From positions 45,108 to 109,107 of the forward strand of contig JANBVI010000005.1 in NCBI GenBank assembly GCA_024239075.1: a stretch of 64,000 bases of DNA. The letters are read 5' to 3'. The translations under genes were made by a program, and so were the position numbers. The stretch is from Fischerella sp. CENA71. Its GTDB lineage: Bacteria > Cyanobacteriota > Cyanobacteriia > Cyanobacteriales > Nostocaceae. The notes under the pieces are model-generated. The model was not told the origin of the DNA. It worked only from the letters and a program-made list of their open reading frames with translations, and searched no databases. Shown here piece by piece: positions 1 through 64,000 of this stretch (within the stretch, counting starts at the first letter, position 1; the number at the start of each line of letters is the position of its first letter).

Positions 1-907
1 ATTCACTACCTTTAGGTTCTGGAAGATTGAGGTAATAAAGCGGAAAAGTTTTTTGACTCACATTAATCCGCTTATAGCCAGCATCACGGAAAAATCTATT
101 TACTTGTTCACGTTTATCTTTCCAATTCTTAAATTTTTCACTCTTTAGCCTTGGTTGAGAACGTGTAGCTGTAATTTGATCAACAATATAGCTAGCAGCC
201 TCATTATCAGACTCCTTAATCATCTTGGCAATATAAGGAGTAAAATCTTCCTCGTTTTTCCAAACTCCACTCTCGATTTGGGAATATAAAACTGTCATCC
301 AAAATGTTTTCACGACACTAGCAGGATACCTGGGTGTATCTTGCTGGTATCCTGCTGTCTCACCAGTTTTGGCATCAATTAATGTAATTGATAAAGGCTT
401 TTTAGGCAGACCTTTTGCAGCAGCAAGGCTAACAACTTGATTAACAATTTTTTGCAATTCTTGGCTACGTTTAAAATCTGGGGGTGTGTCGAGATTATAG
501 GCAACTTGTGTATTTTCTTTGCCTGGAAGACGAGAGGGAATTGGCATTCCTTTGGCGATCGCCCAATTAGGACGTGGCGGAGGAAGAGTACGTAATTTTA
601 ATGTTTTTTGAGTAGATGATGTGGCAGGCAGTAAAACCGAATTTGGTACATTTGTACCTGTTTGGAATAATTGTTGAGTAGATGATTTGGCAGCAATCAA
701 AATAGAGCCTGAAGCATCACTATTAAGTGAATTTAGTGGTTGTGCAGCAGATGTTCTTGCAGACTGTGTAGTTACGTACCTAATCATCAAAGCGCCTGCT
801 AGCACAAATGGGATAGTCATTCTCACCGTTGGAGTATTAAATCTGGCAATGAAGCTAACAGCCGAGATTTGCTGAGATGAAACCTTGTATTGGGGCGATT
901 TGTGCAT
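1..907 (-). CDS. Serine hydrolase, class A beta-lactamase/PBP-like (3' end outside window)
   Basis: The minus strand is open from an ATG at 907 to the window edge (302 codons, no stop), so the C-terminus is missing. A basic N-terminus is followed by one hydrophobic segment (about residues 29-46), suggesting a membrane anchor or uncleaved signal, then a Ser/Thr/Pro-rich linker. The motif SVVK at residues 197-200 fits the active-site SxxK, and SDN at 233-235 fits the second motif of class A beta-lactamases. The KTG motif would lie beyond the window. Cyanobacterial proteins of this type are usually annotated as serine hydrolases, and resistance activity cannot be inferred. The family assignment is secure and the substrate unknown. 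Confidence 0.75.
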   Translation of the reverse strand, partial: MHKSPQYKVSSQQISAVSFIARFNTPTVRMTIPFVLAGALMIRYVTTQSARTSAAQPLNSLNSDASGSILIAAKSSTQQLFQTGTNVPNSVLLPATSSTQKTLKLRTLPPPRPNWAIAKGMPIPSRLPGKENTQVAYNLDTPPDFKRSQELQKIVNQVVSLAAAKGLPKKPLSITLIDAKTGETAGYQQDTPRYPASVVKTFWMTVLYSQIESGVWKNEEDFTPYIAKMIKESDNEAASYIVDQITATRSQPRLKSEKFKNWKDKREQVNRFFRDAGYKRINVSQKTFPLYYLNLPEPKGSE

Positions 908-1619
908 ATTTATTTTTTGCTTGTGTATAGATATAGTTTGCAACTTTATAGTTACAACAACAAGCGTAATTATATTACCAAAAACATGCAGTATAAAACA
1001 ATTCACAATTCCTTGCTAGTGACAATAAATCACATAAAATGAAAATAGTTTCTCCATATTGATTACAAATTTTAATAACCTGCTATCCTCCTCTCAGATA
1101 GGGTTAAGAGACGAAAATATATACAGGCTAAGGAAAATAAGTTTTTCTGTTGAATTTAAAAGCTCGATTTTTATGAAAAAAAACCTTAAAACTTTGGTTT
1201 CATTAATTGTTGTTAGTAGCTACATTTATGATATTCTTGTATCAAAAAATAATTTTTTTATATTCTCATATCTAGTTATGAGTTGCGGCATTGCGAGAAT
1301 AAAGATACTATCTGAAATCAACTAAAAAAACTATAGTCAGGGCTTTTTGGATTTTGAATTTTTAATTTGGCGTAGCGCTCTTAACACCTAGCTTTTGCTC
1401 TCAATCCATTCATCAAGCAGTTAGCTTGATTTTAAGAATTTCGCCTATATCTTTAGGCAGATATTTAGTTAATTGATATGAAAAATTGCTCAAAAAGCAT
1501 TTCTTCTTCAAAAACACTGACTGACGTGAAATTAAGCGTTGTAACTGCTATTTTTTGGGGATAACATGGGAAATAATCTAATTAAGCTTCTCACACCAAA
1601 TTTGGTGTAAGTTTTTTTT
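908..1619. other. AT-rich intergenic region
   Basis: About 700 bases separate the hydrolase from remA. The only open frame of note (1059-1325, plus, TTG start) encodes an AT-driven hydrophobic peptide without recognisable features. I see no RNA gene. The last part carries the palindrome listed at 1593. Confidence 0.5.
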
Positions 1620-1620
1620 A
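1593..1620 (+). promoter_or_regulatory. Perfect 16-bp palindrome plus T-tract directly before remA
   Basis: ACACCAAATTTGGTGT (1593-1608) is a perfect inverted repeat followed by a run of T that ends at the ATG (1620). It has the form of an intrinsic terminator or an operator. It occupies the place where a Shine-Dalgarno sequence should be, and no purine-rich SD is visible. Confidence 0.5.
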
Positions 1621-1886
1621 TGGACATTCAGTTAATCAACATCGGTTTCGGCAATATTGTGTCGGCCAACCGAGTAGTTGCCATTGTCAGTCCAGAGTCT
1701 GCCCCTATTAAACGGATCATTACGGATGCACGTGATAGAGGTCAACTTATCGATGCAACCTACGGTCGGCGTACCAGGGCTGTAATTATCACTGATTCCA
1801 GCCATGTTATCCTTTCAGCGATTCAACCGGAAACAGTAGCGAATCGTTTCGTTGTTTCCCGCGAACATCAGGCGGTGGATAACTAA
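1620..1886 (+). CDS. remA: RemA-like regulatory protein (DUF370)
   Basis: An 88-aa protein of the DUF370/RemA family. In Bacillus subtilis, RemA is a small DNA-binding regulator of matrix and osmoprotection genes. The N-terminus ([20 protein letters not shown]) and the central [10 protein letters not shown] region match the family over its full length, so the ATG at 1620 is the right start. The gene precedes gmk, a neighbourhood seen in many bacteria including cyanobacteria. About 420 bases separate the two here, so they may not share a transcript. The leader has no SD but a palindrome with a T-tract, which suggests control at the RNA or DNA level. The cyanobacterial role is unknown. Confidence 0.85.
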
Positions 1887-2303
1887 ATCAGGAGTTGGTG
1901 GAAATTCCTACTCCTATTTGCGCCATAGCAGCAGTAACATGTGAAATAGACAAATTTTCTGTCACTCAGACTACAAAATCTGCTAGTCAGATTGATTTTG
2001 GATTTTAGGTAGATTCCTAACAAAGGAAAAATTTGAGGATTAGAAAAAGTCAATTGAGGATTTGTTTGACCCCACTTGCGGGCGAGCCATGACTCAAAAA
2101 CTGTATAATCCAAAATCACGCCATGTGCTACAGCAAAATGCCAAGTGCGACAATGGGAGAAACCCCATGATGCAACAAGAGCAACACACCGCGTAACACA
2201 GTGGCTTGAGAATCTAAAATTCAAATTAAATAGTTGGCCTAGCAACCCACAACGGCTGACGACTCATGAATAATGTCTATTAATTGATTCACAGGTTGAG
2301 CGG
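1887..2303. other. Intergenic region between remA and gmk
   Basis: About 417 bases. A minus-strand frame of 120 codons covers most of it, but its composition is unlike a protein and it has no motif, so I do not call it. No terminator or RNA gene was recognised. Confidence 0.4.
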
Positions 2304-2903
2304 ATGATGCAAGTTTTATCCATCCATAGTGGTGCTACTATCAAGGATTGTCAATCTTCTGGCAAGCTAATTGTCTTAACCGGGCCTAGTGGTGTTGGCA
2401 AAGGCACTTTAATGCGATCGCTTCTGGCGCGTCATCCAGAGCTTTATTATTCTGTTTCTGCAACTACTCGCTCTCCTCGTCCAGGAGAAATTGACGGCAA
2501 AGATTATTACTTTATCAGCCGTAGTAAATTTGAACAATTGGTGGCAGATGGTGAATTCCTAGAGTGGGCAGAATTTGCAGGCAACTACTATGGTACTCTT
2601 CGTGAACCAGTCCTCAATCAAATTTGTTCTGGCAAATTGGTTTTACTGGAAATAGAGTTAAAAGGAGCTAGACAAATTCGCCGTTCTTTTCCCCAAGCGC
2701 TCAGTATTTTTATTTTGCCACCTTCATTCAGTGAGTTAGAGAAACGGATACGTACTCGCGGACAAGATTCTGAAGAAGCGATCGCCCGTCGTCTACGCCG
2801 CGCCCAAGATGAGATCAATGCTGCTGATGAATTTGATATTCAAATCGTAAATGACGATTTTGAAGCAACTCTCAATTCTATTGAAGCAACTTTGTTTAAA
2901 TAA
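2304..2903 (+). CDS. gmk: Guanylate kinase
   Basis: A 199-aa guanylate kinase, which phosphorylates GMP to GDP with ATP in purine nucleotide synthesis. The P-loop GPSGVGKG is at residues 27-34. The GMP-binding segment follows ([19 protein letters not shown], about 51-69), then the lid region with the [11 protein letters not shown] stretch. Two consecutive ATG codons open the frame, at 2304 and 2307, and either could initiate. Length is normal. The gene is followed by two hairpins separating it from the convergent psaL. Confidence 0.96.
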
Positions 2904-2928
2904 ACTCCAATTCCTTGCACAAAAACCA

Positions 2929-2978
2929 ATAAAGGACACAAACCAAAAGCCAATAAGCTTTTTGTTCGTGTCCTTTAT
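2929..2978 (+). terminator. Hairpin downstream of gmk
   Basis: ATAAAGGACAC (2929-2939) pairs with GTGTCCTTTAT (2968-2978). A nested AAAAGC/GCTTTT pair (2945-2950 and 2957-2962) closes the loop. The position 26 bases after the gmk stop fits a terminator. Confidence 0.55.
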
Positions 2979-2980
2979 AC

Positions 2981-3046
2981 TTTGTTAGTAGTTAGTAGTT
3001 AGTAAATAAATTGGTGATTGCTAATTAACCACTAACTACTAACAAA
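2981..3046. terminator. Perfect 16-bp inverted repeat between convergent gmk and psaL
   Basis: TTTGTTAGTAGTTAGT (2981-2996) pairs with ACTAACTACTAACAAA (3031-3046). It lies 9 bases from the psaL stop and is probably a terminator usable from either side. It is built from the short repeats common in this genome. Confidence 0.55.
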
Positions 3047-3054
3047 TATTTATA

Positions 3055-3573
3055 TTAACCAAATAAACCTTGAATCAATCCAATATTGACAGTCAAAAAG
3101 TAGGCTGTAACAGCACCACCAATACCACCAATTAAGAAAGCGCTACCAAAATTACTCCAGCCTTCTTTAGTGTGGAAAGCATCAGAAGGGTGAGGTGCAG
3201 TCACGCTTGCAACTGGTTCAGGAGGATTGCTATTAGCATACAAAGATAGACCAACAGACAAAAGCGCAATCAAACCTATAGTTGATAACAAACCAACTAA
3301 ATCGGCATTTGGAGCGTCCCGCAGGGGACCCAATTTGGCAAAGGGACCAAAAATCCAGTAACCATGGGCCATACCAACTTCCAGCCCTCTTCTAAAAGGA
3401 GTAATACCTGGACGGTATGCAGGTAAGTTGTTAATGAACCACTTGGTTAAGGCAGAAGAATTAATTGGTGTTTCCAGATTACCAATTTGTGGATCACGCT
3501 TTGCTGGAAAAACTACTTCCCGATTTCTAGGATCGCTAGGAAGATTTTTGGATGCATCTACTGCTTGCGCCAT
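3055..3573 (-). CDS. psaL: Photosystem I reaction center subunit XI
   Basis: A 172-aa PsaL, the subunit at the PSI trimer/tetramer interface. The hydrophilic N-terminus is followed by the conserved segment RRGLEVGMAHGYWIFGPFAK. Two hydrophobic spans (about 90-112 and 142-168) follow, separated by a lumenal loop ending in the conserved KEGWSNFGSAFLIGG. The ATG at 3573 is supported by the usual N-terminus. The gene is monocistronic as far as seen, with a long AT-rich upstream region, and converges on gmk. No psaI was found beside it. Confidence 0.96.
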   Translation of the reverse strand: MAQAVDASKNLPSDPRNREVVFPAKRDPQIGNLETPINSSALTKWFINNLPAYRPGITPFRRGLEVGMAHGYWIFGPFAKLGPLRDAPNADLVGLLSTIGLIALLSVGLSLYANSNPPEPVASVTAPHPSDAFHTKEGWSNFGSAFLIGGIGGAVTAYFLTVNIGLIQGLFG

Positions 3574-4091
3574 ATTTTAATTTCGCCTCTCAACAGTAAG
3601 GTGGCAATATTTTATATTAATAATAATTGTCTTTGGGTGTTATTTTTGAAAACTAAAGTTTAGAAAAATTAATTTACTCTCTTCCTATCCAAGCATACAT
3701 AATTTTTCAACTTATAAATTTATTTTAAATATTTATGTTAATTAACCACAAATGACGCATTAGATGCATCAGCGGCTTCTAATAGAGTAAAATATAGAGA
3801 ATTTAACAGAAATTTTTAAATTCACAGATGAAAGGGTATGATTTATTTCTGAAAATAATAAAAATCATATTGTTTCCGAGATTAATAAACTTTTAGATCA
3901 TCATTTTTAGTATTTATATTAGTCGTTAATAAATACAAATCAATAGTTATTTATTTATTCAGTTATTTAAAATATTCTCTATATGGGTGAAGCATTTGTA
4001 CAATAAATTTTTCGCTTTGACGATCAATATACATATACAAATGCTCCACTCCTGCTAACCAAACCCTTCAAAAATTAAAACCCGTTAGTTC
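3574..4091. other. AT-rich psaL upstream region
   Basis: About 520 bases of AT-rich DNA between the psaL start and the psaJ stop, including the psaL promoter. I see no gene and no clear hairpin. Confidence 0.5.
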
Positions 4092-4229
4092 TTATGGCAA
4101 CGGGTGGAAAAGTAGGTCAGGGAAAAAGCGGTTGAATTCAATCAAAATACCTGCTGTAATGAACAGCCAGATCGTGGTGATTACAGGTGCTGTGCTAAGA
4201 AACTTAAAGAAAGGGCTTTGATTATCCAT
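4092..4229 (-). CDS. psaJ: Photosystem I subunit IX
   Basis: A 45-aa single-span protein read directly from the minus strand, too short for most ORF tables. It begins [16 protein letters not shown] and ends in the family hallmark [19 protein letters not shown]. PsaJ sits at the PSI periphery next to PsaF and helps hold its transmembrane part. The ATG is at 4229 and the stop at 4092-4094. It follows psaF on the same strand with a 37-base gap, the standard psaF-psaJ operon. Confidence 0.93.
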
Positions 4230-4266
4230 GAATTAATCTCCAAAACGGTGAATGAATCAAGCAATA

Positions 4267-4764
4267 CTAGCGTGGTGAAATGGGGATTTCTTCATCCTTG
4301 GCTGTTAATTCACCAGAAAGCAATTCTTTAATTGCTGCTGCTGGCCAAGCAAAGCCGGATAACATGATAGGCAGTGCCAAAGGAACGTCGATTTGAATTT
4401 CCTTCTGTTCGACGTCGCCTCCTTGCTTTTTGATTGTTTGCAAGTAAGCACGACCAACCCAGCCAATCCAACCAGCAATATACAAAAAGAGAATGCTGGG
4501 AATCAAGAAGTCACCAGCGCGATCTAAACGACCATCAACAATCAAGTGAGGTAAACCTTCTGGTCCACACAGCGCCTGAGAATATCGCTCGAATCGCTTT
4601 TGACCAGATTCGGGGTCAGCAGTAGTATTGCGAGCAACTTGGGCGCGCTGGGCAAAGGCAGAAGATTCACTACAAGGTACGAGGTCGGCTCCCAACGCAT
4701 TAGCGGCAGGAGCAAAGTTAAACCAAAGACAAATCGCTAAAATCAAAGCAAACAAGCGTCGCAT
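4267..4764 (-). CDS. psaF: Photosystem I subunit III (plastocyanin/cytochrome c6 docking subunit)
   Basis: A 165-aa PsaF precursor. I take the ATG at 4764 because it has an AAGGAAAC ribosome site just upstream and gives the usual N-terminus [15 protein letters not shown], a cleavable signal ending near ANALGADL. A longer in-frame ATG exists at 4845 but would add 27 unlikely residues. The mature protein has the two conserved cysteines (VPCSES and ALCGPEG) and a C-terminal membrane segment ([15 protein letters not shown]). It forms an operon with psaJ. Confidence 0.95.
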
Positions 4765-5310
4765 GGAATTGTTTCCTTTCATGACGAAACAAAATCTTAG
4801 ATATTGTACAAAACGAAGCGGCTTGTACAATTTTGATTTGCACAACTATTACATCATTTTGAACTCTCCTGGATCTGAAAAAACCAGGATGTTGTTGGCG
4901 TTCGTTTTCCCACAAGGTACGGATATTGTGATGTGCGGCTTAAGCTACACTACACAATATTTCTTCTACCCCAAAGGAGTTTGACTGGCTCAATCAGTCT
5001 TTTCCACCCTAACCCTAAAGGATTTTGTGGCTACCTTAGTATGTAGAAGCATGTTCACTTTTAATGACCAGGAGAAATTTAATATTTCTTATCTGGTCTT
5101 TATGTGAAATTGTGGAGTTTAAATCCACAATCGAAAAAGGATAAACAGGGGTTTTGACAGGTACGAATCTGACAAAATTTCCTATTTTTCCTATTATTTT
5201 GATAGGTTTTGAGTCTATGGCAATCATACTCTTGCCTGTGAACCGAGTAAAGTTGAAGTCAATAAAAGTTAAAGTTTCTCAAACTAGTATTTATTAGGCA
5301 TAACCCAGTG
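4765..5310. other. Divergent promoter region between psaF and tsaD, with two hairpins
   Basis: About 540 bases. Two stem-loops lie in the tsaD-proximal half. One is at 5066-5098 (GACCAG...CTGGTC with an inner AGAAAT/ATTTCT pair). The other is at 5110-5130 (TTGTGGA/TCCACAA). They could belong to a long leader or a small RNA. No protein gene is supported. Confidence 0.4.
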
Positions 5311-6348
5311 ATGGCAAGCGTTTTAGCTATAGAAACCAGCTGTGATGAAACTGCTGTAGCAATTGTTAACAATCGTCAAGTAATAAGTAATATTGTTACG
5401 TCTCAAATTCCTGTGCACAGTCAATATGGTGGTGTAGTGCCAGAAGTGGCTTCCAGACAGCATTTAGAAATTATTAATGTAGCGATCGCTCAAGCTCTAG
5501 AACAAGCCCAGCTCGATTGGGAAGGGATAGACGGGATCGCCGCCACCTGTGCGCCTGGGCTAATAGGAGCGCTGCTGGTGGGGTTAACTGCTGCCAAAAC
5601 CTTAGCGATGTTACATAACAAACCATTTTTGGGCGTCCATCATTTGGAAGGTCATATTTACGCCACTTATCTCAGCGAACCAAGCCTAGAGCCTCCTTTT
5701 TTAAGCTTGTTAGTTTCCGGAGGACACACAAGCTTGATCTACGTCAAAGATTGTGGCGTGTACGAAACTCTAGGCGAAACCCGTGATGATGCTGCTGGTG
5801 AAGCTTTTGATAAAGTCGCCCGCCTTTTAAAGCTGGGATATCCTGGTGGTCCAGTCATAGATAAGCTAGCGCAACAAGGAAATTCCCAAGCCTTTAACCT
5901 GCCAGAAGGCAGAGTTTCTTTACCAAATGGTGGGTATCATCCCTATGATGCAAGTTTTAGTGGCTTAAAAACAGCAGTGCTGCGACTAGTACAGCAGTTT
6001 GAGAAACAAGAGCAACCAGTACCAGTAGCAGATATTGCAGCCAGTTTTCAAGATACAGTCGCGCGATCGCTCACGAAAAGAGCCATAGCTTGTGCGATCA
6101 ACTACGGCCTCAATACAATCGCCGTCGGTGGTGGTGTCGCAGCTAACAGTGGGTTAAGACAACGTTTACAAGCCGCAGCCGCAGAACACAATCTCAGGGT
6201 TTTATTTCCTCCCCTGAAATATTGCACCGACAACGCCGCTATGATTGGTTGTGCCGCCTCTGATCATTTAAGCCGGGGTCACATCTCACCTTTAACTCTT
6301 GGTGTTCAGTCTCGCCTCGGATTAACACAGGTGATGGAGTTGTATTGA
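5311..6348 (+). CDS. tsaD: tRNA N6-threonylcarbamoyladenosine transferase subunit TsaD
   Basis: A 345-aa Kae1/TsaD ASKHA-fold protein that transfers the threonylcarbamoyl group to A37 of ANN-decoding tRNAs. The N-terminus [17 protein letters not shown] is typical. The metal-binding HxxxH motif is in HHLEGH (about 110-115), and the GGG(V)AANSGLR nucleotide loop lies near residue 270. A GTG at 5308 directly precedes the ATG at 5311, and I prefer the ATG. tsaC, which makes the carbamoyl-adenylate donor, is also in this window at 12758. Confidence 0.95.
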
Positions 6349-6374
6349 GGCTAGGGATCGGGGAATGGGATGAA

Positions 6375-6449
6375 GACACGGTGACGTCAAGACTCAGTGA
6401 CGCAGAGAATCTATCAAAAATGTTCCCCGTGTCACCGTGTCACCGTGTC
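6375..6449. terminator. Inverted repeat between convergent tsaD and alpha/beta hydrolase
   Basis: GACACGGTGAC (6375-6385) can pair with either of two overlapping GTCACCGTGTC copies (6431-6441 and 6439-6449). It sits between the two convergent genes. Confidence 0.45.
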
Positions 6450-6462
6450 CCCTTTCCCGTCC

Positions 6463-7395
6463 TTAGTCTCTAACCCCTATTTCCGAGTGTTGAAAAACAA
6501 TTGAGCGGATATGGTCAGCAACCGCATCTGGTTGCTCTAACATAGCTAGATGCCCACAATTGGGAATTTCGATCACATTGTTACCACTGTATTGAAACAA
6601 CGGATGAAAACTTGCTAAATGATGGACATATTTAGGTTCCATTACCTTATCTTGAGCACCCGCAAGAAAATAAATTGGCTGTTTTAGTTGGGATACCAGC
6701 TGAGGTAAACGATTAATTTCATCCTCTGTAGTAGAATCTAACAATGCTCCTAAAGCTGCTTCTGGATCGGCGCTAATAAAATCAATGATCCGTTGACGGG
6801 CCCAATAACGTTCTAAGGGACGCACCACACTAGCTCTAGTAAACAGTAAATCAATTAAAGGTACTTGACTAAGCCATCGAGGACGAATTTGTAAAAATCG
6901 TTGACCTGCTAAACGAAACTGCTCAAAGGCTTCTTTGAGATAAATCCCACCACCAGAATTGATACAGATCACTCCTCGAATGCGATCAGGTTTTTTAGCT
7001 GTTCCCCAGAGAGCGATAGTACCCCCCAAGGAATGACCAACAAGCCAGGCACTGCCAATATTTAGCTGTTCCAACAGAACTGTTAAATCCTTTGCATAGG
7101 CGGCTGGCGTGTAAAGGGACTCAAATGGATTAACAAAGTCACTGCGGTGAATAGAACCCACCTCAAAAGAAACTCCCTGATGAATAAAATCAGTGTATTT
7201 CTGAGACTGGGATTCGCCAAAACCTCTCAAATCGTAAGATAGACACTGAAAATCATCTGACAAGCGAGAAATCACAGGTTGCCAATAGCCACGACTATTA
7301 AGCCAACCGTGAACAAATACCAAAGTATGGGGATAGGACGTGGGAACTGTAAGTTCGTATGCGTGTGGAACGCCCAAGATTTCTATGGTAGCCAT
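6463..7395 (-). CDS. Alpha/beta hydrolase
   Basis: A 310-aa alpha/beta-fold hydrolase. The oxyanion-hole region VFVHGWLNSRGYW is near residues 27-38. The nucleophile elbow is GHSLGG, with Ser122. The acidic residue is probably in LAGAQDKVMEP, and the catalytic His lies in IPNCGHLAMLEQPD near the C-terminus. The triad therefore looks intact. No signal peptide is seen, so it is cytoplasmic. The substrate cannot be told, since such proteins include esterases, dehalogenases and peroxidases. The start at 7395 gives a normal N-terminus. It is convergent with tsaD. Confidence 0.85.
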   Translation of the reverse strand: MATIEILGVPHAYELTVPTSYPHTLVFVHGWLNSRGYWQPVISRLSDDFQCLSYDLRGFGESQSQKYTDFIHQGVSFEVGSIHRSDFVNPFESLYTPAAYAKDLTVLLEQLNIGSAWLVGHSLGGTIALWGTAKKPDRIRGVICINSGGGIYLKEAFEQFRLAGQRFLQIRPRWLSQVPLIDLLFTRASVVRPLERYWARQRIIDFISADPEAALGALLDSTTEDEINRLPQLVSQLKQPIYFLAGAQDKVMEPKYVHHLASFHPLFQYSGNNVIEIPNCGHLAMLEQPDAVADHIRSIVFQHSEIGVRD

Positions 7396-7437
7396 ACTTC
7401 TATCGTACTCCGAAGAGTGAGTACGACTTAGTCATTC

Positions 7438-7497
7438 GATTTTAGATTTTAGATTTTGGATTTTGGATTTTGGATTTTGGATTTTGGATTTTGGATT
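7438..7497. repeat. Heptanucleotide tandem repeat
   Basis: Two GATTTTA units followed by six GATTTTG units (8 x 7 bp), plus a partial GATT. This is a short tandemly repeated repetitive sequence of the kind common in heterocystous cyanobacteria. It lies between the alpha/beta hydrolase and the ACT-domain gene. Confidence 0.85.
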
Positions 7498-7614
7498 GAC
7501 CTCCAGGATTTATCCGCTTCCTTGTACCCTGCTCGGAATTTTTGGTCAAAAATCAAAATTCAAAAAACTAAAACAAATGACAAATGACCAATGACTAATG
7601 ACTAATGACGTTTT

Positions 7615-8334
7615 TCACTTGCTCAACAATCTCTGTCGCACGCCTTCAGCAATTTTGTGACCCAAGTATTCTGGAATGAGACTTTCATTGGGCCCTAACA
7701 AGTAGAGAATCAAGCGCGTACGTCCACGCCATACTAACAAGTTGGCATTCACAACCAAAAGGTCTTCCTGCCAAATAGCATACATCGCTTTATAAAATAA
7801 TCCCGGTTGGTTATCAGCCTCTATTACTAAAGCTGGAAGATGAAAGACTGGATCAACATAAAATTCTGTTTGTACCTGCTCTAAACTAACATCGAGATTA
7901 AATTCTACTGCCAGCATTTCTTCTACTTCAAATCGCCCTGCTAAAGCCTCTCGAATAGCACGACAAACATTTTCAGATGTTTTTTCGCTCAGAGCTTTAC
8001 TACCACGGGAAACCAGTAGTTTGATAAATACTAGCATCGGCGATTTCATCTGACCGTATAAGCTTAAACCGTGAATCGTTAGCCCATAAGCTGCTAGTAC
8101 ACCAAATATATCGCTCAACAGAAACGATTGGTTACGGTAAGCGAAATGCAAGGCACTTTTGCTACCTTCTGGCTTCAACTCAATAACCGCGCGTCTGCTT
8201 TTATAGAGGCGATAAGCCAATCGCAAATTTTGCAGCTGAATTTCACTGCTGACAAATTGTTCATAAAACTGAGGAAATGCGCGGTTAAAGCGCTTTAGGA
8301 GTTCCAGTGTCGAAGATTTTAAACCAGAAGCCAT
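7615..8334 (-). CDS. ACT-domain protein (GlnD C-terminus-like)
   Basis: A 239-aa cytoplasmic protein with two regions that look like ACT domains: about residues 60-105 (AYRNQSFLLSDIFGVLAAYG, then a beta strand) and about 168-212 (IEADNQPGLFYKAMYAIWQ, then NANLLVWRGRTRLILYLL). This resembles the paired ACT domains at the end of GlnD uridylyltransferases, but the nucleotidyltransferase and HD domains are absent. It may be a stand-alone amino-acid-sensing protein conserved in cyanobacteria. Function is inferred from fold only. No operon partner is seen. Confidence 0.6.
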   Translation of the reverse strand: MASGLKSSTLELLKRFNRAFPQFYEQFVSSEIQLQNLRLAYRLYKSRRAVIELKPEGSKSALHFAYRNQSFLLSDIFGVLAAYGLTIHGLSLYGQMKSPMLVFIKLLVSRGSKALSEKTSENVCRAIREALAGRFEVEEMLAVEFNLDVSLEQVQTEFYVDPVFHLPALVIEADNQPGLFYKAMYAIWQEDLLVVNANLLVWRGRTRLILYLLGPNESLIPEYLGHKIAEGVRQRLLSK

Positions 8335-9267
<933 letters not shown>

Positions 9268-9472
9268 TTAGTCAATAAGAAGCTTGCGCTGTCTACTTGC
9301 GGCAGCGCTAAGAGTATTGTCACTTGACATATGGACAAGTTTCTTATAAATTTATTTAGTGTTTGCATAAAAGTAAATGTACATAGTACAAAGCTGTAGG
9401 GTAAATGTCCACAATTTGGTCTATGTTTTACTTTAATGCGCTCAAATGTGATAAAGTACTATAAGAAATCAA

Positions 9473-9546
9473 CGGGATGTAGCGCAGCTTGGTAGCGCGC
9501 CTGCTTTGGGAGCAGGATGCCGCAGGTTCAAATCCTGTCATCCCGA
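9473..9546 (+). tRNA. tRNA-Pro (UGG)
   Basis: A 74-nt cloverleaf. The acceptor stem is CGGGATG/CATCCCG with discriminator A at 9546. The anticodon stem is CCTGC/GCAGG with loop TTTGGGA, so the anticodon is TGG. The T-arm contains GGTTCAAATCC. CCA is not encoded. Confidence 0.96.
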
Positions 9547-9593
9547 TTTAAAATTATTAGTTATTTACTCCTAAAGTAATAAATTGTTGCTGG

Positions 9594-9667
9594 GCCATTT
9601 ATGAAATGGCTTTGTGTAAAGTTATAGAATTTTTAAGCGCCAAGATACACCGTGTTCTTTTTGGCGC
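9594..9667 (+). terminator. Two hairpins after tRNA-Pro
   Basis: GCCATTT/AAATGGC (9594-9610) is followed by a short T-rich stretch. A second stem GCGCCAA/TTGGCGC lies at 9637-9667. Either could end the tRNA transcript. Confidence 0.5.
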
Positions 9668-9899
9668 ATTATTGTTTGTGGTTTTGCCCAACATCCTGCC
9701 CGAAAATAAGTTAGTGGCTCATAGCTCAAGTCAGATCAAAGCCTACTAAGCTATCTTTATAACTTATTGCAATGGAATTCTTAACATCAACTGTATTGAG
9801 TTTTGTAAGCGCAGAGCGTAGGCTACCCCAACAAAAATCAAATAGGAATCCCATTTTAAGGATTAAGAAGAGAAATCTAAACACACTTATAGTAAGTAG

Positions 9900-10057
9900 T
9901 TACTCAAAATTAATTACATAGTTTTGTCCAAATTCTCTGAGTATTTTTTCCAGAGATTCAACAAACGTTTGCCAGCTAGAATAAGCATCGAGCTCAATCC
10001 ATTGATATTTAATTTTGCCGTACCTGATGATGTCGGCTCTGGCGATATATACGTTCT
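9900..10057 (-). pseudogene. C-terminal gene fragment, family not recognised
   Basis: The minus strand carries about 50 codons without a start, beginning after an in-frame TAG near 10057 and ending in TAA (9900-9902). The peptide includes YIARADIIRYGKIKYQWIEL and ends GQNYVINFE. It looks like the tail of a longer protein. Its upstream side abuts the 120-bp IS-derived repeat at 10064, which probably truncated it. I cannot name the family. Confidence 0.4.
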
Positions 10058-10063
10058 AGTAGT

Positions 10064-10183
10064 TTCAAAGAAAGAGGGTTTATTTCTCTGATGAAGAACA
10101 TCTAAAACCTTAATTTTTATGCAAATTTAACTTTAATTATATTCTATCAGTTGTTTGTGTAATTAATTCTGCTTAGTTACTTA
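10064..10183. repeat. 120-bp dispersed repeat, copy 1 (IS remnant)
   Basis: Matches 59158-59277 in the same orientation with a single visible mismatch. At the second copy the sequence continues from a transposase start, so this is the tail of an insertion sequence. The rest of the element is absent here. Confidence 0.8.
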
Positions 10184-10812
10184 ATTATTGAGCTATGTTG
10201 ATAGTTATACTAAGTAAAGATTGCGATCGCAATCTCTAACCTCATCTATCATCTATTACCTCCAACTTTGGTTTGTTAAATATTATTCTTCCAGACCTAG
10301 ACATACAAACATCGAGCGTTTGGCTTTTCTCATAAATAAACAAAAATTGACTATATTTTAATCTGAGAAATTTCAAAAAAAATAAGTAATTATATTTGCA
10401 CTTTCTTTGCTTATTTTCTCGGAAAAAGAAAACTTTGTAATTTTGCTACTAGCTTGGTTTTGAGATAGAAACAACAAATTGAATTTATTTGAGGATATGT
10501 GTAAATTAAGGCAATCATTTTATGTGGTAGATGGAACGAATGGCTAGGATGTGGCGTCAACAATGGCATAGTAAAGGCAATAAAATGGCATTTGTCGCCT
10601 TCACGAGCGGAAAAGTTTTCGTCTTTTGAAAGCAACATATAGCAGGCATCTATCTACCTTACTTTGCTGTTTGTCAATCTTTAGGCAAAATTGACAAATA
10701 AACAACTGCACAATCCACTAGCAAAACGGATACCATAACGGAAACTAGTTGGTTCTGTGCGAATATAACTATTCCTTTGATTTGATTAAAAATATTGATG
10801 CTAGGAGAAGTC
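10184..10812. other. Intergenic region before the Tic22-like gene
   Basis: About 630 bases. It includes an 18-bp palindrome with a HIP1 core (AGATTGCGATCGCAATCT, 10218-10235). No gene is supported. A 75-codon minus frame at 10411-10638 has no protein-like features. Confidence 0.4.
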
Positions 10813-11640
10813 ATGAAATCATTGGTTCGCTGGGGTACAACATTAGGTTTAGTGGGGAGTACTCTGCTGGCAACAGTTTTTAGCGGAAATGCCCCAGTAC
10901 TAGCATTACCAGAACAACAAATAGCAGAAAAACTGAATGAAGTACCTGTTTTTCTTCTTACTAACCCTCAAGGTGTACCCCTAACTCGCACTCTACCTGC
11001 TGCCCAAAATGGACAAAAAAGTACTACGGTGGCAGATGTTTTTATGAACGGACAGGAAGCACAGGCTTTTTTAGAAGAACTGCGGAAACAAAAAGACCCG
11101 AAGATTGTGGATATGGTGAAAACCCTGCAAGTAAAACCAGTACCAATGGGGATTATTTATAAAAAGCTGCAAGAAGATAAAAATAAACCAGACCGTGTTT
11201 TATTTGCCCTGCAACCTGGACAAAAAGATCGTCAAGCAGCAGAAACACTACTACGTCAAAAAGGTCAACAGGTCAAACAGTTAGTTGTACCTGTGTTTAT
11301 TGTCCAATCGCCAGATAAAGGATACGTTGCAGTCAAGCGGCGTTCTAATAATCAGGAAATTGTGCCTCTGTTTCTCAGTCAAAAGGACGCCCAAGGTCTA
11401 TTAGATCAGATTAAGAAAAATATTCCCAAAGCCGAAATTCAAGTAGTTGATATTGAAGGCGTCATCCAAACGTTACAGCAAAAAAATGATGAGTGGTTGA
11501 AGCAAGTTACTCTAGTACCGTCTTCTGATAGCTTAGAATATATCAGCAAGCAGCCAAGGACTAATCCACCTAACACAGCTGCTACACCAGCTATCAAGCC
11601 CAATCCTGCTGCTACAATACCCACTCAACCGAAAAAATAA
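10813..11640 (+). CDS. Tic22-like family protein
   Basis: A 275-aa exported protein of the Tic22-like family. The Anabaena member (Alr0114) is a periplasmic/thylakoid-associated factor linked to outer-membrane biogenesis, and the plant homolog works in chloroplast protein import. The signal peptide is visible (VRWGTTLGLVGSTLLATVFSG... ending near LALPEQQ). The body has two similar halves (EKLNEVPVFLLTNPQGVPL and VPVFIVQSPDKGYVAV). The C-terminus is a Pro/Thr/Asn-rich tail. I chose the ATG at 10813 because AGGAGA lies 5-8 bases upstream. A TTG/ATG pair at 10795 is also in frame. Confidence 0.85.
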   Translation: MKSLVRWGTTLGLVGSTLLATVFSGNAPVLALPEQQIAEKLNEVPVFLLTNPQGVPLTRTLPAAQNGQKSTTVADVFMNGQEAQAFLEELRKQKDPKIVDMVKTLQVKPVPMGIIYKKLQEDKNKPDRVLFALQPGQKDRQAAETLLRQKGQQVKQLVVPVFIVQSPDKGYVAVKRRSNNQEIVPLFLSQKDAQGLLDQIKKNIPKAEIQVVDIEGVIQTLQQKNDEWLKQVTLVPSSDSLEYISKQPRTNPPNTAATPAIKPNPAATIPTQPKK

Positions 11641-11647
11641 GTAGCCT

Positions 11648-11782
11648 ATCAGTTATCAGTAAACAGTGAACAGTTATCAGTTATGAGATTGATATTATTC
11701 CCATACATTAAACTTCGTAGTATTAGTCGGGAAAAAAGACAGTTCAGTTAACTGATAACTGATAACTGATAACTGATAACTG
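11648..11782. repeat. Complementary heptamer repeats (CAGTTAT/AACTGAT)
   Basis: Just after the Tic22-like gene, CAGTTATCAGT-type sequence (about 11648-11690) is complementary to an AACTGAT tandem array (four units plus partial, 11750-11782). The array ends 6 bases before the prmC ATG. Together they can fold into a long hairpin that may terminate the upstream transcript. Confidence 0.6.
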
Positions 11783-11788
11783 TTCATC

Positions 11789-12703
11789 ATGGCAGAGCAA
11801 CAAACAAAAGAAATTTCTGGTTTGCAACTTTGGGAATGGCGTCAAGCAGCGATCGCAGCCTCGATTGCTGCTGATGTATCACCTGCTGAAGTAGACTGGC
11901 TATTACAAGAAATAGCTGGCTTAGATCGTTTGGCGCTACGTTTGGAGTCATTTAAAGAGCGATCGCATATCCAGTTACAGCTATCCTTAGAAGAACTAGA
12001 AATTTTGTGGCAAAAACGATTAAAAGAACGCCTGCCAGTACAATACATTGCAGGAGTTACACCTTGGCGACAATTTCAAATTACAGTTTCTCCTGCGGTT
12101 TTAATTCCTAGACCAGAAACTGAATGCTTAATTGATATTGCTGTTGCAGCAGTAGCCAAGAGTCAGGAAAATATCAGCCTCCAACAAGGACACTGGGTAG
12201 ATTTAGGAACTGGTAGTGGAGCGATCGCCATTGGGCTAGCAGATGCTTTTCAGGAAGCAACAATTCACGCGGTTGACTACTCAGCACCAGCAATCGCGAT
12301 CGCTCAAATTAATGCCCAACATGCTGGATTAAGCGATCGCATCAACTTTTATCAGGGCTATTGGTGGGAACCACTGGAGTCTCGAAAAGGACAATTCAGT
12401 GGAATGGTATCAAATCCGCCTTATATCCCTACCAGTACCGTGTCAACCCTGCAACCAGAAGTTGTCAACCATGAGCCACATTTAGCACTTGATGGTGGTA
12501 AAGATGGTCTAGATTGTATCCGCTATTTAATCGAAACTTCCCCTAGTTATTTAAAATCAGGTGGAGTATGGCTGATAGAGATGATGGCCGGACAAGCGGA
12601 TGCAGTACGGGAGATGCTAAAAAATCAAGGTAGTTACTGCAATATTGAAATTTATGCTGATTTAGCTGGTATTGAACGCTTTGCCCGGGCGTATAAATTA
12701 TGA
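11789..12703 (+). CDS. prmC: Peptide chain release factor N5-glutamine methyltransferase
   Basis: A 304-aa PrmC/HemK that methylates the Gln of the GGQ motif in release factors RF1 and RF2. The N-terminal helical domain is followed by IPRPETE (about 106-112). The SAM loop is DLGTGSGAIAIGL (138-150) and the catalytic motif NPPY is at 209-212. Length and order are standard. The gene begins directly behind a heptamer repeat array, so an SD is not evident. It precedes tsaC by 54 bases on the same strand, so co-transcription is possible. Confidence 0.94.
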   Translation: MAEQQTKEISGLQLWEWRQAAIAASIAADVSPAEVDWLLQEIAGLDRLALRLESFKERSHIQLQLSLEELEILWQKRLKERLPVQYIAGVTPWRQFQITVSPAVLIPRPETECLIDIAVAAVAKSQENISLQQGHWVDLGTGSGAIAIGLADAFQEATIHAVDYSAPAIAIAQINAQHAGLSDRINFYQGYWWEPLESRKGQFSGMVSNPPYIPTSTVSTLQPEVVNHEPHLALDGGKDGLDCIRYLIETSPSYLKSGGVWLIEMMAGQADAVREMLKNQGSYCNIEIYADLAGIERFARAYKL

Positions 12704-12757
12704 GCAATGAAAAAAATTAATTTTTATAATTCATAATTTATAATTCATAATTTTGCA

Positions 12758-13345
12758 ATGGTACAAGTTTCTTTCGATACACTCGTCGCTGGTGTAAAAG
12801 CAGGTAAGTTAATCAGTTTCCCTACAGACACAGTTCCTGCTTTGGCAAGTTTACCAGAGCAGGCGGAACTGATTTTTCAAGCCAAACAACGCACTCAAGA
12901 TAAACCATTAATTTTAATGGCGGCTCATCCAGAAGCACTCTGGGCTTTTGTTAAAGGTAGTGAACAAGAGTATCAAATTTGGCAAGAAGTTGCTCAGAAA
13001 TATTGGCCTGGGGCGCTGACTTTAGTTTTACCAGCCTCTACACAAGTGCCAAGAGTTATGAATCCTATAGATCCAACGACTATTGGTATTCGCGTTCCTG
13101 ATTGTGCGAGCGCTCAAAAGATATTAGCACAAACAGGCCCTCTCGCTACTACTAGTGCTAACTTGTCAGGTCAGCCACCTTTGCAAACAATGGCAGAAAT
13201 CGCAACCCAATTCCCCGAAGTTCTGGCTTTAGCTAATACAGAATATGAAAATAAAATACCAAGAAATGGAGTGCCTTCCACTGTTGCCAAATGGACTGGA
13301 ATAAATTGGCAGATTTTACGACAAGGAGGAGTTAAGCTGGATTAA
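12758..13345 (+). CDS. tsaC: L-threonylcarbamoyladenylate synthase (Sua5/YciO/YrdC family)
   Basis: A 195-aa YrdC-domain protein. It makes threonylcarbamoyl-AMP from threonine, bicarbonate and ATP, the donor used by TsaD (5311) for t6A in tRNA. The N-terminal nucleotide-binding segment SFPTDTVPALASLP, the KQRTQDKPL basic loop and the LATTSANLSGQPP motif are all present. No C-terminal Sua5 domain is present, so it is the short TsaC type. It follows prmC. A run of AT-rich short repeats (about 12715-12755) occupies the leader. Confidence 0.88.
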   Translation: MVQVSFDTLVAGVKAGKLISFPTDTVPALASLPEQAELIFQAKQRTQDKPLILMAAHPEALWAFVKGSEQEYQIWQEVAQKYWPGALTLVLPASTQVPRVMNPIDPTTIGIRVPDCASAQKILAQTGPLATTSANLSGQPPLQTMAEIATQFPEVLALANTEYENKIPRNGVPSTVAKWTGINWQILRQGGVKLD

Positions 13346-13402
13346 ATCAATGATCAGTTATCAGTTATCAGTGATTAAGCTTGTTAACTGATAACTGAGT
13401 AA

Positions 13403-14341
13403 ATGATAACTGTTAAAAATTTGATATTTGCCGAATGTATGAATTGGAGTAACTGGGTAGACCTCGGAGCCGGACTTTTATTAGGATTGGGTATTAGTAG
13501 ATTATTGGCACGTAGAAATAGGCCATCTAATTCATCCCCAGTACTACCAACAGAAACACAAGATGTTGTGAAACTCCAACAACAGATTAAACACACTCAA
13601 CTGGCGTATGAAATGGCGCGAGAAATGAGCCAGTTTAAAGCGGGGTATTTGGCGAGAACTACCCACGTATTGCGATCGCCAATCAATGGTTTAATTGGTT
13701 TACAGCAATTAATTTTGGCAAATTTGTGTGAAGATCCAGAAGAAGAACGAGAATTTATCAAGCAAGCTCATGATCGAACGCTCAAGTTACTGAATTTAAT
13801 TGATGAAATTCTCACTGTTGCCAGATTAGAACATGGTACAAATAAACTAGACATGCAACCGCGATCGCTCACTGAACTGTTGCAGGAAGTTTATGATTTA
13901 ACTTACATGCTGGCGGAAAATCGCAATTTTCCTTTCAAAGTTTCATTACCAGAATCGGATTGGAAAGTAGTTGTAGATTCTCGTTGGATCAAACAAGTAT
14001 TAATCAATTTAATCGAAACTGCGATCGCTCAGATAGAGGAAGGTAGTATTTATATTTCTGCCCAAGCTTCATCTACAGATAATCTTGTTTATATTTGGCT
14101 AGATGTGCCTAAAGAGGCTATTTTACACAGTGAGCCAATAGATTTAATTTCATCTAACAATCAGGTTGCTGGAAATGACGAAAATAATATTAATTTCGAT
14201 CCAGGAATGAAGTTTTTACTAAATCAGACTATTCTAGAAGTGATGAAGGGAAACTTAGAAATTGTCCCATTTCCTCCAACAACCGAACAAGCTGAATACA
14301 TGGCTAGACTGCAAATAACCATTCCTCAATTGATCAGTTAA
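13403..14341 (+). CDS. Degenerate sensor histidine kinase-like membrane protein
   Basis: A 312-aa protein with one N-terminal hydrophobic span (about 19-35), a coiled segment and a HisKA-like helix. The putative phospho-His is H88 (TTHVLRSPING). The ATP-binding half is eroded. The N-box is QVLINLIETAI, with Thr206 where the second Asn of canonical NLxxNAxK is expected. No DxGxG (G1) or GxG lid motif can be seen in the last 100 residues. Phosphotransfer activity is therefore doubtful. An internal ATG at 13439 (MNWSNWVDLGAG) may be the true start. The stop codon lies inside a heptamer-type repeat. Confidence 0.65.
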   Translation: MITVKNLIFAECMNWSNWVDLGAGLLLGLGISRLLARRNRPSNSSPVLPTETQDVVKLQQQIKHTQLAYEMAREMSQFKAGYLARTTHVLRSPINGLIGLQQLILANLCEDPEEEREFIKQAHDRTLKLLNLIDEILTVARLEHGTNKLDMQPRSLTELLQEVYDLTYMLAENRNFPFKVSLPESDWKVVVDSRWIKQVLINLIETAIAQIEEGSIYISAQASSTDNLVYIWLDVPKEAILHSEPIDLISSNNQVAGNDENNINFDPGMKFLLNQTILEVMKGNLEIVPFPPTTEQAEYMARLQITIPQLIS

Positions 14342-14398
14342 CAGTTATCAGTTAACAGTTATCAGACAAATCTGCTCACTGATAACTGTTAACTGATC
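14335..14398. terminator. Repeat-built hairpin between convergent genes
   Basis: GATCAGTTAACAGTTATCAG-type sequence pairs with CTGATAACTGTTAACTGATC about 20 bases later. The histidine-kinase-like stop codon lies in its first arm. It separates this gene from the convergent GNAT gene. Confidence 0.55.
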
Positions 14399-14819
14399 AC
14401 TGATGATTGTAAAGCACCATTGTAGTAGAGGAATTTTGTCGAAAGCCAATTTTTTCATAGAATTCTTGTTGGTGAGTAGTCATTAAGTAGACGCGTTCTA
14501 CTCGTTGAAGACGAGGATGACTCAGAACAGTTTCTACCAATTGACAGCCCAGTCCGTTACCACGATAATCTGGATGAATCACAACGTCCCAAATTGTAGC
14601 GCGATAGATACAATCGGAAGTTGCTCTGGCAAAGCCAATTAGTTGTTGTCCATCCCAAACACTGATCACAGGATCACTATTAGCAAGAGCTACCCCTAAA
14701 TCTTCAATACTACGTCCTTTTGCCCAAAAAGCTGAAATATCTAACAGCTGCTGGAGTTGGTAAAGGTCGATTTTTGACTTGCGATCGCTTAATTGAATTT
14801 GAGAAGAAGTAATCATCAC
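14397..14819 (-). CDS. GNAT-family N-acetyltransferase
   Basis: A 140-aa single-domain GNAT protein. The acetyl-CoA loop is HPDYRGNGLGCQLVETVL (about 91-108), after IYRATIWDVVI. The end of the domain is EFYEKIGFRQNSSTTMVLYN. It shares the phrase [10 protein letters not shown] with the GNAT at 8722, so the two are paralogs with different N-termini. The acceptor is unknown. It is convergent with the histidine-kinase-like gene. Two start codons (ATG ATG) open the frame. Confidence 0.82.
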   Translation of the reverse strand: MMITSSQIQLSDRKSKIDLYQLQQLLDISAFWAKGRSIEDLGVALANSDPVISVWDGQQLIGFARATSDCIYRATIWDVVIHPDYRGNGLGCQLVETVLSHPRLQRVERVYLMTTHQQEFYEKIGFRQNSSTTMVLYNHQ

Positions 14820-14911
14820 ACCAATTTAGGCAGTACCTTTACTGAGTCTCGCTTTGAAGATACAGCCTTTATGCTGATATCGCAACTATTTTTTAATTCA
14901 TAATTCAAGAT

Positions 14912-15313
14912 TTACTGACATATCCATTTCCACAGGGGATGACTTGGTCCCTGTTGACGTATCCGAAAAACTTGGTTTTCTAGACGTTCCTGATCTTGCT
15001 GTGGTAAGCCAAATATAATATTACGACTTTGCCAAACCAGAACAGCAACAGTCATCCCGATGCAGAAAGCTAAACCAAGGGTGGCAAATGGATGGAAAAA
15101 AAGTCCATATCTGACTGCCACCCAAGTAAAATATTGTTGCCACAAAGCAATCTCTTCACGTAAACTCCACAAGCACCAAGGCACAATAGTCAACCATAAA
15201 AAGCCAACAAACAACCATCTGCTATATACAGTCAGTCGGTGTAACTTTTGTACTTCTTTGGCAAAATTAGCATCTGTGTTTCCACTGATTAATAATTTTT
15301 CTGGTTCATCCAT
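14912..15313 (-). CDS. Two-span membrane protein of unknown function
   Basis: A 133-aa protein with two clear hydrophobic spans (about 34-50, WLFVGFLWLTIVPWCLW, and 76-95, FATLGLAFCIGMTVAVLVW). Both ends are charged. The C-terminus (LPQQDQERLENQVFRIRQQG) looks cytoplasmic. I do not recognise a named family. It lies 42 bases downstream of secF on the same strand, so it probably belongs to the pdhB-secD-secF unit. Confidence 0.6.
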   Translation of the reverse strand: MDEPEKLLISGNTDANFAKEVQKLHRLTVYSRWLFVGFLWLTIVPWCLWSLREEIALWQQYFTWVAVRYGLFFHPFATLGLAFCIGMTVAVLVWQSRNIIFGLPQQDQERLENQVFRIRQQGPSHPLWKWICQ

Positions 15314-15355
15314 AGGCGAGTGGACAAGGGAAGGCAGAAAACTAACAACTAAGAA

Positions 15356-16324
15356 CTAACTATTTATCGATTCAGAAGTTGGAGAAATAACGGGTTGAGC
15401 TTTGCGTTCTCGCCACAAAGCTAAGAGAGTGCTAGCAATAAAAATACTGGAATATGCACCCATCGTGAAACCAATAATTAAAGCAAGAGAAAAGTATTTC
15501 AGGGTTGCTCCACCAAAGAGGAAGATTGCCAAGAGTGTCAGTAATACTGTCAAGGTAGTATTGATTGATCGTGTGAGAGTTTGGTTCACTGCATCATCTA
15601 CAATGTCAGCGATGGGACGATTGGGATTTGTTTGCAGTGTCTCCCTAATCCGGTCATAAATCACCACGGTGTCATTCACAGAGAACCCTGTAATTGTCAG
15701 CAAAGCAACGATAAATAGGCTATCTACTTCGATACCTGCCACCAAACCCAGAATTGAGAAAGTTCCTACTGTAATTAAGACATCATGAAATAAAGCAACG
15801 ATCGCAAAGATTGCATAGTCTAATTGAAAACGGAAACTTAAGTAAATAGTAATACCAACAAAGGAAACGACGAGAGCAAGAATACCAGTTTTCAACAGTT
15901 CCCGTCCAATTGTAGGGCCAACAGTGTCAATTTGAGTTTTTTGTTGGTCAAAGTTGCCTATTTTTTCGCTCAGAGCATTTTGTAAATTTGTACGTTGCTC
16001 TACATCCAAGGCTTTGGTACGAATTAATACACCGTTGTCTTTCCCTGTATCCTTGTCAGCAACAATCTGGATGCTACTGTCACCAAGTCCTTGGGCGTTG
16101 GCTACTTCCCGAACTTCGTTGATATCAATGGCTTTATTACAGTTATCTGGATTTGTACAATCTCGTTCAAACTGCAAGCGCGTACCACCAACAAAATCCA
16201 GACTGGGACGTAGAGGTGCGCCTATTTGCTGCCAGGAAATCACCATTGAGATGATACCAGCAACAATAATGATGGAAGAAATTATCCACCACAGCGATCG
16301 CGATTTGTTGACACTTAGTTTCAT
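15356..16324 (-). CDS. secF: Protein translocase subunit SecF
   Basis: A 322-aa SecF, the partner of SecD that uses the proton gradient to help preproteins through SecYEG. The first membrane span ([18 protein letters not shown]) is followed by a periplasmic domain opening [15 protein letters not shown]. Five more spans carry the conserved FHDVLITVG and [15 protein letters not shown] motifs. The start overlaps the secD stop by 4 bases (ATGA), so the genes are translationally coupled. Confidence 0.95.
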
Positions 16325-17733
16325 CGAGCCACCTCCGTCTTATTTGAGGCTGGCACATCAGGACAATACAATCCAGGTTTACGTAAGGAAGGAATAGAAA
16401 TTGCCAAAAACATTAATGTCCGACTACAGGTAATTGCTGAAAACATACTTACCGCTACACCTAAAGCAAGAGTGAGAGCAAAGCCTTTGACTAAACCAGA
16501 GCCTAACCAAAATAGGGCAGCACAAGCAATCCAGGTCGTGACGTTACTGTCCAAAATACTAGAAAAGGCGCGGTAAAAGCCAGATTCTACAGAACGGTAT
16601 AAAGTTTTGCCTGCTCGCAATTCTTCCCGTGTGCGTTCAAATATCAGCACATTAGCATCAACTGCCATCCCGATACTAAGGATAAAGCCTGCTATTCCGG
16701 GTAGGGTAAGTGTAACGCCTAACAGAGCAAAACTAGCCCAAGTCAGGAGTGAATAAATTATCAATGCGATGTCGGCAATTAGTCCTGGTAGTCTGTAGTA
16801 AACCACCATAAATATCAGAACTAAGGTTAGACCACCAACACCTGCCCAGATACTGCTTTGGATACTATCTTTACCTAATGTTGCTCCAACTGTACGGATC
16901 TCACCAATTTCTACTGGTACAGGTAAAGAACCACCTTTGAGCTGTACGCCTAATTCGTTGGCTTCTTGAGGTGTAAAGTTACCTGTAATTACTGCACCAC
17001 CACCACTAATACCTGTAGCAGCAAATTCCGGGCCAACTACAGGAGAACTAATCAGTTCATTGTCAAGAAAAATACCAATACTGCGACCTGTACCAGCTAG
17101 ATTTTTGGTGATTAGAGCGAAAAGTTCACCGCCTTTTTGATCAAAGCGAATGGCAACTTCCCAATTATTACCTGAAGTTGGTTCTCCACGGGCATCCTTG
17201 AGGTATTGACCAGTGAGTGGTGGGTTAGTACTCTCAAAGAGTTCGGCGATCGCTTTGCTATTATTTTGCAGCGCTTCTTTATTTTTGGCGATCGCTGCGG
17301 TATCCTTAGAGTTTTTTAATTCCTGCTGTTTTTGTTTGAGTTCTTGTTGTGAACTTCGTAAAGCAAACAACTGAGTTTCTGTATTCGGTTTTTGTTGGCG
17401 AAACTCTAACTGTGCTGTACCACCTAGTACTCGTTCTGCTTCCTCTGGATCGTTGACTCCGGGTAGCTGTACTAAAATCTTGTCTTCTCCAACTGTTTGA
17501 ATTACAGGTTCAGAGACACCAAGACCATTAATACGACCTTCCACGACACTTTTGACAGCTTCTAATTCTCGTTCAGTAATCCGTGGAATTTCTGGTGTTG
17601 GCTTCACTTGAATTGTCAGTTGTGAACCTCCCCGCAAGTCTAATCCAAGCGGTATAGGAATTGTGGCAATTACCGCTATCGCGGCAATCACCAAAACTAA
17701 AATTAAAGCTAATAGCGATCGCTGTCTTTGCAT
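16321..17733 (-). CDS. secD: Protein translocase subunit SecD
   Basis: A 470-aa SecD. An N-terminal span is followed by [13 protein letters not shown] (about 26-38). The large periplasmic P1 region includes a Gln/Lys-rich coiled segment (about 120-155). The membrane half contains [22 protein letters not shown], the family hallmark with the conserved Asp. Length is normal for cyanobacteria. It overlaps secF and follows pdhB by about 150 bases on the same strand, an arrangement common in cyanobacteria. Confidence 0.95.
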
Positions 17734-17882
17734 ACCATAACTCGCTGCGACAAACGATATGATAACGCTATTTGATGATTTTATGAGTGAAGAGTTAAGT
17801 TTTTAAATGTTGATTGATGGTTGGTGGTTGTTTATTGATTGTTCTCAACAACTACGAACTACCAACCACCAATAATTTGCTC

Positions 17883-18866
17883 CTAAACTCGCAAAGCGAT
17901 CATTTTTTCGACAGCTTCGACAATTTGCTCTGGTTGAACTATTGTCAATCTTTCCAGCATACCGTTGTAAGGTGTGGGGATATCTTGAGAAGAAAGCCGC
18001 AGCACTGGTGCATCCAATTCATCAAAAAAGCGCTCGTTAATTGAGGCAATTAATTCTGCTGCAATGCCTCCTGTTCGCATACACTCTTCAACTATAATCA
18101 CTCGATGGGTTTTGCGTATCGATGCCCCAATCGTCTCCATATCTAAAGGTTTGAGAGATATTAAATCAATAACCTCTGGGTCATAACCTTGTTTTTCCAA
18201 AGTTTTCAAAGCTTGTGTGACATGATGACGCATCCGTGAATACGTCAGGATTGTGACATCTTTCCCACGTCGTACAATTTCGGCTTTATCCAGAGGTAGG
18301 AAGTACTCTTCTTCTGGTAGGTTTTCTTTTAAGTTGTAAAGTAGGACGTGTTCAAAAAATAAAACTGGATTCTCATCGCGGATAGCAGATTTGAGCAATC
18401 CTTTGGCGTTGTAAGGTGTGGAACAGGCTACAATCTTCAATCCGGGAACAGCTTGGAAATAAGCTTCTAATCGTTGGGAATGTTCAGCACCAAGTTGACG
18501 CCCTACACCCCCAGGCCCACGAATTACCATCGGAATTTTGTAGTTACCACCAGAAGTATAGCGTAGCATCCCGGCGTTGTTGGCAATTTGGTTAAAGGCA
18601 AGGAGCAAAAAACCCATGTTCATGCCTTCTATAATTGGTCGCAACCCTGTCATTGCTGCACCAACAGCTAGGCCAGTGAAACTATTCTCCGCAATCGGAG
18701 TATCTAAAACTCTCAGTTCACCGTATTTTTGATACAAGTCCTTTGTGACTTTGTAGGAACCACCATAATGTCCCACGTCTTCACCAAGTACAAATACTGT
18801 GGAGTCACGTGCCATTTCTTCATCAATGGCTTCTTTTAAAGCGTTGAAGAGTAATGTTTCTGCCAT
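17883..18866 (-). CDS. pdhB: Pyruvate dehydrogenase E1 component, beta subunit
   Basis: A 327-aa E1-beta protein, with the transketolase-type pyrimidine-binding half ([32 protein letters not shown]...) and the transketolase C-terminal half ([20 protein letters not shown]...). With E1-alpha, encoded elsewhere, it decarboxylates pyruvate using thiamine diphosphate to feed acetyl-CoA synthesis. The E-D-V-G and G-x-x-A-A-M segments of the cofactor region are present. It is the first gene of the pdhB-secD-secF run, with an upstream gap of nearly 390 bases. Confidence 0.94.
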
Positions 18867-19251
18867 TCGACCTCTTATAAATTTATTGTTTTAGAATCTT
18901 ATCGCGCTTCAGCTGCAAATACGGTCAGCGATGCTGCTGTTCTCAATGTGTGAAACACATGAATATTATTTGATTACTTTCGTCGGGTATATCTCAAAAC
19001 TTATGCTCTTGGAATGACAGACAAATTGCTATACAAATCATTAAATTGTTGCCACTAGAATATTTTACGTCTATTGCGGATAATTCGCTCAACGCAAACT
19101 TTTGTGTACCAGCATTAATTTTGGGAGCAGTTTGGCCAAAGACGTCTACAAAGCCTTTTACCTCACTTTGTACCTATACGGTATAAATTTATCAATTTAT
19201 TCATGAATTTTTCATAAACATTAAGATAGTAGTATCTGTAATTTGAGTGAG
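18867..19251. other. pdhB upstream region
   Basis: About 385 bases between pdhB and the XRE-type gene, both on the minus strand. It must contain the pdhB promoter. No hairpin, repeat or small ORF worth calling was seen. Confidence 0.4.
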
Positions 19252-19596
19252 CTATAGCCGCATCTCAGCAGGTGGTGCTTCAGATATAGGTGTGACTTGA
19301 TTTAATTGATTGTTAGGAAATCTCCTTGGTCTTCCTGGTTTACGTTTATGTCGCTGGTTAATAGATTTTTCGCTGGCTGCTGCCAATTCTTCTGGTGTGC
19401 ATTTAAATAGTCGCAACGCATCTAAGTATTTTTTCGGCGTCATTGTCGGTTCTGTACGCCCTGCTTCCCAGTTGCGAACGCTGGTTTCACTGATTGCAAG
19501 CCTGAAGGCGACTTCAGCACGGCTAAGTCCCGCGCGTTCTCTCAGGACTTGCATATCCATATCAAAATGCTCCCTTTGATAACTATATGAATACAT
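19252..19596 (-). CDS. XRE-type helix-turn-helix protein with basic GRP tail
   Basis: A 114-aa small regulator. Residues about 14-65 form a Cro/CI-type HTH (LRERAGLSRAEVAFRLAISE, then VRNWEAGRTEP). The linker leads into a basic patch KRKPGRPRRFP (about 85-95), whose GRP core flanked by Arg/Lys resembles an AT-hook for minor-groove binding. The last 20 residues are low complexity. An internal Met (residue 12 or 14) could be the true start. It stands alone, and its targets are unknown. Confidence 0.75.
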   Translation of the reverse strand: MYSYSYQREHFDMDMQVLRERAGLSRAEVAFRLAISETSVRNWEAGRTEPTMTPKKYLDALRLFKCTPEELAAASEKSINQRHKRKPGRPRRFPNNQLNQVTPISEAPPAEMRL

Positions 19597-19867
19597 TTAT
19601 TAAATCAATTGACGTAAAAAAGCCAACTGAGGGCTATGTTATTAACTATATTATTTTATAGTGTTCCTTGTACCTTAGTTATTGGCAGCATGAGTAAATT
19701 TATTGGGGTTTGGGTGTTTCACAAAATATTTGGTTATTTTTATACTTGCTGAGTACAGCGATCATTGCGTCAAAAACTGCGATCGCAGAATCGATATAAA
19801 TGAGCAAAAGGAGATTTGGAAGTTTCTTGCACCAATTTAAATTTATGGCGAGGAGCGATCGCACTAC

Positions 19868-20821
19868 TTATTTGGGTGATTCTTGCTTCGCTTTTGCCTG
19901 AAGTACCTGTTCCGCCATCCGGTGGTTATATCCACCTTGGTGATCGCCAATTAATGAAAGACACACTGCTGCTTCAGCACGGGTAACAGCTTCCTGAGGT
20001 TTTAAAATTACAGTTCCTCCAAAAGAACGTTCGATATTCTTGAAATCACTAGCCGGAGCAGAAAAATAGCTAGCGTTAAAGGCTGGTATGAACTTTTGAG
20101 ATATTTGGTTGCGATCTTTCCAAGAGGGTACATTGCTAGACAGTTCCTTGGAGTTTCTCAAATTCTCATTAATTCCCCCGATATCTACCACAACTTTGAT
20201 AGCAAGCATCTGTTCACGACTCAGTGGTTGATCAGGTCTAAAGGTCTTTTCATCAGAGCCAGAAATGAATCCTGTATTGAATAATCCTTGAATATAAGGA
20301 TAATCTGGATGAGTGGATGGTACATCTGTAAACTTTGCCTTGCCACCTTCAGCTTTGCGGATGATCTTATCAGGTTCATCAAACCACATAGTATTGTTGG
20401 CACGCATGAGCCAGCGTACAAATTCAGCGCGGGTAATCGGCTGTTGAGGATTAAACTTACCCGTTATGTTGTCAAAAACACCCAGTCTAGCCAGTTGAGT
20501 GATTTCTTTCTCTCCAAAAACCCCTACTATATCCTCAAAGCCGACTTGTCCAGAAGACTGAACAATAGGTGAGGAGGTAGGTAAAGGAGTTGAATCTGGC
20601 TTAGGTATTGGTGAAACTTCTGGTGAGGAAGTGACTGCAATTGGTGAGGGAACTAATTGAGGCTGTGTGGATATAAACAAACCTCGAAATCTTTGAGGTC
20701 CGAACAGCAACAATATAATCACTCCAGCAGCACCCAATACTCCACCAAGCAATAAGATTTTGATAAACCTCATAAATTCCGATATGGATTTTGTTTGAGA
20801 CATAGTTTTTCGTCCCATCAT
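19868..20821 (-). CDS. S-layer homology (SLH) domain protein, membrane anchored
   Basis: A 317-aa protein. An N-terminal hydrophobic segment (about 20-42, IKILLLGGVLGAAGVIILLLFG) is followed by a Pro/Ser/Thr linker (55-90). Three SLH-like repeats follow: FEDI...ITRAEFVRWL (about 96-140), FTDV...LSREQMLAI (165-207), and WKDR...VTRAEAAVCL (232-290). SLH domains bind cell-wall polysaccharide, so this protein probably tethers membrane to wall. No enzymatic domain is seen. MSQTKSISEF (from residue 7) may be the actual start. Confidence 0.85.
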   Translation of the reverse strand: MMGRKTMSQTKSISEFMRFIKILLLGGVLGAAGVIILLLFGPQRFRGLFISTQPQLVPSPIAVTSSPEVSPIPKPDSTPLPTSSPIVQSSGQVGFEDIVGVFGEKEITQLARLGVFDNITGKFNPQQPITRAEFVRWLMRANNTMWFDEPDKIIRKAEGGKAKFTDVPSTHPDYPYIQGLFNTGFISGSDEKTFRPDQPLSREQMLAIKVVVDIGGINENLRNSKELSSNVPSWKDRNQISQKFIPAFNASYFSAPASDFKNIERSFGGTVILKPQEAVTRAEAAVCLSLIGDHQGGYNHRMAEQVLQAKAKQESPK

Positions 20822-21271
20822 GCTGATTTCTTCTCTACTTCATACTGTGCGATCGCGTAATCACATACCTGCACTCGCTGCAATCACTCGTTTTGCAACT
20901 TATGAGACATTCCAAAAGTACCGACATATCCATAGGGTTACTTTTTTTGATATCTTCTGCGATCTAAGTATTTATTCCACCGCTATATGCGGTTAGCACC
21001 CTTATTGCGGATATTTTACTGTATAAGTGAGTTTTAACTACCTAATTAATCGGCAAATCTATTGTTTGCATAGCCCATGAGAAATTGTGAGCTGATATGA
21101 ATCAGCCGATCAGGGCTTTTGTTTAATGTCTAAAATTCCCCAGCAAACAATAATCTCACGCCCAGACACCAAGATACATAACATTAACTCTGCATCTTTG
21201 CGCCTCTGCGTGAGATTAATTAAGCGAATCAACCAGATGAAATTTTGTCGCCTGACAGGCCAAACCACTGC
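20822..21271. other. Intergenic region between SLH gene and hemB
   Basis: About 450 bases between the SLH protein start and the hemB stop. The small plus-strand frame at 21126-21308 overlaps hemB and is not convincing. No RNA gene was recognised. Confidence 0.4.
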
Positions 21272-22252
21272 TTACCTCAGCCAACGTGCAGCGTCTTTAG
21301 CGTGGTAGGTTAAAATTAAATCTGCACCAGACCGTTTAAAGCCAGTTAAAGTTTCCATAACCACGCGCTGTTCATCAATCCAGCCGTTGAGGGCTGCGGC
21401 TTTCACCATAGAGTATTCACCAGAAACGTTGTAAGCAGCAACAGGTAAGTTGCTAGCTTGTTTCACACGCCAGATGATATCCATGTAAGCCAAAGCTGGC
21501 TTCACCATCAGCATATCAGCGCCTTCAGCAATATCCAATTCTATTTCTTTGATGGCTTCGCGGGAGTTACCGGGGTCCATTTGATAGGTGCGGCGATCGC
21601 CAAATTGAGGTGCTGAGTCTGCTGCATCCCGGAATGGGCCGTAATAAGCTGAAGCATACTTAGCAGCATAGGATAAAATCGGCGTATCTTGGAAACCAGC
21701 TTCATCCAAACCAGCGCGAATTGCTTGCACAAATCCATCCATCATCCCCGAAGGCGCAATAATGTCAGCACCTGCTTTGGCTTGCGAAACGGCGGTTTTC
21801 TTAAGTAATTCCAGGGTAGGGTCATTTAAAACTCGTCCTGTCAAATCACCAACTTGCAGATAGCCGCAGTGACCATGACTGGTATACTCGCATAAACAAG
21901 TGTCAGCAATAATAATCAAATCTGGTACTGCTTCTTTCACCGCAGTTGCAGCTTTCTGGACAATACCACAATCATGCCATGCACCCGTGGCTTCAACATC
22001 TTTATCAGCAGGTATACCAAATAGAATAATGGCGGGAATTCCCAAGTCGTAAACTTCTTTTGCCTCTTCGACAATCTTATCTATCGACAGCTGATAGACA
22101 CCAGGCATAGATTTGACTTCATTGGCGATCGCTTCACCTGGAACAGCAAACAAAGGGTAAATCAAGTCGCTGGTGGTAAGAACAGTTTCACGTACCATCC
22201 GGCGGAGTTGGGGGTGGGTACGCAGACGGCGGGGGCGATGGGTTGGAAACAT
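21272..22252 (-). CDS. hemB: Porphobilinogen synthase (delta-aminolevulinic acid dehydratase)
   Basis: A 326-aa HemB that condenses two 5-aminolevulinate molecules to porphobilinogen, at the root of heme, chlorophyll and bilin synthesis. The metal site [14 protein letters not shown] (Cys119, 121, 129) is the zinc type. The substrate Schiff-base lysine lies in [10 protein letters not shown] and a second Lys in [14 protein letters not shown]. Length is normal. Upstream lies a compact three-hairpin region ending in a terminator on the same strand, which could be a regulatory leader. Confidence 0.96.
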
Positions 22253-22282
22253 AAATTTTTATGAAGAAAAAACACAAATGGA

Positions 22283-22390
22283 CAAAAAACAAAGCGTCAC
22301 AGACTTGCGGTCAAAACCCGCTTTGGAAGGACACACTACAAACAGCGCTTAACTGTCCTCTGCCCTACACCTGATGAGGTTGTGGGGCAA
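22283..22390 (-). ncRNA. Candidate structured leader or small RNA upstream of hemB
   Basis: Read on the minus strand, three stem-loops follow one another: TGCCC/GGGCA with an extended imperfect stem (22361-22389), AGGACA/TGTCCT (22328-22359), and CAAAGCG/CGCTTTG (22290-22325). The last is followed by GTTTTTTG, giving an intrinsic terminator. It ends about 30 bases before the hemB ATG, so it could be an attenuator or a separate small RNA. It does not match an RNA family I know. Confidence 0.45.
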
Positions 22391-22646
22391 TTTTGTATTT
22401 TACAACTTGCTTGTCATTTATCTTCTAAAAAAGACAAGAAAGTATATAAAACTTTCCATCAATATATATAGATGGGCTTGATTAAAAATTTGTGATGAGA
22501 TATGTGTGAGGCGCAATGATCATCGATAATCAAAACACAGCCTATTACCTATTACCAATAAGCTATGACCCTGGATTTACAAGCCACCTGTTTATTTTAT
22601 CTATTCATCAGTGACTTGATCTAACCGGATAAAAACTGATTTTTTC

Positions 22647-22988
22647 CTAAATAAGTCGGACAATGAAGGGATAACGAAAAGGTTTTTCAGTATTAGTTAA
22701 AACATTAAAAAGCGCCCAAATTGTTAATCCCCAGTGAACTAAAAACCATAAACCTGCTAGAGGTATCAATAAACCAAGAGTTACCCAAATCAAAACACCA
22801 ATAATAGCCCCATAAAACCAGACATTCAAATGGAAATTAATGGCTTCTTTGGCGTTTTCTTTGACAACAGGATCTTCAGTTGCAAACAGGATGAAAATTG
22901 GTATTCCAATCGACACTAATGTCGTACTCAAAAAAATGGCTGCATGAGAAAGTGCTGATAAAAGCTTACGCTTGTCTGTGTCGTACAT
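22647..22988 (-). CDS. DUF4870 membrane protein
   Basis: A 113-aa protein with three hydrophobic spans (about 13-35, 53-72 and 74-98). The conserved NAKEAINFHLNVWFYG segment is the hallmark of the DUF4870/Tic20-like family of small membrane proteins. The C-terminus ends RYPFIVRLI. Function is unknown. It diverges from prfC with about 220 bases between, and its ATG at 22988 is the natural start. Confidence 0.8.
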   Translation of the reverse strand: MYDTDKRKLLSALSHAAIFLSTTLVSIGIPIFILFATEDPVVKENAKEAINFHLNVWFYGAIIGVLIWVTLGLLIPLAGLWFLVHWGLTIWALFNVLTNTEKPFRYPFIVRLI

Positions 22989-23208
22989 TTCTCTGTTCCT
23001 GTATTGAAGATGGGTATAGGGATGTAAGAGTATAGGGGTGTAGGAGGAAGCCTATTTTCATAGTTGGTGGTGAAACTTATTTCATTGGGACTGCCTCCTG
23101 TTTTCAAGTACATTAAGAACCTATCATGAGCATCGTTGTCTTAAGATAAAAAGACTCGCTAAAGTTGGAAAAAGTAAAGTTAGATTTAATTTACAAGTAG
23201 ATACAGTT

Positions 23209-24840
23209 ATGTCAACTGACCTTGAGTTAGAACTTCACAAAGCAGTTGAACTTCGTCGCAATTTTGCGATTATTTCTCACCCGGACGCTGGTAAAACTAC
23301 ACTCACAGAAAAACTTCTGTTGTACGGAGGTGCTATTCACGAAGCTGGCGCAGTCAAAGCCCGACGCGCACAGCGCAAAGCAACTTCTGACTGGATGGCA
23401 ATGGAACAACAACGGGGTATTTCGATTACTTCCACAGTGTTACAATTTACCTACCAAAACTGTCAGATAAATTTACTAGATACTCCTGGACACCAGGATT
23501 TCAGTGAAGATACTTATCGGACTCTGGCGGCAGCAGATAATGCAGTCATGCTAATTGATGCTGCGAAAGGTTTGGAACCCCAAACACGCAAACTGTTTGA
23601 AGTTTGTAAAATGCGGGGTATTCCCATATTCACCTTTGTGAACAAACTTGATCGCCCCGGACGAGAACCCCTAGAACTGCTTGATGAGATTGAGCAAGAA
23701 TTAGGATTGCAAACCTATGCAGTCAACTGGCCCATTGGTATGGGCGATCGCTTTAAAGGTGTCTTCGATCGCCACAAACAACAAATTCACCTGTTTGAAC
23801 GTAGCGCCCACGGTAGTAAAGAAGCGGTAAATACAGTAGTTGATTTGGGAAATCCCCAAATTGAAGAACTGTTAGAACAAGACCTTTACTATCAGCTCAA
23901 AAACGACTTAGAACTGTTAGAAGGGGTGGGGCCAGACTTAGATTTAGATTTGGTACACCAAGGCAAAATGACGCCTATTTTCTTTGGTAGTGCAATGACT
24001 AACTTTGGGGTTGAATTATTCCTCAAGTATTTTCTAGACTACGCCCTCAAACCAGGTCCACACAACAGTAGCGTGGGTGAAGTTGAACCCGAATATCCGG
24101 AATTTTCTGGGTTTGTGTTCAAGCTGCAAGCCAATATGGACCCCAAACACCGCGATCGCGTGGCGTTTGTGCGTGTCTGTACAGGCAAATTTGAAAAAGA
24201 TATGACTGTCAATCACGCCCGCACGGGTAAAGTTGTCCGTTTGTCTCGTCCGCAAAAACTCTTTGCTCAAGAACGAGAATCTATTGATGTCGCCTACCCT
24301 GGTGATGTGATTGGTTTAAATAATCCTGGTGTTTTTGCAATCGGAGATACAATTTACACTGGGCAAAAGTTGGAATATGAGGGAATTCCTTATTTCTCTC
24401 CAGAGTTGTTTGCGACTCTCCGCAACCCCAACCCATCTAAATTCAAGCAATTTCAAAAAGGCGTTTCGGAATTGCGTGAAGAAGGGGCTGTACAGATTAT
24501 GTACTCAACAGATGAAGCCAAACGCGATCCAATTTTAGCCGCAGTCGGTCAGTTGCAATTCGAGGTGGTGCAATTCCGTTTAATGAATGAATATGGAGTT
24601 GAAACCATACTGGATTTATTGCCCTACAGCGTTGCGCGTTGGGTAGAAGGTGGTTGGGAAGCATTGACCAAAATTGGACGCTTGTTCAATACAACCACAG
24701 TCAAAGATAGTATGGGACGCCCAGTTTTACTATTTCGTAATGAGTGGAATTGCCATCAATTACAAGAAGATCACCCTGATTTGAAATTAACTGCGATCGC
24801 CCCAGTTTTTTCTAGTCAACAACCAGTGGTTAATGAGTAA
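23209..24840 (+). CDS. prfC: Peptide chain release factor 3
   Basis: A 543-aa RF3, the translational GTPase that recycles RF1/RF2 from the ribosome. G1 is HPDAGKTT (about 24-31), switch I includes [19 protein letters not shown]3 is DTPGHQDF, and G4 is NKLD. The following domains ([20 protein letters not shown]..., and the RF3-specific C-terminal domain with [16 protein letters not shown]) are complete. It is a free-standing gene with a promoter region shared with the divergent DUF4870 gene. prmC, which modifies RF1/RF2, is also in the window. Confidence 0.96.
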
Positions 24841-24922
24841 TAGGTAATGGGTAATGGGTATTTTTTACCAATTACCTATTACCACTAACTAACAATAATA
24901 GTTATTTGGAGTGCAAACTACT

Positions 24923-27217
24923 ATGCCTTCACATTCTGAACCATCTTTGAAGGCTGGTTTAACCGCCCTGAAGCAAGGAGATTATCAAACAGCAAAAACC
25001 ATATTAGAAGGCATTGTCAGTAGTCATAGCGATCGCACAGCAGTTATCCAAGCGGAAATCGGCTTGGTTGTCGTTTACACCCGTATTGGTGAAGTTGCAG
25101 CAGCGATCGCATTATGCGAAACTCTGGTTCAAAACGAACGCCCACAAGTTAAAGAATGGGCAGAACGTTCTTTAGAACAAATTAAAAAACGCTATCAAAA
25201 TGACGATGCATCTACTGCTGATGTCACTGGATTTATCCCCTGGGATAATTCTTCATCTGTGGTAGAAGACGCTCAGACACGAGAACGCCAAGATGCGGAG
25301 AACACAAACATTGAGCAAACACCAGGCCGCAGTTTGCGAGTACCTACATTTGGCGAAAATAAAACGCGAGGTTGGCTGGCTTCAGCATCTTCCACACCCC
25401 GCGCCTCTATACCAAAAACCTCATCTCTACCAATTCCTCTACCATCCAACTCTCCGATTACTGTTAATCAGGAAAAAGTCAAACCACCTACGATTTACTG
25501 GCGACAAGCAGGACGCGCTAAAGTATGGCAACCCCTACCAAAACGCAGCTTAAAGCTATTGTACTTACTGCAAGCAGGAACATGCGTAGCGCTGTTTTGG
25601 GTAATTAAAACGCTGCTAGTGTCGGTAATGACATTTATTAATAATGCCTTTGTTAAATTACCTTTTTTAGAGCCATTACAGCTTTTATATAGAGATCCTA
25701 CAAGTATCCTATTGGGTTTGATTTTTGTTCTGTTCTGTTTATCTCCTTGGTTGTTGGATCGATTACTGAAAAAGTTTTACGGTCAGCGAGAATTAGAAAA
25801 AGACATTTTGCATCGCCATAGCAAAGAAACAGCACGAGTTTTACAACGCTATTGTCAACAACGGGGCTGGCGCACACCAAAGCTATTTGTCCTACCAATG
25901 ACAGCACCTGTTGCTTTTTGTTACGGTAATTTACCCCGCACAGCCAGAATTGTAGTTAGTCAAGGGTTATTAGAGCAACTAACAAATGATGAAATTGCCA
26001 CAATCTACGCCAGTCAATTAGGACAGATCGCTCACTGGGATTGTGCTGTCATGTCTTTGTTACTGATAATAACAATTCCGGTTTACCAGCTATACCAGTT
26101 ATTGGGACAGTGGGGAGATGCAAAAACTCAACCGATCTGGCGTGGGATTTTTGGTGTACTGACAAGTCTAGTTTATGGTTTGTGGTGGTTGCTAACAGCA
26201 ACTGGCATGTGGTTGTCCCAACTGCGGCTTTATTGGTGCGATCGCGTGGCGGCGGAAGTTACTGGTAATCCCAATGCTTTAGTCCGTGCTTTACTGAAAA
26301 TGGCTATTGGTATTGCTGGTGATGTCCAAAAACAAGAACATACCAGTTGGCAGCTAGAAAGCTTAAATCTAGTTATACCCGTAGGTTATAAACAAAGTCT
26401 GTACTTGGGTAGTATGGCTGCTGATACTACCTTTGAATCTCTGTTGATGTGGGATTGTATCAATCCTTATCGATGGTGGTTTGTGATTAATAATACACAT
26501 CCTTTAGTAGGCGATCGCGCCCTCCGTCTGTGTAAAATTGCTCGTCTTTGGCATGTAGACCCAGAATTATATCTCGAAAGCCAACAGCCTTTAAGAATCA
26601 AACCTCAGTCTTTTTTATTACAAATTGCTCCTTGGTTGGGAATTCCTTTAGGTGTTGCGTTTGGGGGTCTGATCTGGTTAATTTGGCAAAGTCTGTTCGG
26701 ACTCAAACTTTTAAACTTGAAATGGATTTATGAAGACTGGGATTTTATCAAGGGCTGTATCTTAATTGGCTTTAGTATTGGCGTGTTATTGCGGATAAAT
26801 TCTTTCTTTTCAAACATTAAACCTGCGACTGTCCAAACTGATGACCAACTGCCTAACCTGTTAACTAATCCAGCTAGCATTCCTATTGATAGCATCGGTG
26901 TGCGTTTTGTCGGAAAGTTATTAGGTCGTCGAGGTACTAGCAACTGTTTGGCACAAGATTTAGTCTTGCAATCTCACACGGGTTTAGTCAAACTACATCA
27001 CATCTCTTGGCTAGGACAGCATGTCAATCCTCAAGAATTGATTGGACGTCAGATAACTGTCATTGGCTGGTTACGACGCGGAGCAACACCTTGGATTGAT
27101 GTGCAAACCCTACAAACTCAAGGCGGAAAAATAGTTAACAGTCCTCACCCTATTTGGTCTATCGTCTTAGCAGTCGCAGCAGAGGTTTGGGGAGCATATA
27201 TTCTTTTGAAGGGATAG
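24923..27217 (+). CDS. TPR plus M48-like membrane protein lacking the zinc-protease motif
   Basis: A 764-aa protein counted from ATG 24923, which has TTGGAG upstream; GTG 24911 is an alternative. Residues 1-95 look like TPR helices. A Pro/Ser-rich linker and a hydrophobic span (about 213-235) follow, then an M48 (Ste24/HtpX-like) region. Where M48 enzymes have HExxH, this protein has ASQLGQIAHWD, with Ser364, Gln365 and Gln368 replacing both His and the Glu. Zinc binding and proteolysis are therefore unlikely. Further membrane spans occur near 410-450 and 570-650. The C-terminus carries a soluble domain with HTGLVKLHHISWLGQ. It may be a pseudo-protease with a structural role. Confidence 0.75.
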   Translation: MPSHSEPSLKAGLTALKQGDYQTAKTILEGIVSSHSDRTAVIQAEIGLVVVYTRIGEVAAAIALCETLVQNERPQVKEWAERSLEQIKKRYQNDDASTADVTGFIPWDNSSSVVEDAQTRERQDAENTNIEQTPGRSLRVPTFGENKTRGWLASASSTPRASIPKTSSLPIPLPSNSPITVNQEKVKPPTIYWRQAGRAKVWQPLPKRSLKLLYLLQAGTCVALFWVIKTLLVSVMTFINNAFVKLPFLEPLQLLYRDPTSILLGLIFVLFCLSPWLLDRLLKKFYGQRELEKDILHRHSKETARVLQRYCQQRGWRTPKLFVLPMTAPVAFCYGNLPRTARIVVSQGLLEQLTNDEIATIYASQLGQIAHWDCAVMSLLLIITIPVYQLYQLLGQWGDAKTQPIWRGIFGVLTSLVYGLWWLLTATGMWLSQLRLYWCDRVAAEVTGNPNALVRALLKMAIGIAGDVQKQEHTSWQLESLNLVIPVGYKQSLYLGSMAADTTFESLLMWDCINPYRWWFVINNTHPLVGDRALRLCKIARLWHVDPELYLESQQPLRIKPQSFLLQIAPWLGIPLGVAFGGLIWLIWQSLFGLKLLNLKWIYEDWDFIKGCILIGFSIGVLLRINSFFSNIKPATVQTDDQLPNLLTNPASIPIDSIGVRFVGKLLGRRGTSNCLAQDLVLQSHTGLVKLHHISWLGQHVNPQELIGRQITVIGWLRRGATPWIDVQTLQTQGGKIVNSPHPIWSIVLAVAAEVWGAYILLKG

Positions 27218-27339
27218 GGGAACAAAACAATTAAAAATTAAAAATTGAGAAGAGGACAAGGAAGACAAGGGAAGGGAGAATAACTCAACAAGTCTCTTCC
27301 CCATGCCCAATGACCCTTGAACCTTGACCAATAACTTGA

Positions 27340-27520
27340 GAATGTAAATAAATATTGCAAAAAATTTCTGTTTCTGTTACATTTATTTACATAAGCTGGA
27401 GCAGCCTGTATAACTCAATCACCAAGCTCGGTAATGAGAATCGGCTGTCTGCACTAATTCAATCCCCTTTTCTCCTTCCAACACAGCAGCAAATCAACCA
27501 GCCAAAGGCTGGTTTTTGTT
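27340..27520 (+). ncRNA. Candidate small RNA ending in a strong terminator
   Basis: AACCAGCC-aaa-GGCTGGTT followed by TTTGTT (27496-27520) is a clear intrinsic terminator on the plus strand, 280 bases after the nearest gene end. It is too far for simple read-through termination and there is no convincing ORF, so a short transcript beginning near 27340-27400 is possible. The start is not determined. Confidence 0.3.
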
Positions 27521-27917
27521 TCCAAAAAGTCAACTTTTAAAAAAAAAGTGTTTTATGCTACGATGCTTTCATGCAAGAGTCGGAAATGTCCGTCCTAAGC
27601 TAGCTACGTAGAAAATACCGTGATAATGTAAGAAATGGTGTTTAAATATTTGGAACAAGGGCGTTGAAGTCATTTCCTGTCGTAAGCAGTAAGTTGTAAG
27701 ATTCATAAATTCTTAGAATAAAGGTATTGTTAGCGCAGTGTACGCTTTTGTATTCAACAGGCTTAATTTTGGGAAAAAACAGTATTGTAATAGGTTAATA
27801 GTTTGGAGTAAAAAATTAGGTTTGTGGCATTGTTATTCAATAGCATCTATCAAAAGCCAAAACCCAATTACTGTTTTTTGCCTGACAGTTTTTCAACATA
27901 ACTCTGGAGGTTAGTCC
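27521..27917. other. Long leader/promoter region of the RRM gene
   Basis: About 400 AT-rich bases before the RNA-binding protein gene, ending with an SD (TGGAGG) 8 bases before its ATG. Long 5' UTRs are known for cyanobacterial cold-inducible Rbp genes. No distinct element is claimed. Confidence 0.4.
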
Positions 27918-28403
27918 ATGTCCGTTCGCCTATATATAGGCAATTTGCCTAAAGAAGAAATAGATCGTCAAGAACTGCAAGCAGTTTTTGCAGAAGAAGG
28001 TGATGCTGTCACCACTAAATTGATTAAAGACCGGAAAACTGGCAAATGTCGTGGCTTCGGTTTTCTCACGGTAAATAATGACGAACAAGCAGACCAGATT
28101 ATTGAAAAATATAATGGTCAAATGTTCAAAGACTCTCCCATCAAATTGGAAAAGGCATTACCTCGTACAAAGGGAGAGGATAATGAAGAACAAGCACCTA
28201 CTAAAGCTGCTAGTCAAAGTGGTGGTCATGCCAGTGCTAGCACACCGAGAGAAAACAAAAAATCTAAGAAGCCTCGCCGTGGTGGTAGTCCCAAAGAAAG
28301 CTCTCCAGCAGGCGGCGATACAGATGCTATTCGTCCAGATCCACGCTGGGCTTCTGAATTGGAAAAACTCAAACAAATGCTGGCTGCACAAACTACCACT
28401 TAA
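27918..28403 (+). CDS. RNA-binding protein with one RRM domain
   Basis: A 161-aa protein with a single N-terminal RRM: RNP2 is LYIGNL (about 5-10) and RNP1 is KCRGFGFLTV (about 43-52). The C-terminal half is a basic, Ser/Gly/Lys-rich low-complexity tail (KKSKKPRRGG) that ends in a short helix (WASELEKLKQMLAAQ). Cyanobacterial Rbp proteins bind mRNAs and are often cold-inducible. This tail is not the short Gly-rich type. A good SD precedes the ATG. A repeat-based hairpin follows the stop. Confidence 0.85.
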   Translation: MSVRLYIGNLPKEEIDRQELQAVFAEEGDAVTTKLIKDRKTGKCRGFGFLTVNNDEQADQIIEKYNGQMFKDSPIKLEKALPRTKGEDNEEQAPTKAASQSGGHASASTPRENKKSKKPRRGGSPKESSPAGGDTDAIRPDPRWASELEKLKQMLAAQTTT

Positions 28404-28418
28404 TCTGCCAGTAGAAGT

Positions 28419-28467
28419 AATTAAAAATTAAAAGTTCAAAGTTATTTTGAATTTTTAATTTTTAATT
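28419..28467 (+). terminator. AT-rich hairpin after the RRM gene
   Basis: AATTAAAAATTAAAAGTTCAAA-type sequence (28419-28440) pairs with its complement at 28444-28467, leaving a tiny loop. It probably terminates the RRM transcript. Confidence 0.5.
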
Positions 28468-28636
28468 ATCTACCTTTAAGCTGTTTTCAAGCTAGAAGGG
28501 AATGAAAATATGACTCCTCTTACACCCCTACACCTCCACACAACCATTTTCAAGCTAGGTGCTAGAGGTTAGAAGTCAAAGGCTAGAAAAAAGCGATTTT
28601 TATGCCTTACAAAGGATTGCAGTTTGACATAGTTAA

Positions 28637-29026
28637 TTAGTCAAAAGGGATATGCAACCATTTTTGTAAGTGCGATCGCAAATTTTGGTTGAAGTGTGAA
28701 CGTTGCTCGTATTTTTCGGTGCGAATGGGCTTGCGTTGTTGATCTAACACCCAACCATAATCACTACTTAAGCGCAGTTTGTCTTGCCAATCTGAAATAG
28801 AAACAATCAGACTAGGCGCAGGAGTGTTATCTGTATCTCTGACTTTGAATACATAATTAAATGTATTCTGTTTGCCAGGAGCAACAGTTGAGGGTTGTCC
28901 ACATTCTTCCAAAAGTCGCGATCGCACTTGCTCTACCAAACCAGGTTTATCTATTTCTTCGAGTGTACGAACTGCTAAAGTCAGAGCAAAGTAAAACTCT
29001 TCAACGGGAATGAATTCTAATTGCAT
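28637..29026 (-). CDS. Conserved-looking cyanobacterial protein of unknown function
   Basis: A 129-aa soluble protein. It starts with a helical segment (FIPVEEFYFALTLAVRTLEEI) and contains a middle beta-rich part (NYVFKVRDTDNTPAPSLIVSISDWQDKLRL) and a charged C-terminus. There is no signal peptide or membrane span. Codon use and composition look like its neighbours, so I consider it real, but I do not recognise a family. It is convergent with the RRM gene. Confidence 0.6.
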   Translation of the reverse strand: MQLEFIPVEEFYFALTLAVRTLEEIDKPGLVEQVRSRLLEECGQPSTVAPGKQNTFNYVFKVRDTDNTPAPSLIVSISDWQDKLRLSSDYGWVLDQQRKPIRTEKYEQRSHFNQNLRSHLQKWLHIPFD

Positions 29027-29783
29027 AACGTTATTTCACTAGACACAGAGTCTATATCTTCTTACAATTGCTTTCTAATTTTGCTACAGCCTCTATTCAT
29101 TTTATTTTTTTGCTGAGAAGATTTGATACTCCGCTTCGCTGCACGCTGTCTGGAAAATAAAGATCGGGACCCAGTGTTTCTTGGAAAAGGTATAAACCAT
29201 TGATATTTTGATGCTTCCGGATATAGACCATCTATAAATAGAAGTGAAAATATATACATATCTTAAACATATGAGCAATATTCATAAGTTAAAGTTATTT
29301 TTTGCTCAAATTTTGTAATTCATATTTATCTTTAAAGATAGGGACTTGTTTCAGTATCTTTCTAATTAAAGGTAGTTTTTATTACTATTCAAAAAAATAT
29401 AAATGTATAAAAATTAGCTTATTTGCCAAATAAATACAATCTAGATACTGAAACTATTAGTATATAGAATAAGATTTATTTGTATTTCTTATCCAATAAG
29501 ATCACAAATTACACTTATTTAACTCAATTTCAGCAAGTTGACTGAAAGAAATTTCTTTGCTTATCCAAACTATCAAATAAAACTATTACCAATTATATAT
29601 AAATAAAAGAAATATAAATCTGTAATTCAGCAGATGACTTCTTACTCACTGGTGTATAAAAATATTTGACATATTAAATTAAAATAAAGATTACTTAAAC
29701 TTTCGACACAAATAATGAGGTGAAAAAAATAAACAAGACAAAAACTTGCTTAACACCTCGTTCAAATCAAAAACCAACAAACT
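29027..29783. other. AT-rich intergenic region
   Basis: About 760 bases, very AT-rich in the second half, lying between divergent genes. It must hold the promoter of the glycosyltransferase gene. A 65-codon minus frame (29062-29259) is basic and featureless, and I do not call it. Confidence 0.45.
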
Positions 29784-31058
29784 ATGAACTCAAGAACTGA
29801 ACAACGCATAGCCTTGATTTCAGTCCATGGCGACCCAGCAATTGAAATAGGCAAAGAAGAAGCTGGAGGACAAAATGTTTATGTGCGCCATGTGGGCGAA
29901 GCTCTAGCCCAGCTAGGATGGCAAGTAGATATGTTTACCCGCAAAATCAGTCCAGAGCAAGATACTATTGTTCAACATCATCCGAATTGTCGAACAATAC
30001 GTTTGGAGGCGGGTGCTGTTGAATTTGTCCCTAGAGACAATTTATTTCCGTATTTGCCAGAATTTGTTGATAATTTTCTCGATTTCCAAAGAGACAATAG
30101 TGTTAATTATCCATTAATTCACACAAACTACTGGCTTTCTAGCTGGGTAGGAATGCGGTTAAAGAAAATTCAAGGTAGTAAGCAGGTTCATACATACCAC
30201 TCTTTAGGGGCCGTCAAATATAACACCATTAAGACTGTTCCTCTCATCGCCAGTACACGGTTAGCAGTGGAAAAAGAAGTATTAGAAACAGCAGAACGGA
30301 TTGTGGCGACAAGTCCACAAGAAAAAGAACATATGCGATCGCTCGTTTCCACAAAAGGTAAGATTGATATTATTCCCTGCGGTACTGATATTGAGCGATT
30401 TGGTTGTATTGATCACAAAACAGCAAGAATTCAGTTAGGTCTTAACCCCGAAGACAAAGTAGTTATGTATGTGGGGCGTTTTGACTACCGTAAAGGTATA
30501 GAAACCTTAGTGCGTGCAATAGCACAATCTCGATTCCGTGGTGAAAAAAATCTGAAACTGATCATTGGCGGTGGTAGTCGTCCGGGACACAGTGACGGTA
30601 TGGAACGCGAACGAATTGAAGGTATTGTTGCGGAATTGGGAATGAGCGACTTTACCATCTTTACAGGTCGTCTGAGTCAGGACATCTTACCTATTTATTA
30701 TGCTGCGGCTGATGTTTGCGTTGTTCCCAGTCACTATGAACCATTTGGATTGGTAGCTATAGAAGCGATGGCCAGCTATACACCTGTTGTAGCAAGTGAC
30801 GTTGATGGACTTCAGTTTACTGTTGTGTCTGAAGAAACTGGTTTGCTAGCACCACCACAGGATGAAGAAGGTTTTGCTGTAGCGATTGACCGAATTCTTG
30901 CTAATCCCTTATGGCGAGATCAATTAGGACAAGCTGCGAGAAAGAGAGTAGAAACCAAGTTTAGTTGGAATGGTGTAGCGGCTCAACTGAGTGAACTATA
31001 CACCCAGTTATTACAACCAAAAGTTCAAGAACAAGAACCATTATTACTGAGTTCATAA
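29784..31058 (+). CDS. GT4 glycosyltransferase, sucrose-phosphate-synthase-like
   Basis: A 424-aa GT-B glycosyltransferase. The N-terminal domain starts IALISVHGDPAIEIGKEEAGGQNVYVRHVGEAL, the glycine-rich acceptor/donor loop typical of sucrose-phosphate synthases and related enzymes. The C-terminal domain has GRFDYRKGIETLVRA and the E-x7-E motif EPFGLVAIEAM (near 318-328). There is no phosphatase (SPP) domain, so it resembles the minimal SPS of filamentous cyanobacteria. The likely product is sucrose-6-phosphate, but another sugar cannot be excluded. The ATG at 29784 is preceded by an AT-rich leader. Confidence 0.75.
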   Translation: MNSRTEQRIALISVHGDPAIEIGKEEAGGQNVYVRHVGEALAQLGWQVDMFTRKISPEQDTIVQHHPNCRTIRLEAGAVEFVPRDNLFPYLPEFVDNFLDFQRDNSVNYPLIHTNYWLSSWVGMRLKKIQGSKQVHTYHSLGAVKYNTIKTVPLIASTRLAVEKEVLETAERIVATSPQEKEHMRSLVSTKGKIDIIPCGTDIERFGCIDHKTARIQLGLNPEDKVVMYVGRFDYRKGIETLVRAIAQSRFRGEKNLKLIIGGGSRPGHSDGMERERIEGIVAELGMSDFTIFTGRLSQDILPIYYAAADVCVVPSHYEPFGLVAIEAMASYTPVVASDVDGLQFTVVSEETGLLAPPQDEEGFAVAIDRILANPLWRDQLGQAARKRVETKFSWNGVAAQLSELYTQLLQPKVQEQEPLLLSS

Positions 31059-31263
31059 TTTTTCAGTAATTCATAATAGGTAATTGGTAATGGCAAAAAA
31101 TTCAAGCAAGCTTAAGAGTATTCTGATGCTGGATTGACATTTTCCTAAAAGTCAATTGCCATTACCATAAAAGATGCACGTCGATACGATATCTCTATCA
31201 ATGTGCATCTCTTGTTTTCAAGAGCTATGTCAACCATTAAAGTTCATTGAGCGAAAAATTGTT

Positions 31264-32985
31264 GTGCAAACATTTGACTTTACCACTCTCAGCGCTGTTT
31301 GTAACGACATCCGCGCTCACTGGTTACCATCGCGCTTAGAACAAGTTTATCAGCGCGATCGCTATACTATTTCTGTTGCGCTACGTACCCTCAAACAGCG
31401 CGGTTGGCTAGAAATTTCTTGGCAACCCCAAGCTGCGCGTCTGCACATCGGTGATCCACCACCGCGATCGCCAGACACATTTACTTTTAGTCAACAGCTA
31501 GTTCATCAGTTGGGTAATTTAGCCTTAATCGCAGTTGATGCGATCGCACCTTGGGAACGAGTTGTTGATTTACAATTTGCTCGTCGTCCGGGAGAGGAAC
31601 CTCTGTATCACCTGTATGTAGAAGTCATGGGTAAATACAGTAATGTCATTCTCACTGATGCAAATAATATCATTATTACTGCTGCTCATCAGGTCAACCA
31701 ACAAAAATCGAGTGTTCGTCCCATCCTTACCGGACAACCTTATGAAACCCCACCTAGTCTGACTAATGCTATACCCAGTTTGAGCGAATCTCAACAACGT
31801 TGGCAAGAACGAGTGAGTCTAATTCCAACAGCGATTAAGCGACAGTTGTTGAAAAACTATCGTGGTGTTTCTCCAGCATTAGTACAGTCGATGCTGTTAG
31901 CTGCGAATATAGATCCAGAAACAAATACTGACACTCTGACACCCCAAGATTGGCAAAAATTATTTACACTTTGGCAAGAATGGTTGCAAAATCTAGCAGA
32001 CGAGAAATTTCAACCAGCTTGGACTACAGAAGGATACACTGTGATTGGTTGGGGTGGAATTGAACCAGCAACGGATATTCAAGAATTACTCAACCGCTAC
32101 TACACAGATCAACTTAATCAACAAACTTTCTCGCAACTGCGTCATCAACTGAGTCAGAAAGTTGGTAATCTTTTAGAAAAACTGCGGCTCAAAGCACAAA
32201 CTTTTCAACAACGCTTACAGCAATCGGATCGAGCCGATGAGTATCGTACCAAAGCTGATTTGTTGATGGCGTACCTGCAAAACTGGGAACCAGGAATGAA
32301 AGAAATCACCCTTCCTGATTTTGAGACTGGTGAGCCAGTAAAAATTGGACTAGAACCAGATAAGAATGCTGTACAAAACGCCCAAAATCTGTATAAACAA
32401 CACCAAAAACTCAAACGCGCCCGTGCTGCTGTCGAACCATTACTAGCAGAAGTCAACGCCGAAATCGAGTATTTAGAACAAGTCGAAGCTGCGATCGCTC
32501 AAATAGACAATTACACAACAGCAGCAGATTTGCAAGCCCTAGAAGAAATCCGTGAAGAATTAATTCAACAGCAGTATTTAGAAGAGCAAGAATACCGTAG
32601 TCGTAGTAGCAACGAAACCCCTGATAACTTTTATCATTACCGCACCCCTAACGGTTTTGAAGTCTTGATCGGTCGTAATAATCGACAGAATGACCAACTA
32701 ACCTTTCGTATCGCTGGCGATTATGACTTGTGGTTCCACACTCAAGAGATTCCAGGTAGTCATGTACTGTTACGGCTAGAACCTGGTGCTGTTCCAGACG
32801 AAGCAGATTTACAATTCACTGCTAATCTGAGCGCTTATTACAGTCGCGCTCGTCAAAGTGACCAAGTACCAGTAGTTTACACTCAACCAAAACACGTCTA
32901 TAAACCCAAGGGAGCTAAACCGGGAATTGCTATTTACAAACAAGAACGTATTATTTGGGGACAACCGCAGTTAGTTGGTAATTAG
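31264..32985 (+). CDS. rqcH: Rqc2/RqcH-type NFACT protein (fibronectin-binding-like)
   Basis: A 573-aa NFACT-family protein. In bacteria RqcH binds stalled 50S-peptidyl-tRNA complexes and recruits tRNA-Ala to add alanine tails. I start at GTG 31264 (MQTFDFTTLSAVCNDIRAHW), because the longer frame from 31174 adds 30 residues of unlikely composition. NFACT-N covers about 1-200. The coiled-coil middle (about 300-440) has several Gln/Glu-rich helices. NFACT-R near 470-560 has FEVLIGRNNRQNDQLTFR and DLWFHTQEIPGSHVLLR. Older annotations call these fibronectin-binding proteins. Confidence 0.88.
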   Translation: MQTFDFTTLSAVCNDIRAHWLPSRLEQVYQRDRYTISVALRTLKQRGWLEISWQPQAARLHIGDPPPRSPDTFTFSQQLVHQLGNLALIAVDAIAPWERVVDLQFARRPGEEPLYHLYVEVMGKYSNVILTDANNIIITAAHQVNQQKSSVRPILTGQPYETPPSLTNAIPSLSESQQRWQERVSLIPTAIKRQLLKNYRGVSPALVQSMLLAANIDPETNTDTLTPQDWQKLFTLWQEWLQNLADEKFQPAWTTEGYTVIGWGGIEPATDIQELLNRYYTDQLNQQTFSQLRHQLSQKVGNLLEKLRLKAQTFQQRLQQSDRADEYRTKADLLMAYLQNWEPGMKEITLPDFETGEPVKIGLEPDKNAVQNAQNLYKQHQKLKRARAAVEPLLAEVNAEIEYLEQVEAAIAQIDNYTTAADLQALEEIREELIQQQYLEEQEYRSRSSNETPDNFYHYRTPNGFEVLIGRNNRQNDQLTFRIAGDYDLWFHTQEIPGSHVLLRLEPGAVPDEADLQFTANLSAYYSRARQSDQVPVVYTQPKHVYKPKGAKPGIAIYKQERIIWGQPQLVGN

Positions 32986-33108
32986 TCAAATGAGAGGTTG
33001 TCGAGATCACGTTAAATTATTCTTAAAGATAGAAGCCAAATTTTTTGGTCTATTTCTTTTTTTGATAAAAATTAACTAAAAATCTGTGTTGCCTGCTACA
33101 ATCTTGTT

Positions 33109-33225
33109 AAGAAAGATTGCCCGTTGCGTTTTGGAAGCGCGATGTTTGGATTTCACTCTATATGAGAAGAGAACATAAAGGATAGCCTTGTTTATAGACC
33201 AGTCTGTTATGACTGGTCTTTTTTT
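33109..33225 (+). ncRNA. Candidate small RNA between rqcH and the porin
   Basis: A TACAAT -10-like box (33097-33102) is followed about 95 bases later by a strong intrinsic terminator, with no ORF between. A transcript of roughly 117 nt is predicted. No known RNA family was recognised. It may alternatively be a distal rqcH terminator region. Confidence 0.4.
33196..33225 (+). terminator. Strong intrinsic terminator
   Basis: AGACCAGTC (33196-33204) and GACTGGTCT (33211-33219) form a 9-bp stem followed by seven T. It lies 210 bases after the rqcH stop. Confidence 0.85.
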
Positions 33226-33343
33226 GTATCAACAAGTAAAAATTTTTTCAGTAATTCCTACATCATATTTATAAGACTTACGCACACACACAATTATCAT
33301 TGTTCGTTTGTAGTGAGTGAGGACTTTAGTCCTCACTACAAAC

Positions 33344-34966
33344 CTAGAAACTAAAGGTAGTTCTCAGTGCGCCAATGATAACGTTATCATTGTCACTGTT
33401 ATGATCCGGTGCAGTTAGCCAAATCACACCGGGGGTAATGGTAATGTTGTCGCTTAACTGATATTGGTAGAAAGCCTCGACGTGATATGAAGTATCTTCG
33501 TCCTCATCAATTTCACTGATGCTGGAATTAGTTACTTTCGGCTCCATACCAACGATGATACCTGCTACGCTACCTTTACTACCGAGGTCGGGAAATCCTA
33601 GAGTTACTGCCCAGTTCCAGATATCCAGTTTACCACGGTCAATAGTTCCTCCTTCTGTGGATAAGTTCTGAGCATTGGTGTAACCAACCCAACCACCCAA
33701 AACAAAATTATCATTGAGTTGATAAGTTGCTTCTAAACCATAGGAATTGCTGGAGAAAGGTACATCTACATTAAAATTGGAGTTCAAGAAAGATATTGGA
33801 TTTGCTCGATTGCTACCAGCACCCAATTCTTGATTGTAAGCATTGATGTAGGTTAAGCCAAGGGTTAGGCGATCGCTCGGTTGAAAAGTTAGCTGTGCTA
33901 GCGCGCCGTAAGGACCATTAAACAAACCGTTACTACCAGATGGATCATTGGGTGAACTCGCCAAATACGCTAAACTCAGCGCTAATGTATCGCCAAAGTT
34001 TTGCGTGACACCCAAACCTGCACCATCCATTTGGTAATAAATTGGGTTACGTGTACCAAAGGTCGATAACGCACCAAACGCACCGTCTCCATCAAACTGG
34101 TTGATTGTATTTGTAACGTCGTCTGCTGCACCTGCGTTAGCAATAGCAATTACTTCAGTACTATCACTTAGGGGAAATTTGTAAAATAATGCATCTATGA
34201 AAGCATCAGTTGTACCGTCCTCACCAGCAAAAAACAGATTACCTTCTGGTGTACCAATATCTGGGTTGAGAATATTATTAGCTTGAATTCTGGTAAACAG
34301 AGTATCTTTACCTGTGAAGCTGGTGTTAAATTCTACACGCGCTCTTGCCCCAAGGGTTGTATTGTTTCCTTTTGCATCAACACCATTGACATCATCTCCT
34401 CCCAGAACATCGGTAATCGCCATTACCACTTGTCCAGTTAATTTGGTTGTGGTAGAAAATTGATTTGCTTCCAATTCTGCGGTATGTGCTTCTAGTGTAT
34501 CTACACGACCCCGCAGAGTTGCCAACTCTGCCGAAAATTCTTCTTGCAGTCTTTGTAGTGCGGCTAAATCTTCTTTTGTCACCAACTCTGATGTCGCAGT
34601 AGCGATGATTTCGTTGACGCGATCTAAACATGCATTCAAACCTGCGGCGAACTCATAGCGCGTCATCGGCCGATTACCGCGATAAGTACCATTTGGGTAT
34701 CCAGCGATACAACCATAACGTTCTACCAGTGATTGTAAAGCTTGAAAAGCCCAGTCTGTGGGTTGCACATCTGACAATTGAGAAACCGAAGTTACTTGAC
34801 TCTGAACATTTTTGTTCTCAGCACTTTGATTCGGAGTGACTACTAATTGCGGTTGAGTGTTTTCCGAAGTTTTAATTGTTTCTCCTGCAAATGCAGTCGC
34901 ATCAACCAGTAGGATGGCGCCGAGAACTGCTGGACTCACCAACAGAGATTTCCAAAATTTTTGCAT
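33344..34966 (-). CDS. SLH-domain outer-membrane porin (OprB/SomA type)
   Basis: A 540-aa cyanobacterial porin. The signal peptide is followed by an SLH domain (DVQPTDWAFQALQSLVERYGCIAGYPNGTYRGNRPMTRYEFAAGL, about 67-112). A coiled-coil (about 118-165) anchors the protein to peptidoglycan. The rest is a beta-barrel with alternating polar/hydrophobic strands ending in aromatic TTFSF. Such porins pass ions and small solutes, and some are iron- or zinc-responsive. It diverges from znuA with 360 bases between, so co-regulation by metal is plausible. Specificity is unknown. Confidence 0.88.
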   Translation of the reverse strand: MQKFWKSLLVSPAVLGAILLVDATAFAGETIKTSENTQPQLVVTPNQSAENKNVQSQVTSVSQLSDVQPTDWAFQALQSLVERYGCIAGYPNGTYRGNRPMTRYEFAAGLNACLDRVNEIIATATSELVTKEDLAALQRLQEEFSAELATLRGRVDTLEAHTAELEANQFSTTTKLTGQVVMAITDVLGGDDVNGVDAKGNNTTLGARARVEFNTSFTGKDTLFTRIQANNILNPDIGTPEGNLFFAGEDGTTDAFIDALFYKFPLSDSTEVIAIANAGAADDVTNTINQFDGDGAFGALSTFGTRNPIYYQMDGAGLGVTQNFGDTLALSLAYLASSPNDPSGSNGLFNGPYGALAQLTFQPSDRLTLGLTYINAYNQELGAGSNRANPISFLNSNFNVDVPFSSNSYGLEATYQLNDNFVLGGWVGYTNAQNLSTEGGTIDRGKLDIWNWAVTLGFPDLGSKGSVAGIIVGMEPKVTNSSISEIDEDEDTSYHVEAFYQYQLSDNITITPGVIWLTAPDHNSDNDNVIIGALRTTFSF

Positions 34967-35247
34967 TTTTCCTCACACTAAATCGTCCCTTACACCCCTA
35001 TTCCCCTACAACCCTGGTTATTAGCCTAAAGTGCTAACCACAAATCAAAGTATATTTTTGATAGATTGCCATTCTGCTTGTTGAAAGCAGCTTTATTAAA
35101 AAGGATTCTCAACTAATCTACCAGTTATTAGGAATTTTTTTAATACTTAAGTCTAGAAACCATATGTTTTAATTTTGAATTCTCCGAAAGGCTGACTTGC
35201 TTCCTTCCCTACAGCCTATCGTTTGACGTCAGTTCTCAAATATTTTA

Positions 35248-35299
35248 TGAGAATGATACTTATTTTAGTATAGAAGAGGTAGAATAAGTCTCATTGTCA
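35248..35299. promoter_or_regulatory. Pair of inverted Zur-like boxes before znuA
   Basis: Two 19-20-bp boxes face each other. TGAGAATGATACTTATTTTA (35248-35267) agrees at 16 of 19 positions with the reverse complement of AGAATAAGTCTCATTGTCA (35281-35299). They resemble AT-rich Fur/Zur-family sites around AATGAnA and lie just upstream of the znuA start. The assignment to Zur is inferred from context. Confidence 0.5.
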
Positions 35300-35329
35300 A
35301 GTTCAAATCCCTGGGGAGTTAACAGGACT

Positions 35330-36340
35330 GTGACACAAATTGCTAAAAAAAATAAATCCAAAAGTAGGATTGTATCTTTATTAACTTTTATAGTATTACT
35401 TACTGGATCTGGTTGTAATCAAACAAATACAAAAGGCTCAGTCAATAAAGAACAAGCACCTCAGGCGCAGGAAGCAGCATCTACACCTGGACAAAAATCA
35501 GGAAAAATTAAGGTAGTCGCAACGTTTTTACCGATATATTGGTTTACGAAAGCAGTAGCGGGGGATACAGCAGATGTGACAATCTTAGTACCTCCGGGAA
35601 CAGAAGTGCATGAGTATCAAGCAACACCGGAAAATGTGAAAGCGATCGCCACAGCCAATGTATTAGTTAAAAATGGCTTAGGTTTAGAAGAATTTTTAGA
35701 AACAACAGTTAAAAATGCTCAAAATCCGAAGTTAACACAAATAGATGCCAGTAAAAGCATTCAACCTATAGAAAAAATCTCACCTGTTGTAGAAACAGAA
35801 AATCATGAAGAAGAACACGACCATGAATATACAGGAGGGAATCCACATATCTGGTTAGATCCTGTTTTGGCAAAACAACAAGTTATTAATATTCGAAATG
35901 GCTTGATTGCAGCTAATCCTGCTAATAAACATATATATGAAACAAATGCAGCAGCTTATATAAAACAAGTAGATTCTTTAAATAATCAATATCAGCAAAC
36001 TTTACAAAAAAATCCTAGCTGTACATTTGTCACATTCCACGATGCTTATCCATATTTAGCCAAACGGTACAATCTCAAGCAAGTTGCAGTTGTAGAAATT
36101 CCCGAAGACCAACTGACACCAACAGATGTACAAAAAGCAGTCAACGCAGTAAAACAGTACAAAGTCAAGGCTTTATTTGGTGAACCAGGAATAGATAACA
36201 AATTATTGACAAGCCTTTCTAAAGACCTGAATTTAACTTTACGTGAACTAGATTCCTTGGAAACAGGATCAACAGATCCGCAACATTATTTTCAGGCAAT
36301 GCAAAATAATTTGCAAACTTTAGAAACAGTTTGTAAGTAA
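35330..36340 (+). CDS. znuA: Zinc ABC transporter substrate-binding lipoprotein
   Basis: A 336-aa cluster A-I metal-binding protein. I prefer GTG 35330 (MTQIAKKNKSK) because a purine-rich ACAGGA precedes it and a short signal with lipobox LTGSGC (Cys29) follows. The TTG at 35294 is the longest frame. Metal ligands are in FLPIYWF...PGTEVHEYQATP, NPHIWLDP and VTFHDAYPYL. A His/Glu-rich loop (NHEEEHDHEYTGGNPH) precedes the second ligand, favouring zinc over manganese. It is followed by znuC after 120 bases. Confidence 0.88.
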   Translation: MTQIAKKNKSKSRIVSLLTFIVLLTGSGCNQTNTKGSVNKEQAPQAQEAASTPGQKSGKIKVVATFLPIYWFTKAVAGDTADVTILVPPGTEVHEYQATPENVKAIATANVLVKNGLGLEEFLETTVKNAQNPKLTQIDASKSIQPIEKISPVVETENHEEEHDHEYTGGNPHIWLDPVLAKQQVINIRNGLIAANPANKHIYETNAAAYIKQVDSLNNQYQQTLQKNPSCTFVTFHDAYPYLAKRYNLKQVAVVEIPEDQLTPTDVQKAVNAVKQYKVKALFGEPGIDNKLLTSLSKDLNLTLRELDSLETGSTDPQHYFQAMQNNLQTLETVCK

Positions 36341-36415
36341 ATGTCATTGCTCATTTGTTATTCGTTATTTGTGATTTGTTATTTGACCTCTGTTTTGATC
36401 ACGTTTTATCGAATG

Positions 36416-36464
36416 ACCAATTACCAATTACCAATTACCAATTACCAATTACCAATTACCAATG
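36416..36464. repeat. Heptamer tandem repeat abutting the znuC start codon
   Basis: Six ACCAATT units and a final ACCAATG run from 36416 to 36464. The last unit contains the znuC ATG. No Shine-Dalgarno sequence is left. Confidence 0.85.
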
Positions 36465-37238
36465 AATATTAAAATTCCTATTCTGAAAGTTGAAGAATTA
36501 AGTGTCAAGAAGGGTAATTATCTGGCTATTTTTGATGTTTCTTTTGAATTATCACCAGGGACAAACACTGCTATAGTTGGTCCGAATGGTGCGGGTAAAA
36601 GTACTTTAGTACAAGCAGTTTTAGATTTGATTCCACGGACTACTGGCAGTATAGAAATACTTGGTCGTCCAGTAACTAGACTAGGAAATTTGTGTCATCA
36701 GTTAGGATATGTGCCACAACATTTTATTTTTGACCGTAGTTTTCCGATTTCTGTGAGCGAGTTGGTAGGTTTGGGATGGGTGAAGCAAGGCAAAAGAGAA
36801 AAGGTTTTTTCTCAAAACTTATGGCAGCAAAATCAGGAAAAAGCAACAGCTGTAACCTCTGCTTTACGACGAACTGACGCTTATCATCTGCGAAATCAAG
36901 CAATTGGTACTTTGAGTGGTGGTCAGTTAAAACGCGTATTGCTTGCTTATTGCTTGGTTATGCCGAGAAGATTATTAATATTAGATGAAGCCTTTGCTGG
37001 GGTAGATGTGCAAGGTGCAGCAGATTTTTACACCCTGCTAAATGAACTCAAGCAAGAAGAGGGTTGGACAGTCTTACAAGTTTCCCACGATATTGATATG
37101 GTCAACCGTTATTGCGATCGCGTGATTTGTCTCAACCAAACCATCGTTTGCACCGGAGTCCCAGAAGTTGCGCTTTCACCACAAAACCTATTAGCAACCT
37201 ACGGCCCAGGATTTAGCCGTTACCAACATAATCATTAG
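36462..37238 (+). CDS. znuC: Zinc ABC transporter ATP-binding protein
   Basis: A 258-aa ABC ATPase. Walker A is GPNGAGKST (about 40-48), the signature is LSGGQLKR, Walker B is LLILDEAFAG, and the switch His is in VSHD. It energises uptake of the metal bound by ZnuA through ZnuB. The segment GLGWVKQGKREKVF (about 103-116) is an insertion-like basic stretch. The start codon lies in a heptamer repeat without SD, which suggests weak or leaderless-like initiation or dependence on upstream translation. The permease gene is not directly next to it, as a regulator gene intervenes on the other strand. Confidence 0.9.
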   Translation: MNIKIPILKVEELSVKKGNYLAIFDVSFELSPGTNTAIVGPNGAGKSTLVQAVLDLIPRTTGSIEILGRPVTRLGNLCHQLGYVPQHFIFDRSFPISVSELVGLGWVKQGKREKVFSQNLWQQNQEKATAVTSALRRTDAYHLRNQAIGTLSGGQLKRVLLAYCLVMPRRLLILDEAFAGVDVQGAADFYTLLNELKQEEGWTVLQVSHDIDMVNRYCDRVICLNQTIVCTGVPEVALSPQNLLATYGPGFSRYQHNH

Positions 37239-37328
37239 AATGGGGATCGGGGATTGGGGATTGGGGATTGGGAACAGTTATAAAGAATAGCAATTGATAA
37301 CTGATAACTGATAACTGAAAACTGAATC

Positions 37329-37664
37329 TTACTCATCTAGATGTTCAGCAACGGCTTGATAAAGATGCAAAACATGGTGATCATGCAGGCTATAAAATAC
37401 ACGACGACCTTGTTTACGATAATTGACTAAGCGCATGACTCGTAAATTTCGCAACTGATGAGATACAGCAGATTCGCTCATCTCCAACGTCGCTGCTAAG
37501 TCACTGACACAAAGTTCTTTTTCTGCTAAAAGAGATAGAATTCGCAGACGATTAGCATCCCCTAAAAAACTAAAAAATTCTGCCATTCGTTGAGCTTTTT
37601 GGCTGTTGAGAACCTCAATTGAAAGGGGTTGCAAATCTTTTGTAAACATCTCGTTCTCTGACAA
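37329..37664 (-). CDS. SmtB/ArsR-family zinc-responsive repressor
   Basis: A 111-aa winged-helix ArsR/SmtB protein. The recognition region is [25 protein letters not shown] (about 51-75). The alpha5 metal site of SmtB/CzrA is complete: Asp95 and His97 (HDHHV) with His108 and Glu111 (AEHLDE). The alphaN Cys/His ligands of ZiaR/AztR are absent; only Cys52 of alpha3 remains. Known alpha5 sensors release DNA when zinc binds and usually control efflux or metallothionein genes. Here the gene sits inside an uptake cluster, divergent from znuB. Confidence 0.87.
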
Positions 37665-37716
37665 TTTAATTAGTGAATAGAAACTAAACTTATGTACTTC
37701 ACAGATTGATGATTAT

Positions 37717-37734
37717 ATGTAAATAATATTACAT
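37717..37734. promoter_or_regulatory. Inverted repeat in the divergent repressor/znuB promoter
   Basis: ATGTAA-N6-TTACAT (37717-37734) overlaps the znuB ATG in a 68-base divergent spacer. It could be the operator of the neighbouring SmtB-type repressor. This is inference only. Confidence 0.35.
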
Positions 37735-38602
37735 GAGTTGCTTTAATGATTATCATTTTTATTGGTTAGCCGTCACCACAGTTAGTGACCTTTTAACCTT
37801 GCTACAGTTTCCCTTTATGCAGCGAGCGATCGCAGGTGCTGTATTAATGGGAATACTGGGTGGTTTGCTTGGCTGTTTTGTCACCCTGCGCCAATTGTCT
37901 TTTTTTAGTCACGCCGTCGGTCATGCGGCATTAGTCGGCGTAGCATTAGGTGTATTGCTACAGTTAAATCCTACTTTGATGTTGCTACCTTTCACATTGG
38001 TGTTTGGGGTAGTCGTGATTTACTTTATCGACAAAACTGATTTGGCTAGCGATAGCGTACTTAGTATAGTATTATCAGGAGCCTTAGCGATCGGCATAAT
38101 TTTAAGTAGCCTCATCCAAGGATATCGCGGTAACTTGATGGGAGTTTTATTTGGCGATATTCTGGCGATCGATCTTACAGACCTGATTTTAACCATGCTG
38201 GTGCTTATAGGAGGGAGCATATTTTTATTATCAACCCTGCGCCAGCAAATTTTGTTAACCCTTAATCTTGGTGTGGCAAAAGTCCAAGGAATTCCAGTAC
38301 AAATTTATCGATATGGATTTGTAATTTTGCTTTCATTAGCTGTGGCTGTAGCGATTAAGGCTGTCGGCGTTTTACTGGTGAATGCATTTCTAGTAATTCC
38401 CGCCTCCACAGCCAAATTGATGAGTCATCACTTTAGCCGCTTTCTCCTGCTGTCGGTGATTGTTGGTTCTACCACAAGCATAGCTGGCATAATTGCATCA
38501 GGTCTTTTTAACCTGGCTTCTGGTCCAAGTATTGTACTGCTACAATTCATCGTATTTATAGCTGTTTTCGGCTGGGTCAAGTTGATCAGCAAAAGTACAT
38601 AA
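37733..38602 (+). CDS. znuB: Zinc ABC transporter permease
   Basis: A 289-aa ABC-3-family permease with about eight hydrophobic spans. Family features include FMQRAIAGAVLMGILGGLLGCFVTLRQLSFFSHAVGHAALVGVALG and the cytoplasmic loop LNLGVAKVQGIPVQ that contacts the ATPase. The first 20 residues (MSCFNDYHFYW...) are longer than typical, so translation might begin further in. It forms the membrane pore for ZnuA/ZnuC, from which it is separated by the divergent repressor gene. It is followed by tRNA-Phe. Confidence 0.88.
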   Translation: MSCFNDYHFYWLAVTTVSDLLTLLQFPFMQRAIAGAVLMGILGGLLGCFVTLRQLSFFSHAVGHAALVGVALGVLLQLNPTLMLLPFTLVFGVVVIYFIDKTDLASDSVLSIVLSGALAIGIILSSLIQGYRGNLMGVLFGDILAIDLTDLILTMLVLIGGSIFLLSTLRQQILLTLNLGVAKVQGIPVQIYRYGFVILLSLAVAVAIKAVGVLLVNAFLVIPASTAKLMSHHFSRFLLLSVIVGSTTSIAGIIASGLFNLASGPSIVLLQFIVFIAVFGWVKLISKST

Positions 38603-38675
38603 TTTTTTTGGTTTACCTATTGCAATCTGAGAAAAAGTTTGATACATTGGTTAATCGTTGAAAACAAATGTTTTC

Positions 38676-38748
<73 letters not shown>

Positions 38749-38757
38749 TAACACACG

Positions 38758-38790
38758 AAACCCCTGCAAACACTGAGTTTGTAGGGGTTT
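38758..38790 (+). terminator. Terminator after tRNA-Phe
   Basis: AAACCCCTGCAAAC (38758-38771) pairs with GTTTGTAGGGGTTT (38777-38790), 14 bp with one wobble pair. It lies directly behind the tRNA. Confidence 0.75.
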
Positions 38791-38926
38791 AAAGTTTCTA
38801 AAAAACCTATTTCAGCCGTTTTTGGTGCTGTAAATTTAGTGTAATCTTATGCCATATTGGACATTTTTGGACGGGGTTAGTCAAAAGTTGGGGTAAATCA
38901 GGGCGCGCTGATTTACCTATTTCAAG

Positions 38927-39168
38927 GTAAGGATTCAGGTCTAAATCTCTACTGATCTTTAGTTTTTGTACTTCTTGCTCTAGTTATAAAATTCTCTTGT
39001 TTAGTTTCTCTGTGGCGATCGCCAGTTCGACAATGATGTCCACCAGTTATTCGGGAGCCAACTGTCCAAGGGTTTCACGGTCTAGTTTCAGAGGCAGGTT
39101 TTTTCCATAATTGTGATAGTCCGCTTCGGATGCCACACTTGTCAATACTCCCTGACCTGAATCCTTAC
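38927..39168 (-). pseudogene. IS66-like transposase remnant between 14-bp inverted repeats
   Basis: GTAAGGATTCAGGT (38927-38940) and ACCTGAATCCTTAC (39155-39168) are perfect inverted repeats. Between them the minus strand reads a degenerate N-terminal transposase segment: KLDRETLGQLAPE-stop-LVDIIVELAIATEKLNKRI, a second stop, then LEQEVQKLKISRDLD. This is the Leu/Lys-rich coiled region typical of cyanobacterial IS66-type proteins, with two in-frame TAA codons and no catalytic part. A separate 10-bp hairpin (GGTAAATCAG/CTGATTTACC, 38892-38917) lies next to it. Confidence 0.5.
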
Positions 39169-39297
39169 AGAAAATCAGCATTAACTAAGATTTCAGAGAA
39201 TTGGTTAAGTTCTATGAACTCTTGACTTCCAGAAAAAATATGAGAAGCTAATAATTAGATTATCTAAATAAATCCACAAAGGAAGTGCATTCTACTC

Positions 39298-40149
39298 GTG
39301 ACTAAACTGACGGGAAGAACTGATTGGTCAACGTCCGTAAACACTCCAAAATCGTCCATATTGTTAACTCAGGGACTCACGCGCCGCTTTGACAAGTTCA
39401 CAGCCGTTGATGCCTTGAATATTTCCGTAGCACCTGGAGAAGTATTTGGCTTGCTTGGACCCAATGGAGCAGGCAAAAGTACAGTAATTAAGATGTTGAC
39501 AACTCTGCTACCACCCAGCGCTGGTCAGGCAACTCTAGCTGGCTATGATGTGACTCATCAATCTGATGCAGTTAGAAGAGTCATCGGTTATGTACCCCAA
39601 GCTCTTTCTGCTGATGGCAGTCTTACAGGCTATGAAAATCTTTTAATTTTTGCCAAGTTGTATGATATTCCATCGAAGCGACGCCAACAGCGCATTCATG
39701 ATGTGCTAGAGTTCATGGGTTTGTACTCAGCAGCCCATCGTTTGGTCAGAACTTACTCTGGCGGCATGATTCGCAAGTTGGAAATAGCCCAATCCATTCT
39801 GCACCGACCGCAGATTTTGTTTCTAGATGAGCCAACAGTAGGACTTGATCCAGTTGCTCGCAGTCAGGTATGGCAACTGGTGCAAGAACTCCGTGCTAAT
39901 TATGGCACAACTATATTTTTAACTACCCACTTTTTAGAAGAAGCGGACAGTTTGTGTAACCGAGTGACAATTATGAACCGGGGTAAGGAAGTTGTCACTG
40001 GCACACCTAAAGAATTAAAAGCTGCGCTCGCTAAACCAAACGCAACCTTGGATGATGTGTTTATTTACTACACAGGGGATGAATTAGCATCGGGAGTAAG
40101 TTACTATGACACGGCACAAACCAGACGTAATGCTCAACGGTTGGGTTGA
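39298..40149 (+). CDS. ABC-2 exporter ATP-binding protein (DrrA-like)
   Basis: A 283-aa ABC ATPase starting at GTG 39298. Walker A is GPNGAGKST (about 58-66), the signature is YSGGMIRKLE, Walker B is ILFLDEPTVGLDP, and the H-loop is in TTHFLEEAD. The C-terminus carries the short DUF4162-like extension (PNATLDDVFIYYTG) of daunorubicin-resistance-type ATPases. It overlaps the permease gene by 44 bases and heads an efflux operon (ATPase, permease, MarR, MFS). The substrate is unknown, probably a lipophilic drug or secondary metabolite. Confidence 0.88.
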   Translation: MTKLTGRTDWSTSVNTPKSSILLTQGLTRRFDKFTAVDALNISVAPGEVFGLLGPNGAGKSTVIKMLTTLLPPSAGQATLAGYDVTHQSDAVRRVIGYVPQALSADGSLTGYENLLIFAKLYDIPSKRRQQRIHDVLEFMGLYSAAHRLVRTYSGGMIRKLEIAQSILHRPQILFLDEPTVGLDPVARSQVWQLVQELRANYGTTIFLTTHFLEEADSLCNRVTIMNRGKEVVTGTPKELKAALAKPNATLDDVFIYYTGDELASGVSYYDTAQTRRNAQRLG

Positions 40150-40960
40150 GCAAAGACCTGCTTATCGAAACAATATTATCTGTGCGATCGCCCAACTAAT
40201 CAGCAAAACTCTTGTTGTCGCTGAACTAGAAGTACGTAAACTTCGCCATGACCCCTACGATTTACTAATACGAGGTGTACAGCCTGCATTATGGTTGTTA
40301 ATCTTTGGGCAAGTCTTCACCCGCACTCGTGCTATTCCAACGGGGAACTTATCTTATTTAGAGTTTATGGCTCCTGGTATTCTCGCTCAAAGTGTGCTGT
40401 TTATGGCAATTTTCACTGGTGGTATGACGCTGATTTGGGAGCGAGATTTGGGAATTGTGCATAAATTCCTTGCTAGTCCTATACCTCGTGCAACGATGGT
40501 GTTGGGTAAAGCTTTAGGTTGTGGTATACGATGCTTATCACAGATAGTAATCATTTATGGATTGGCACTGCTGTTAGGTGTCAAGTTAAATCTCAGTCTT
40601 TTAGCTTTACTCCAAGTACTGGTAATTGTGCTTTTAGGAGCAGGTTGTTTTTGCATTTTCTCGCTCATCATTGGCTGTCTAGTGAAAACCCGAGAACGGT
40701 TTACAGGAATAGGGCAATTGTTAACCATGCCATTATTTTTCGCTAGTAATGCCATCTATCCCATATCACTCATGCCAAAGTGGTTGCAGTTCATTTCCAA
40801 AGTCAACCCCTTGACCTATCAGGTCGATGCTCTACGCAGTACTATGCTAGCAAATGGCTCCAGTCTTTATGGATTTGGTCTAGATTGTATAATTCTCTTG
40901 CTAACATTGATAGGCTTGACAATCATCTGTGGAAAACTTTATCCACGGGTGGCGATGTAA
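40106..40960 (+). CDS. ABC-2-type transporter permease (DrrB-like)
   Basis: A 284-aa membrane protein with about six spans. The ABC-2 signature region is LMPKWLQFISKVNPLTYQVDALR (near 225-247). The N-terminus (VRKLRHDPYDLLIRGVQPALW) is cytoplasmic. It partners with the preceding ATPase. The frame begins 44 bases inside that gene, so translational coupling is likely, though an internal start is possible. A MarR regulator follows after 19 bases. Confidence 0.88.
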   Translation: MTRHKPDVMLNGWVEQRPAYRNNIICAIAQLISKTLVVAELEVRKLRHDPYDLLIRGVQPALWLLIFGQVFTRTRAIPTGNLSYLEFMAPGILAQSVLFMAIFTGGMTLIWERDLGIVHKFLASPIPRATMVLGKALGCGIRCLSQIVIIYGLALLLGVKLNLSLLALLQVLVIVLLGAGCFCIFSLIIGCLVKTRERFTGIGQLLTMPLFFASNAIYPISLMPKWLQFISKVNPLTYQVDALRSTMLANGSSLYGFGLDCIILLLTLIGLTIICGKLYPRVAM

Positions 40961-40979
40961 TCAGGAGAATGACACCCCC

Positions 40980-41441
40980 ATGAAGCTCGGTAAAACTTCT
41001 CAAGAATGTGCCGCCAGAGTAATGGAAACAATTCCACTGTTAATGCGGTTTATCCGAGCTGATATGCGGACTCACAGCGCTGACTGTTTGTCTATACCTC
41101 AGTTGCGATCGCTAGCATTTCTCAAACGTAATCCAGGCGCTTCACTATCTGAGGTGGCAGAACATCTCGGTGTCACTTGTGCAACAGCATCAACGACAAT
41201 AGAACGACTTGTACAACGGAATTTGGTACAACGCACCGATCATCCCCAAGAACGGCGACGAGTTGTTCTCAATTTAACTGAAGAAGGTAAGCAACTTCTA
41301 GAGCAATCTCAACAAAAAACTCGCGCTCATATTGCTGAGATTTTAGAAGATTTGACACCAGAACAAGTATCACAAATTGAAGAAGGTTTGGCTCTACTCA
41401 AAAATGTCTTCGAGGAAACAGAAGTTCCAAAAGCTCCTTAA
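40980..41441 (+). CDS. MarR-family transcriptional regulator
   Basis: A 153-aa winged-helix regulator counted from ATG 40980, which has AGGAGA about 12 bases upstream. The longer frame from 40929 lies mostly in the permease gene. The DNA-binding core is SIPQLRSLAFLKRNPGASLSEVAEHLGVTCATASTTIERLVQRNLVQR, and the wing is DHPQERRRVVLNLTEEG. MarR proteins usually repress adjacent efflux genes and respond to phenolic or drug ligands. It sits between DrrAB-like genes and an MFS exporter, which it probably controls. Confidence 0.88.
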   Translation: MKLGKTSQECAARVMETIPLLMRFIRADMRTHSADCLSIPQLRSLAFLKRNPGASLSEVAEHLGVTCATASTTIERLVQRNLVQRTDHPQERRRVVLNLTEEGKQLLEQSQQKTRAHIAEILEDLTPEQVSQIEEGLALLKNVFEETEVPKAP

Positions 41442-42675
41442 AACCGAGGTTGCACAGCACGATCCCTTTGCAGCCCTGAGATATCGAGATTATCGACTAT
41501 TTACAATTGGGCGTGTACTCCTGTTTACAGGTTCACAAATGCAGACTGTAGCGATTGGCTGGGAACTATATGAACGTACCAACTCAGCTATGATCTTAGG
41601 TGGAGTGGGGCTGGCACAAGTCCTGCCGATGATTGCCCTGACTTTGATTGCCGGACATGTTGCCGACAAGAGCGATCGCAAACACACCATGTTACTTTCT
41701 ATCATCCTGCTAGTGCTTTGCTCGCTGGCTTTGGCTTTTATTTCCTACAGTCAAGGTACAGTAGTTCTGGTTTATAGCTGCTTGCTGTTAACAGGTGTTG
41801 CTAGAGCGTTCTTGAAGCCTGCCAGTGATGCTTTGATGTGGCAATTGATACCAGTGAGTGCTTTTACGAATGCTGCCACTTGGAATAGTACAAGCTTTCA
41901 GCTAGCAACAGTGATTGGGCCAGCCTTGGGAGGATTTGCGATTGCAGCTTTGGGAAGTGCTACAGGGGTATATGTGTTGGCAGCGATCGCATCATTTTTG
42001 TGTTTTGCTTTAACAGTGGCAATTAAAGAACAAAAAACAACTTTTGCCAAAGAACCAATATCCCTGAAAGCTTTATCTGCTGGTGCTAAGTTTGTCTGGC
42101 AAAATCAAGTAATTTTAGCAGCAATCACCTTGGATATGTTTGCCGTCTTACTGGGGGGTGCAGTTGCACTATTACCCATCTTTGCTAAAGATATTTTGCA
42201 GGTAGGCCCAGTCGAGTTGGGATATCTACAGGCAGCTCCATCTATAGGTGCATTAATTATGGCAGTGGCTTTGGCACACCTACCACCGTTACGCAAAGCT
42301 GGCCCAGCTTTACTCTGGTCAGTGGTTGGTTTTGGCATTGTCACGATTATCTTTGGGCTATCTCGTTGGTTTTGGCTGTCACTGCTGATGCTGGCATTGA
42401 GTGGGGCGTTGGATAGTATCAGCGTTGTGATTCGCCACACTTTAGTGCAGATTCGCACACCTGATCATTTACGCGGTCGAGTTGCTGCCATCAACAGCGT
42501 GTTTATCAGTGCCTCGAATGAGTTGGGAGGTTTTGAGTCAGGTTTGACTGCTGCATTATTCGGCCCAGTAATCTCTGTAGTAGGTGGGGGAATTGGTACA
42601 ATTATCGTGGTAATTGCAACAGCTATGATTTGGCCAGAAATTCGGAAGTTAGGAGCGTTGCATGAGTATGAATAA
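41404..42675 (+). CDS. MFS exporter (EntS/macrolide-efflux type)
   Basis: A 423-aa transporter counted from ATG 41404, which overlaps the MarR end by 38 bases. A longer frame opens at 41377. It has about twelve hydrophobic spans. The loop 2-3 motif is GHVADKSDRKHTM and the second half repeats the arrangement with PDHLRGRVAAINSVFISASNELGGFESG. This pattern is that of the EntS/MFS_3 group, which exports siderophores or antibiotics. It is the last gene of the efflux operon. Confidence 0.85.
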   Translation: MSSRKQKFQKLLKTEVAQHDPFAALRYRDYRLFTIGRVLLFTGSQMQTVAIGWELYERTNSAMILGGVGLAQVLPMIALTLIAGHVADKSDRKHTMLLSIILLVLCSLALAFISYSQGTVVLVYSCLLLTGVARAFLKPASDALMWQLIPVSAFTNAATWNSTSFQLATVIGPALGGFAIAALGSATGVYVLAAIASFLCFALTVAIKEQKTTFAKEPISLKALSAGAKFVWQNQVILAAITLDMFAVLLGGAVALLPIFAKDILQVGPVELGYLQAAPSIGALIMAVALAHLPPLRKAGPALLWSVVGFGIVTIIFGLSRWFWLSLLMLALSGALDSISVVIRHTLVQIRTPDHLRGRVAAINSVFISASNELGGFESGLTAALFGPVISVVGGGIGTIIVVIATAMIWPEIRKLGALHEYE

Positions 42676-42818
42676 AATATGTATGGTATCGAGATTATTC
42701 GTCCACCACCTGGGCAGTGATCATGCGATCGCAAAGGACAATATAGTACTAGTTATTGGTAAAATATACGGTAAACTTATCGATTTAAAGTTATTTATAT
42801 ATTGATAGAGGAATAAAC

Positions 42819-44009
42819 GTGACTCCAACAGGAAAGCAGAAAATTTCAGATAAAGCAAACCAGTTCACAGAGTCAGTCATTCGCGAAATGACTAGAATGG
42901 CATTGCAATACGGTGCTGTGAATCTGGCGCAGGGATTTCCTGATTTTCCTTGTCCACCGCAGTTAAAACAGGCAGCTTGCGAAGCAATTCAGGAAGACAT
43001 TAATCAGTACGCAATTACCTGGGGCGATAAAGCCTTTCGTCATGCTATTGCAGAAAAAGTCCATTGGTATTTGGGCTTAGATATTGATCCGGAAAAACAA
43101 ATAACCGTCACCTGTGGTTCAACAGAAGCAATGGCAGCTGTCATGCTGGCAACTCTAAATCCAGGTGATGAAGTGATTGTGTTTGAGCCTTATTATGAAA
43201 ACTACGGCCCCGATGCAATTTTAGCTAGTGCCACTCCTCGTTACGTATCCTTGCATCCACCTGAGTGGACATTTGATGAAACAGAATTGCGTCGAGCATT
43301 TAATGAACGTACAAAAGCCATTATCATCAACACACCCCATAACCCAACTGGAAAAGTATTTACTCGTGAAGAACTAACTTTAATCGCTGAACTTTGTCAG
43401 CAGTGGGATGTATTGGTATTTACAGACGAAATCTACGAACACATTCTCTATGATGGAACGCAGCATATTGCAATGGCAACTCTGCCAGGGATGTCTGAGA
43501 GAACTGTTACTATTAATGGTCTTTCCAAAACCTACAGTGCGACTGGTTGGCGAGTTGGTTATATTCTGTCAAACCCAGAATTAACAGGAGCAATTCGCAA
43601 GGTTCATGACTTTCTCACCGTTGGCGCACCTGCACCCTTGCAAAGAGCAGGAGTAGCGGCGATGCAACTTCCTGTGAGTTACTACGAAGAACTAGCAAAG
43701 CTTTATCAGCAAAAGCGAGACAATATTTTGCAAATTTTGGATGCGGTGGGAATTCCCTATTTTGTACCAAAAGGAGCCTACTATGTGTTTGCAGATATCT
43801 CGCGTTTTGGTTACAAAAGTGATGTGAAATTTACGGAATATTTAATTAAAGAGATTGGTGTGGCTGTGGTTCCCGGTTCTAGCTTTTTCTCACAATCAGA
43901 GGCGGGTAGAAAGTTTATCAGATTCTGTTTTAGTAAGAAGCCAGAAACTTTGGCAAAGGCAAAAGAGCGGTTGCTGAAGTTGCAGTCTGTTCTGCAAGGT
44001 ATAAATTGA
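42819..44009 (+). CDS. PLP-dependent aminotransferase, class I/II (methionine/kynurenine aminotransferase-like)
   Basis: A 396-aa fold-type I aminotransferase starting at GTG 42819. The PLP lysine is Lys237 in NGLSKTYSATGWRVGY. The cofactor-binding Asn/Tyr segments are INTPHNPTGKVF and FTDEIYEHILYDG, and the C-terminal Arg is in FIRFCFSKKPE. The NLAQGFPDFPCPP opening is typical of the YbdL/kynurenine aminotransferase group, which acts on methionine, glutamine or aromatic amino acids. It lies beside the sulfur region but is not visibly co-transcribed with it and is not itself Met-poor. Confidence 0.85.
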   Translation: MTPTGKQKISDKANQFTESVIREMTRMALQYGAVNLAQGFPDFPCPPQLKQAACEAIQEDINQYAITWGDKAFRHAIAEKVHWYLGLDIDPEKQITVTCGSTEAMAAVMLATLNPGDEVIVFEPYYENYGPDAILASATPRYVSLHPPEWTFDETELRRAFNERTKAIIINTPHNPTGKVFTREELTLIAELCQQWDVLVFTDEIYEHILYDGTQHIAMATLPGMSERTVTINGLSKTYSATGWRVGYILSNPELTGAIRKVHDFLTVGAPAPLQRAGVAAMQLPVSYYEELAKLYQQKRDNILQILDAVGIPYFVPKGAYYVFADISRFGYKSDVKFTEYLIKEIGVAVVPGSSFFSQSEAGRKFIRFCFSKKPETLAKAKERLLKLQSVLQGIN

Positions 44010-44047
44010 GTAGAAAGTAGGTTGGGTGAATTTTATCATCAAATAAA

Positions 44048-44219
44048 AGTGGAAAAATCACCCTTACTTTTGATCAAAGTGCTTATCGCAATCTGTTGGC
44101 TGAAGTTGCTTCTGTTGCACTTGAGTCTGAGGAAGAGTAAGAACGTGTTTTGAAAGTAGTAGAGCAGCTAACTTTTAATGGAATAGCTACGCAAAAATCT
44201 GCCAACATCCTCGATTAAC
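44048..44219 (+). pseudogene. Small gene remnant with in-frame stop (HigA-antitoxin-like N-terminus)
   Basis: The plus strand reads KITLTFDQSAYRNLLAEVA...LESEEE, then TAA (44138-44140), then ERVLKVVEQLTFNGIAT in the same frame. The pattern around EEEyERVLKVVEQL resembles the N-terminal part of HigA-type antitoxins and related regulators. The stop replaces what is usually Tyr. No start codon or downstream HTH remains. The family match is tentative. Confidence 0.35.
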
Positions 44220-44527
44220 TCCCACACTTCCTCTTTTAATGTCAGGGTGGTTTCATACAGACAAAGAAAAATTAATTAGTCCCTCCCCACCCAGTGATAT
44301 TTATGTTAACGAACCACAAAGGACACAAAGGACGCAAAGAGTTTAAGAAGTTGGTAGGGATTGGTGATTTTTATTCTATCGTATGAAACCACCCTGCACA
44401 CTTCCTCTTTTAATGGAGAGCTAGAGACTGAATGACTGCAACGATTACGAATGTCACCCATGACTTGAATACGGCGATGCTGGGTTTGGTCGTAAATATA
44501 TGCTGCTTTTAGCGCATCATTTATCAA
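44168..44527 (-). pseudogene. Small gene interrupted by a MITE
   Basis: From the ATG at 44527 the frame reads 44 codons to ...SSSPLKEEV, then runs into the MITE. Removing the element and one copy of the 19-bp duplication restores the frame, which continues WELIEDVGRFLRSYSIKS and stops at 44168-44170. The rejoined product is 61 residues (LKAAYIYDQTQHRRIQVMGD...). I do not recognise the family, and it may itself be the C-terminus of a longer protein. Confidence 0.6.
44223..44415. mobile_element. MITE: 154 bp, 16-bp TIRs, 19-bp direct repeats
   Basis: CAGGGTGGTTTCATAC (44243-44258) and GTATGAAACCACCCTG (44381-44396) are perfect terminal inverted repeats. The element is flanked by identical 19-bp copies of CACACTTCCTCTTTTAATG (44223-44241 and 44397-44415). 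There is no transposase, so it is non-autonomous. Insertion into a reading frame is shown by the restored frame described for the interrupted gene. Confidence 0.85.
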
Positions 44528-44595
44528 GTTAGTTTATATACTTATAATGTGAATACATTAAATTTGTGAGTTTTATAAATATGATCAGACTAGGC

Positions 44596-44628
44596 AAATA
44601 ACCCGCCCACAGTTTACTTGCAGGCGGG
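44596..44628 (-). terminator. Hairpin downstream of the thioredoxin-like gene
   Basis: CCCGCC (44602-44607) pairs with GGCGGG (44623-44628). On the minus strand it is followed by a T-rich stretch, 41 bases after the stop of the last gene of the leftward sulfur operon. Confidence 0.6.
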
Positions 44629-44668
44629 ATTGTAACAAAACTAAATATTCTGTCTAACTCACGTTCTA

Positions 44669-45268
44669 TCAAGCAGTCACAGCAGGAGATTTATAATACA
44701 CCGGTTCATTTCCTGGCTTCCATTTGATGTTGCAACCGATACTTGGCTTTTGCTCCCAAGTAATTAAGCGATCGCTCAACACATCTTCAATGGCAGTCCG
44801 TAAATCTTTTCCAGTCACAGGTACACCGTTATTAGGACGGCTATCATCTAGCTGTCCGCGATAGACTAGCTTGCGGCTAGCATCAAATAAGAAAAAATCT
44901 GGAGTGCAAGCAGCAAAAAAGTTCTTTGCTGCTTTCTGCGTTTCGTCAAAAAGCAGAGGATAGGATAAATCCAACTCTTGTGCAAAGGCTTTGAGAGATT
45001 CGGGTGCATCATTGGGATGGGTGTTGGGATCATTAGCACTAATTGCAACTATGCCAATATTGTGATCGCGATAATCTTTACCCAATTTTGCTAATTCCGA
45101 TTTGATGTGCTGCACAAAAGGACAATGGCGGCTCAAAAATATGACTAGTAAGGCTTTTTTACTAGCAAACTTGGAGAGTGAAACGGTTTCACTCGAAACT
45201 ACATCTAGTAGCTGAAAATCTGGAGCTAAAGTACCCAAAGGCAGCATTGTTGATGGAGTCAGTGCCAT
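44669..45268 (-). CDS. Thioredoxin-fold (AhpC/TSA-like) protein
   Basis: A 199-aa protein with an AhpC/TSA-type thioredoxin fold: PDFQLLDVVSSETVSLSKF, then the redox site region LSRHCPFVQHIKSEL with a single Cys (C-P-F-V, not CxxC). Two further Cys occur (AACTPDF and IGCNIKW). The order fits the cyanobacterial thioredoxin-family proteins that act as 1-Cys-like peroxidases or reductases. It ends a leftward series that begins with the amidohydrolase, lying 63 bases after the LLM gene. A role in the redox chemistry of sulfur recovery is inference. Confidence 0.75.
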   Translation of the reverse strand: MALTPSTMLPLGTLAPDFQLLDVVSSETVSLSKFASKKALLVIFLSRHCPFVQHIKSELAKLGKDYRDHNIGIVAISANDPNTHPNDAPESLKAFAQELDLSYPLLFDETQKAAKNFFAACTPDFFLFDASRKLVYRGQLDDSRPNNGVPVTGKDLRTAIEDVLSDRLITWEQKPSIGCNIKWKPGNEPVYYKSPAVTA

Positions 45269-45331
45269 AAAATTAAACTCTGGAATTTTTCTGTGAAATT
45301 ATTTCTTTCAAACTAATCTAATATTGACAGT

Positions 45332-46708
45332 CTATGCAGAGGAAGCAGCACTCACCAATTCAGGAGAATTTGCAACTGTGGTAAATCTATTTGTCGGACG
45401 AGGTAAACCAAGATTTTCGCGCAGAGTTCGACCTTCGTACTCAGTCCGGAACAGTCCCCGCCGTTGTAGTTCAGGAATTACAAGCTCTACAAATTCATCC
45501 AAACCACCAGGTAAATAAGGTGGCATAATATTGAACCCATCTGCACCACCATTGACAAACCAATCTTCTAGTTGATCAGCAATTGTTACGGGTGTTCCTA
45601 ATATTGTGCGATGTCCGCGTGCGCCAGCGATCGCTAAATACAACTGTCGAATTGTTAAATTCTCTCTCCGTGCCAGTTCAGTTAGCAGTTGCTGACGGCT
45701 TTTACCACCGTTAGTCTCTGGTAGTTCTGGTAACGGCCCGTCTATAGGATACTCAGATAAATCAAATCCGCCAATCATCCCGGCAAGCAGACCCAAGCCG
45801 ACATGGGGATGAATTAAATCTTGTAACTGCTGGTATTTTTCCTTGGCTTCCTCCTCAGTTCTACCGATAACTGGAAATACACCTGGCATAATTTTGACAT
45901 AATCGGGGTTACGTCCGTATTTAGCTACTCTCGCCTTCACACCAGAATAGAATGCCTGCGCCTCTGCAAGTGTCTGTTGAGCAGTAAAAATGACCTCTGC
46001 TGTTTGGGTAGCAAGTTCTTGACCATCTTCAGAAGAACCAGCTTGAATAATCACCGGGTATCCCTGCGGTGGACGGGCGACGTTGAGCGGACCCCGTACC
46101 GAGAAATGCTTACCTTTGTGGTTAGGTATGTGCAATTTGTCAGGCTGAAAGAACACCCCTGACTCTTTGTCCCTTACAAAAGCATCATCTTCCCAACTAT
46201 CCCAAAGCTTGGTGACAACATCTACAAACTCTCTAGCACGTTCATAGCGCAGTCCATGTTCCATGTGCTGATCGCGGTTAAAGTTGTGTGCTTCTGTTTC
46301 CGTCGCGGAGGTCACAAGATTCCAACCAGCACGACCACCACTGAGATAATCTAGGGACGCAAACTTACGGGCGAGATGATAAGGTTCGTTATAGGTGGTT
46401 GAAACTGTCGCTGCTAATCCAATACGTTCTGTCACCACCGATAAAGCTGACAGCAAGGTGAGTGGTTCAAAGTGAACGACTACTGAACGACTCAAAGCAT
46501 CAGTTCCTTGACCCCGTTGGCGGACAGCTACACCATCAGCAAAGAAAATCATGTCAAATTTTCCTCGTTCTGCCGTCTGAGCAATTTGCTGAAAATGCTG
46601 GAAGTTCAAACCACCATCTGCTCTTGCTTGCGGGTGTCGCCATGCTGCCACATGATGGCCAGAACTCATCAAAAATGCACCCAGTTTTAGCTGTCTTTTC
46701 GTATTCAT
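45332..46708 (-). CDS. LLM-class flavin-dependent monooxygenase (NtaA/SnaA/DszA type)
   Basis: A 458-aa bacterial-luciferase-like monooxygenase. The N-terminus KLGAFLMSSGHHVAAWRHPQA, the FMN-site segment GLNFQHFQQIAQTAERGKFDMIFFADG and the VTSATETEAHNFN motif fit the NtaA/SnaA/SoxA/DszA group. That group oxidises chelators, sulfones and related compounds with FMNH2 from a separate reductase. No reductase gene is near. The protein contains no Cys and seven Met. Placed with TauD-like and SsuA-like genes, cleavage of a C-S bond in an organic sulfur source is the likely role. Confidence 0.87.
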   Translation of the reverse strand: MNTKRQLKLGAFLMSSGHHVAAWRHPQARADGGLNFQHFQQIAQTAERGKFDMIFFADGVAVRQRGQGTDALSRSVVVHFEPLTLLSALSVVTERIGLAATVSTTYNEPYHLARKFASLDYLSGGRAGWNLVTSATETEAHNFNRDQHMEHGLRYERAREFVDVVTKLWDSWEDDAFVRDKESGVFFQPDKLHIPNHKGKHFSVRGPLNVARPPQGYPVIIQAGSSEDGQELATQTAEVIFTAQQTLAEAQAFYSGVKARVAKYGRNPDYVKIMPGVFPVIGRTEEEAKEKYQQLQDLIHPHVGLGLLAGMIGGFDLSEYPIDGPLPELPETNGGKSRQQLLTELARRENLTIRQLYLAIAGARGHRTILGTPVTIADQLEDWFVNGGADGFNIMPPYLPGGLDEFVELVIPELQRRGLFRTEYEGRTLRENLGLPRPTNRFTTVANSPELVSAASSA

Positions 46709-46780
46709 TTTCTTGTGTTCCTTCCATTTAGAAGCATCGAATAAATACCTCTTTCCTTCTGTCCTCTGCTTTCTGGCTTC

Positions 46781-47692
46781 TCAAGCAGCTGACAAACTAG
46801 GGATATATCTGGAGGAATTTCCCTTGATGGCCTCGCTATGTTTTCCATCAATACCAACAGGAAGATCACCAACGAGTGTTACTCGTTGAACTCGGCGAGG
46901 TTGATTACCGTAATCAGCGATCGCATAATGTTGAGTAGCGCGGTTATCCCAGAATGCTACATCACCAACTTGCCAACGCCAACGCACTGTGTTCTCTGGA
47001 CGTGTGATATAAGATTGCAACAAACGGATAATGTCATCTGATTCTGTAGTTGATAATCCACGAATCTGACGAACAAAACCACCGATAAACAAGCCACGCT
47101 CACCAGACTCAGGATGAACACGGACAACAGGATGCAAAGTTTCGTACACAGTAGATGTAAACACAGCTTGATAAGCTTTGAGTTCTTCAGAAAGTTTGAC
47201 TGCGGCTTCTGCATAATCGTAGGCGTTGCTGTGTACAGCCCAGAGTTGATCCGCTAAAGTTTGCAAATGAGGTGGTAAATCCTGATAGGCAGTCACAGAG
47301 TTTGCCCAAATTGTATCGCCTCCTAGTGACGGGATTTCAATCGCCCGTAAGATAGAACCGAGTGGAGGACGGTCTACAAAAGTGACATCAGTGTGCCAAT
47401 TGTTCGCACGGACGGCAGTGCGACCATAATCTAAGTCCAGAATTTCTGGATATCCTTCAAACGATGGTACGGTGGGGTGAGCTGTGGTCACTTCACCAAA
47501 TCTACGAGCAAAGTTGATTTGTCCTTGAGTATCAAGTTGCTGACGACGGAAAAAGATGACTTTGTATTGAATGAGGGCTTGGCGAATCTCGCTAATTATG
47601 TCTTTGCTGAGGTCAGCACTCAAGTCAACACCCAGGATTTCAGCACCGATGCGTCCTGCAACTGGTTGAATATCAAAATATTTATAAGTCAT
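46781..47692 (-). CDS. TauD/TfdA-family Fe(II)/2-oxoglutarate dioxygenase
   Basis: A 303-aa dioxygenase. The iron ligands are His100 and Asp102 (NNWHTDVTF) and His255 (RATQHYAIADY); the 2-oxoglutarate Arg is in QPRRVQRVTL. TauD releases sulfite from taurine, and relatives hydroxylate alkyl sulfates or sulfonates. The protein contains only the initiator Met and no Cys, a remarkable composition for this length. It is preceded by the SsuA-like gene (50-base gap) and followed by the LLM gene (72 bases). The exact substrate is unknown. Confidence 0.9.
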   Translation of the reverse strand: MTYKYFDIQPVAGRIGAEILGVDLSADLSKDIISEIRQALIQYKVIFFRRQQLDTQGQINFARRFGEVTTAHPTVPSFEGYPEILDLDYGRTAVRANNWHTDVTFVDRPPLGSILRAIEIPSLGGDTIWANSVTAYQDLPPHLQTLADQLWAVHSNAYDYAEAAVKLSEELKAYQAVFTSTVYETLHPVVRVHPESGERGLFIGGFVRQIRGLSTTESDDIIRLLQSYITRPENTVRWRWQVGDVAFWDNRATQHYAIADYGNQPRRVQRVTLVGDLPVGIDGKHSEAIKGNSSRYIPSLSAA

Positions 47693-47742
47693 CTGTTTTT
47701 ACTCCAAGAGAATTTGTGTACTGCTCCCTAATCCCTTCCACA

Positions 47743-48879
47743 CTATTTTTGACTGATAGTTGGCGGTGTGATTGCAGCATACTGTTCCGTTGTCAGCATC
47801 GCTTCTTGAACATTCAGAGGTTTGGGAAGCAAGCCATTTTTATAAAAGTAATCTGCAATTCGTTGTTGTTCCTTGATTAAATCTGGGGAAATAGCCCTCA
47901 ATCCATAACCACGACGGCTGATTACCAAATCCATAACATCTGGAGGTAGTTTTTGATGGGGTGAAATTAGCTTGGCAGTTTCTTTGGGATTTACCTCTGC
48001 CCAACGCTCAATTTTATCAATCTCCTCAATGACAATCCGTAGTAATTCTGGATTATCAATGGCAAACTGTTTTGTCCCGACATAATATCCACCAGGAGAA
48101 TCAAGCCCTTGGGCTGTCCTGATAATCTTTGCTTTACCCAATTTTTCAACTCGAGCGAGATGGGGGTCGCCAGTTACCCAAACAGGAATTTTCCCTTCTA
48201 TAAAGGCACTGGTGGCTTCTACGTTGGGTATACTTAGGACTTGAATATCACTATATTTCAACCCCACATCTTCCAAAGCTCTGATGATGAAATAGTGAGA
48301 TGCAGAAGCTTTCTGGAAAACTACTTTTTGTCCCTTGATATCCTTAACACTCTGAATGGGAGAATCTGGTGGGACAGCGATCGCACTCTTTCTGCCATCA
48401 CTCCGTCTACCTACAACATAAGCAATCTGAGCGCCAGCTGCTTGAGCGAAGATAGGAGGGGTTTCTCCAACATTACCCAAATCTATTTTGCCGACATTCA
48501 TAGCTTCCATTAGCTGTGGTCCTTGAGCAAATTGCGCCCATTCCACCTTGATACCTAAGGGTTCTAGTCGTTTTTCTAGTACTTGTGTTACCTTGACCAG
48601 ATCCCCTGCTTGTTGATACCCCATGCGGAGTACTTTGGTCTTAATTCCAGATGTTTTAGTATCTGATGCATTGCTAGCAGGAGATTGAGTCTGTGCTTTT
48701 TGGCTCTCTTGCGTGCAACTAACTAATGTCAAGGAAGTTGCCAGTGTGAATAATCCTGGCACTAACAGCAGCGTAAAACGACGAAAAATATTGAAAGAAT
48801 GAAACTTGACTGTAGCAACCATAGATTTACACAGAAGGGGGATACGGGGACGCGGGGACACAGATAATACAGATGACAC
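47743..48879 (-). CDS. Aliphatic sulfonate-type ABC substrate-binding lipoprotein (SsuA-like)
   Basis: A 378-aa protein with a signal ending in lipobox LTLVSC (Cys55). A shorter start at Met20 (48822) would give a more usual signal length. The body is the SsuA/TauA type: LRMGYQQAGDLVKVTQVLEKRL, GKIDLGNVGETPPIFAQAAGA and PIQSVKDIKGQKVVFQKASASHYFI. It should bind sulfonates or sulfate esters in the periplasm. No permease or ATPase gene lies next to it, so it must use a transporter encoded elsewhere. After the signal it has five Met and only the lipobox Cys. Confidence 0.87.
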   Translation of the reverse strand: MSSVLSVSPRPRIPLLCKSMVATVKFHSFNIFRRFTLLLVPGLFTLATSLTLVSCTQESQKAQTQSPASNASDTKTSGIKTKVLRMGYQQAGDLVKVTQVLEKRLEPLGIKVEWAQFAQGPQLMEAMNVGKIDLGNVGETPPIFAQAAGAQIAYVVGRRSDGRKSAIAVPPDSPIQSVKDIKGQKVVFQKASASHYFIIRALEDVGLKYSDIQVLSIPNVEATSAFIEGKIPVWVTGDPHLARVEKLGKAKIIRTAQGLDSPGGYYVGTKQFAIDNPELLRIVIEEIDKIERWAEVNPKETAKLISPHQKLPPDVMDLVISRRGYGLRAISPDLIKEQQRIADYFYKNGLLPKPLNVQEAMLTTEQYAAITPPTISQK

Positions 48880-48927
48880 ACTCTCCCCGTCACCGCGTCT
48901 GGTGTTCTCCGCGTCTTTAAATATGTC

Positions 48928-50412
48928 TTAGCGACCAACACTCACAAGATATTCTTCAGCTTCTTTCTCAATTGCCGTACCTTTGAAGAAGTCACGATTG
49001 AGACTGGTGTACAACTCCAAGGGATGGATAGAGAGGAAGTAGCGCAAATCTTCTTCGCTGAAAATGCCTTGTTCTACCATGCTGTAAGCATTGGCAGTGA
49101 CAGATGTAATATCAGGTACATCCCAGTGACCGGAATCTGAACCTAAGAAAGCTTTGACTCTGTCACCAAAAGGATTGGCCTTTTGATAGAAGGCATAGGC
49201 AACGCGGATGTCGTCTGATTCAGTGCCGAAGTAGAAGTGATTCAAGAAGCGATCGCGTACATCTTCGGCTTTGGTAATTCCAGCCGCAGCAAATTCATTT
49301 AGTTCACCAGGATCTTCTGGTGCAAAGTATTTGCCGTGGAAACCTAACCCACTACCAAATTCTTCAAAGCGATCTTTGATTTCTGGCCCGCCATAACGAG
49401 CGAACAGTTCCCGTAATTCTTCCCGGTTGACGTTATTAGGATGATTATTCTGTAATATATCTGGGTTACGGGTTTCCCAGTGCCAGATGATATCGGTATA
49501 GAGGCTAGCACCCCAAGCCGAACCACCTTCTAAGAAAGCAAACTTGAGGGTAGGGAAACGACGGGTAACACCACCAAAGAACAGAGCTTTGCAGAATGCT
49601 TCTCCTGCGGAGGCAAAGTGTCCAATGTGGTTGTATTGATAATTAGAAATCGAGCGACGAGAAGTCCAACCCATACCAGAAGCGTGGGTGGTAGGAACGA
49701 CTTTCAATTCAACACACTTTGCCCAGAAGGGATCGTAATCATAGGCGCTATCCAATGCTAAGGTATCAATCCAGGTTGCTTCCCGTCGCACTTCTTCTGG
49801 ATATTTTTCAAAGGCGGGAATGGTACGAGTAACGTAAGCAGGAATTTGAATAGCTTTGAGTCCCAATTCTTTGACTGCATATTCTAATTCCTCAATTCCT
49901 TCCTCTGGTATGTTTAGAGGAATGGTTGCAACTGGGGTGAGGCGATCGCTATAGGAACGGAATATCTCTGCATGATAAAGGTTAGCTGCTCGGCAAACTG
50001 CTCGTCGCATTTCTTCATTCTTGATTTGCGGTGCTAGGGTTGCCAAGTTGGGATAAAGGATGGCGAAGTCTGTTCCTGCTTCTTGTAAGCGTTCATGCAG
50101 CAGCTTGGGTAAGCTGACAGTGGCAAGGTTTAAGGTGTCCTTGGTGGGACGTCCCCAGAAGGGAGGACGAGCAGTACGGTAATGATGACGTTCTTCCCAA
50201 GTTTGCTGGAACCAACGATAGCGACCAGCACCTGGTAGATGTTCGCGGAAGGCATCGGCAATCTTAGCACCACCTACTTGAGCTAAGTAGTCGAGAAAAG
50301 CAGGCTCAAATTCTTGGGTATGCACATCAGTATCAATGATGGGATAACCCAGCTGTTGGCGAATCTCGGCGGAGCGAGTTTTCTTCTTGGGACGTTCTAA
50401 TGCAATTGTCAT
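48928..50412 (-). CDS. Metal-dependent amidohydrolase (amidohydrolase_2 family)
   Basis: A 494-aa TIM-barrel amidohydrolase. The first metal motif is DTDVHTQEF (about 24-32), a His ligand is in VPTTHASGMGW, and the catalytic Asp is in LGSDSGHWDVPD near residue 425. The family includes decarboxylases and hydrolases of small acids. There is no signal peptide. It is the first gene of the leftward sulfur series. Only four Met and three Cys occur in 494 residues. Its substrate cannot be told, and a step downstream of desulfonation is possible. Confidence 0.8.
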   Translation of the reverse strand: MTIALERPKKKTRSAEIRQQLGYPIIDTDVHTQEFEPAFLDYLAQVGGAKIADAFREHLPGAGRYRWFQQTWEERHHYRTARPPFWGRPTKDTLNLATVSLPKLLHERLQEAGTDFAILYPNLATLAPQIKNEEMRRAVCRAANLYHAEIFRSYSDRLTPVATIPLNIPEEGIEELEYAVKELGLKAIQIPAYVTRTIPAFEKYPEEVRREATWIDTLALDSAYDYDPFWAKCVELKVVPTTHASGMGWTSRRSISNYQYNHIGHFASAGEAFCKALFFGGVTRRFPTLKFAFLEGGSAWGASLYTDIIWHWETRNPDILQNNHPNNVNREELRELFARYGGPEIKDRFEEFGSGLGFHGKYFAPEDPGELNEFAAAGITKAEDVRDRFLNHFYFGTESDDIRVAYAFYQKANPFGDRVKAFLGSDSGHWDVPDITSVTANAYSMVEQGIFSEEDLRYFLSIHPLELYTSLNRDFFKGTAIEKEAEEYLVSVGR

Positions 50413-50759
50413 GATGATTTCTCCGGTTATTTCACTCGTTGACTTTTACAAGCCGCAAACCCTGACAAAATCGAGCTTGACGACGGAGGAAAATCGAAAT
50501 TTGCCTTGCTAATAGCAGGAATCGGTCTTTGCAAGCATAGCAATGCCAAATTTTAGTTAACTATGGGCAAAATTATTTATTTGGTGACACTAGAGGTTGC
50601 AGCAGATTGTTTGTCACTAATTCATTCGTGCTGACAATCTTTACCTCATTAAGCTAAACTCCAGTTTCTTTGCAGATATTACTCACACTCGTAATCTACA
50701 CTCAATCCTCAAAGTGTCTGAATGATATTGTTTGTGCAGTGTTTGCACCAAAAATCATA

Positions 50760-50793
50760 AATACTGTTTATCTACCGATAAATCGGTAATTAA
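50760..50793. promoter_or_regulatory. Sulfur-region box D with a 16-bp palindrome
   Basis: TACCGATAAATCGGTA (50773-50788) is an inverted repeat (TACCGAT-AA-ATCGGTA), preceded by AATACTGTTTATC and followed by ATTAAT. It lies about 350 bases upstream of the amidohydrolase operon and shares its parts with boxes A-C. It is a candidate operator. Confidence 0.5.
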
Positions 50794-50913
50794 TATATTA
50801 TGATTGCATAACCTGAGATGTAATACAAGTCTTTTGCAAATAAAATATACGTTTATCTAATATTTATATCTATAAATAGTTAGTTAATCTAAATAAAAGT
50901 GTAATCAGACCAA

Positions 50914-50957
50914 AACAGTTATCAGTGGCCAATTTCAACTGACAACTGATAACTGTT
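50914..50957 (-). terminator. Hairpin downstream of cpcA
   Basis: AACAGTTATCAGT (50914-50926) pairs with ACTGATAACTGTT (50945-50957), a perfect 13-bp stem 26 bases beyond the cpcA stop. It is built from the genome's heptamer repeat. Confidence 0.6.
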
Positions 50958-50982
50958 CACTAATCACTGTCCACTGATTTCG

Positions 50983-51474
50983 CTAGCTCAAAGCATTGAT
51001 GACATAATCAATGTAGGAATTAGCTTCCACAGCAGGATCACCAGTTAAGCCATGATTGGCCTTGATGTATTTGAGAGCTTCGATATACCAACTAGGGGAT
51101 AGCTCAAAGGATCTGTTGATTTCCGCCAAACCAGCAACTAGATACTCATCAATAGGACCCGTCCCACCAGCAACCAATGCATAAGTAATTATCCGCAGGT
51201 AGTAGCCGATGTCACGCACGCATTTCGATTTCCCACGCTGATCATATGCATAGTTAGGACCTTGCAACTGAGTTGTGTAAGGAAACTTTTGATACACAGC
51301 GTTGGCAGCTGCTTCAGCTAGGCTTTGCGCTCTACCAGACAACGCTTTCACTGCTTCTAGCGTAACAGCTGCTTGTCGGAAACGCCCGAAAGCAACTTGA
51401 AATTCTGTGCTACTCAAAAAGCGACCTTGAGAATCTGCGGCTGCAACTGCTTCGGTTAATGGAGTTTTTGACAT
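50983..51474 (-). CDS. cpcA: C-phycocyanin alpha subunit, sulfur-depleted (Cpc3-like)
   Basis: A 163-aa phycocyanin alpha chain. The bilin Cys is Cys85 in [15 protein letters not shown] (Cys84 in mature numbering). The protein has only the initiator Met and this single Cys. Positions that carry Met or Cys in ordinary CpcA are replaced: TTQMQG by TTQLQG, LRMVTYCLV by [15 protein letters not shown] by GPIDEY. This matches the sulfur-starvation phycocyanin known from Calothrix PCC 7601. It follows cpcB after 96 bases. No linker or lyase genes follow, unlike typical cpc operons. Confidence 0.93.
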
Positions 51475-51570
51475 AAATTTCCGATCTCCCTTGTGGTTTT
51501 ACAAATTTTTATCTGTTGTTTGTCATTCGTCCTTTGTTCTTTGTCAGTAAGCGAAACTAATCACCAATGA

Positions 51571-52092
51571 CTAGCTGACAGCCGCTGCTGCCCGATCAAA
51601 GTAACTGGCAACTTCTGCCAGCAGGCTACTGCAATCACCGGGAGTAATGCCTTTAGGATCACTAGCGATCGCCAGCGAAGCTTCCTTAAGTTTTTGAATT
51701 CCAACAGCAACTGAAGCCCCCGGAGTCCCCAGTGCTACATAGGTTTCTCGCAAACCATTCAGGGCGCGGTCATCCAGTACACTAGCGTCACCTGTAAAAA
51801 TTGCATAGGTTACATAACGTAAAATGATTTCCAAATCTCGCAAGCAAGCAGCTGCACGACGATTGGTATATGCATTACCTCCAGGAGCTATCAGCTGAGG
51901 CTGTTCCTCAAACAAAGAACGCGCCGCATTAGCAACAATCACAGAAGCATTGCTGGAAATGCGATTGACAACATCTACACGCTTATTTCCGTCTTTAACA
52001 AGGGCTAACAGAGCATCTAACTGATCATTGCTCAGGTATTCTCCTCGAGTATCAGCCTGAGCAACAACCTTGGTAAAAGCATCTTGTACCAT
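51571..52092 (-). CDS. cpcB: C-phycocyanin beta subunit, sulfur-depleted (Cpc3-like)
   Basis: A 173-aa phycocyanin beta chain with bilin cysteines Cys83 ([13 protein letters not shown]) and Cys154 ([10 protein letters not shown]) and the conserved Asn in APGGNAY. Apart from the initiator there is no Met, and no Cys other than the two chromophore sites. Ordinary CpcB has RRMAACLRDME and DDRCLNGL where this has [11 protein letters not shown] and DDRALNGL. It is the first gene of a two-gene operon with cpcA. A box related to other island promoters lies about 130 bases upstream. Confidence 0.94.
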
Positions 52093-52224
52093 TGTTCAAT
52101 CTCCTGAATGTTAATTAGCGAAGAACAGTCATAGGGTTTGTAGCCAAAAGTTTCAGGGGTTTTGCAACCATACCTGTGGCTTTTTGGTCATTTACTTAAC
52201 CCAATTGAATACTGTATCTTGATA

Positions 52225-52254
52225 GGAATACCGTATTTTATGGATTTTAGTATG
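52225..52254 (-). promoter_or_regulatory. Sulfur-region box C upstream of cpcB
   Basis: Read on the minus strand: ATACTAAAATCCATAAAATA then CGGTATTCC. It shares TACTAAAA, ATAAAA and a CGGTA/TACCG half-site with boxes A and B, and lies about 130 bases before the cpcB start. Confidence 0.5.
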
Positions 52255-52466
52255 CCACAAGCAGGGTGCAAAAACAACAGGACAGTTAAAATGCAGTCTG
52301 CAAGAGTGGGGTAAATGTCCTCTATTTGCTCTAAAGTTCAAACCTACTAAAAAGCATCAGAGCCATACTGCACCCAGATGAGAACCTCCATAAGTCTGTA
52401 AAGTTAAATTTTATTTCTTGATGCCTACTTGCGTTTCTGAAGAACTCATGGCAAAGTACATATATA

Positions 52467-52500
52467 AATACTAAAAGTTTATCGATAAACCGTACTTAAT
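52467..52500 (+). promoter_or_regulatory. Sulfur-region box A with a 14-bp palindrome
   Basis: AATACTAAAAG leads into GTTTATCGATAAAC (52477-52490, perfect palindrome) and then CGTACTTAAT. It is about 115 bases upstream of the NblA-like ORF and 375 bases upstream of cpcB. Confidence 0.5.
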
Positions 52501-52614
52501 CCATATAAGAACATTGTGATTGTTTGAGGGCAAGCCACGACAATGTAACACTTGGCAGGTGTGATACAGATGTCCTGATTCCAATCGCAAATTCATATTT
52601 AAGGAGAAAACCAA

Positions 52615-52731
52615 TGGTGAGCCAGCACATAACCATAGAATTATCATTAGTGGATCAGGCTCTATGGCTGAATCATGAAATGTCTAGATATAGTACGGCA
52701 GAATTCCTGCTCAGAGATTGCGGGAATTGAC
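52615..52731 (+). CDS. Short NblA-like protein
   Basis: A 38-aa ORF with a strong SD (AAGGAG, 8 bases before the ATG). The sequence contains IELSLVDQALWL and MSRYSTAEFLL, which line up with the NblA pattern IELSLEQQF...QMSxxQAxxFL after a gap of about four residues. NblA proteins trigger phycobilisome breakdown during nutrient starvation and are usually 54-65 residues, so this one lacks the C-terminal third. It may be a truncated adaptor or a remnant. A terminator follows at 52902. It diverges from cpcB, which suits a starvation role. Confidence 0.45.
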
Positions 52732-52901
52732 TTTCTTTCCTGTTCTGTCACCTAGTCTGCTGCAACTGAAGTATGAATTACAGCAGTTTCCTACCGTTCT
52801 TTATTGACAAAGCAACACGTATTTAACTAGCGATACATGATCAGATCGGTAGCTACCTGCTGGTATACGCTACATAAACAAAGTTTAGCTTTCTCCTAAT
52901 T

Positions 52902-52927
52902 CCTCGGTTGGTTCCACCGAGGTTTTT
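52902..52927 (+). terminator. Strong intrinsic terminator
   Basis: CCTCGGT (52902-52908) pairs with ACCGAGG (52916-52922), followed by five T. It ends the short NblA-like transcript. Confidence 0.8.
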
Positions 52928-52987
52928 CTTTGGAGTATGATGAGCTAGATTTATTGAATGATGAAAAACAATACTAAGCGCTAGATT

Positions 52988-53143
52988 TCATGGTGCGAAT
53001 TGAAAAATATCCGTTCGTGCTTGATCTAATACCCAATTGGAAACTTCAGCGATCGCAAGCTCAACCTTTCCCATAGCTTCAGCAGCAGATACTTCTTCAA
53101 ACAGTACCTTACCTGAAAAGGTAATATTTATGACCATAAGCAT
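52988..53143 (-). CDS. Small protein of unknown function
   Basis: The minus strand holds a 51-codon frame from ATG 53143, or 49 codons from 53137, to TGA at 52988. It encodes an acidic, helix-prone peptide (SGKVLFEEVSAAEAMGKVEL, then a Trp and a short tail). No SD is obvious. Composition is protein-like, but the family is not recognised. It may be a relic like its upstream neighbours. Confidence 0.3.
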   Translation of the reverse strand: MLMVINITFSGKVLFEEVSAAEAMGKVELAIAEVSNWVLDQARTDIFQFAP

Positions 53144-53248
53144 AAATAAAATAATTATCCGTCACCTTGACTTCTGTATCAAAATATTATTCGGCTCTGG
53201 CACTGTAGTAAGCTATTTGCTCTTAAATAATTTCAGATTTCATTGTTT

Positions 53249-53684
53249 CTATTTACACTTTAGATACCATTTTTCTAGAAAGCGATCGCTATTTTTGAGT
53301 TCAGTAAATCCAAATAGTCGGTAGAAGTTTTGAGCATCTTTAGTTATAAGTAACCAGCGACGCAATCCTTGTAATTCTGGGTAGGATATAATCGTTTCTA
53401 TCAACCATGTGCCTAACCCCTGACCACGAAAAGGTTTTAAAACAAACACATCAGCGATATAGGCAAAGGTAGAATAGTCTGTTGTGACACGAGCAAAACC
53501 AACCTGTTGCTTGCTTTTGTACATACCAAAGACAAGTGAGTGCTGAATGGAACGCTTCAGAATTTCGAGTGGCAACCCTTCTGCCCAATAAGAACTTGCT
53601 AGAAACTGAATGTATGACGTTGATATCTAGGCGATTTCTGTCTGTACTGATGGAATACTCACCTCGTTGCCACTCTGTAATCAT
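53249..53684 (-). pseudogene. GNAT acetyltransferase with a one-base frameshift
   Basis: The first 25 codons (MITEWQRGEYSISTDRNRLDINVIH, from 53684) are in one frame. The rest, QFLASSYWAEGLPLEILKRS to the C-terminus, is in another. One extra base near 53609-53610 accounts for the shift. Joined, the protein would be about 144 aa with the acetyl-CoA loop FRGQGLGTWLIET. It is a paralog of the GNATs at 8722 and 14397. A sequencing error is possible. Confidence 0.75.
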
Positions 53685-53706
53685 AGGTTGACTGCATCTG
53701 TTAGTC

Positions 53707-54687
53707 CTAACGATGTCCCAGTATAGGATGAGGTTTGTAGGGTTCCTCTAAGAATTTGCGTTCTTCTTCAGAAAGCACTAAATCAATAGCTTCAACCGCA
53801 TCTTTAAGATGTTCTATCTTGCTAGCACCAATAATTGGAGCCGTTACGCCTGGTTGATGCAACAACCAAGCTAGAGCAATTTGTGCTGGTTTAACACCGC
53901 GTTTCTGTGCTAACTCAACGACGCGATCGACTATCTCAAAATCTGAATCATCATAGTAGAGTTCGTGGGCAAATTCATCGGTTTTGGCTCGTAGAGTTTC
54001 ACCATAGCCTTGCTTTTGTCGATTTCCTACCAATAATCCCCGCGCTAAAGGACTCCAAGGAATGATCCCAACTCCCTCAGCTATTGATAACGGTATCACC
54101 TCACGTTCTTCTTCTCGATAGACAAGGTTGTAGTGGTTTTGCATAGCTACGAAGCGAGTCCAACCGTGCTTATCGGCTGTATATAAGGCTTTGGCAAACT
54201 GCCATGCGTACATACTTGATGCACCTATGTAACGCACCTTACCAGACTTAACTAAATCGTGTAGTGCTTCCAGAGTTTCCTCAATAGGCGTCTGGTAGTC
54301 CCAACGGTGAATTTGGTACAAATCAACGTAATCTGTTTGTAAGCGTTGCAAGGAAGCATCAATGCTATCAAAGATATGTTTGCGAGATAATCACCGATCA
54401 TTCGGCCCATCACCGACCTTATTAAAAACTTTAGTAGCAATGATCACTTGATCTCTTTGGGCAAAATCCTTGAGCGATCGCCCTAATATTTCTTCACTGA
54501 CACCTAAGGAGTAAACCTCGGCTGTGTCAAAGAAATTAATCCCCAACTCTAAAGCAAGTTTGATAAAAGGGCGACTCTCTTCTTCTTCTAGTACCCATTC
54601 TCGCCACCGACGAGAACCATAGGTCATAGTACCAAGGGATAGGCGTGATACTTTCAGTCCGGTTTTACCAAGATTGACGTATTTCAT
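53707..54687 (-). pseudogene. Aldo/keto reductase with an in-frame TGA
   Basis: A full-length 326-codon aldo/keto reductase frame from ATG 54687 to 53707, interrupted by one TGA (54391-54393) in the middle of the conserved GPNDR-stop-LSRKHIF stretch, where Gly (GGA) is usual. Both sides are in the same frame. The catalytic Tyr region FFDTAEVYSLG, the Lys in VIIATKVF and the NADPH-site end IIGASKIEHL are intact. Either a recent nonsense mutation or a base error explains it. Expressed, it would give a 98-aa stub. Confidence 0.85.
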
Positions 54688-54707
54688 AGAAGGTAATTTG
54701 ATGTGAG

Positions 54708-54965
54708 TTAAGGTCCTAATTCTTTATAGAGATAAGCCAATTCCCGTTGAATTATTGGTATGTTGCTGCGCTTTGCATGACGTTTTTCTAAAATACTCAA
54801 GGCTTTGTGATACTCGCTCGTAGGAATCAATGCATCAAGATAAACTTTCTCAAATAAATCTGTTTGGGCATGGCTACCGCCTGTTTGTTGTAACCTTGGC
54901 AGTATCAATTCTAGTTCAGCGATCGCAAGGAGCAATTCACCCTGAGCATGAGCTATCATCTGCAC
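54708..54965 (-). pseudogene. C-terminal fragment of a TTC38-type TPR protein
   Basis: The 85-codon frame starts at a weak GTG shortly after an in-frame TAA and encodes LAIAELELILPRLQQTGGSHAQTDLFEKVYLDAL..., which resembles the C-terminal repeats (GGSHAQRDLFE) of TTC38-family proteins, normally about 450 aa. The rest of the protein is missing, so I treat it as a remnant. It lies between the broken aldo/keto reductase and the haloperoxidase-like gene. Confidence 0.45.
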
Positions 54966-55142
54966 AGCTACAACTACATTTTGATGTTATATTCAAAATA
55001 CTAATTGTCTATCGTAATACAGTAGTTTATAGCTATTAAATAAAACTCTCGCACAGACAGCAGTGAAAAGCAAGCGATCGCCCATATCAAATTTGCGATC
55101 ACTAGAGAAAACTAATTACACAAATTGTATTTATGTTCTCTT

Positions 55143-56978
55143 TTACACAGTAATTTGTGTACCGTCAAACTTGCTAAACGTAAAGCCGTCGAATTTTTCG
55201 TTGTACCCTAGCCTTTCGTCTCTAAGGATACTAATAGCGACTTCTTCTCCTATAGCCAAAGCCGCTGAACCATCCGAACGCCAATGGATACCGCCACTGC
55301 TACGACCAATGTAATAGTTAGTTGCTAGCTTGTTCAGCTCACCACCTACTGTCAGAGGTGGGCCACTGTAGGGAATGACTTTGGTTGGGTCATTCGGATC
55401 AGGCTCTACAGGATTAGGAATGATAAACTTTTCGTCAAAAAAGGCTTTCAAAAGTGTTGCTTGCACACCAGCAATAACCCCAGCACCGCCAGGGTAGGAG
55501 GAATGGAAGGGCGCACCTTCAGGATATGCGTGAGGTAATAGATAAGTACCAAAGTTGCTAAAGGTCTGGGCTAAAGCAGTGGAATTCAAGACTTCGGAAT
55601 TAATTGGATAGTCAGTTTTATTGACAAGATTGTTGTAGATTAATCCACCATATGCTTCTGGTCGTAGACGTCGATGTACATAAAACTTTTGCCAGTAGGA
55701 AGCTCTGATGGCTCGTGAGGGAGCCAAGTTGAGTAAAGCTTGAAAATGAGCTGGTGCAAACGTCGCAGCTGAACCTAATTGAGTCTTCGAGTTGATGTAT
55801 GGATTACCTGGATTCAAGGGTGCGTTAATTCCACCACTGAGAATTAATAAGGCTCCAAAGAACAAAGCTCCACCGATATGTGCTAATTCACTTAGATCAC
55901 GAACAGTGAATACGAAACGGCGTGTCGGGTCGTACTTAATGGCCTTGCCAGAACTACCTCCATTCTGGACAGTTAACCATTCGTCGTAATTAGTAAGAAA
56001 GTCATTGTCTTTACTAGCGAGAGCAGTACGAATCAGGGGCGAAATCACCTGGGTGTTGTAAGGAATTTCGCGCAACAGAAACTGTGATATATAAGGGCCA
56101 TCAAGTACTCCCGGTGGAATAACATATTTTGCTGTTCTACCTGAAGGATCACTCTCATCAACATAGATGACACTGCCACGAAACAGAGTTTGAGGAGTGA
56201 CAACACCATTCTGTTTTGGCCCCTGAAATGCTGAAAGATTATTTAGTTCTGCGATCGCTGCTGAGGCATTGGGATCGTCTTCAAACTTGTGAAAAGGTAC
56301 ATCTCGCAGTAGAGCCTGCCAGTAAAGTTCAACTGCCTCTGCGGCTTGTTCTGGACTATCTAGAGTTGGTGGTGGTGGAACTGCTATCTGAGATGCATTG
56401 ATTCCTTCTAGGCTAATTGCCAATGGTCCTTGAGGATTGACTAGCTTCCTTGTCCCACCCAAGATAATATTTTCATAGTCATCAGGATTAAGTGTTGTCA
56501 GTGCTTTAATCAAAGAATCATAAGCTTTGAGATCTACTTCCCCTCGTTGATTATGTGGTAATCCCCTAGTGTCAGTAGCGATTTTGTTTGGGTAGCGTTC
56601 CTCGTCGCCATTAGTTGGATGCGGTGGAATGTCAATTTGCTGATTTGCTTGTGCTGCTTGCACACGTACTCGAAAAGCTTTCTCGCGAAACTGAATGTAG
56701 TTGAACCGTCTAACAGGTTTTTTCCCTTGGGTTATTTCCTGTGCTTGGACAATTTCTCCTCTATTCTTCGAGGAGAAAGACGAACCCATAACTCCTGTGA
56801 CAACGCTGGCAGCTGTAAAGATACCAGCACGACCCAGAAATGAGCGTCTACCAACGCTACCAGCGAATAAACCTCTGCGTCGTCTCCTACCAGTACTAGG
56901 AGATTTAGGATTTGTGGTTTCGCTTGGCACTTGTGTATTTTCTTGAGGAACTTGATCGGAATTGGGATCGGGTTGCAT
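55143..56978 (-). CDS. Vanadium-haloperoxidase-like exported protein, sulfur-free and lacking a catalytic His
   Basis: A 611-aa protein. A twin-arginine signal (GRRSFLGRAGIF, Arg44-Arg45, then a hydrophobic stretch) precedes a vanadium-dependent haloperoxidase (PAP2-fold) domain. Vanadate ligands are recognisable: Lys431 and Arg439 (KFYVHRRLRP), and Arg559 and His565 (GRSSGGIHWRSDG). The acid-base motif P-S/A-G-H reads P-G-G-A (496-499), so the expected His is Ala499. The only Met residues are the initiator and Met64 in the signal, and there is no Cys. The exported form would therefore contain no sulfur. Box B lies about 240 bases upstream. Confidence 0.85.
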   Translation of the reverse strand: MQPDPNSDQVPQENTQVPSETTNPKSPSTGRRRRRGLFAGSVGRRSFLGRAGIFTAASVVTGVMGSSFSSKNRGEIVQAQEITQGKKPVRRFNYIQFREKAFRVRVQAAQANQQIDIPPHPTNGDEERYPNKIATDTRGLPHNQRGEVDLKAYDSLIKALTTLNPDDYENIILGGTRKLVNPQGPLAISLEGINASQIAVPPPPTLDSPEQAAEAVELYWQALLRDVPFHKFEDDPNASAAIAELNNLSAFQGPKQNGVVTPQTLFRGSVIYVDESDPSGRTAKYVIPPGVLDGPYISQFLLREIPYNTQVISPLIRTALASKDNDFLTNYDEWLTVQNGGSSGKAIKYDPTRRFVFTVRDLSELAHIGGALFFGALLILSGGINAPLNPGNPYINSKTQLGSAATFAPAHFQALLNLAPSRAIRASYWQKFYVHRRLRPEAYGGLIYNNLVNKTDYPINSEVLNSTALAQTFSNFGTYLLPHAYPEGAPFHSSYPGGAGVIAGVQATLLKAFFDEKFIIPNPVEPDPNDPTKVIPYSGPPLTVGGELNKLATNYYIGRSSGGIHWRSDGSAALAIGEEVAISILRDERLGYNEKFDGFTFSKFDGTQITV

Positions 56979-57499
56979 AAGATTATTTCTGTTGTTAGGA
57001 AGTAAAGTATGAGAATGTATTACAGGTAACTTATCTACCTGTAGAGATTGAGTACCGCTATATGAGGAGTCATCCTCTAGGAGAGTTCTGATTTAGAAAA
57101 CTAACTCAATACCTGCGTTCAAGTATTGCTAATAAAAACAGCTAAAAAACAGATGCATAAGCTAAGGCTTAGGACGATTTATAATCACCAGGATATTCGT
57201 GCTTAATAAGCAAGTACTAAAAGTCGATAAAATTACCGTATTTTGCTGTCAAAATAGAATTTCTCACAAAAATGTATGAAAAGCAAGAGGGTGTTACTAT
57301 TTGTTCTTTGTATTTTCACCAATTTGGATAACTGGATACGATTTGCGATCGCTAGTCTTGATGTAGTTGTGAGAATAAACTAAGTATGCTAACTTTATGA
57401 ATATCTAAATTTAAGTCTTTCTAATACCATCTCATAGTCAGCGAAATCAGCGAACTTTTGCTCTGCTAGTTTGCTAAAGCTCACTGAAGGACGATACTG
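56979..57499. other. Promoter region of the haloperoxidase-like gene
   Basis: About 520 bases between divergent genes. It contains box B (57214-57245). Nothing else was recognised. Confidence 0.4.
57214..57245 (+). promoter_or_regulatory. Sulfur-region box B upstream of the haloperoxidase-like gene
   Basis: GTACTAAAAGTCGATAAAAT then TACCGTATTTTG. TACTAAAAG and CGATAAA match box A. TACCGTATTTT also occurs at 52229-52239, inside box C. It is about 240 bases before the haloperoxidase-like start. Confidence 0.5.
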
Positions 57500-57775
57500 A
57501 TGCAACCAAGTAATAAAGACTACTCGAAAACCAACAAACTTTTGTTTGGTTTTTTGCAGATTCCACCTGCTTTCAAATCCTCAAATGTTTGTTGTTTTGT
57601 AATCGGAGAAAGTGTCTCTTTTTTTGGTTATTGGATGACTCAAATTGCTCTAATATGGATTGTTTATCAACTCACTAATTCATCTGTATTAGTTGGTGTT
57701 TGTTGTCTTTTTGGAGCATATTATTTTTATCCAAAATTATCAGAAATTAAAAAATATTATATCCGATGTACTTAG
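57500..57775 (+). pseudogene. MFS transporter collapsed by internal deletion
   Basis: The 91-codon frame begins like an MFS exporter (SSNVCCFVIGESVSFFGYWMTQIALIWIVYQLTNSSVLVGV), then jumps to a tail resembling a transporter C-terminus (FGAYYFYPKLSEIKKYYIR). The ten or so middle membrane spans are missing. An in-frame deletion of roughly 1 kb would explain it. The product cannot be a working transporter. Confidence 0.55.
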
Positions 57776-57856
57776 ATATGGGTTTAATTTCAGAAATCAA
57801 ATAAAAGCAATAAACTAACAAATAAAATCCAACAATTAAAAAACAGTAAAAAAATT

Positions 57857-58243
57857 ATGTGGTTGAATTCAATTGCTCATATTCAAGTGACATATCCAGC
57901 CGAAGTAGAAGATGCAGTGCTGTTTTTCTACAGCAAGATATTAGCATTGACTGAAATCAATAAGCCTGAAGCTCTAAAAAATGACAGAGGTGCTTGGTAT
58001 ATTCTGGGAAATATTCAAATTCATCTCAGTACAGAGAAAAACCCAGATAACGCAGCATCTAGACGACATATTTGTTATTTAGTAAATGATTTGCAAGGAT
58101 TCAAACAACATCTGCAAGAATATGGAGTAGAAATAATCTCAGACCGTCTACCAATACCTGGTATCAATCGCTTTTTTCTGCGTGATCCGGCTGGGAATCG
58201 CATAGAAATAGCAGAGTCAATTAAGAATGTAAGTAAACTTTAA
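57857..58243 (+). CDS. VOC-family (glyoxalase-like) protein
   Basis: A 128-aa vicinal-oxygen-chelate protein with the two beta-alpha-beta3 halves: IAHIQVTYPAEVEDAVLFFYSKILAL (about 6-31) and RHICYLVNDLQGFKQHLQEYGVEI...NRFFLRDPAGNRIEIAE. Candidate metal ligands are His8, His70 and Glu at the end of NRIEIAE. Family members include glyoxalases, dioxygenases and fosfomycin-resistance enzymes, and the substrate here is unknown. It contains one Met and one Cys. It sits between two damaged transporter genes. Confidence 0.8.
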   Translation: MWLNSIAHIQVTYPAEVEDAVLFFYSKILALTEINKPEALKNDRGAWYILGNIQIHLSTEKNPDNAASRRHICYLVNDLQGFKQHLQEYGVEIISDRLPIPGINRFFLRDPAGNRIEIAESIKNVSKL

Positions 58244-58298
58244 TATCACATTTGATATTCTGGTAATCTAATATTACGTATACAAAATATTTGTTATT

Positions 58299-59054
58299 TT
58301 GAAAATTCATAGAGGAGGCCAGGCATTGCCACAATTGCAAGTACAACCTCTGGCTTTGTCAGACTCTCAAAAAGCTTGGGTCTTACTCGGTGTCGGACTT
58401 GGGGTGTTCATGTCTACCCTTGATGTGGGTATCATCAATGTTGCTCTACCTTCATTGGTTCAAGCCTTTCATACTGACTTTCCCACAACCCAGTGGGCTG
58501 TATTAAGTTACGCACTGGTCAGTTCTGGTTTGGTTTTGGGAGCAACCCGTCTAGGAGATATGTGGGGCAAGAAATACCTCTATCTAGGGGGACTGATTAT
58601 ATTTTCCTTGAGTTCTCTATTATGTGGTCTTGCACCTAGTATTGAGTGGCTAATTGGTTTTCGCGCACTTCAGGGACTAGGTGCTGTATTCATCTCTGGA
58701 TTAGGTTTAGCAATCATCACAGAAGTCTTCCCCACATCCGAAAGGGGTCGGGCAGTTGGTGTGATTGGTAGTGTAGTATCGTTGGGAATCGCTTTCGGGG
58801 CTTCCGCTGGTGGATTGCTCCTAGACTGGTGGGGCTGGCGTACCATATTCCTGATCAATGTACCGTTAGGAATCATAGCTAGTTTCCTTGTAGTTCGGGT
58901 AGTGCCACCTTCTATACGCATTGGGGGCAAACAGCAATTTGATCCCTTTGGGGCCGTGTTGGCTACATTGACTCTGGGCAGTTTTGGGTTAGGGATGACC
59001 TTGGGACAAAGCCAGGGCTTTGGCAGTGCCAATACAGTGAATCTATCCCACTAA
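58299..59054 (+). pseudogene. DHA2-type MFS transporter truncated by an IS remnant
   Basis: The first half of an EmrB/QacA-type 14-span exporter. The frame (251 codons) contains FMSTLDVGIINVALPSLVQAF (motif with Asp in span 1), RLGDMWGKKYLYLGG (loop 2-3) and RAVGVIGSVVSLGIAFGASAGG (antiporter motif C). It ends abruptly after QSQGFGSA, where normal proteins continue for about 250 residues. The tail ANTVNLSH is probably read from inserted DNA. The first residues are uncertain, and a start near 58323 is possible. Confidence 0.8.
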
Positions 59055-59277
59055 TAGTAGAAATATGATAATCTGCTGTTGATGAAGGTAAGTTGTATTA
59101 GGGTATGGCTGGGCGATTTGAAGGATTAAGCGACCTGGAATGGAAGTTGTTTGAAGATTCAAAGAAAGAGGGTTTATTTCTCTGATGAAGAACATCTAAA
59201 ACCTTAATTTTTATGCAAATTTAACTTTGATTATATTCTATCAGTTGTTTGTGTAATTAATTCTGCTTAGTTACTTA
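59055..59277 (+). mobile_element. Internally deleted IS remnant with 120-bp repeat copy 2
   Basis: An ATG at 59105 opens MAGRFEGLSDLEWKLFED, an N-terminus typical of cyanobacterial IS4/IS5-type transposases. It runs directly into SKKEGLFL-stop, the element's 3' end. The part 59158-59277 is nearly identical to 10064-10183. The whole middle of the transposase is gone. The exact outer ends were not determined. Confidence 0.65.
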
Positions 59278-59291
59278 TAATCTCCGTCGGC

Positions 59292-59459
59292 GAGTATTTG
59301 AAATAGATGAACGAGTGTTTGATACTCGTCGATGAGTGTTTGATACTCGTCGATGAGTGTTTGATACTCGTCAGCGAGTGTTTGATACTCGTCAGCGAGT
59401 GTTTGATACTCGTCGATGAGTCTTTGAACTCCGTCGTCGAGTGTTTGATACTCGTCGTC
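59292..59459. repeat. 21-bp tandem repeat, eight units
   Basis: Units begin GAGTGTTTGATACTCGTC plus three variable bases (GAT, AGC or similar). Starts are at 59292 (degenerate), 59313, 59334, 59355, 59376, 59397, 59418 and 59439, with no spacing variation. Each unit holds a small inverted repeat GAGT...ACTC. The repeat is open in several frames on both strands because 21 is a multiple of 3, so coding is not implied. Confidence 0.9.
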
Positions 59460-59460
59460 C

Positions 59461-59514
59461 TAATTGTCCAATTTTTTACCAAATATCTAACGTGATTTAA
59501 TATCCGCGATCGCT
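59461..59514. repeat. Duplicated chlD 3'-end sequence (copy 1)
   Basis: About 54 bases match 60246-60300, with the last 28 identical (ending in TAATATCCGCGATCGCT). Copy 2 spans the chlD stop. Copy 1 spans the stop of the RelE-like toxin gene. The two copies flank the toxin-antitoxin pair. Confidence 0.85.
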
Positions 59515-59892
59515 TGCTTTAGAACTCTTATTGTCTTCTATCGCACGTTGTTCATACTCAGCAATGATGCTCTTAATATCATCAGCTGCGATATCGGCTT
59601 GTTCTGATTTAGTGTAAATAGTCAGCAGAATAATACCTGTTGCTGTTTTGACGTAATAAATGAGACGATAACCACCACTTTTACCTTTTTGAATATCGCT
59701 ATTTCGGACTCGCAGCTTAAAAACTTCATAACCAATCCCAGATATCTGATCTCCAGGTAATTCTCCCCGTTCAAGTTGTGCGATTACGGGTTGTATGTCA
59801 TTACGAATACTCCGATATTTTTTAGCGAGGGTGCGTAGATTTCGGTTAAACGTTGGTGCGGCTTCAACTTGAATAAATGGTTGCTCAGACAT
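59497..59892 (-). CDS. RelE/ParE-type toxin
   Basis: A 131-aa protein counted from ATG 59892; an earlier start at 59898 adds two residues. It has the RelE/ParE fold: FNRNLRTLAKKYRSIRNDIQPVIAQLERGELPGDQI, then KSGGYRLIYYVKTATGIILLTIYTKSEQADIAADDI. Such toxins cut mRNA at the ribosome or block gyrase. The gene overlaps the upstream antitoxin gene by 8 bases. The last residues (KASDRGY) and stop are encoded by a duplicated copy of the chlD tail, read in another frame, so the native C-terminus was probably replaced. Confidence 0.85.
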   Translation of the reverse strand: MSEQPFIQVEAAPTFNRNLRTLAKKYRSIRNDIQPVIAQLERGELPGDQISGIGYEVFKLRVRNSDIQKGKSGGYRLIYYVKTATGIILLTIYTKSEQADIAADDIKSIIAEYEQRAIEDNKSSKASDRGY

Positions 59893-60130
59893 CCTCAAAC
59901 CCTTCCCAAAGTTGAGCCACAGGAATTGTTTGTCCGGTCATGGCTTCATGCCAAGCTTGGCGAAAATCTTCTAGAATATCTTCTTTAGACTTATCATCTT
60001 CATCAATTTCTGCTGCTTCTGGAAAGAGTACAATGACTTCAACGCGACTGTTCTTATCCGTAATTAAGGGCTGATCTAAAGTAAGTTGCCCATGCTCATC
60101 AATGGTTGCCATAACTTTAATGGCTTTCAT
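59885..60130 (-). CDS. Antitoxin of the RelE-type module
   Basis: An 81-aa acidic protein with a short N-terminal beta region (MKAIKVMATIDEHGQLTLDQPL) like the AbrB/RHH-type N-termini of cyanobacterial antitoxins. It has an acidic middle (EIDEDDKSKEDILEDF) and a toxin-binding-type tail (FRQAWHEAMTGQTIPVAQLWEGFEDV). Antitoxin first, overlapping toxin second, is the classic type II order. Auto-repression of the promoter in 60131-60240 is expected from the family but not shown. Confidence 0.78.
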   Translation of the reverse strand: MKAIKVMATIDEHGQLTLDQPLITDKNSRVEVIVLFPEAAEIDEDDKSKEDILEDFRQAWHEAMTGQTIPVAQLWEGFEDV

Positions 60131-60245
60131 GGGTACTCCAATTGTTTGAGATTACCAATATTAATGTAATTGAATTCGCTCTCTCGTAACTAAAAGAGCG
60201 ATATCTACGACGAACTACGCCTACGCACTTACACAAAAATCAAAC

Positions 60246-60300
60246 TAATTGTCCAACTTTTTTCCCAAATACCTAACGTGATTTAATATCCGCGATCGCT
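60246..60300. repeat. chlD 3'-end sequence (copy 2, native)
   Basis: The native copy of the repeat at 59461. It comprises the last codons of chlD, its stop and about 27 following bases. Confidence 0.85.
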
Positions 60301-62300
60301 CCTTTTGTCATTGCTGCGATCGCTTTATCAGTAGCTTTAGGCAAATGATAATATTTTCCTCCAGCCGTTTTGGCTATTTCTTTGGCAAACCCAGTAGAAA
60401 CAAATTTACTTTCGGTATCAATCACCAATAATTGCATTCCTAAAGCTCGAATTCTCGCAGCAATATCTAACAGTTCGGCTTTAATATCTGGCTTTTCTCC
60501 TGGTTCTTGGGGTTCGCCCAAAGAACGCGATAAGGGAATATTACCCCGACCATCGGTGATCGCTACCAGGACAACTTGACCAATATCTCCACTCATTTGA
60601 GCATTCAATCCCACCCGCACAGCTTGTGTTAAACCGTGTGCTAGTGGTGAACCACCGCCACAAGGTAATCTCTCTAAACGGTTTCTTGCTAAAGCGATCG
60701 AACGTGTCGGTGGTAATAAAACCTCAGCCTCTTCTCCTCGGAAGGGAATCAAAGCTACTTGATCACGATTTTGGTATGCTTCTGTCAAAAGTTGCATTAC
60801 TGCACCTTTAGCAGACTGCATCCGATTCAACGCCATTGAGCCAGAAGCATCGACAATAAATACTACCAACGCCCCAGCTTTACGTGCTAACCGCTTCGAG
60901 CGAATATCGCCTTGTTCAATAAATACCCGCTTTTGTGCATCGCCTCGATGACGAGTGCGTCGTGCTTTTTGATACGGGGCTGCGGCTCGCATTGTGGCAT
61001 CTACAGCAATGCGCCGGACTTTACCTTTGGGCAGCATGGGCTTGATGTAACGTCCCCGGTCTTCGGAGAAGATTAAACTCCGACTTCCAGATTTACCGTG
61101 TCGTTGTGCAATTTGAGCAAAATAAAGCACACTCTGATCTAGAACGACTCCTTCCGGGTCAAAGATAAATTCTTCTGGTATATTAGGCGGTTCTTGTTGT
61201 TCTTCGTTATCTTCCTCTTCCTCCTGTTCTTGTTCTTCGTCGTCAGGTTCTTGTTGATCTTGGGGAGGAGGAGGTGGTGGTGGGGGTTGTTGTTGGTCAG
61301 GTGGGGGTGTTTGGATCTGAGTTGCCCGTGGTACGATGACTAATTCCACCGCTCGACGCAAATCATCGGCGTTGACTTGGGTGCGTCCATCCAACGCTGC
61401 TGAAGCTTTCGCTACTCGCACAGCAAATAATTCCGCCCGATGTCCTTGGACACCACCGCGAATTGCTTCTTCTACCAAGTAGGTAATTTGGTCGTGGGTG
61501 ATGCAGACATCTTTTAACCATTCCCGCGCGAAGATAATTTGAGTTTTGAGGGCGTCGATATCTTCAGTGTATTGCTGGAGAAATTCTTGGGGAGATTGCG
61601 AGTAGGCGATCGCTTGTTCAACTGCTTGCACTCTTTGGTCTAAACCCAAAACACCATCAGCAGAAAGTACAATCGCAATTCTATCGAGTAAATGCTCCCG
61701 CAAAGCTCCTTCTTCGGGGTTATATGTAGCGATAAATAGGGGTTTACAAGGATGCTGGAAACTTATACCTTCCCGCTCAATTTGGTTACGTCCCTCAGAT
61801 AATACTGTTAAAAGTTGGTTGCTAATTTGGTCATCTAACAAATTGATTTCATCGACGTAGAGAACGCCCCGGTTTGCAGCTGCGAGTAGTCCTGGTTGAA
61901 AAATAGTTTGTCCTTGTTTCACCGACTGTTCTACATCCACAGAACCAATGAGTCGGTCTTCTGTTACTCCTAGAGGAATTTGGATGAAAGGTGCAGGAAT
62001 AACTTCGGTTTCTGTTTGTCCACCTTCTTCCACAAAAGAGAGAAGTTTATCATCCCATTCTTCTGGGTGGTTGGGGTCACAGTTGCTGAGTGAACCTTTG
62101 ACAACTTCAATTGGTGGTAATAGAGCGTGAATCGCCCGCGCCATTACAGATTTTGCCGTACCACGACGACCTGCGATCGCTACTCCTCCCAAACCAGGAT
62201 CAACTGCTGCTAAAAGTAGGGCTAGTTTGATTGCTTCTTGACCGACGACAGCAGCCAAGGGAAAGGTGGTAGTTGTAGCAGTTATAGTAGGCGCAGGCAT
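60273..62300 (-). CDS. chlD: Magnesium chelatase subunit D
   Basis: A 675-aa ChlD. With ChlI and ChlH it inserts Mg2+ into protoporphyrin IX, the first committed step of chlorophyll synthesis. The N-terminal AAA+ domain has a Walker-A-like GRRGTAKS and Walker B-like [11 protein letters not shown] Pro-rich then Glu-rich linker lies near 330-370. A C-terminal von Willebrand A domain has the MIDAS motif DASGSM (about 483-488) and TDGRG. Length is standard. Its 3' end was duplicated downstream, next to the toxin-antitoxin pair. Confidence 0.95.
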
Positions 62301-62381
62301 GATTTTTATAATAGTTTGTCTAGGTTTTTAGCTTACCAAATCTGGGACATCTTTGGAAAAAGACGGGATTAGCTTAAAACA

Positions 62382-62435
62382 CTGGTAACGCATTTCACCA
62401 GAGTTGCAGCAGCTTTGTAGATGCATCGTTAGTGC
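62382..62435. repeat. 54-bp direct repeat, left copy
   Basis: Begins CTGGTAACGCATTTCACCAG. It matches 63790-63843 at 52 of 54 positions. The two copies bracket the Rpn-family gene and the 63-bp tandem repeat. Confidence 0.85.
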
Positions 62436-62505
62436 GAATCACAAGTAACAGCAAGATAATTATGGATTCGCTTAGGTTTATTTCCCTAACAATAGTAATG
62501 TCAAG

Positions 62506-62712
62506 GCAGAAGTTGCTACAGGCTGCGCGAAACACGCAAACGTGAAAGTGGATGTTGCTGCAAGGAAAGCAGAAGTTGCTACAGGCTGCGCGAAACACGC
62601 AAACGTGAAAGCGGATGTTGCTGCAAGGAAAGCAGAAGTTGCTACAGGCTGCGCGAAACACGCAAACGTGAAAGCGGATGTTACTGCAAGGAAAGCAGAA
62701 GTTGCTACAGGG
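62506..62712. repeat. 63-bp tandem repeat (three full copies plus partial)
   Basis: Units start at 62506, 62569, 62632 and 62695 (partial), each beginning GCAGAAGTTGCTACAGGCTG and nearly identical. Because 63 is a multiple of 3, the array is open in several frames on both strands. The plus frame gives a 21-residue repeat with AEVATGCAKHANVKADV. It precedes the Rpn-family start by about 50 bases. Confidence 0.9.
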
Positions 62713-62761
62713 AAGGCAGATGGCAATGCAATGACAGGCTTTCTGATACAGTTTACAAAAT

Positions 62762-63754
62762 ATGCAGTTGCTTAAATCAGACAATCAATACAAACAATTC
62801 ATGACCGATGTCAATCAACGTACTGATTTTGATAGTCCGTGGAAAGAAGTCCTAGAAGCTTACTTTCCTCAAGCAATGCAATTCTTTTTTCCTCAGACAG
62901 CAGCATTAATTGACTGGGAACGTCCCTACGAATTTCTCGATAAAGAATTTCAACAAATCGCCCGCGAAGCCGAACAAGGCAAACGATACGCTGATAAATT
63001 AGTTAAAGTTTGGCGCACCCAAGGACAAGAGGTGTGGTTGTTGGTGCATGTCGAAATTCAAGCCAAACCGGAAGAAAACTTTGCAGAAAGGATGTTTAAC
63101 TACAGCTTTCGGATTTTTGACCGCTTCCATCAACCTGCGATTAGCCTAGCAATTTTGTGTGATGCTAACCGTCAATGGCGACCAAACCGCTACAGTTATA
63201 ATTATCCTGATACTCGATTAAACTTTGAATTTGGAACAGTCAAGCTTTTAGACTACGAAAACCGTTGGACAGAACTAGAAACTAGCGAAAATCCTTTTGC
63301 AACTGTAGTGATGGCGCATTTAAAAACACAACAGACACGCCAACAACCCCAGGAACGTAAAACTTGGAAATTTAGCCTGATTCGCCGACTGTATGACTTA
63401 GGCTTGCAAGAGCAGGATATCCGCAACCTCTACCGATTTATCGATTGGGTTATGATATTGCCAAAGGCGTTGGAAACAGAGTTTTGGGAACAGTTCAAAC
63501 AATTTGAGCAGGAGCGTACTATGAGATACGTTACTACAGGTGAGCGCATTGGCTACGAGCGCGGAAAACAAGAAGGCGAGCAGACTCTCATTCTACGACT
63601 ATTACAAAAACGGGTGGGAGAATTATCACCAGAAGTACAACAGCGTATTCAATCTCTAACTCTTTCTCAGTTAGAAGCACTTGGCGAAGCTTTGTTAGAT
63701 TTTACCGCTAGCTCAGATTTGCTGAATTGGTTGCAAGCAAATCAATCAGAGTAG
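62762..63754 (+). CDS. Rpn/DUF4351-family putative nuclease
   Basis: A 330-aa protein of the Rpn (recombination-promoting nuclease / PDDEXK_2 transposase-like) family. The core is DFDSPWKEVLEAYFPQAMQFFFPQTAALIDW, with the nuclease-type strand EVWLLVHVEIQAK (about 96-108). The C-terminal DUF4351 is LLQKRVGELSPEVQQRIQSLTLSQLEALGEALLDF. Such genes are abundant and mobile in cyanobacteria. Here it is bracketed by 54-bp direct repeats and preceded by a 63-bp tandem array, which suggests movement as a cassette. Confidence 0.85.
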   Translation: MQLLKSDNQYKQFMTDVNQRTDFDSPWKEVLEAYFPQAMQFFFPQTAALIDWERPYEFLDKEFQQIAREAEQGKRYADKLVKVWRTQGQEVWLLVHVEIQAKPEENFAERMFNYSFRIFDRFHQPAISLAILCDANRQWRPNRYSYNYPDTRLNFEFGTVKLLDYENRWTELETSENPFATVVMAHLKTQQTRQQPQERKTWKFSLIRRLYDLGLQEQDIRNLYRFIDWVMILPKALETEFWEQFKQFEQERTMRYVTTGERIGYERGKQEGEQTLILRLLQKRVGELSPEVQQRIQSLTLSQLEALGEALLDFTASSDLLNWLQANQSE

Positions 63755-63789
63755 CGAGTTTAACAAGTTTCTAGTTCCCATGTTCCAGC

Positions 63790-63843
63790 CTGGTAACGCA
63801 TTTCACCAGAGTTGCAGCAGCTTCATAGATGCATCGTTAGTGC
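63790..63843. repeat. 54-bp direct repeat, right copy
   Basis: Second copy of the repeat at 62382, located 36 bases after the Rpn-family stop. It differs at two positions (TTCATAG instead of TTTGTAG). Confidence 0.85.
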
Positions 63844-63887
63844 AATCGCTATTCTGATATGCTGTGTTAATTACTACTTTATTGTTA

Positions 63888-64000
63888 GAGGGTGTTTGAA
63901 AAGTTTTGATGGGTCAAAATTTATGCTAATCGCCTCAGCATGATGCGAATCATGGCAAGGTAGATAAACGTCTCTGATGTTTCGGGTAATAACTCATAGT
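63888..64000 (-). mobile_element. Right part of an IS element with transposase C-terminus (runs off window)
   Basis: GAGGGTGTTTGAAAAGTTTT (63888-63907) looks like an IS terminal repeat. On the minus strand a transposase frame ends at 63921-63923 with the C-terminus ETSETFIYLAMIRIMLRRLA, typical of cyanobacterial IS5-type DDE transposases. The rest lies beyond position 64000. Confidence 0.7.

Follow-up and report, generated by a model that had tools for sequence, protein, structure and literature searches.

The closest described systems come from cyanobacteria as well as from other bacteria. Sulfur-sparing phycocyanin (Cpc3) of Calothrix/Fremyella PCC 7601 is said to have been described by Mazel and Marliere in 1989 and by Gutu et al. 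in 2011. In E. coli and Pseudomonas, the tau and ssu products belong to the sulfate-starvation-induced (SSI) proteins, and such enzymes are low in sulfur. Finally, CymR of Bacillus and Staphylococcus is an Rrf2 repressor of cysteine metabolism. To our knowledge, most known cases of elemental sparing concern single proteins.

We analyzed a stretch of 64,000 nucleotides from Fischerella sp. CENA71, termed the window below. At about 42.8-57.2 kb, it carries an island with a phycocyanin pair, a TauD, an LLM monooxygenase, an SsuA, an amidohydrolase, a redoxin and an exported haloperoxidase homologue (HPO). It is highly probable, judging from sequence, that this is a sulfur-starvation island forming one part of a genome-wide regulon. 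The island that an earlier note had placed at 44669..56978 is real, but this span was too short and missed, on its left, an operator-bearing aminotransferase gene (42819-44009). The features are given below, operator sites without strand.

42764..42795, operator site 6, 24 bp 5' of the aminotransferase start, PWM score 20.7
42819..44009, + strand, class-I aminotransferase, named from sequence without a family scan, 3.0% Met+Cys
44669..45268, - strand, AhpC/TSA-type redoxin, final gene of the amidohydrolase run, ordinary sulfur content
45332..46708, - strand, LLM flavin monooxygenase of the NtaA/DmoA family (TIGR03860)
46781..47692, - strand, TauD-family dioxygenase, no Met after the start, no Cys
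47743..48879, - strand, SsuA-family sulfonate-binding lipoprotein, lipobox seen by eye, ordinary sulfur content
48928..50412, - strand, amidohydrolase (PF04909)
50759..50790, operator site 5, 347 bp 5' of the amidohydrolase-ssuA-tauD-LLM-redoxin run, PWM 19.4, 3 mismatches in the pattern search
50983..51474, - strand, sulfur-sparing CpcA, one Cys
51571..52092, - strand, sulfur-sparing CpcB, two Cys
52207..52238, operator site 4, 115 bp 5' of cpcB, shortly past a -10 element (TTGTTT-N17-CATACT)
52466..52497, operator site 3, facing a remnant SfnB-like gene, PWM 28.3, also in the pattern search
52617..52730, + strand, ORF of 37 aa once called 'NblA-like', fused N- and C-terminal remnants of an SfnB-like gene
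53249..53575, - strand, GNAT acetyltransferase, 108 aa (F. muscicola counterpart 148 aa)
53707..54687, - strand, aldo-keto reductase (AKR), broken by an in-frame TGA (F. muscicola copy whole, 326 aa)
54708..54965, - strand, small ORF of 85 aa, no family match
54996..55027, operator site 2, 31 bp 5' of the 85-aa ORF/AKR/GNAT unit, PWM 24.9, also in the pattern search
55143..56978, - strand, HPO, twin-arginine motif seen by eye, Ala499 where the acid-base His is expected
57212..57243, operator site 1, 234 bp 5' of the HPO gene, PWM 29.9, also in the pattern search

Like Cpc3 of Calothrix/Fremyella PCC 7601, the island pair is nearly Met/Cys-free: Met is found at the start only, and the single Cys of CpcA and the two of CpcB occupy what we take to be the chromophore positions. 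An ordinary cpcBA is also present in the genome (3M/3C and 1M/1C, against 0M/2C for CpcB and 0M/1C for CpcA of the island). Unlike Cpc3, the pair belongs to an organosulfur island together with HPO, has its operator behind the promoter and, in the window, lacks a linker gene downstream of cpcA. With the SSI proteins the island shares TauD, SsuA, the LLM monooxygenase and a low enzyme sulfur content, to which it adds a photosynthetic antenna and the exported HPO.

Profile matches agreed with the families assigned earlier: PF02668 for TauD, PF00296 and TIGR03860 (NtaA/DmoA) for LLM, TIGR01728 for SsuA (186.8 bits, cut-off 163.5), PF04909 for the amidohydrolase and TIGR01338/TIGR01339 for phycocyanin. 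TauD is a PF02668 family member by sequence (E 3e-65), which does not imply taurine as substrate; its score against the NF007104 equivalog is 275.6 bits for a cut-off of 313.

Gene lengths and Met/Cys counts were as previously given. Past the start, there is no Met and no Cys in TauD (303 aa), 1 Met and no Cys in HPO (611 aa), 6 Met and no Cys in LLM (458 aa), and 3 Met with 3 Cys in the amidohydrolase (494 aa); CpcA (163 aa) and CpcB (173 aa) have no further Met. The proposal that the segment is an outlier for Met+Cys held against 243 proteins sampled from 400 kb of this genome: the eight island proteins pool to 1.01%, the sample to 2.64%. Only 1 in 100,000 random sets of eight proteins was equally low, which is not a clean p-value because the eight had been flagged for looking low. 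Taken singly, TauD and HPO each had 1 sample protein at or below their own value, CpcA had 12, CpcB 27, the amidohydrolase 31, LLM 39, the redoxin 72 and SsuA 79. The general claim of sulfur-poor island proteins must thus be graded: sulfur poverty is strong in phycocyanin, TauD and HPO, mild in LLM and the amidohydrolase, and absent in SsuA and the redoxin.

A 32-bp palindromic operator, AAATACGGTAAATCGATCGATTTACCGTATTT, stands 5' of the island's putative transcription units, including that of a remnant gene, and of many sulfur-acquisition units elsewhere. With a PWM derived from sites of other genomes, six matches were found in the window, 5' of six island units (scores 19-30; next best 1.9). 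A stricter pattern search, which missed site 6, gave 9 strand-matches at five of the six places against 0.02 expected, and 0/100 shuffles did so; in F. muscicola PCC 7414 the operator is also present at the aminotransferase gene. Moreover, the motif is the top 7-mer of the upstream regions (16/147 vs 5/760). A PWM built from six cpcB sites exceeded the 1% control threshold 5' of HPO in 8/33 regions, one of which is the window's own, and in 6/43 for TauD, 4/28 for LLM, 2/7 for Amh and 2/15 for SsuA; the first-matrix scan of 300 bp upstream thus left 25/33 HPO and 37/43 TauD regions without a site. Over the whole genome, the pattern had 49 strand-matches at 29 places and the reversed pattern 4; many of the 25 places read adjoin sulfur genes, and the sites on contigs C28 and C63 stand at two-component-type genes without a sulfur link. 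Finally, 146 Nostocaceae genomes contained 1552 pattern matches (191 with the reversed pattern), and 84 of these genomes had at least 7.

That the units share one DNA switch, also found at sulfur genes elsewhere, suggests that they respond as one when sulfur runs short. The single regulon that the earlier note had offered as an inference gains support from these sites, as a putative sulfur regulon common to the island and the wider genome. One could assume instead that the operator serves another stress (redox, oxidant or xenobiotic), sulfur genes being merely a part of its targets. GST, quinone-type dehydrogenases, a nitroreductase and a haloperoxidase would suit this reading, GST (30 pairs) and zinc-type dehydrogenase (19 pairs) are the commonest neighbours in relatives' loci, and Rrf2 regulators are generally known to be able to sense redox or Fe-S. 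However, operator neighbours in this genome and its relatives include ssuA/B/C/D, tauD, a sulfatase with its formylglycine enzyme (FGE), mtnD, cysK, cysA and sbpA, and the closest solved Rrf2 relatives include CymR. In addition, products behind sites have a median Met+Cys of 1.31% (n=35) vs 2.69% (n=259; p 1e-6), a depletion accounted for by sulfur shortage but not by oxidant stress on its own; the aminotransferase, FGE, MgtC and an FAD enzyme are members with ordinary or high content. We therefore consider another stress unlikely.

Returning to the sulfur regulon, its regulator may be a CymR-like Rrf2 protein, as inferred from a copy-number correlation across the 146 genomes (site number against CymR-like Rrf2 copies, rho 0.77; 0.69 after genome size) and from one case, L225, of an operator 5' of an rrf2 gene. 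At least one Rrf2 occurs in 144/146 genomes, those with few sites included, and no site was found before the start of the rrf2 gene on contig C21 of this genome. The candidate, L320, has an Rrf2 domain (PF02082, E 1e-31) and matches the CymR structure 2y75 (E 4e-15), with 100.7 bits for a cut-off of 195 in the NCBIfam CymR equivalog. A parallel can be drawn with the CymR regulon in the type of the candidate regulator and in the grouping of sulfur-acquisition genes; the differences are the score below the equivalog cut-off and the presence of antenna and sulfur-free proteins as members. The operator just past the -10 element of cpcB is in a repressor-site position. The repressor would occupy its sites while cysteine supply is good and leave them as it falls. 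SsuA would then import sulfonates, whose sulfur would be released by TauD, LLM and other scavenging enzymes, as their families suggest, while low- or zero-Met/Cys versions of phycocyanin and HPO would be made, along with GST, dehydrogenases and, in relatives, a porin in the wider regulon.

HPO had been noted as an unexpected member, and it does belong, by its own operator, its linkage in other genera and its sulfur-depleted clade. It had no Pfam or NCBIfam match at E 0.001, but is homologous to vanadium bromoperoxidases (PDB 1qhb, E 5e-66, and 1qi9) across about 430-480 residues. K431, R439, R559 and H565 align with the anion-binding Lys, the two Arg and the axial His of vanadium haloperoxidases, and H492 likewise aligns with the conserved bromoperoxidase site. 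In contrast to these enzymes, HPO is almost without Met and Cys and has Ala499 for the acid-base His and Gly497 for the Ser two before. This His (SGH motif) is Ala or Ser in 47/47 clade members and His in 21/21 relatives. Since the anion-binding residues are kept and the acid-base His is lost, HPO is probably not a bromoperoxidase of the usual kind; our preferred guess is that it works on organic sulfur compounds outside the cytoplasm. In other genera its gene adjoins cpcB3A3 or TauD/Ssu genes, and the clade is often operator-linked; this recurrent linkage and the operators rule out a chance neighbour and argue for HPO as an integral part of the island. Haloperoxidases being generally known to produce hypohalites, HPO might contain little Met and Cys because these would be targets of its own oxidant, rather than for the sake of sulfur economy. 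This is very unlikely, as the relatives that keep the His have 1.48-2.80% Met+Cys (21/21) and the sulfur-free clade (0-0.83% in 47 members) is the one without it, and Met and Cys are just as scarce in the porin and dehydrogenase families linked to the operator.

The comparison with homologues gave a divided answer. The 93 TauD homologues read, with identity down to 20-35%, have 0-0.35% Met+Cys, sulfur poverty being therefore a family trait for TauD, as the earlier note's refuting condition had it, and LLM and amidohydrolase paralogues elsewhere are still lower than the island copies; relatives of HPO and phycocyanin outside a sulfur context are ordinary in content, which speaks for the earlier note. 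As TauD, HPO and cpc3 were the starting points for collecting the homologues, many of these sit in sulfur loci themselves. Neighbours without joint function, with low sulfur as family habit and gene order as chance, would fit the TauD homologues read, all sulfur-free, and a complete gene order seen, among the loci compared, in F. muscicola alone, but six operator sites at unit starts, and the fact that HPO, cpc3 and sulfonate genes recur together in other genera, make this hardly credible.

Sulfur genes were found near 19/41 cpc3 loci and 0/20 ordinary cpc loci, figures that are optimistic because the neighbour panel was partly picked from the test loci. Restricted to the window's own genes, the panel gave 8/41 vs 0/20 ordinary and 1/20 random loci (p 0.04; pooled 0.03), related genomes not being independent. 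Omitted beforehand were L046/L222 (F. muscicola, a near copy), L126 (a 4.5-kb contig) and L138/L139, whose CpcA has no Met past the start and whose CpcB is just partly sulfur-poor. In 23/41 loci, cpcA is followed by at least one linker gene; panel sulfur genes are present at 5 of these and lacking at 18. An operator lies within 500 bp 5' of sulfur-poor cpcB at 10/44 loci and of ordinary cpcB in 0/37 genes; at the 34/44 loci without it, and the 22/41 without a panel sulfur gene, cpc3 must therefore be controlled otherwise.

Sulfur-sparing phycocyanin was already known, and the reference list of PMC12016511 includes Gutu et al. 2011. The operator, the breadth of the regulon and the altered haloperoxidase clade appear to be new: titles and abstract openings of the literature searched held no description of the operator or of a sulfur-linked haloperoxidase in cyanobacteria. 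It is quite conceivable, though somewhat less likely than not, that in heterocystous cyanobacteria one CymR-like switch and a 32-bp operator bring in, as an emergency measure, a set of nearly sulfur-free proteins (antenna, porin, dehydrogenases, GST and an exported enzyme), one member being a haloperoxidase fold without its acid-base His, recruited to free organic sulfur outside the cytoplasm. The operator makes the sulfur-sparing programme listable from sequence and testable across many species. Beyond this, the analysis offers a candidate for its master regulator and draws attention to a sulfur-free, uncharacterised clade of enzymes that has a bromoperoxidase fold and an altered active site.

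One last point concerns the short ORF read as NblA-like, an identity ruled out by the lack of an NblA Pfam match at E<=1 and by alignment with an SfnB-like protein. Antenna remodelling, also proposed earlier, therefore rests on the phycocyanin replacement alone. The ORF itself joins residues 1-32 directly to residues 320-350 of the 361-aa SfnB-like protein of relatives.

The sulfur-related island reads as follows, in minus-strand order:

55143..56978, minus: exported haloperoxidase homologue (HPO)
minus: 85-aa ORF
53707-54687, minus: AKR, broken by a single in-frame TGA
minus: GNAT
52600-53250: gap
minus: cpcB, then cpcA (sulfur-sparing phycocyanin; cpcB3 and cpcA3)
minus: amidohydrolase, SsuA, TauD, LLM monooxygenase, redoxin
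42819-44009, plus: aminotransferase, left edge of the island

Among the loci read, identical gene order was seen only in Fischerella muscicola PCC 7414 (L046/L222, one and the same contig), which is also the closest TauD relative. There AKR is intact (326 aa), and three genes lie between GNAT and cpcB (a 141-aa protein, a methyltransferase and a HAD hydrolase) for which the window has no ORFs at 52600-53250. Elsewhere in the window, a short in-frame repeat (SIKHSSTSIKHS, 59267-59482) adjoins two small ORFs (59497-60130) resembling a toxin-antitoxin pair.

The earlier note held that the island proteins are themselves poor in sulfur. We compared their Met+Cys content with a 400-kb sample of the genome (7.47 Mb in 95 contigs, the window being G000:C5:45108-109107), made of 20 stretches with 243 proteins of at least 150 aa from simple ORF calls and a pooled value of 2.64%. 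TauD (0%), HPO (0.16%) and CpcA (0.61%) are extreme, and CpcB (1.16%), the amidohydrolase (1.21%) and LLM (1.31%) are low, but redoxin (2.01%) and SsuA (2.12%) are ordinary. Against family homologues, counted over their aligned parts, less of the claim stands. The 93 TauD homologues contain 0-0.35% at every identity level, so that sulfur poverty is here a family trait, and the paralogues of LLM at 60-75% identity (0.53%) and of the amidohydrolase at 45-60% (0.61%) lie below the window copies. Phycocyanin values are bimodal. HPO does stand out, since its nearest relatives outside its clade (same family, 46-48% identity; five of seven such places read) have ordinary sulfur content.

The HPO homologues read form two non-overlapping groups, 47 at 0-0.83% and 21 at 1.48-2.80% Met+Cys. 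In a FastTree phylogeny limited to sequences of at least 380 aa, cleared of one duplicate and rooted on distant homologues, the 47 sulfur-poor sequences are monophyletic (local support 0.97). An active-site change coincides with this split: all 47 sulfur-poor sequences have Ala or Ser in place of the SGH-type histidine, which all 21 others retain, the 46-48% relatives included, while K431, R439, H492, R559 and H565 (window numbering) are conserved. Close HPO (>55% identity) occurs in 44 of 146 Nostocaceae genomes, TauD in 58 and both in 38, an odds ratio of 26 without kinship correction; by our reading of the search results, 11 of the 38 carry the two on the same contig, within 25 kb of each other. 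In one genus, five genomes (loci L232, L235-L238) share the order porin, SsuA, HPO, cpcB3, cpcA3, two linkers, nitroreductase, SsuB-like ABC ATPase, SsuA and TauD-family protein; in four of them one additional gene separates HPO from cpcB3. The porin has 0-1 Met after the start and no Cys, and both linkers have no further Met or Cys. We infer a role of HPO in organosulfur use.

Upstream regions of HPO, TauD, SsuA, LLM, amidohydrolase and cpcB3 genes were taken to at most 300 bp, giving a non-redundant set of 147 that includes a few from the window, and their 7-mers were counted against those of 760 control regions. ATACGGT/ACCGTAT ranked first (16 versus 5). A first matrix, built from six cpcB3 sites including one from the window and thresholded at 1% of controls, found sites at 8/33 HPO (p 2e-8), 6/43 TauD (p 2e-5), 4/28 LLM, 2/7 amidohydrolase and 2/15 SsuA genes. 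Rank tests that used every score gave weaker results (HPO p 0.02, TauD p 0.19) because the site is absent from most upstream regions. A symmetric 32-bp matrix (AAATACGGTAAATCGATCGATTTACCGTATTT) was then derived from 16 sites of other genomes, located with the first matrix, and none from the window. It marks six places in the window at 19.4-29.9, all others scoring at most 1.9; the best score in 20 local shuffles was 16.2. Scores above 20 occur once in the 400-kb sample and twice in 40 control loci (~790 kb), both in L282, a locus picked as random that turned out to hold SsuA, LLM and sulfatase. A pattern drawn up with the window sites in view hit five of the six places with nine strand-matches, versus 0.02 expected. 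In relatives' fetched loci, a site of at least 20 lies within 500 bp of 10/44 sulfur-poor cpcB genes, with the single PCC 7414 contig entering as both L046 and L222, and of 0/37 ordinary ones.

Nine cpcB3 loci picked for having the site were compared (window, PCC 7414, L223-L229). In all but L229, which gave no match to the same promoter expression, the site starts about ten bases past the -10 element of TTGTNT-N17-(C/G)ATACT, with the -35 at 17 bp spacing. This position is suited to a repressor.

In the whole genome, the degenerate pattern with two mismatches gave 49 strand-matches at 29 places, versus 4 for the reversed pattern. The window accounts for four of the places; its two weaker sites are matched only when more mismatches are allowed. 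We read 25 of the 29; the four others, on C50, C53, C74 and C78, rest on one two-mismatch match apiece. Several of the gene names were read from sequence.

Genes at operator places, by contig
C32: ssuB, nitroreductase, SsuA, porin, AKR, FAD/ferredoxin pair
C32, 122 kb: CysA-type ATPase
C71: GST, SDR, TauE-like
C21: LLM (SsuD-like), SsuC-like permease, MgtC, Rrf2 gene
C13, C20: formylglycine enzyme with sulfatase
C26: SsuA with FAD enzyme
C8: nitroreductase, methyltransferase
C64: mtnB/mtnD
C75: sulfate-binding protein
C88: cysteine synthase (weak site, 14.1)
C4: TauE-like
C28, C63: two-component-type genes, without evident relevance

Proteins behind sites of at least 17 have a median Met+Cys of 1.31% (n=35), versus 2.69% for other sampled proteins (n=259; p 1e-6); minus window-read proteins, p is 2e-5 (n=28), with both phycocyanins remaining, as read from L315. 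Of 180 fetched loci, 40 of which served as controls, 99 contain a total of 205 sites of at least 20; these make 250 gene-site pairs, in counts biased by most loci having been fetched for TauD, HPO or cpc: GST 30, dehydrogenase 19, HPO 18, SsuA 17, CpcB3 16, porin 12, TauD 7 and sulfatase 4. The dehydrogenase family (L070:7785-8732, quinone-oxidoreductase like) averages 0.03% Met+Cys and has the operator in front in 19 loci. A fumarate-reductase/AprA-like flavoprotein and a ferredoxin-type protein follow the operator at L318:7415-9532 and in relatives, adjoining SsuA-like proteins. At L310, one operator precedes nitroreductase-like and methyltransferase-like proteins, named from sequence, with no Met or Cys after the start. 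Sulfur-sparing phycocyanin and SSI enzymes are already known; the titles and abstract openings of the literature searched gave no account of the operator, the regulon or the sulfur-free haloperoxidase clade.

Panel sulfur-metabolism genes lie within ~10 kb of cpcB3A3 in 19 of 41 other genomes (L046/L222, L126, L138 and L139 left out), versus 0/20 ordinary cpc loci from 20 of these genomes, checked to hold no sulfur-poor cpcB, and 1/20 random loci; the panel was partly chosen from the test loci and the genomes are not independent. The other 22 loci have no panel gene in that range, and 18 of them have linker genes. Partners vary by lineage.

Partner genes of cpcB3A3, by locus, besides the HPO type (L232, L235-L238) and the window type
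L127-L129, L131-L133: cysteine synthase, rhodanese, Crp-type regulator; sulfate-binding protein too in 4/6
L130: sbpA-cysT-cysW-cysA; mtnB/mtnD
L223, L226, L227: YeeE-type transporter, rhodanese
L225: sulfate-binding protein, LLM
L228, L229: SsuD-like, MetX/MetY, sulfatase
L122: TauD, SsuA, porin, sulfatase

In L128, L129, L132 and L133, the sulfate-binding protein beside cpcB3A3 has no Met after the start and no Cys, an exported-looking protein of 224-232 aa (0-1 Met, 0 Cys) adjoins, and the Crp-type regulator is possibly CysR.

Across the 146 genomes, the pattern gave 1552 hits, taking for each genome the strand with more, versus 191 reversed. Hit number correlates with the copies of an Rrf2 protein, the one encoded on C21 (rho 0.77; 0.80 over 56 genera; 0.69 with genome size held). 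By sequence search against solved structures, this protein resembles CymR (2y75, 4e-15; best match 4cic, 3e-17) but scores under the CymR cut-off; one relative, L225, has a site upstream of an rrf2 gene near cpc3. The link to an Rrf2 protein acting on the operator is suggestive only, as both counts could follow from the organosulfur repertoire and at least one Rrf2 match is present in 144 of the 146 genomes. Such a candidate regulator would repress the operator-bearing units, and we infer that cysteine shortage would lift this repression. Median hits per genome are 21 with close HPO, 5 without and 3.5 with distant homologues only. The most hits, 36 per strand, are in genome G349; the other five genomes of its genus have 3-8.
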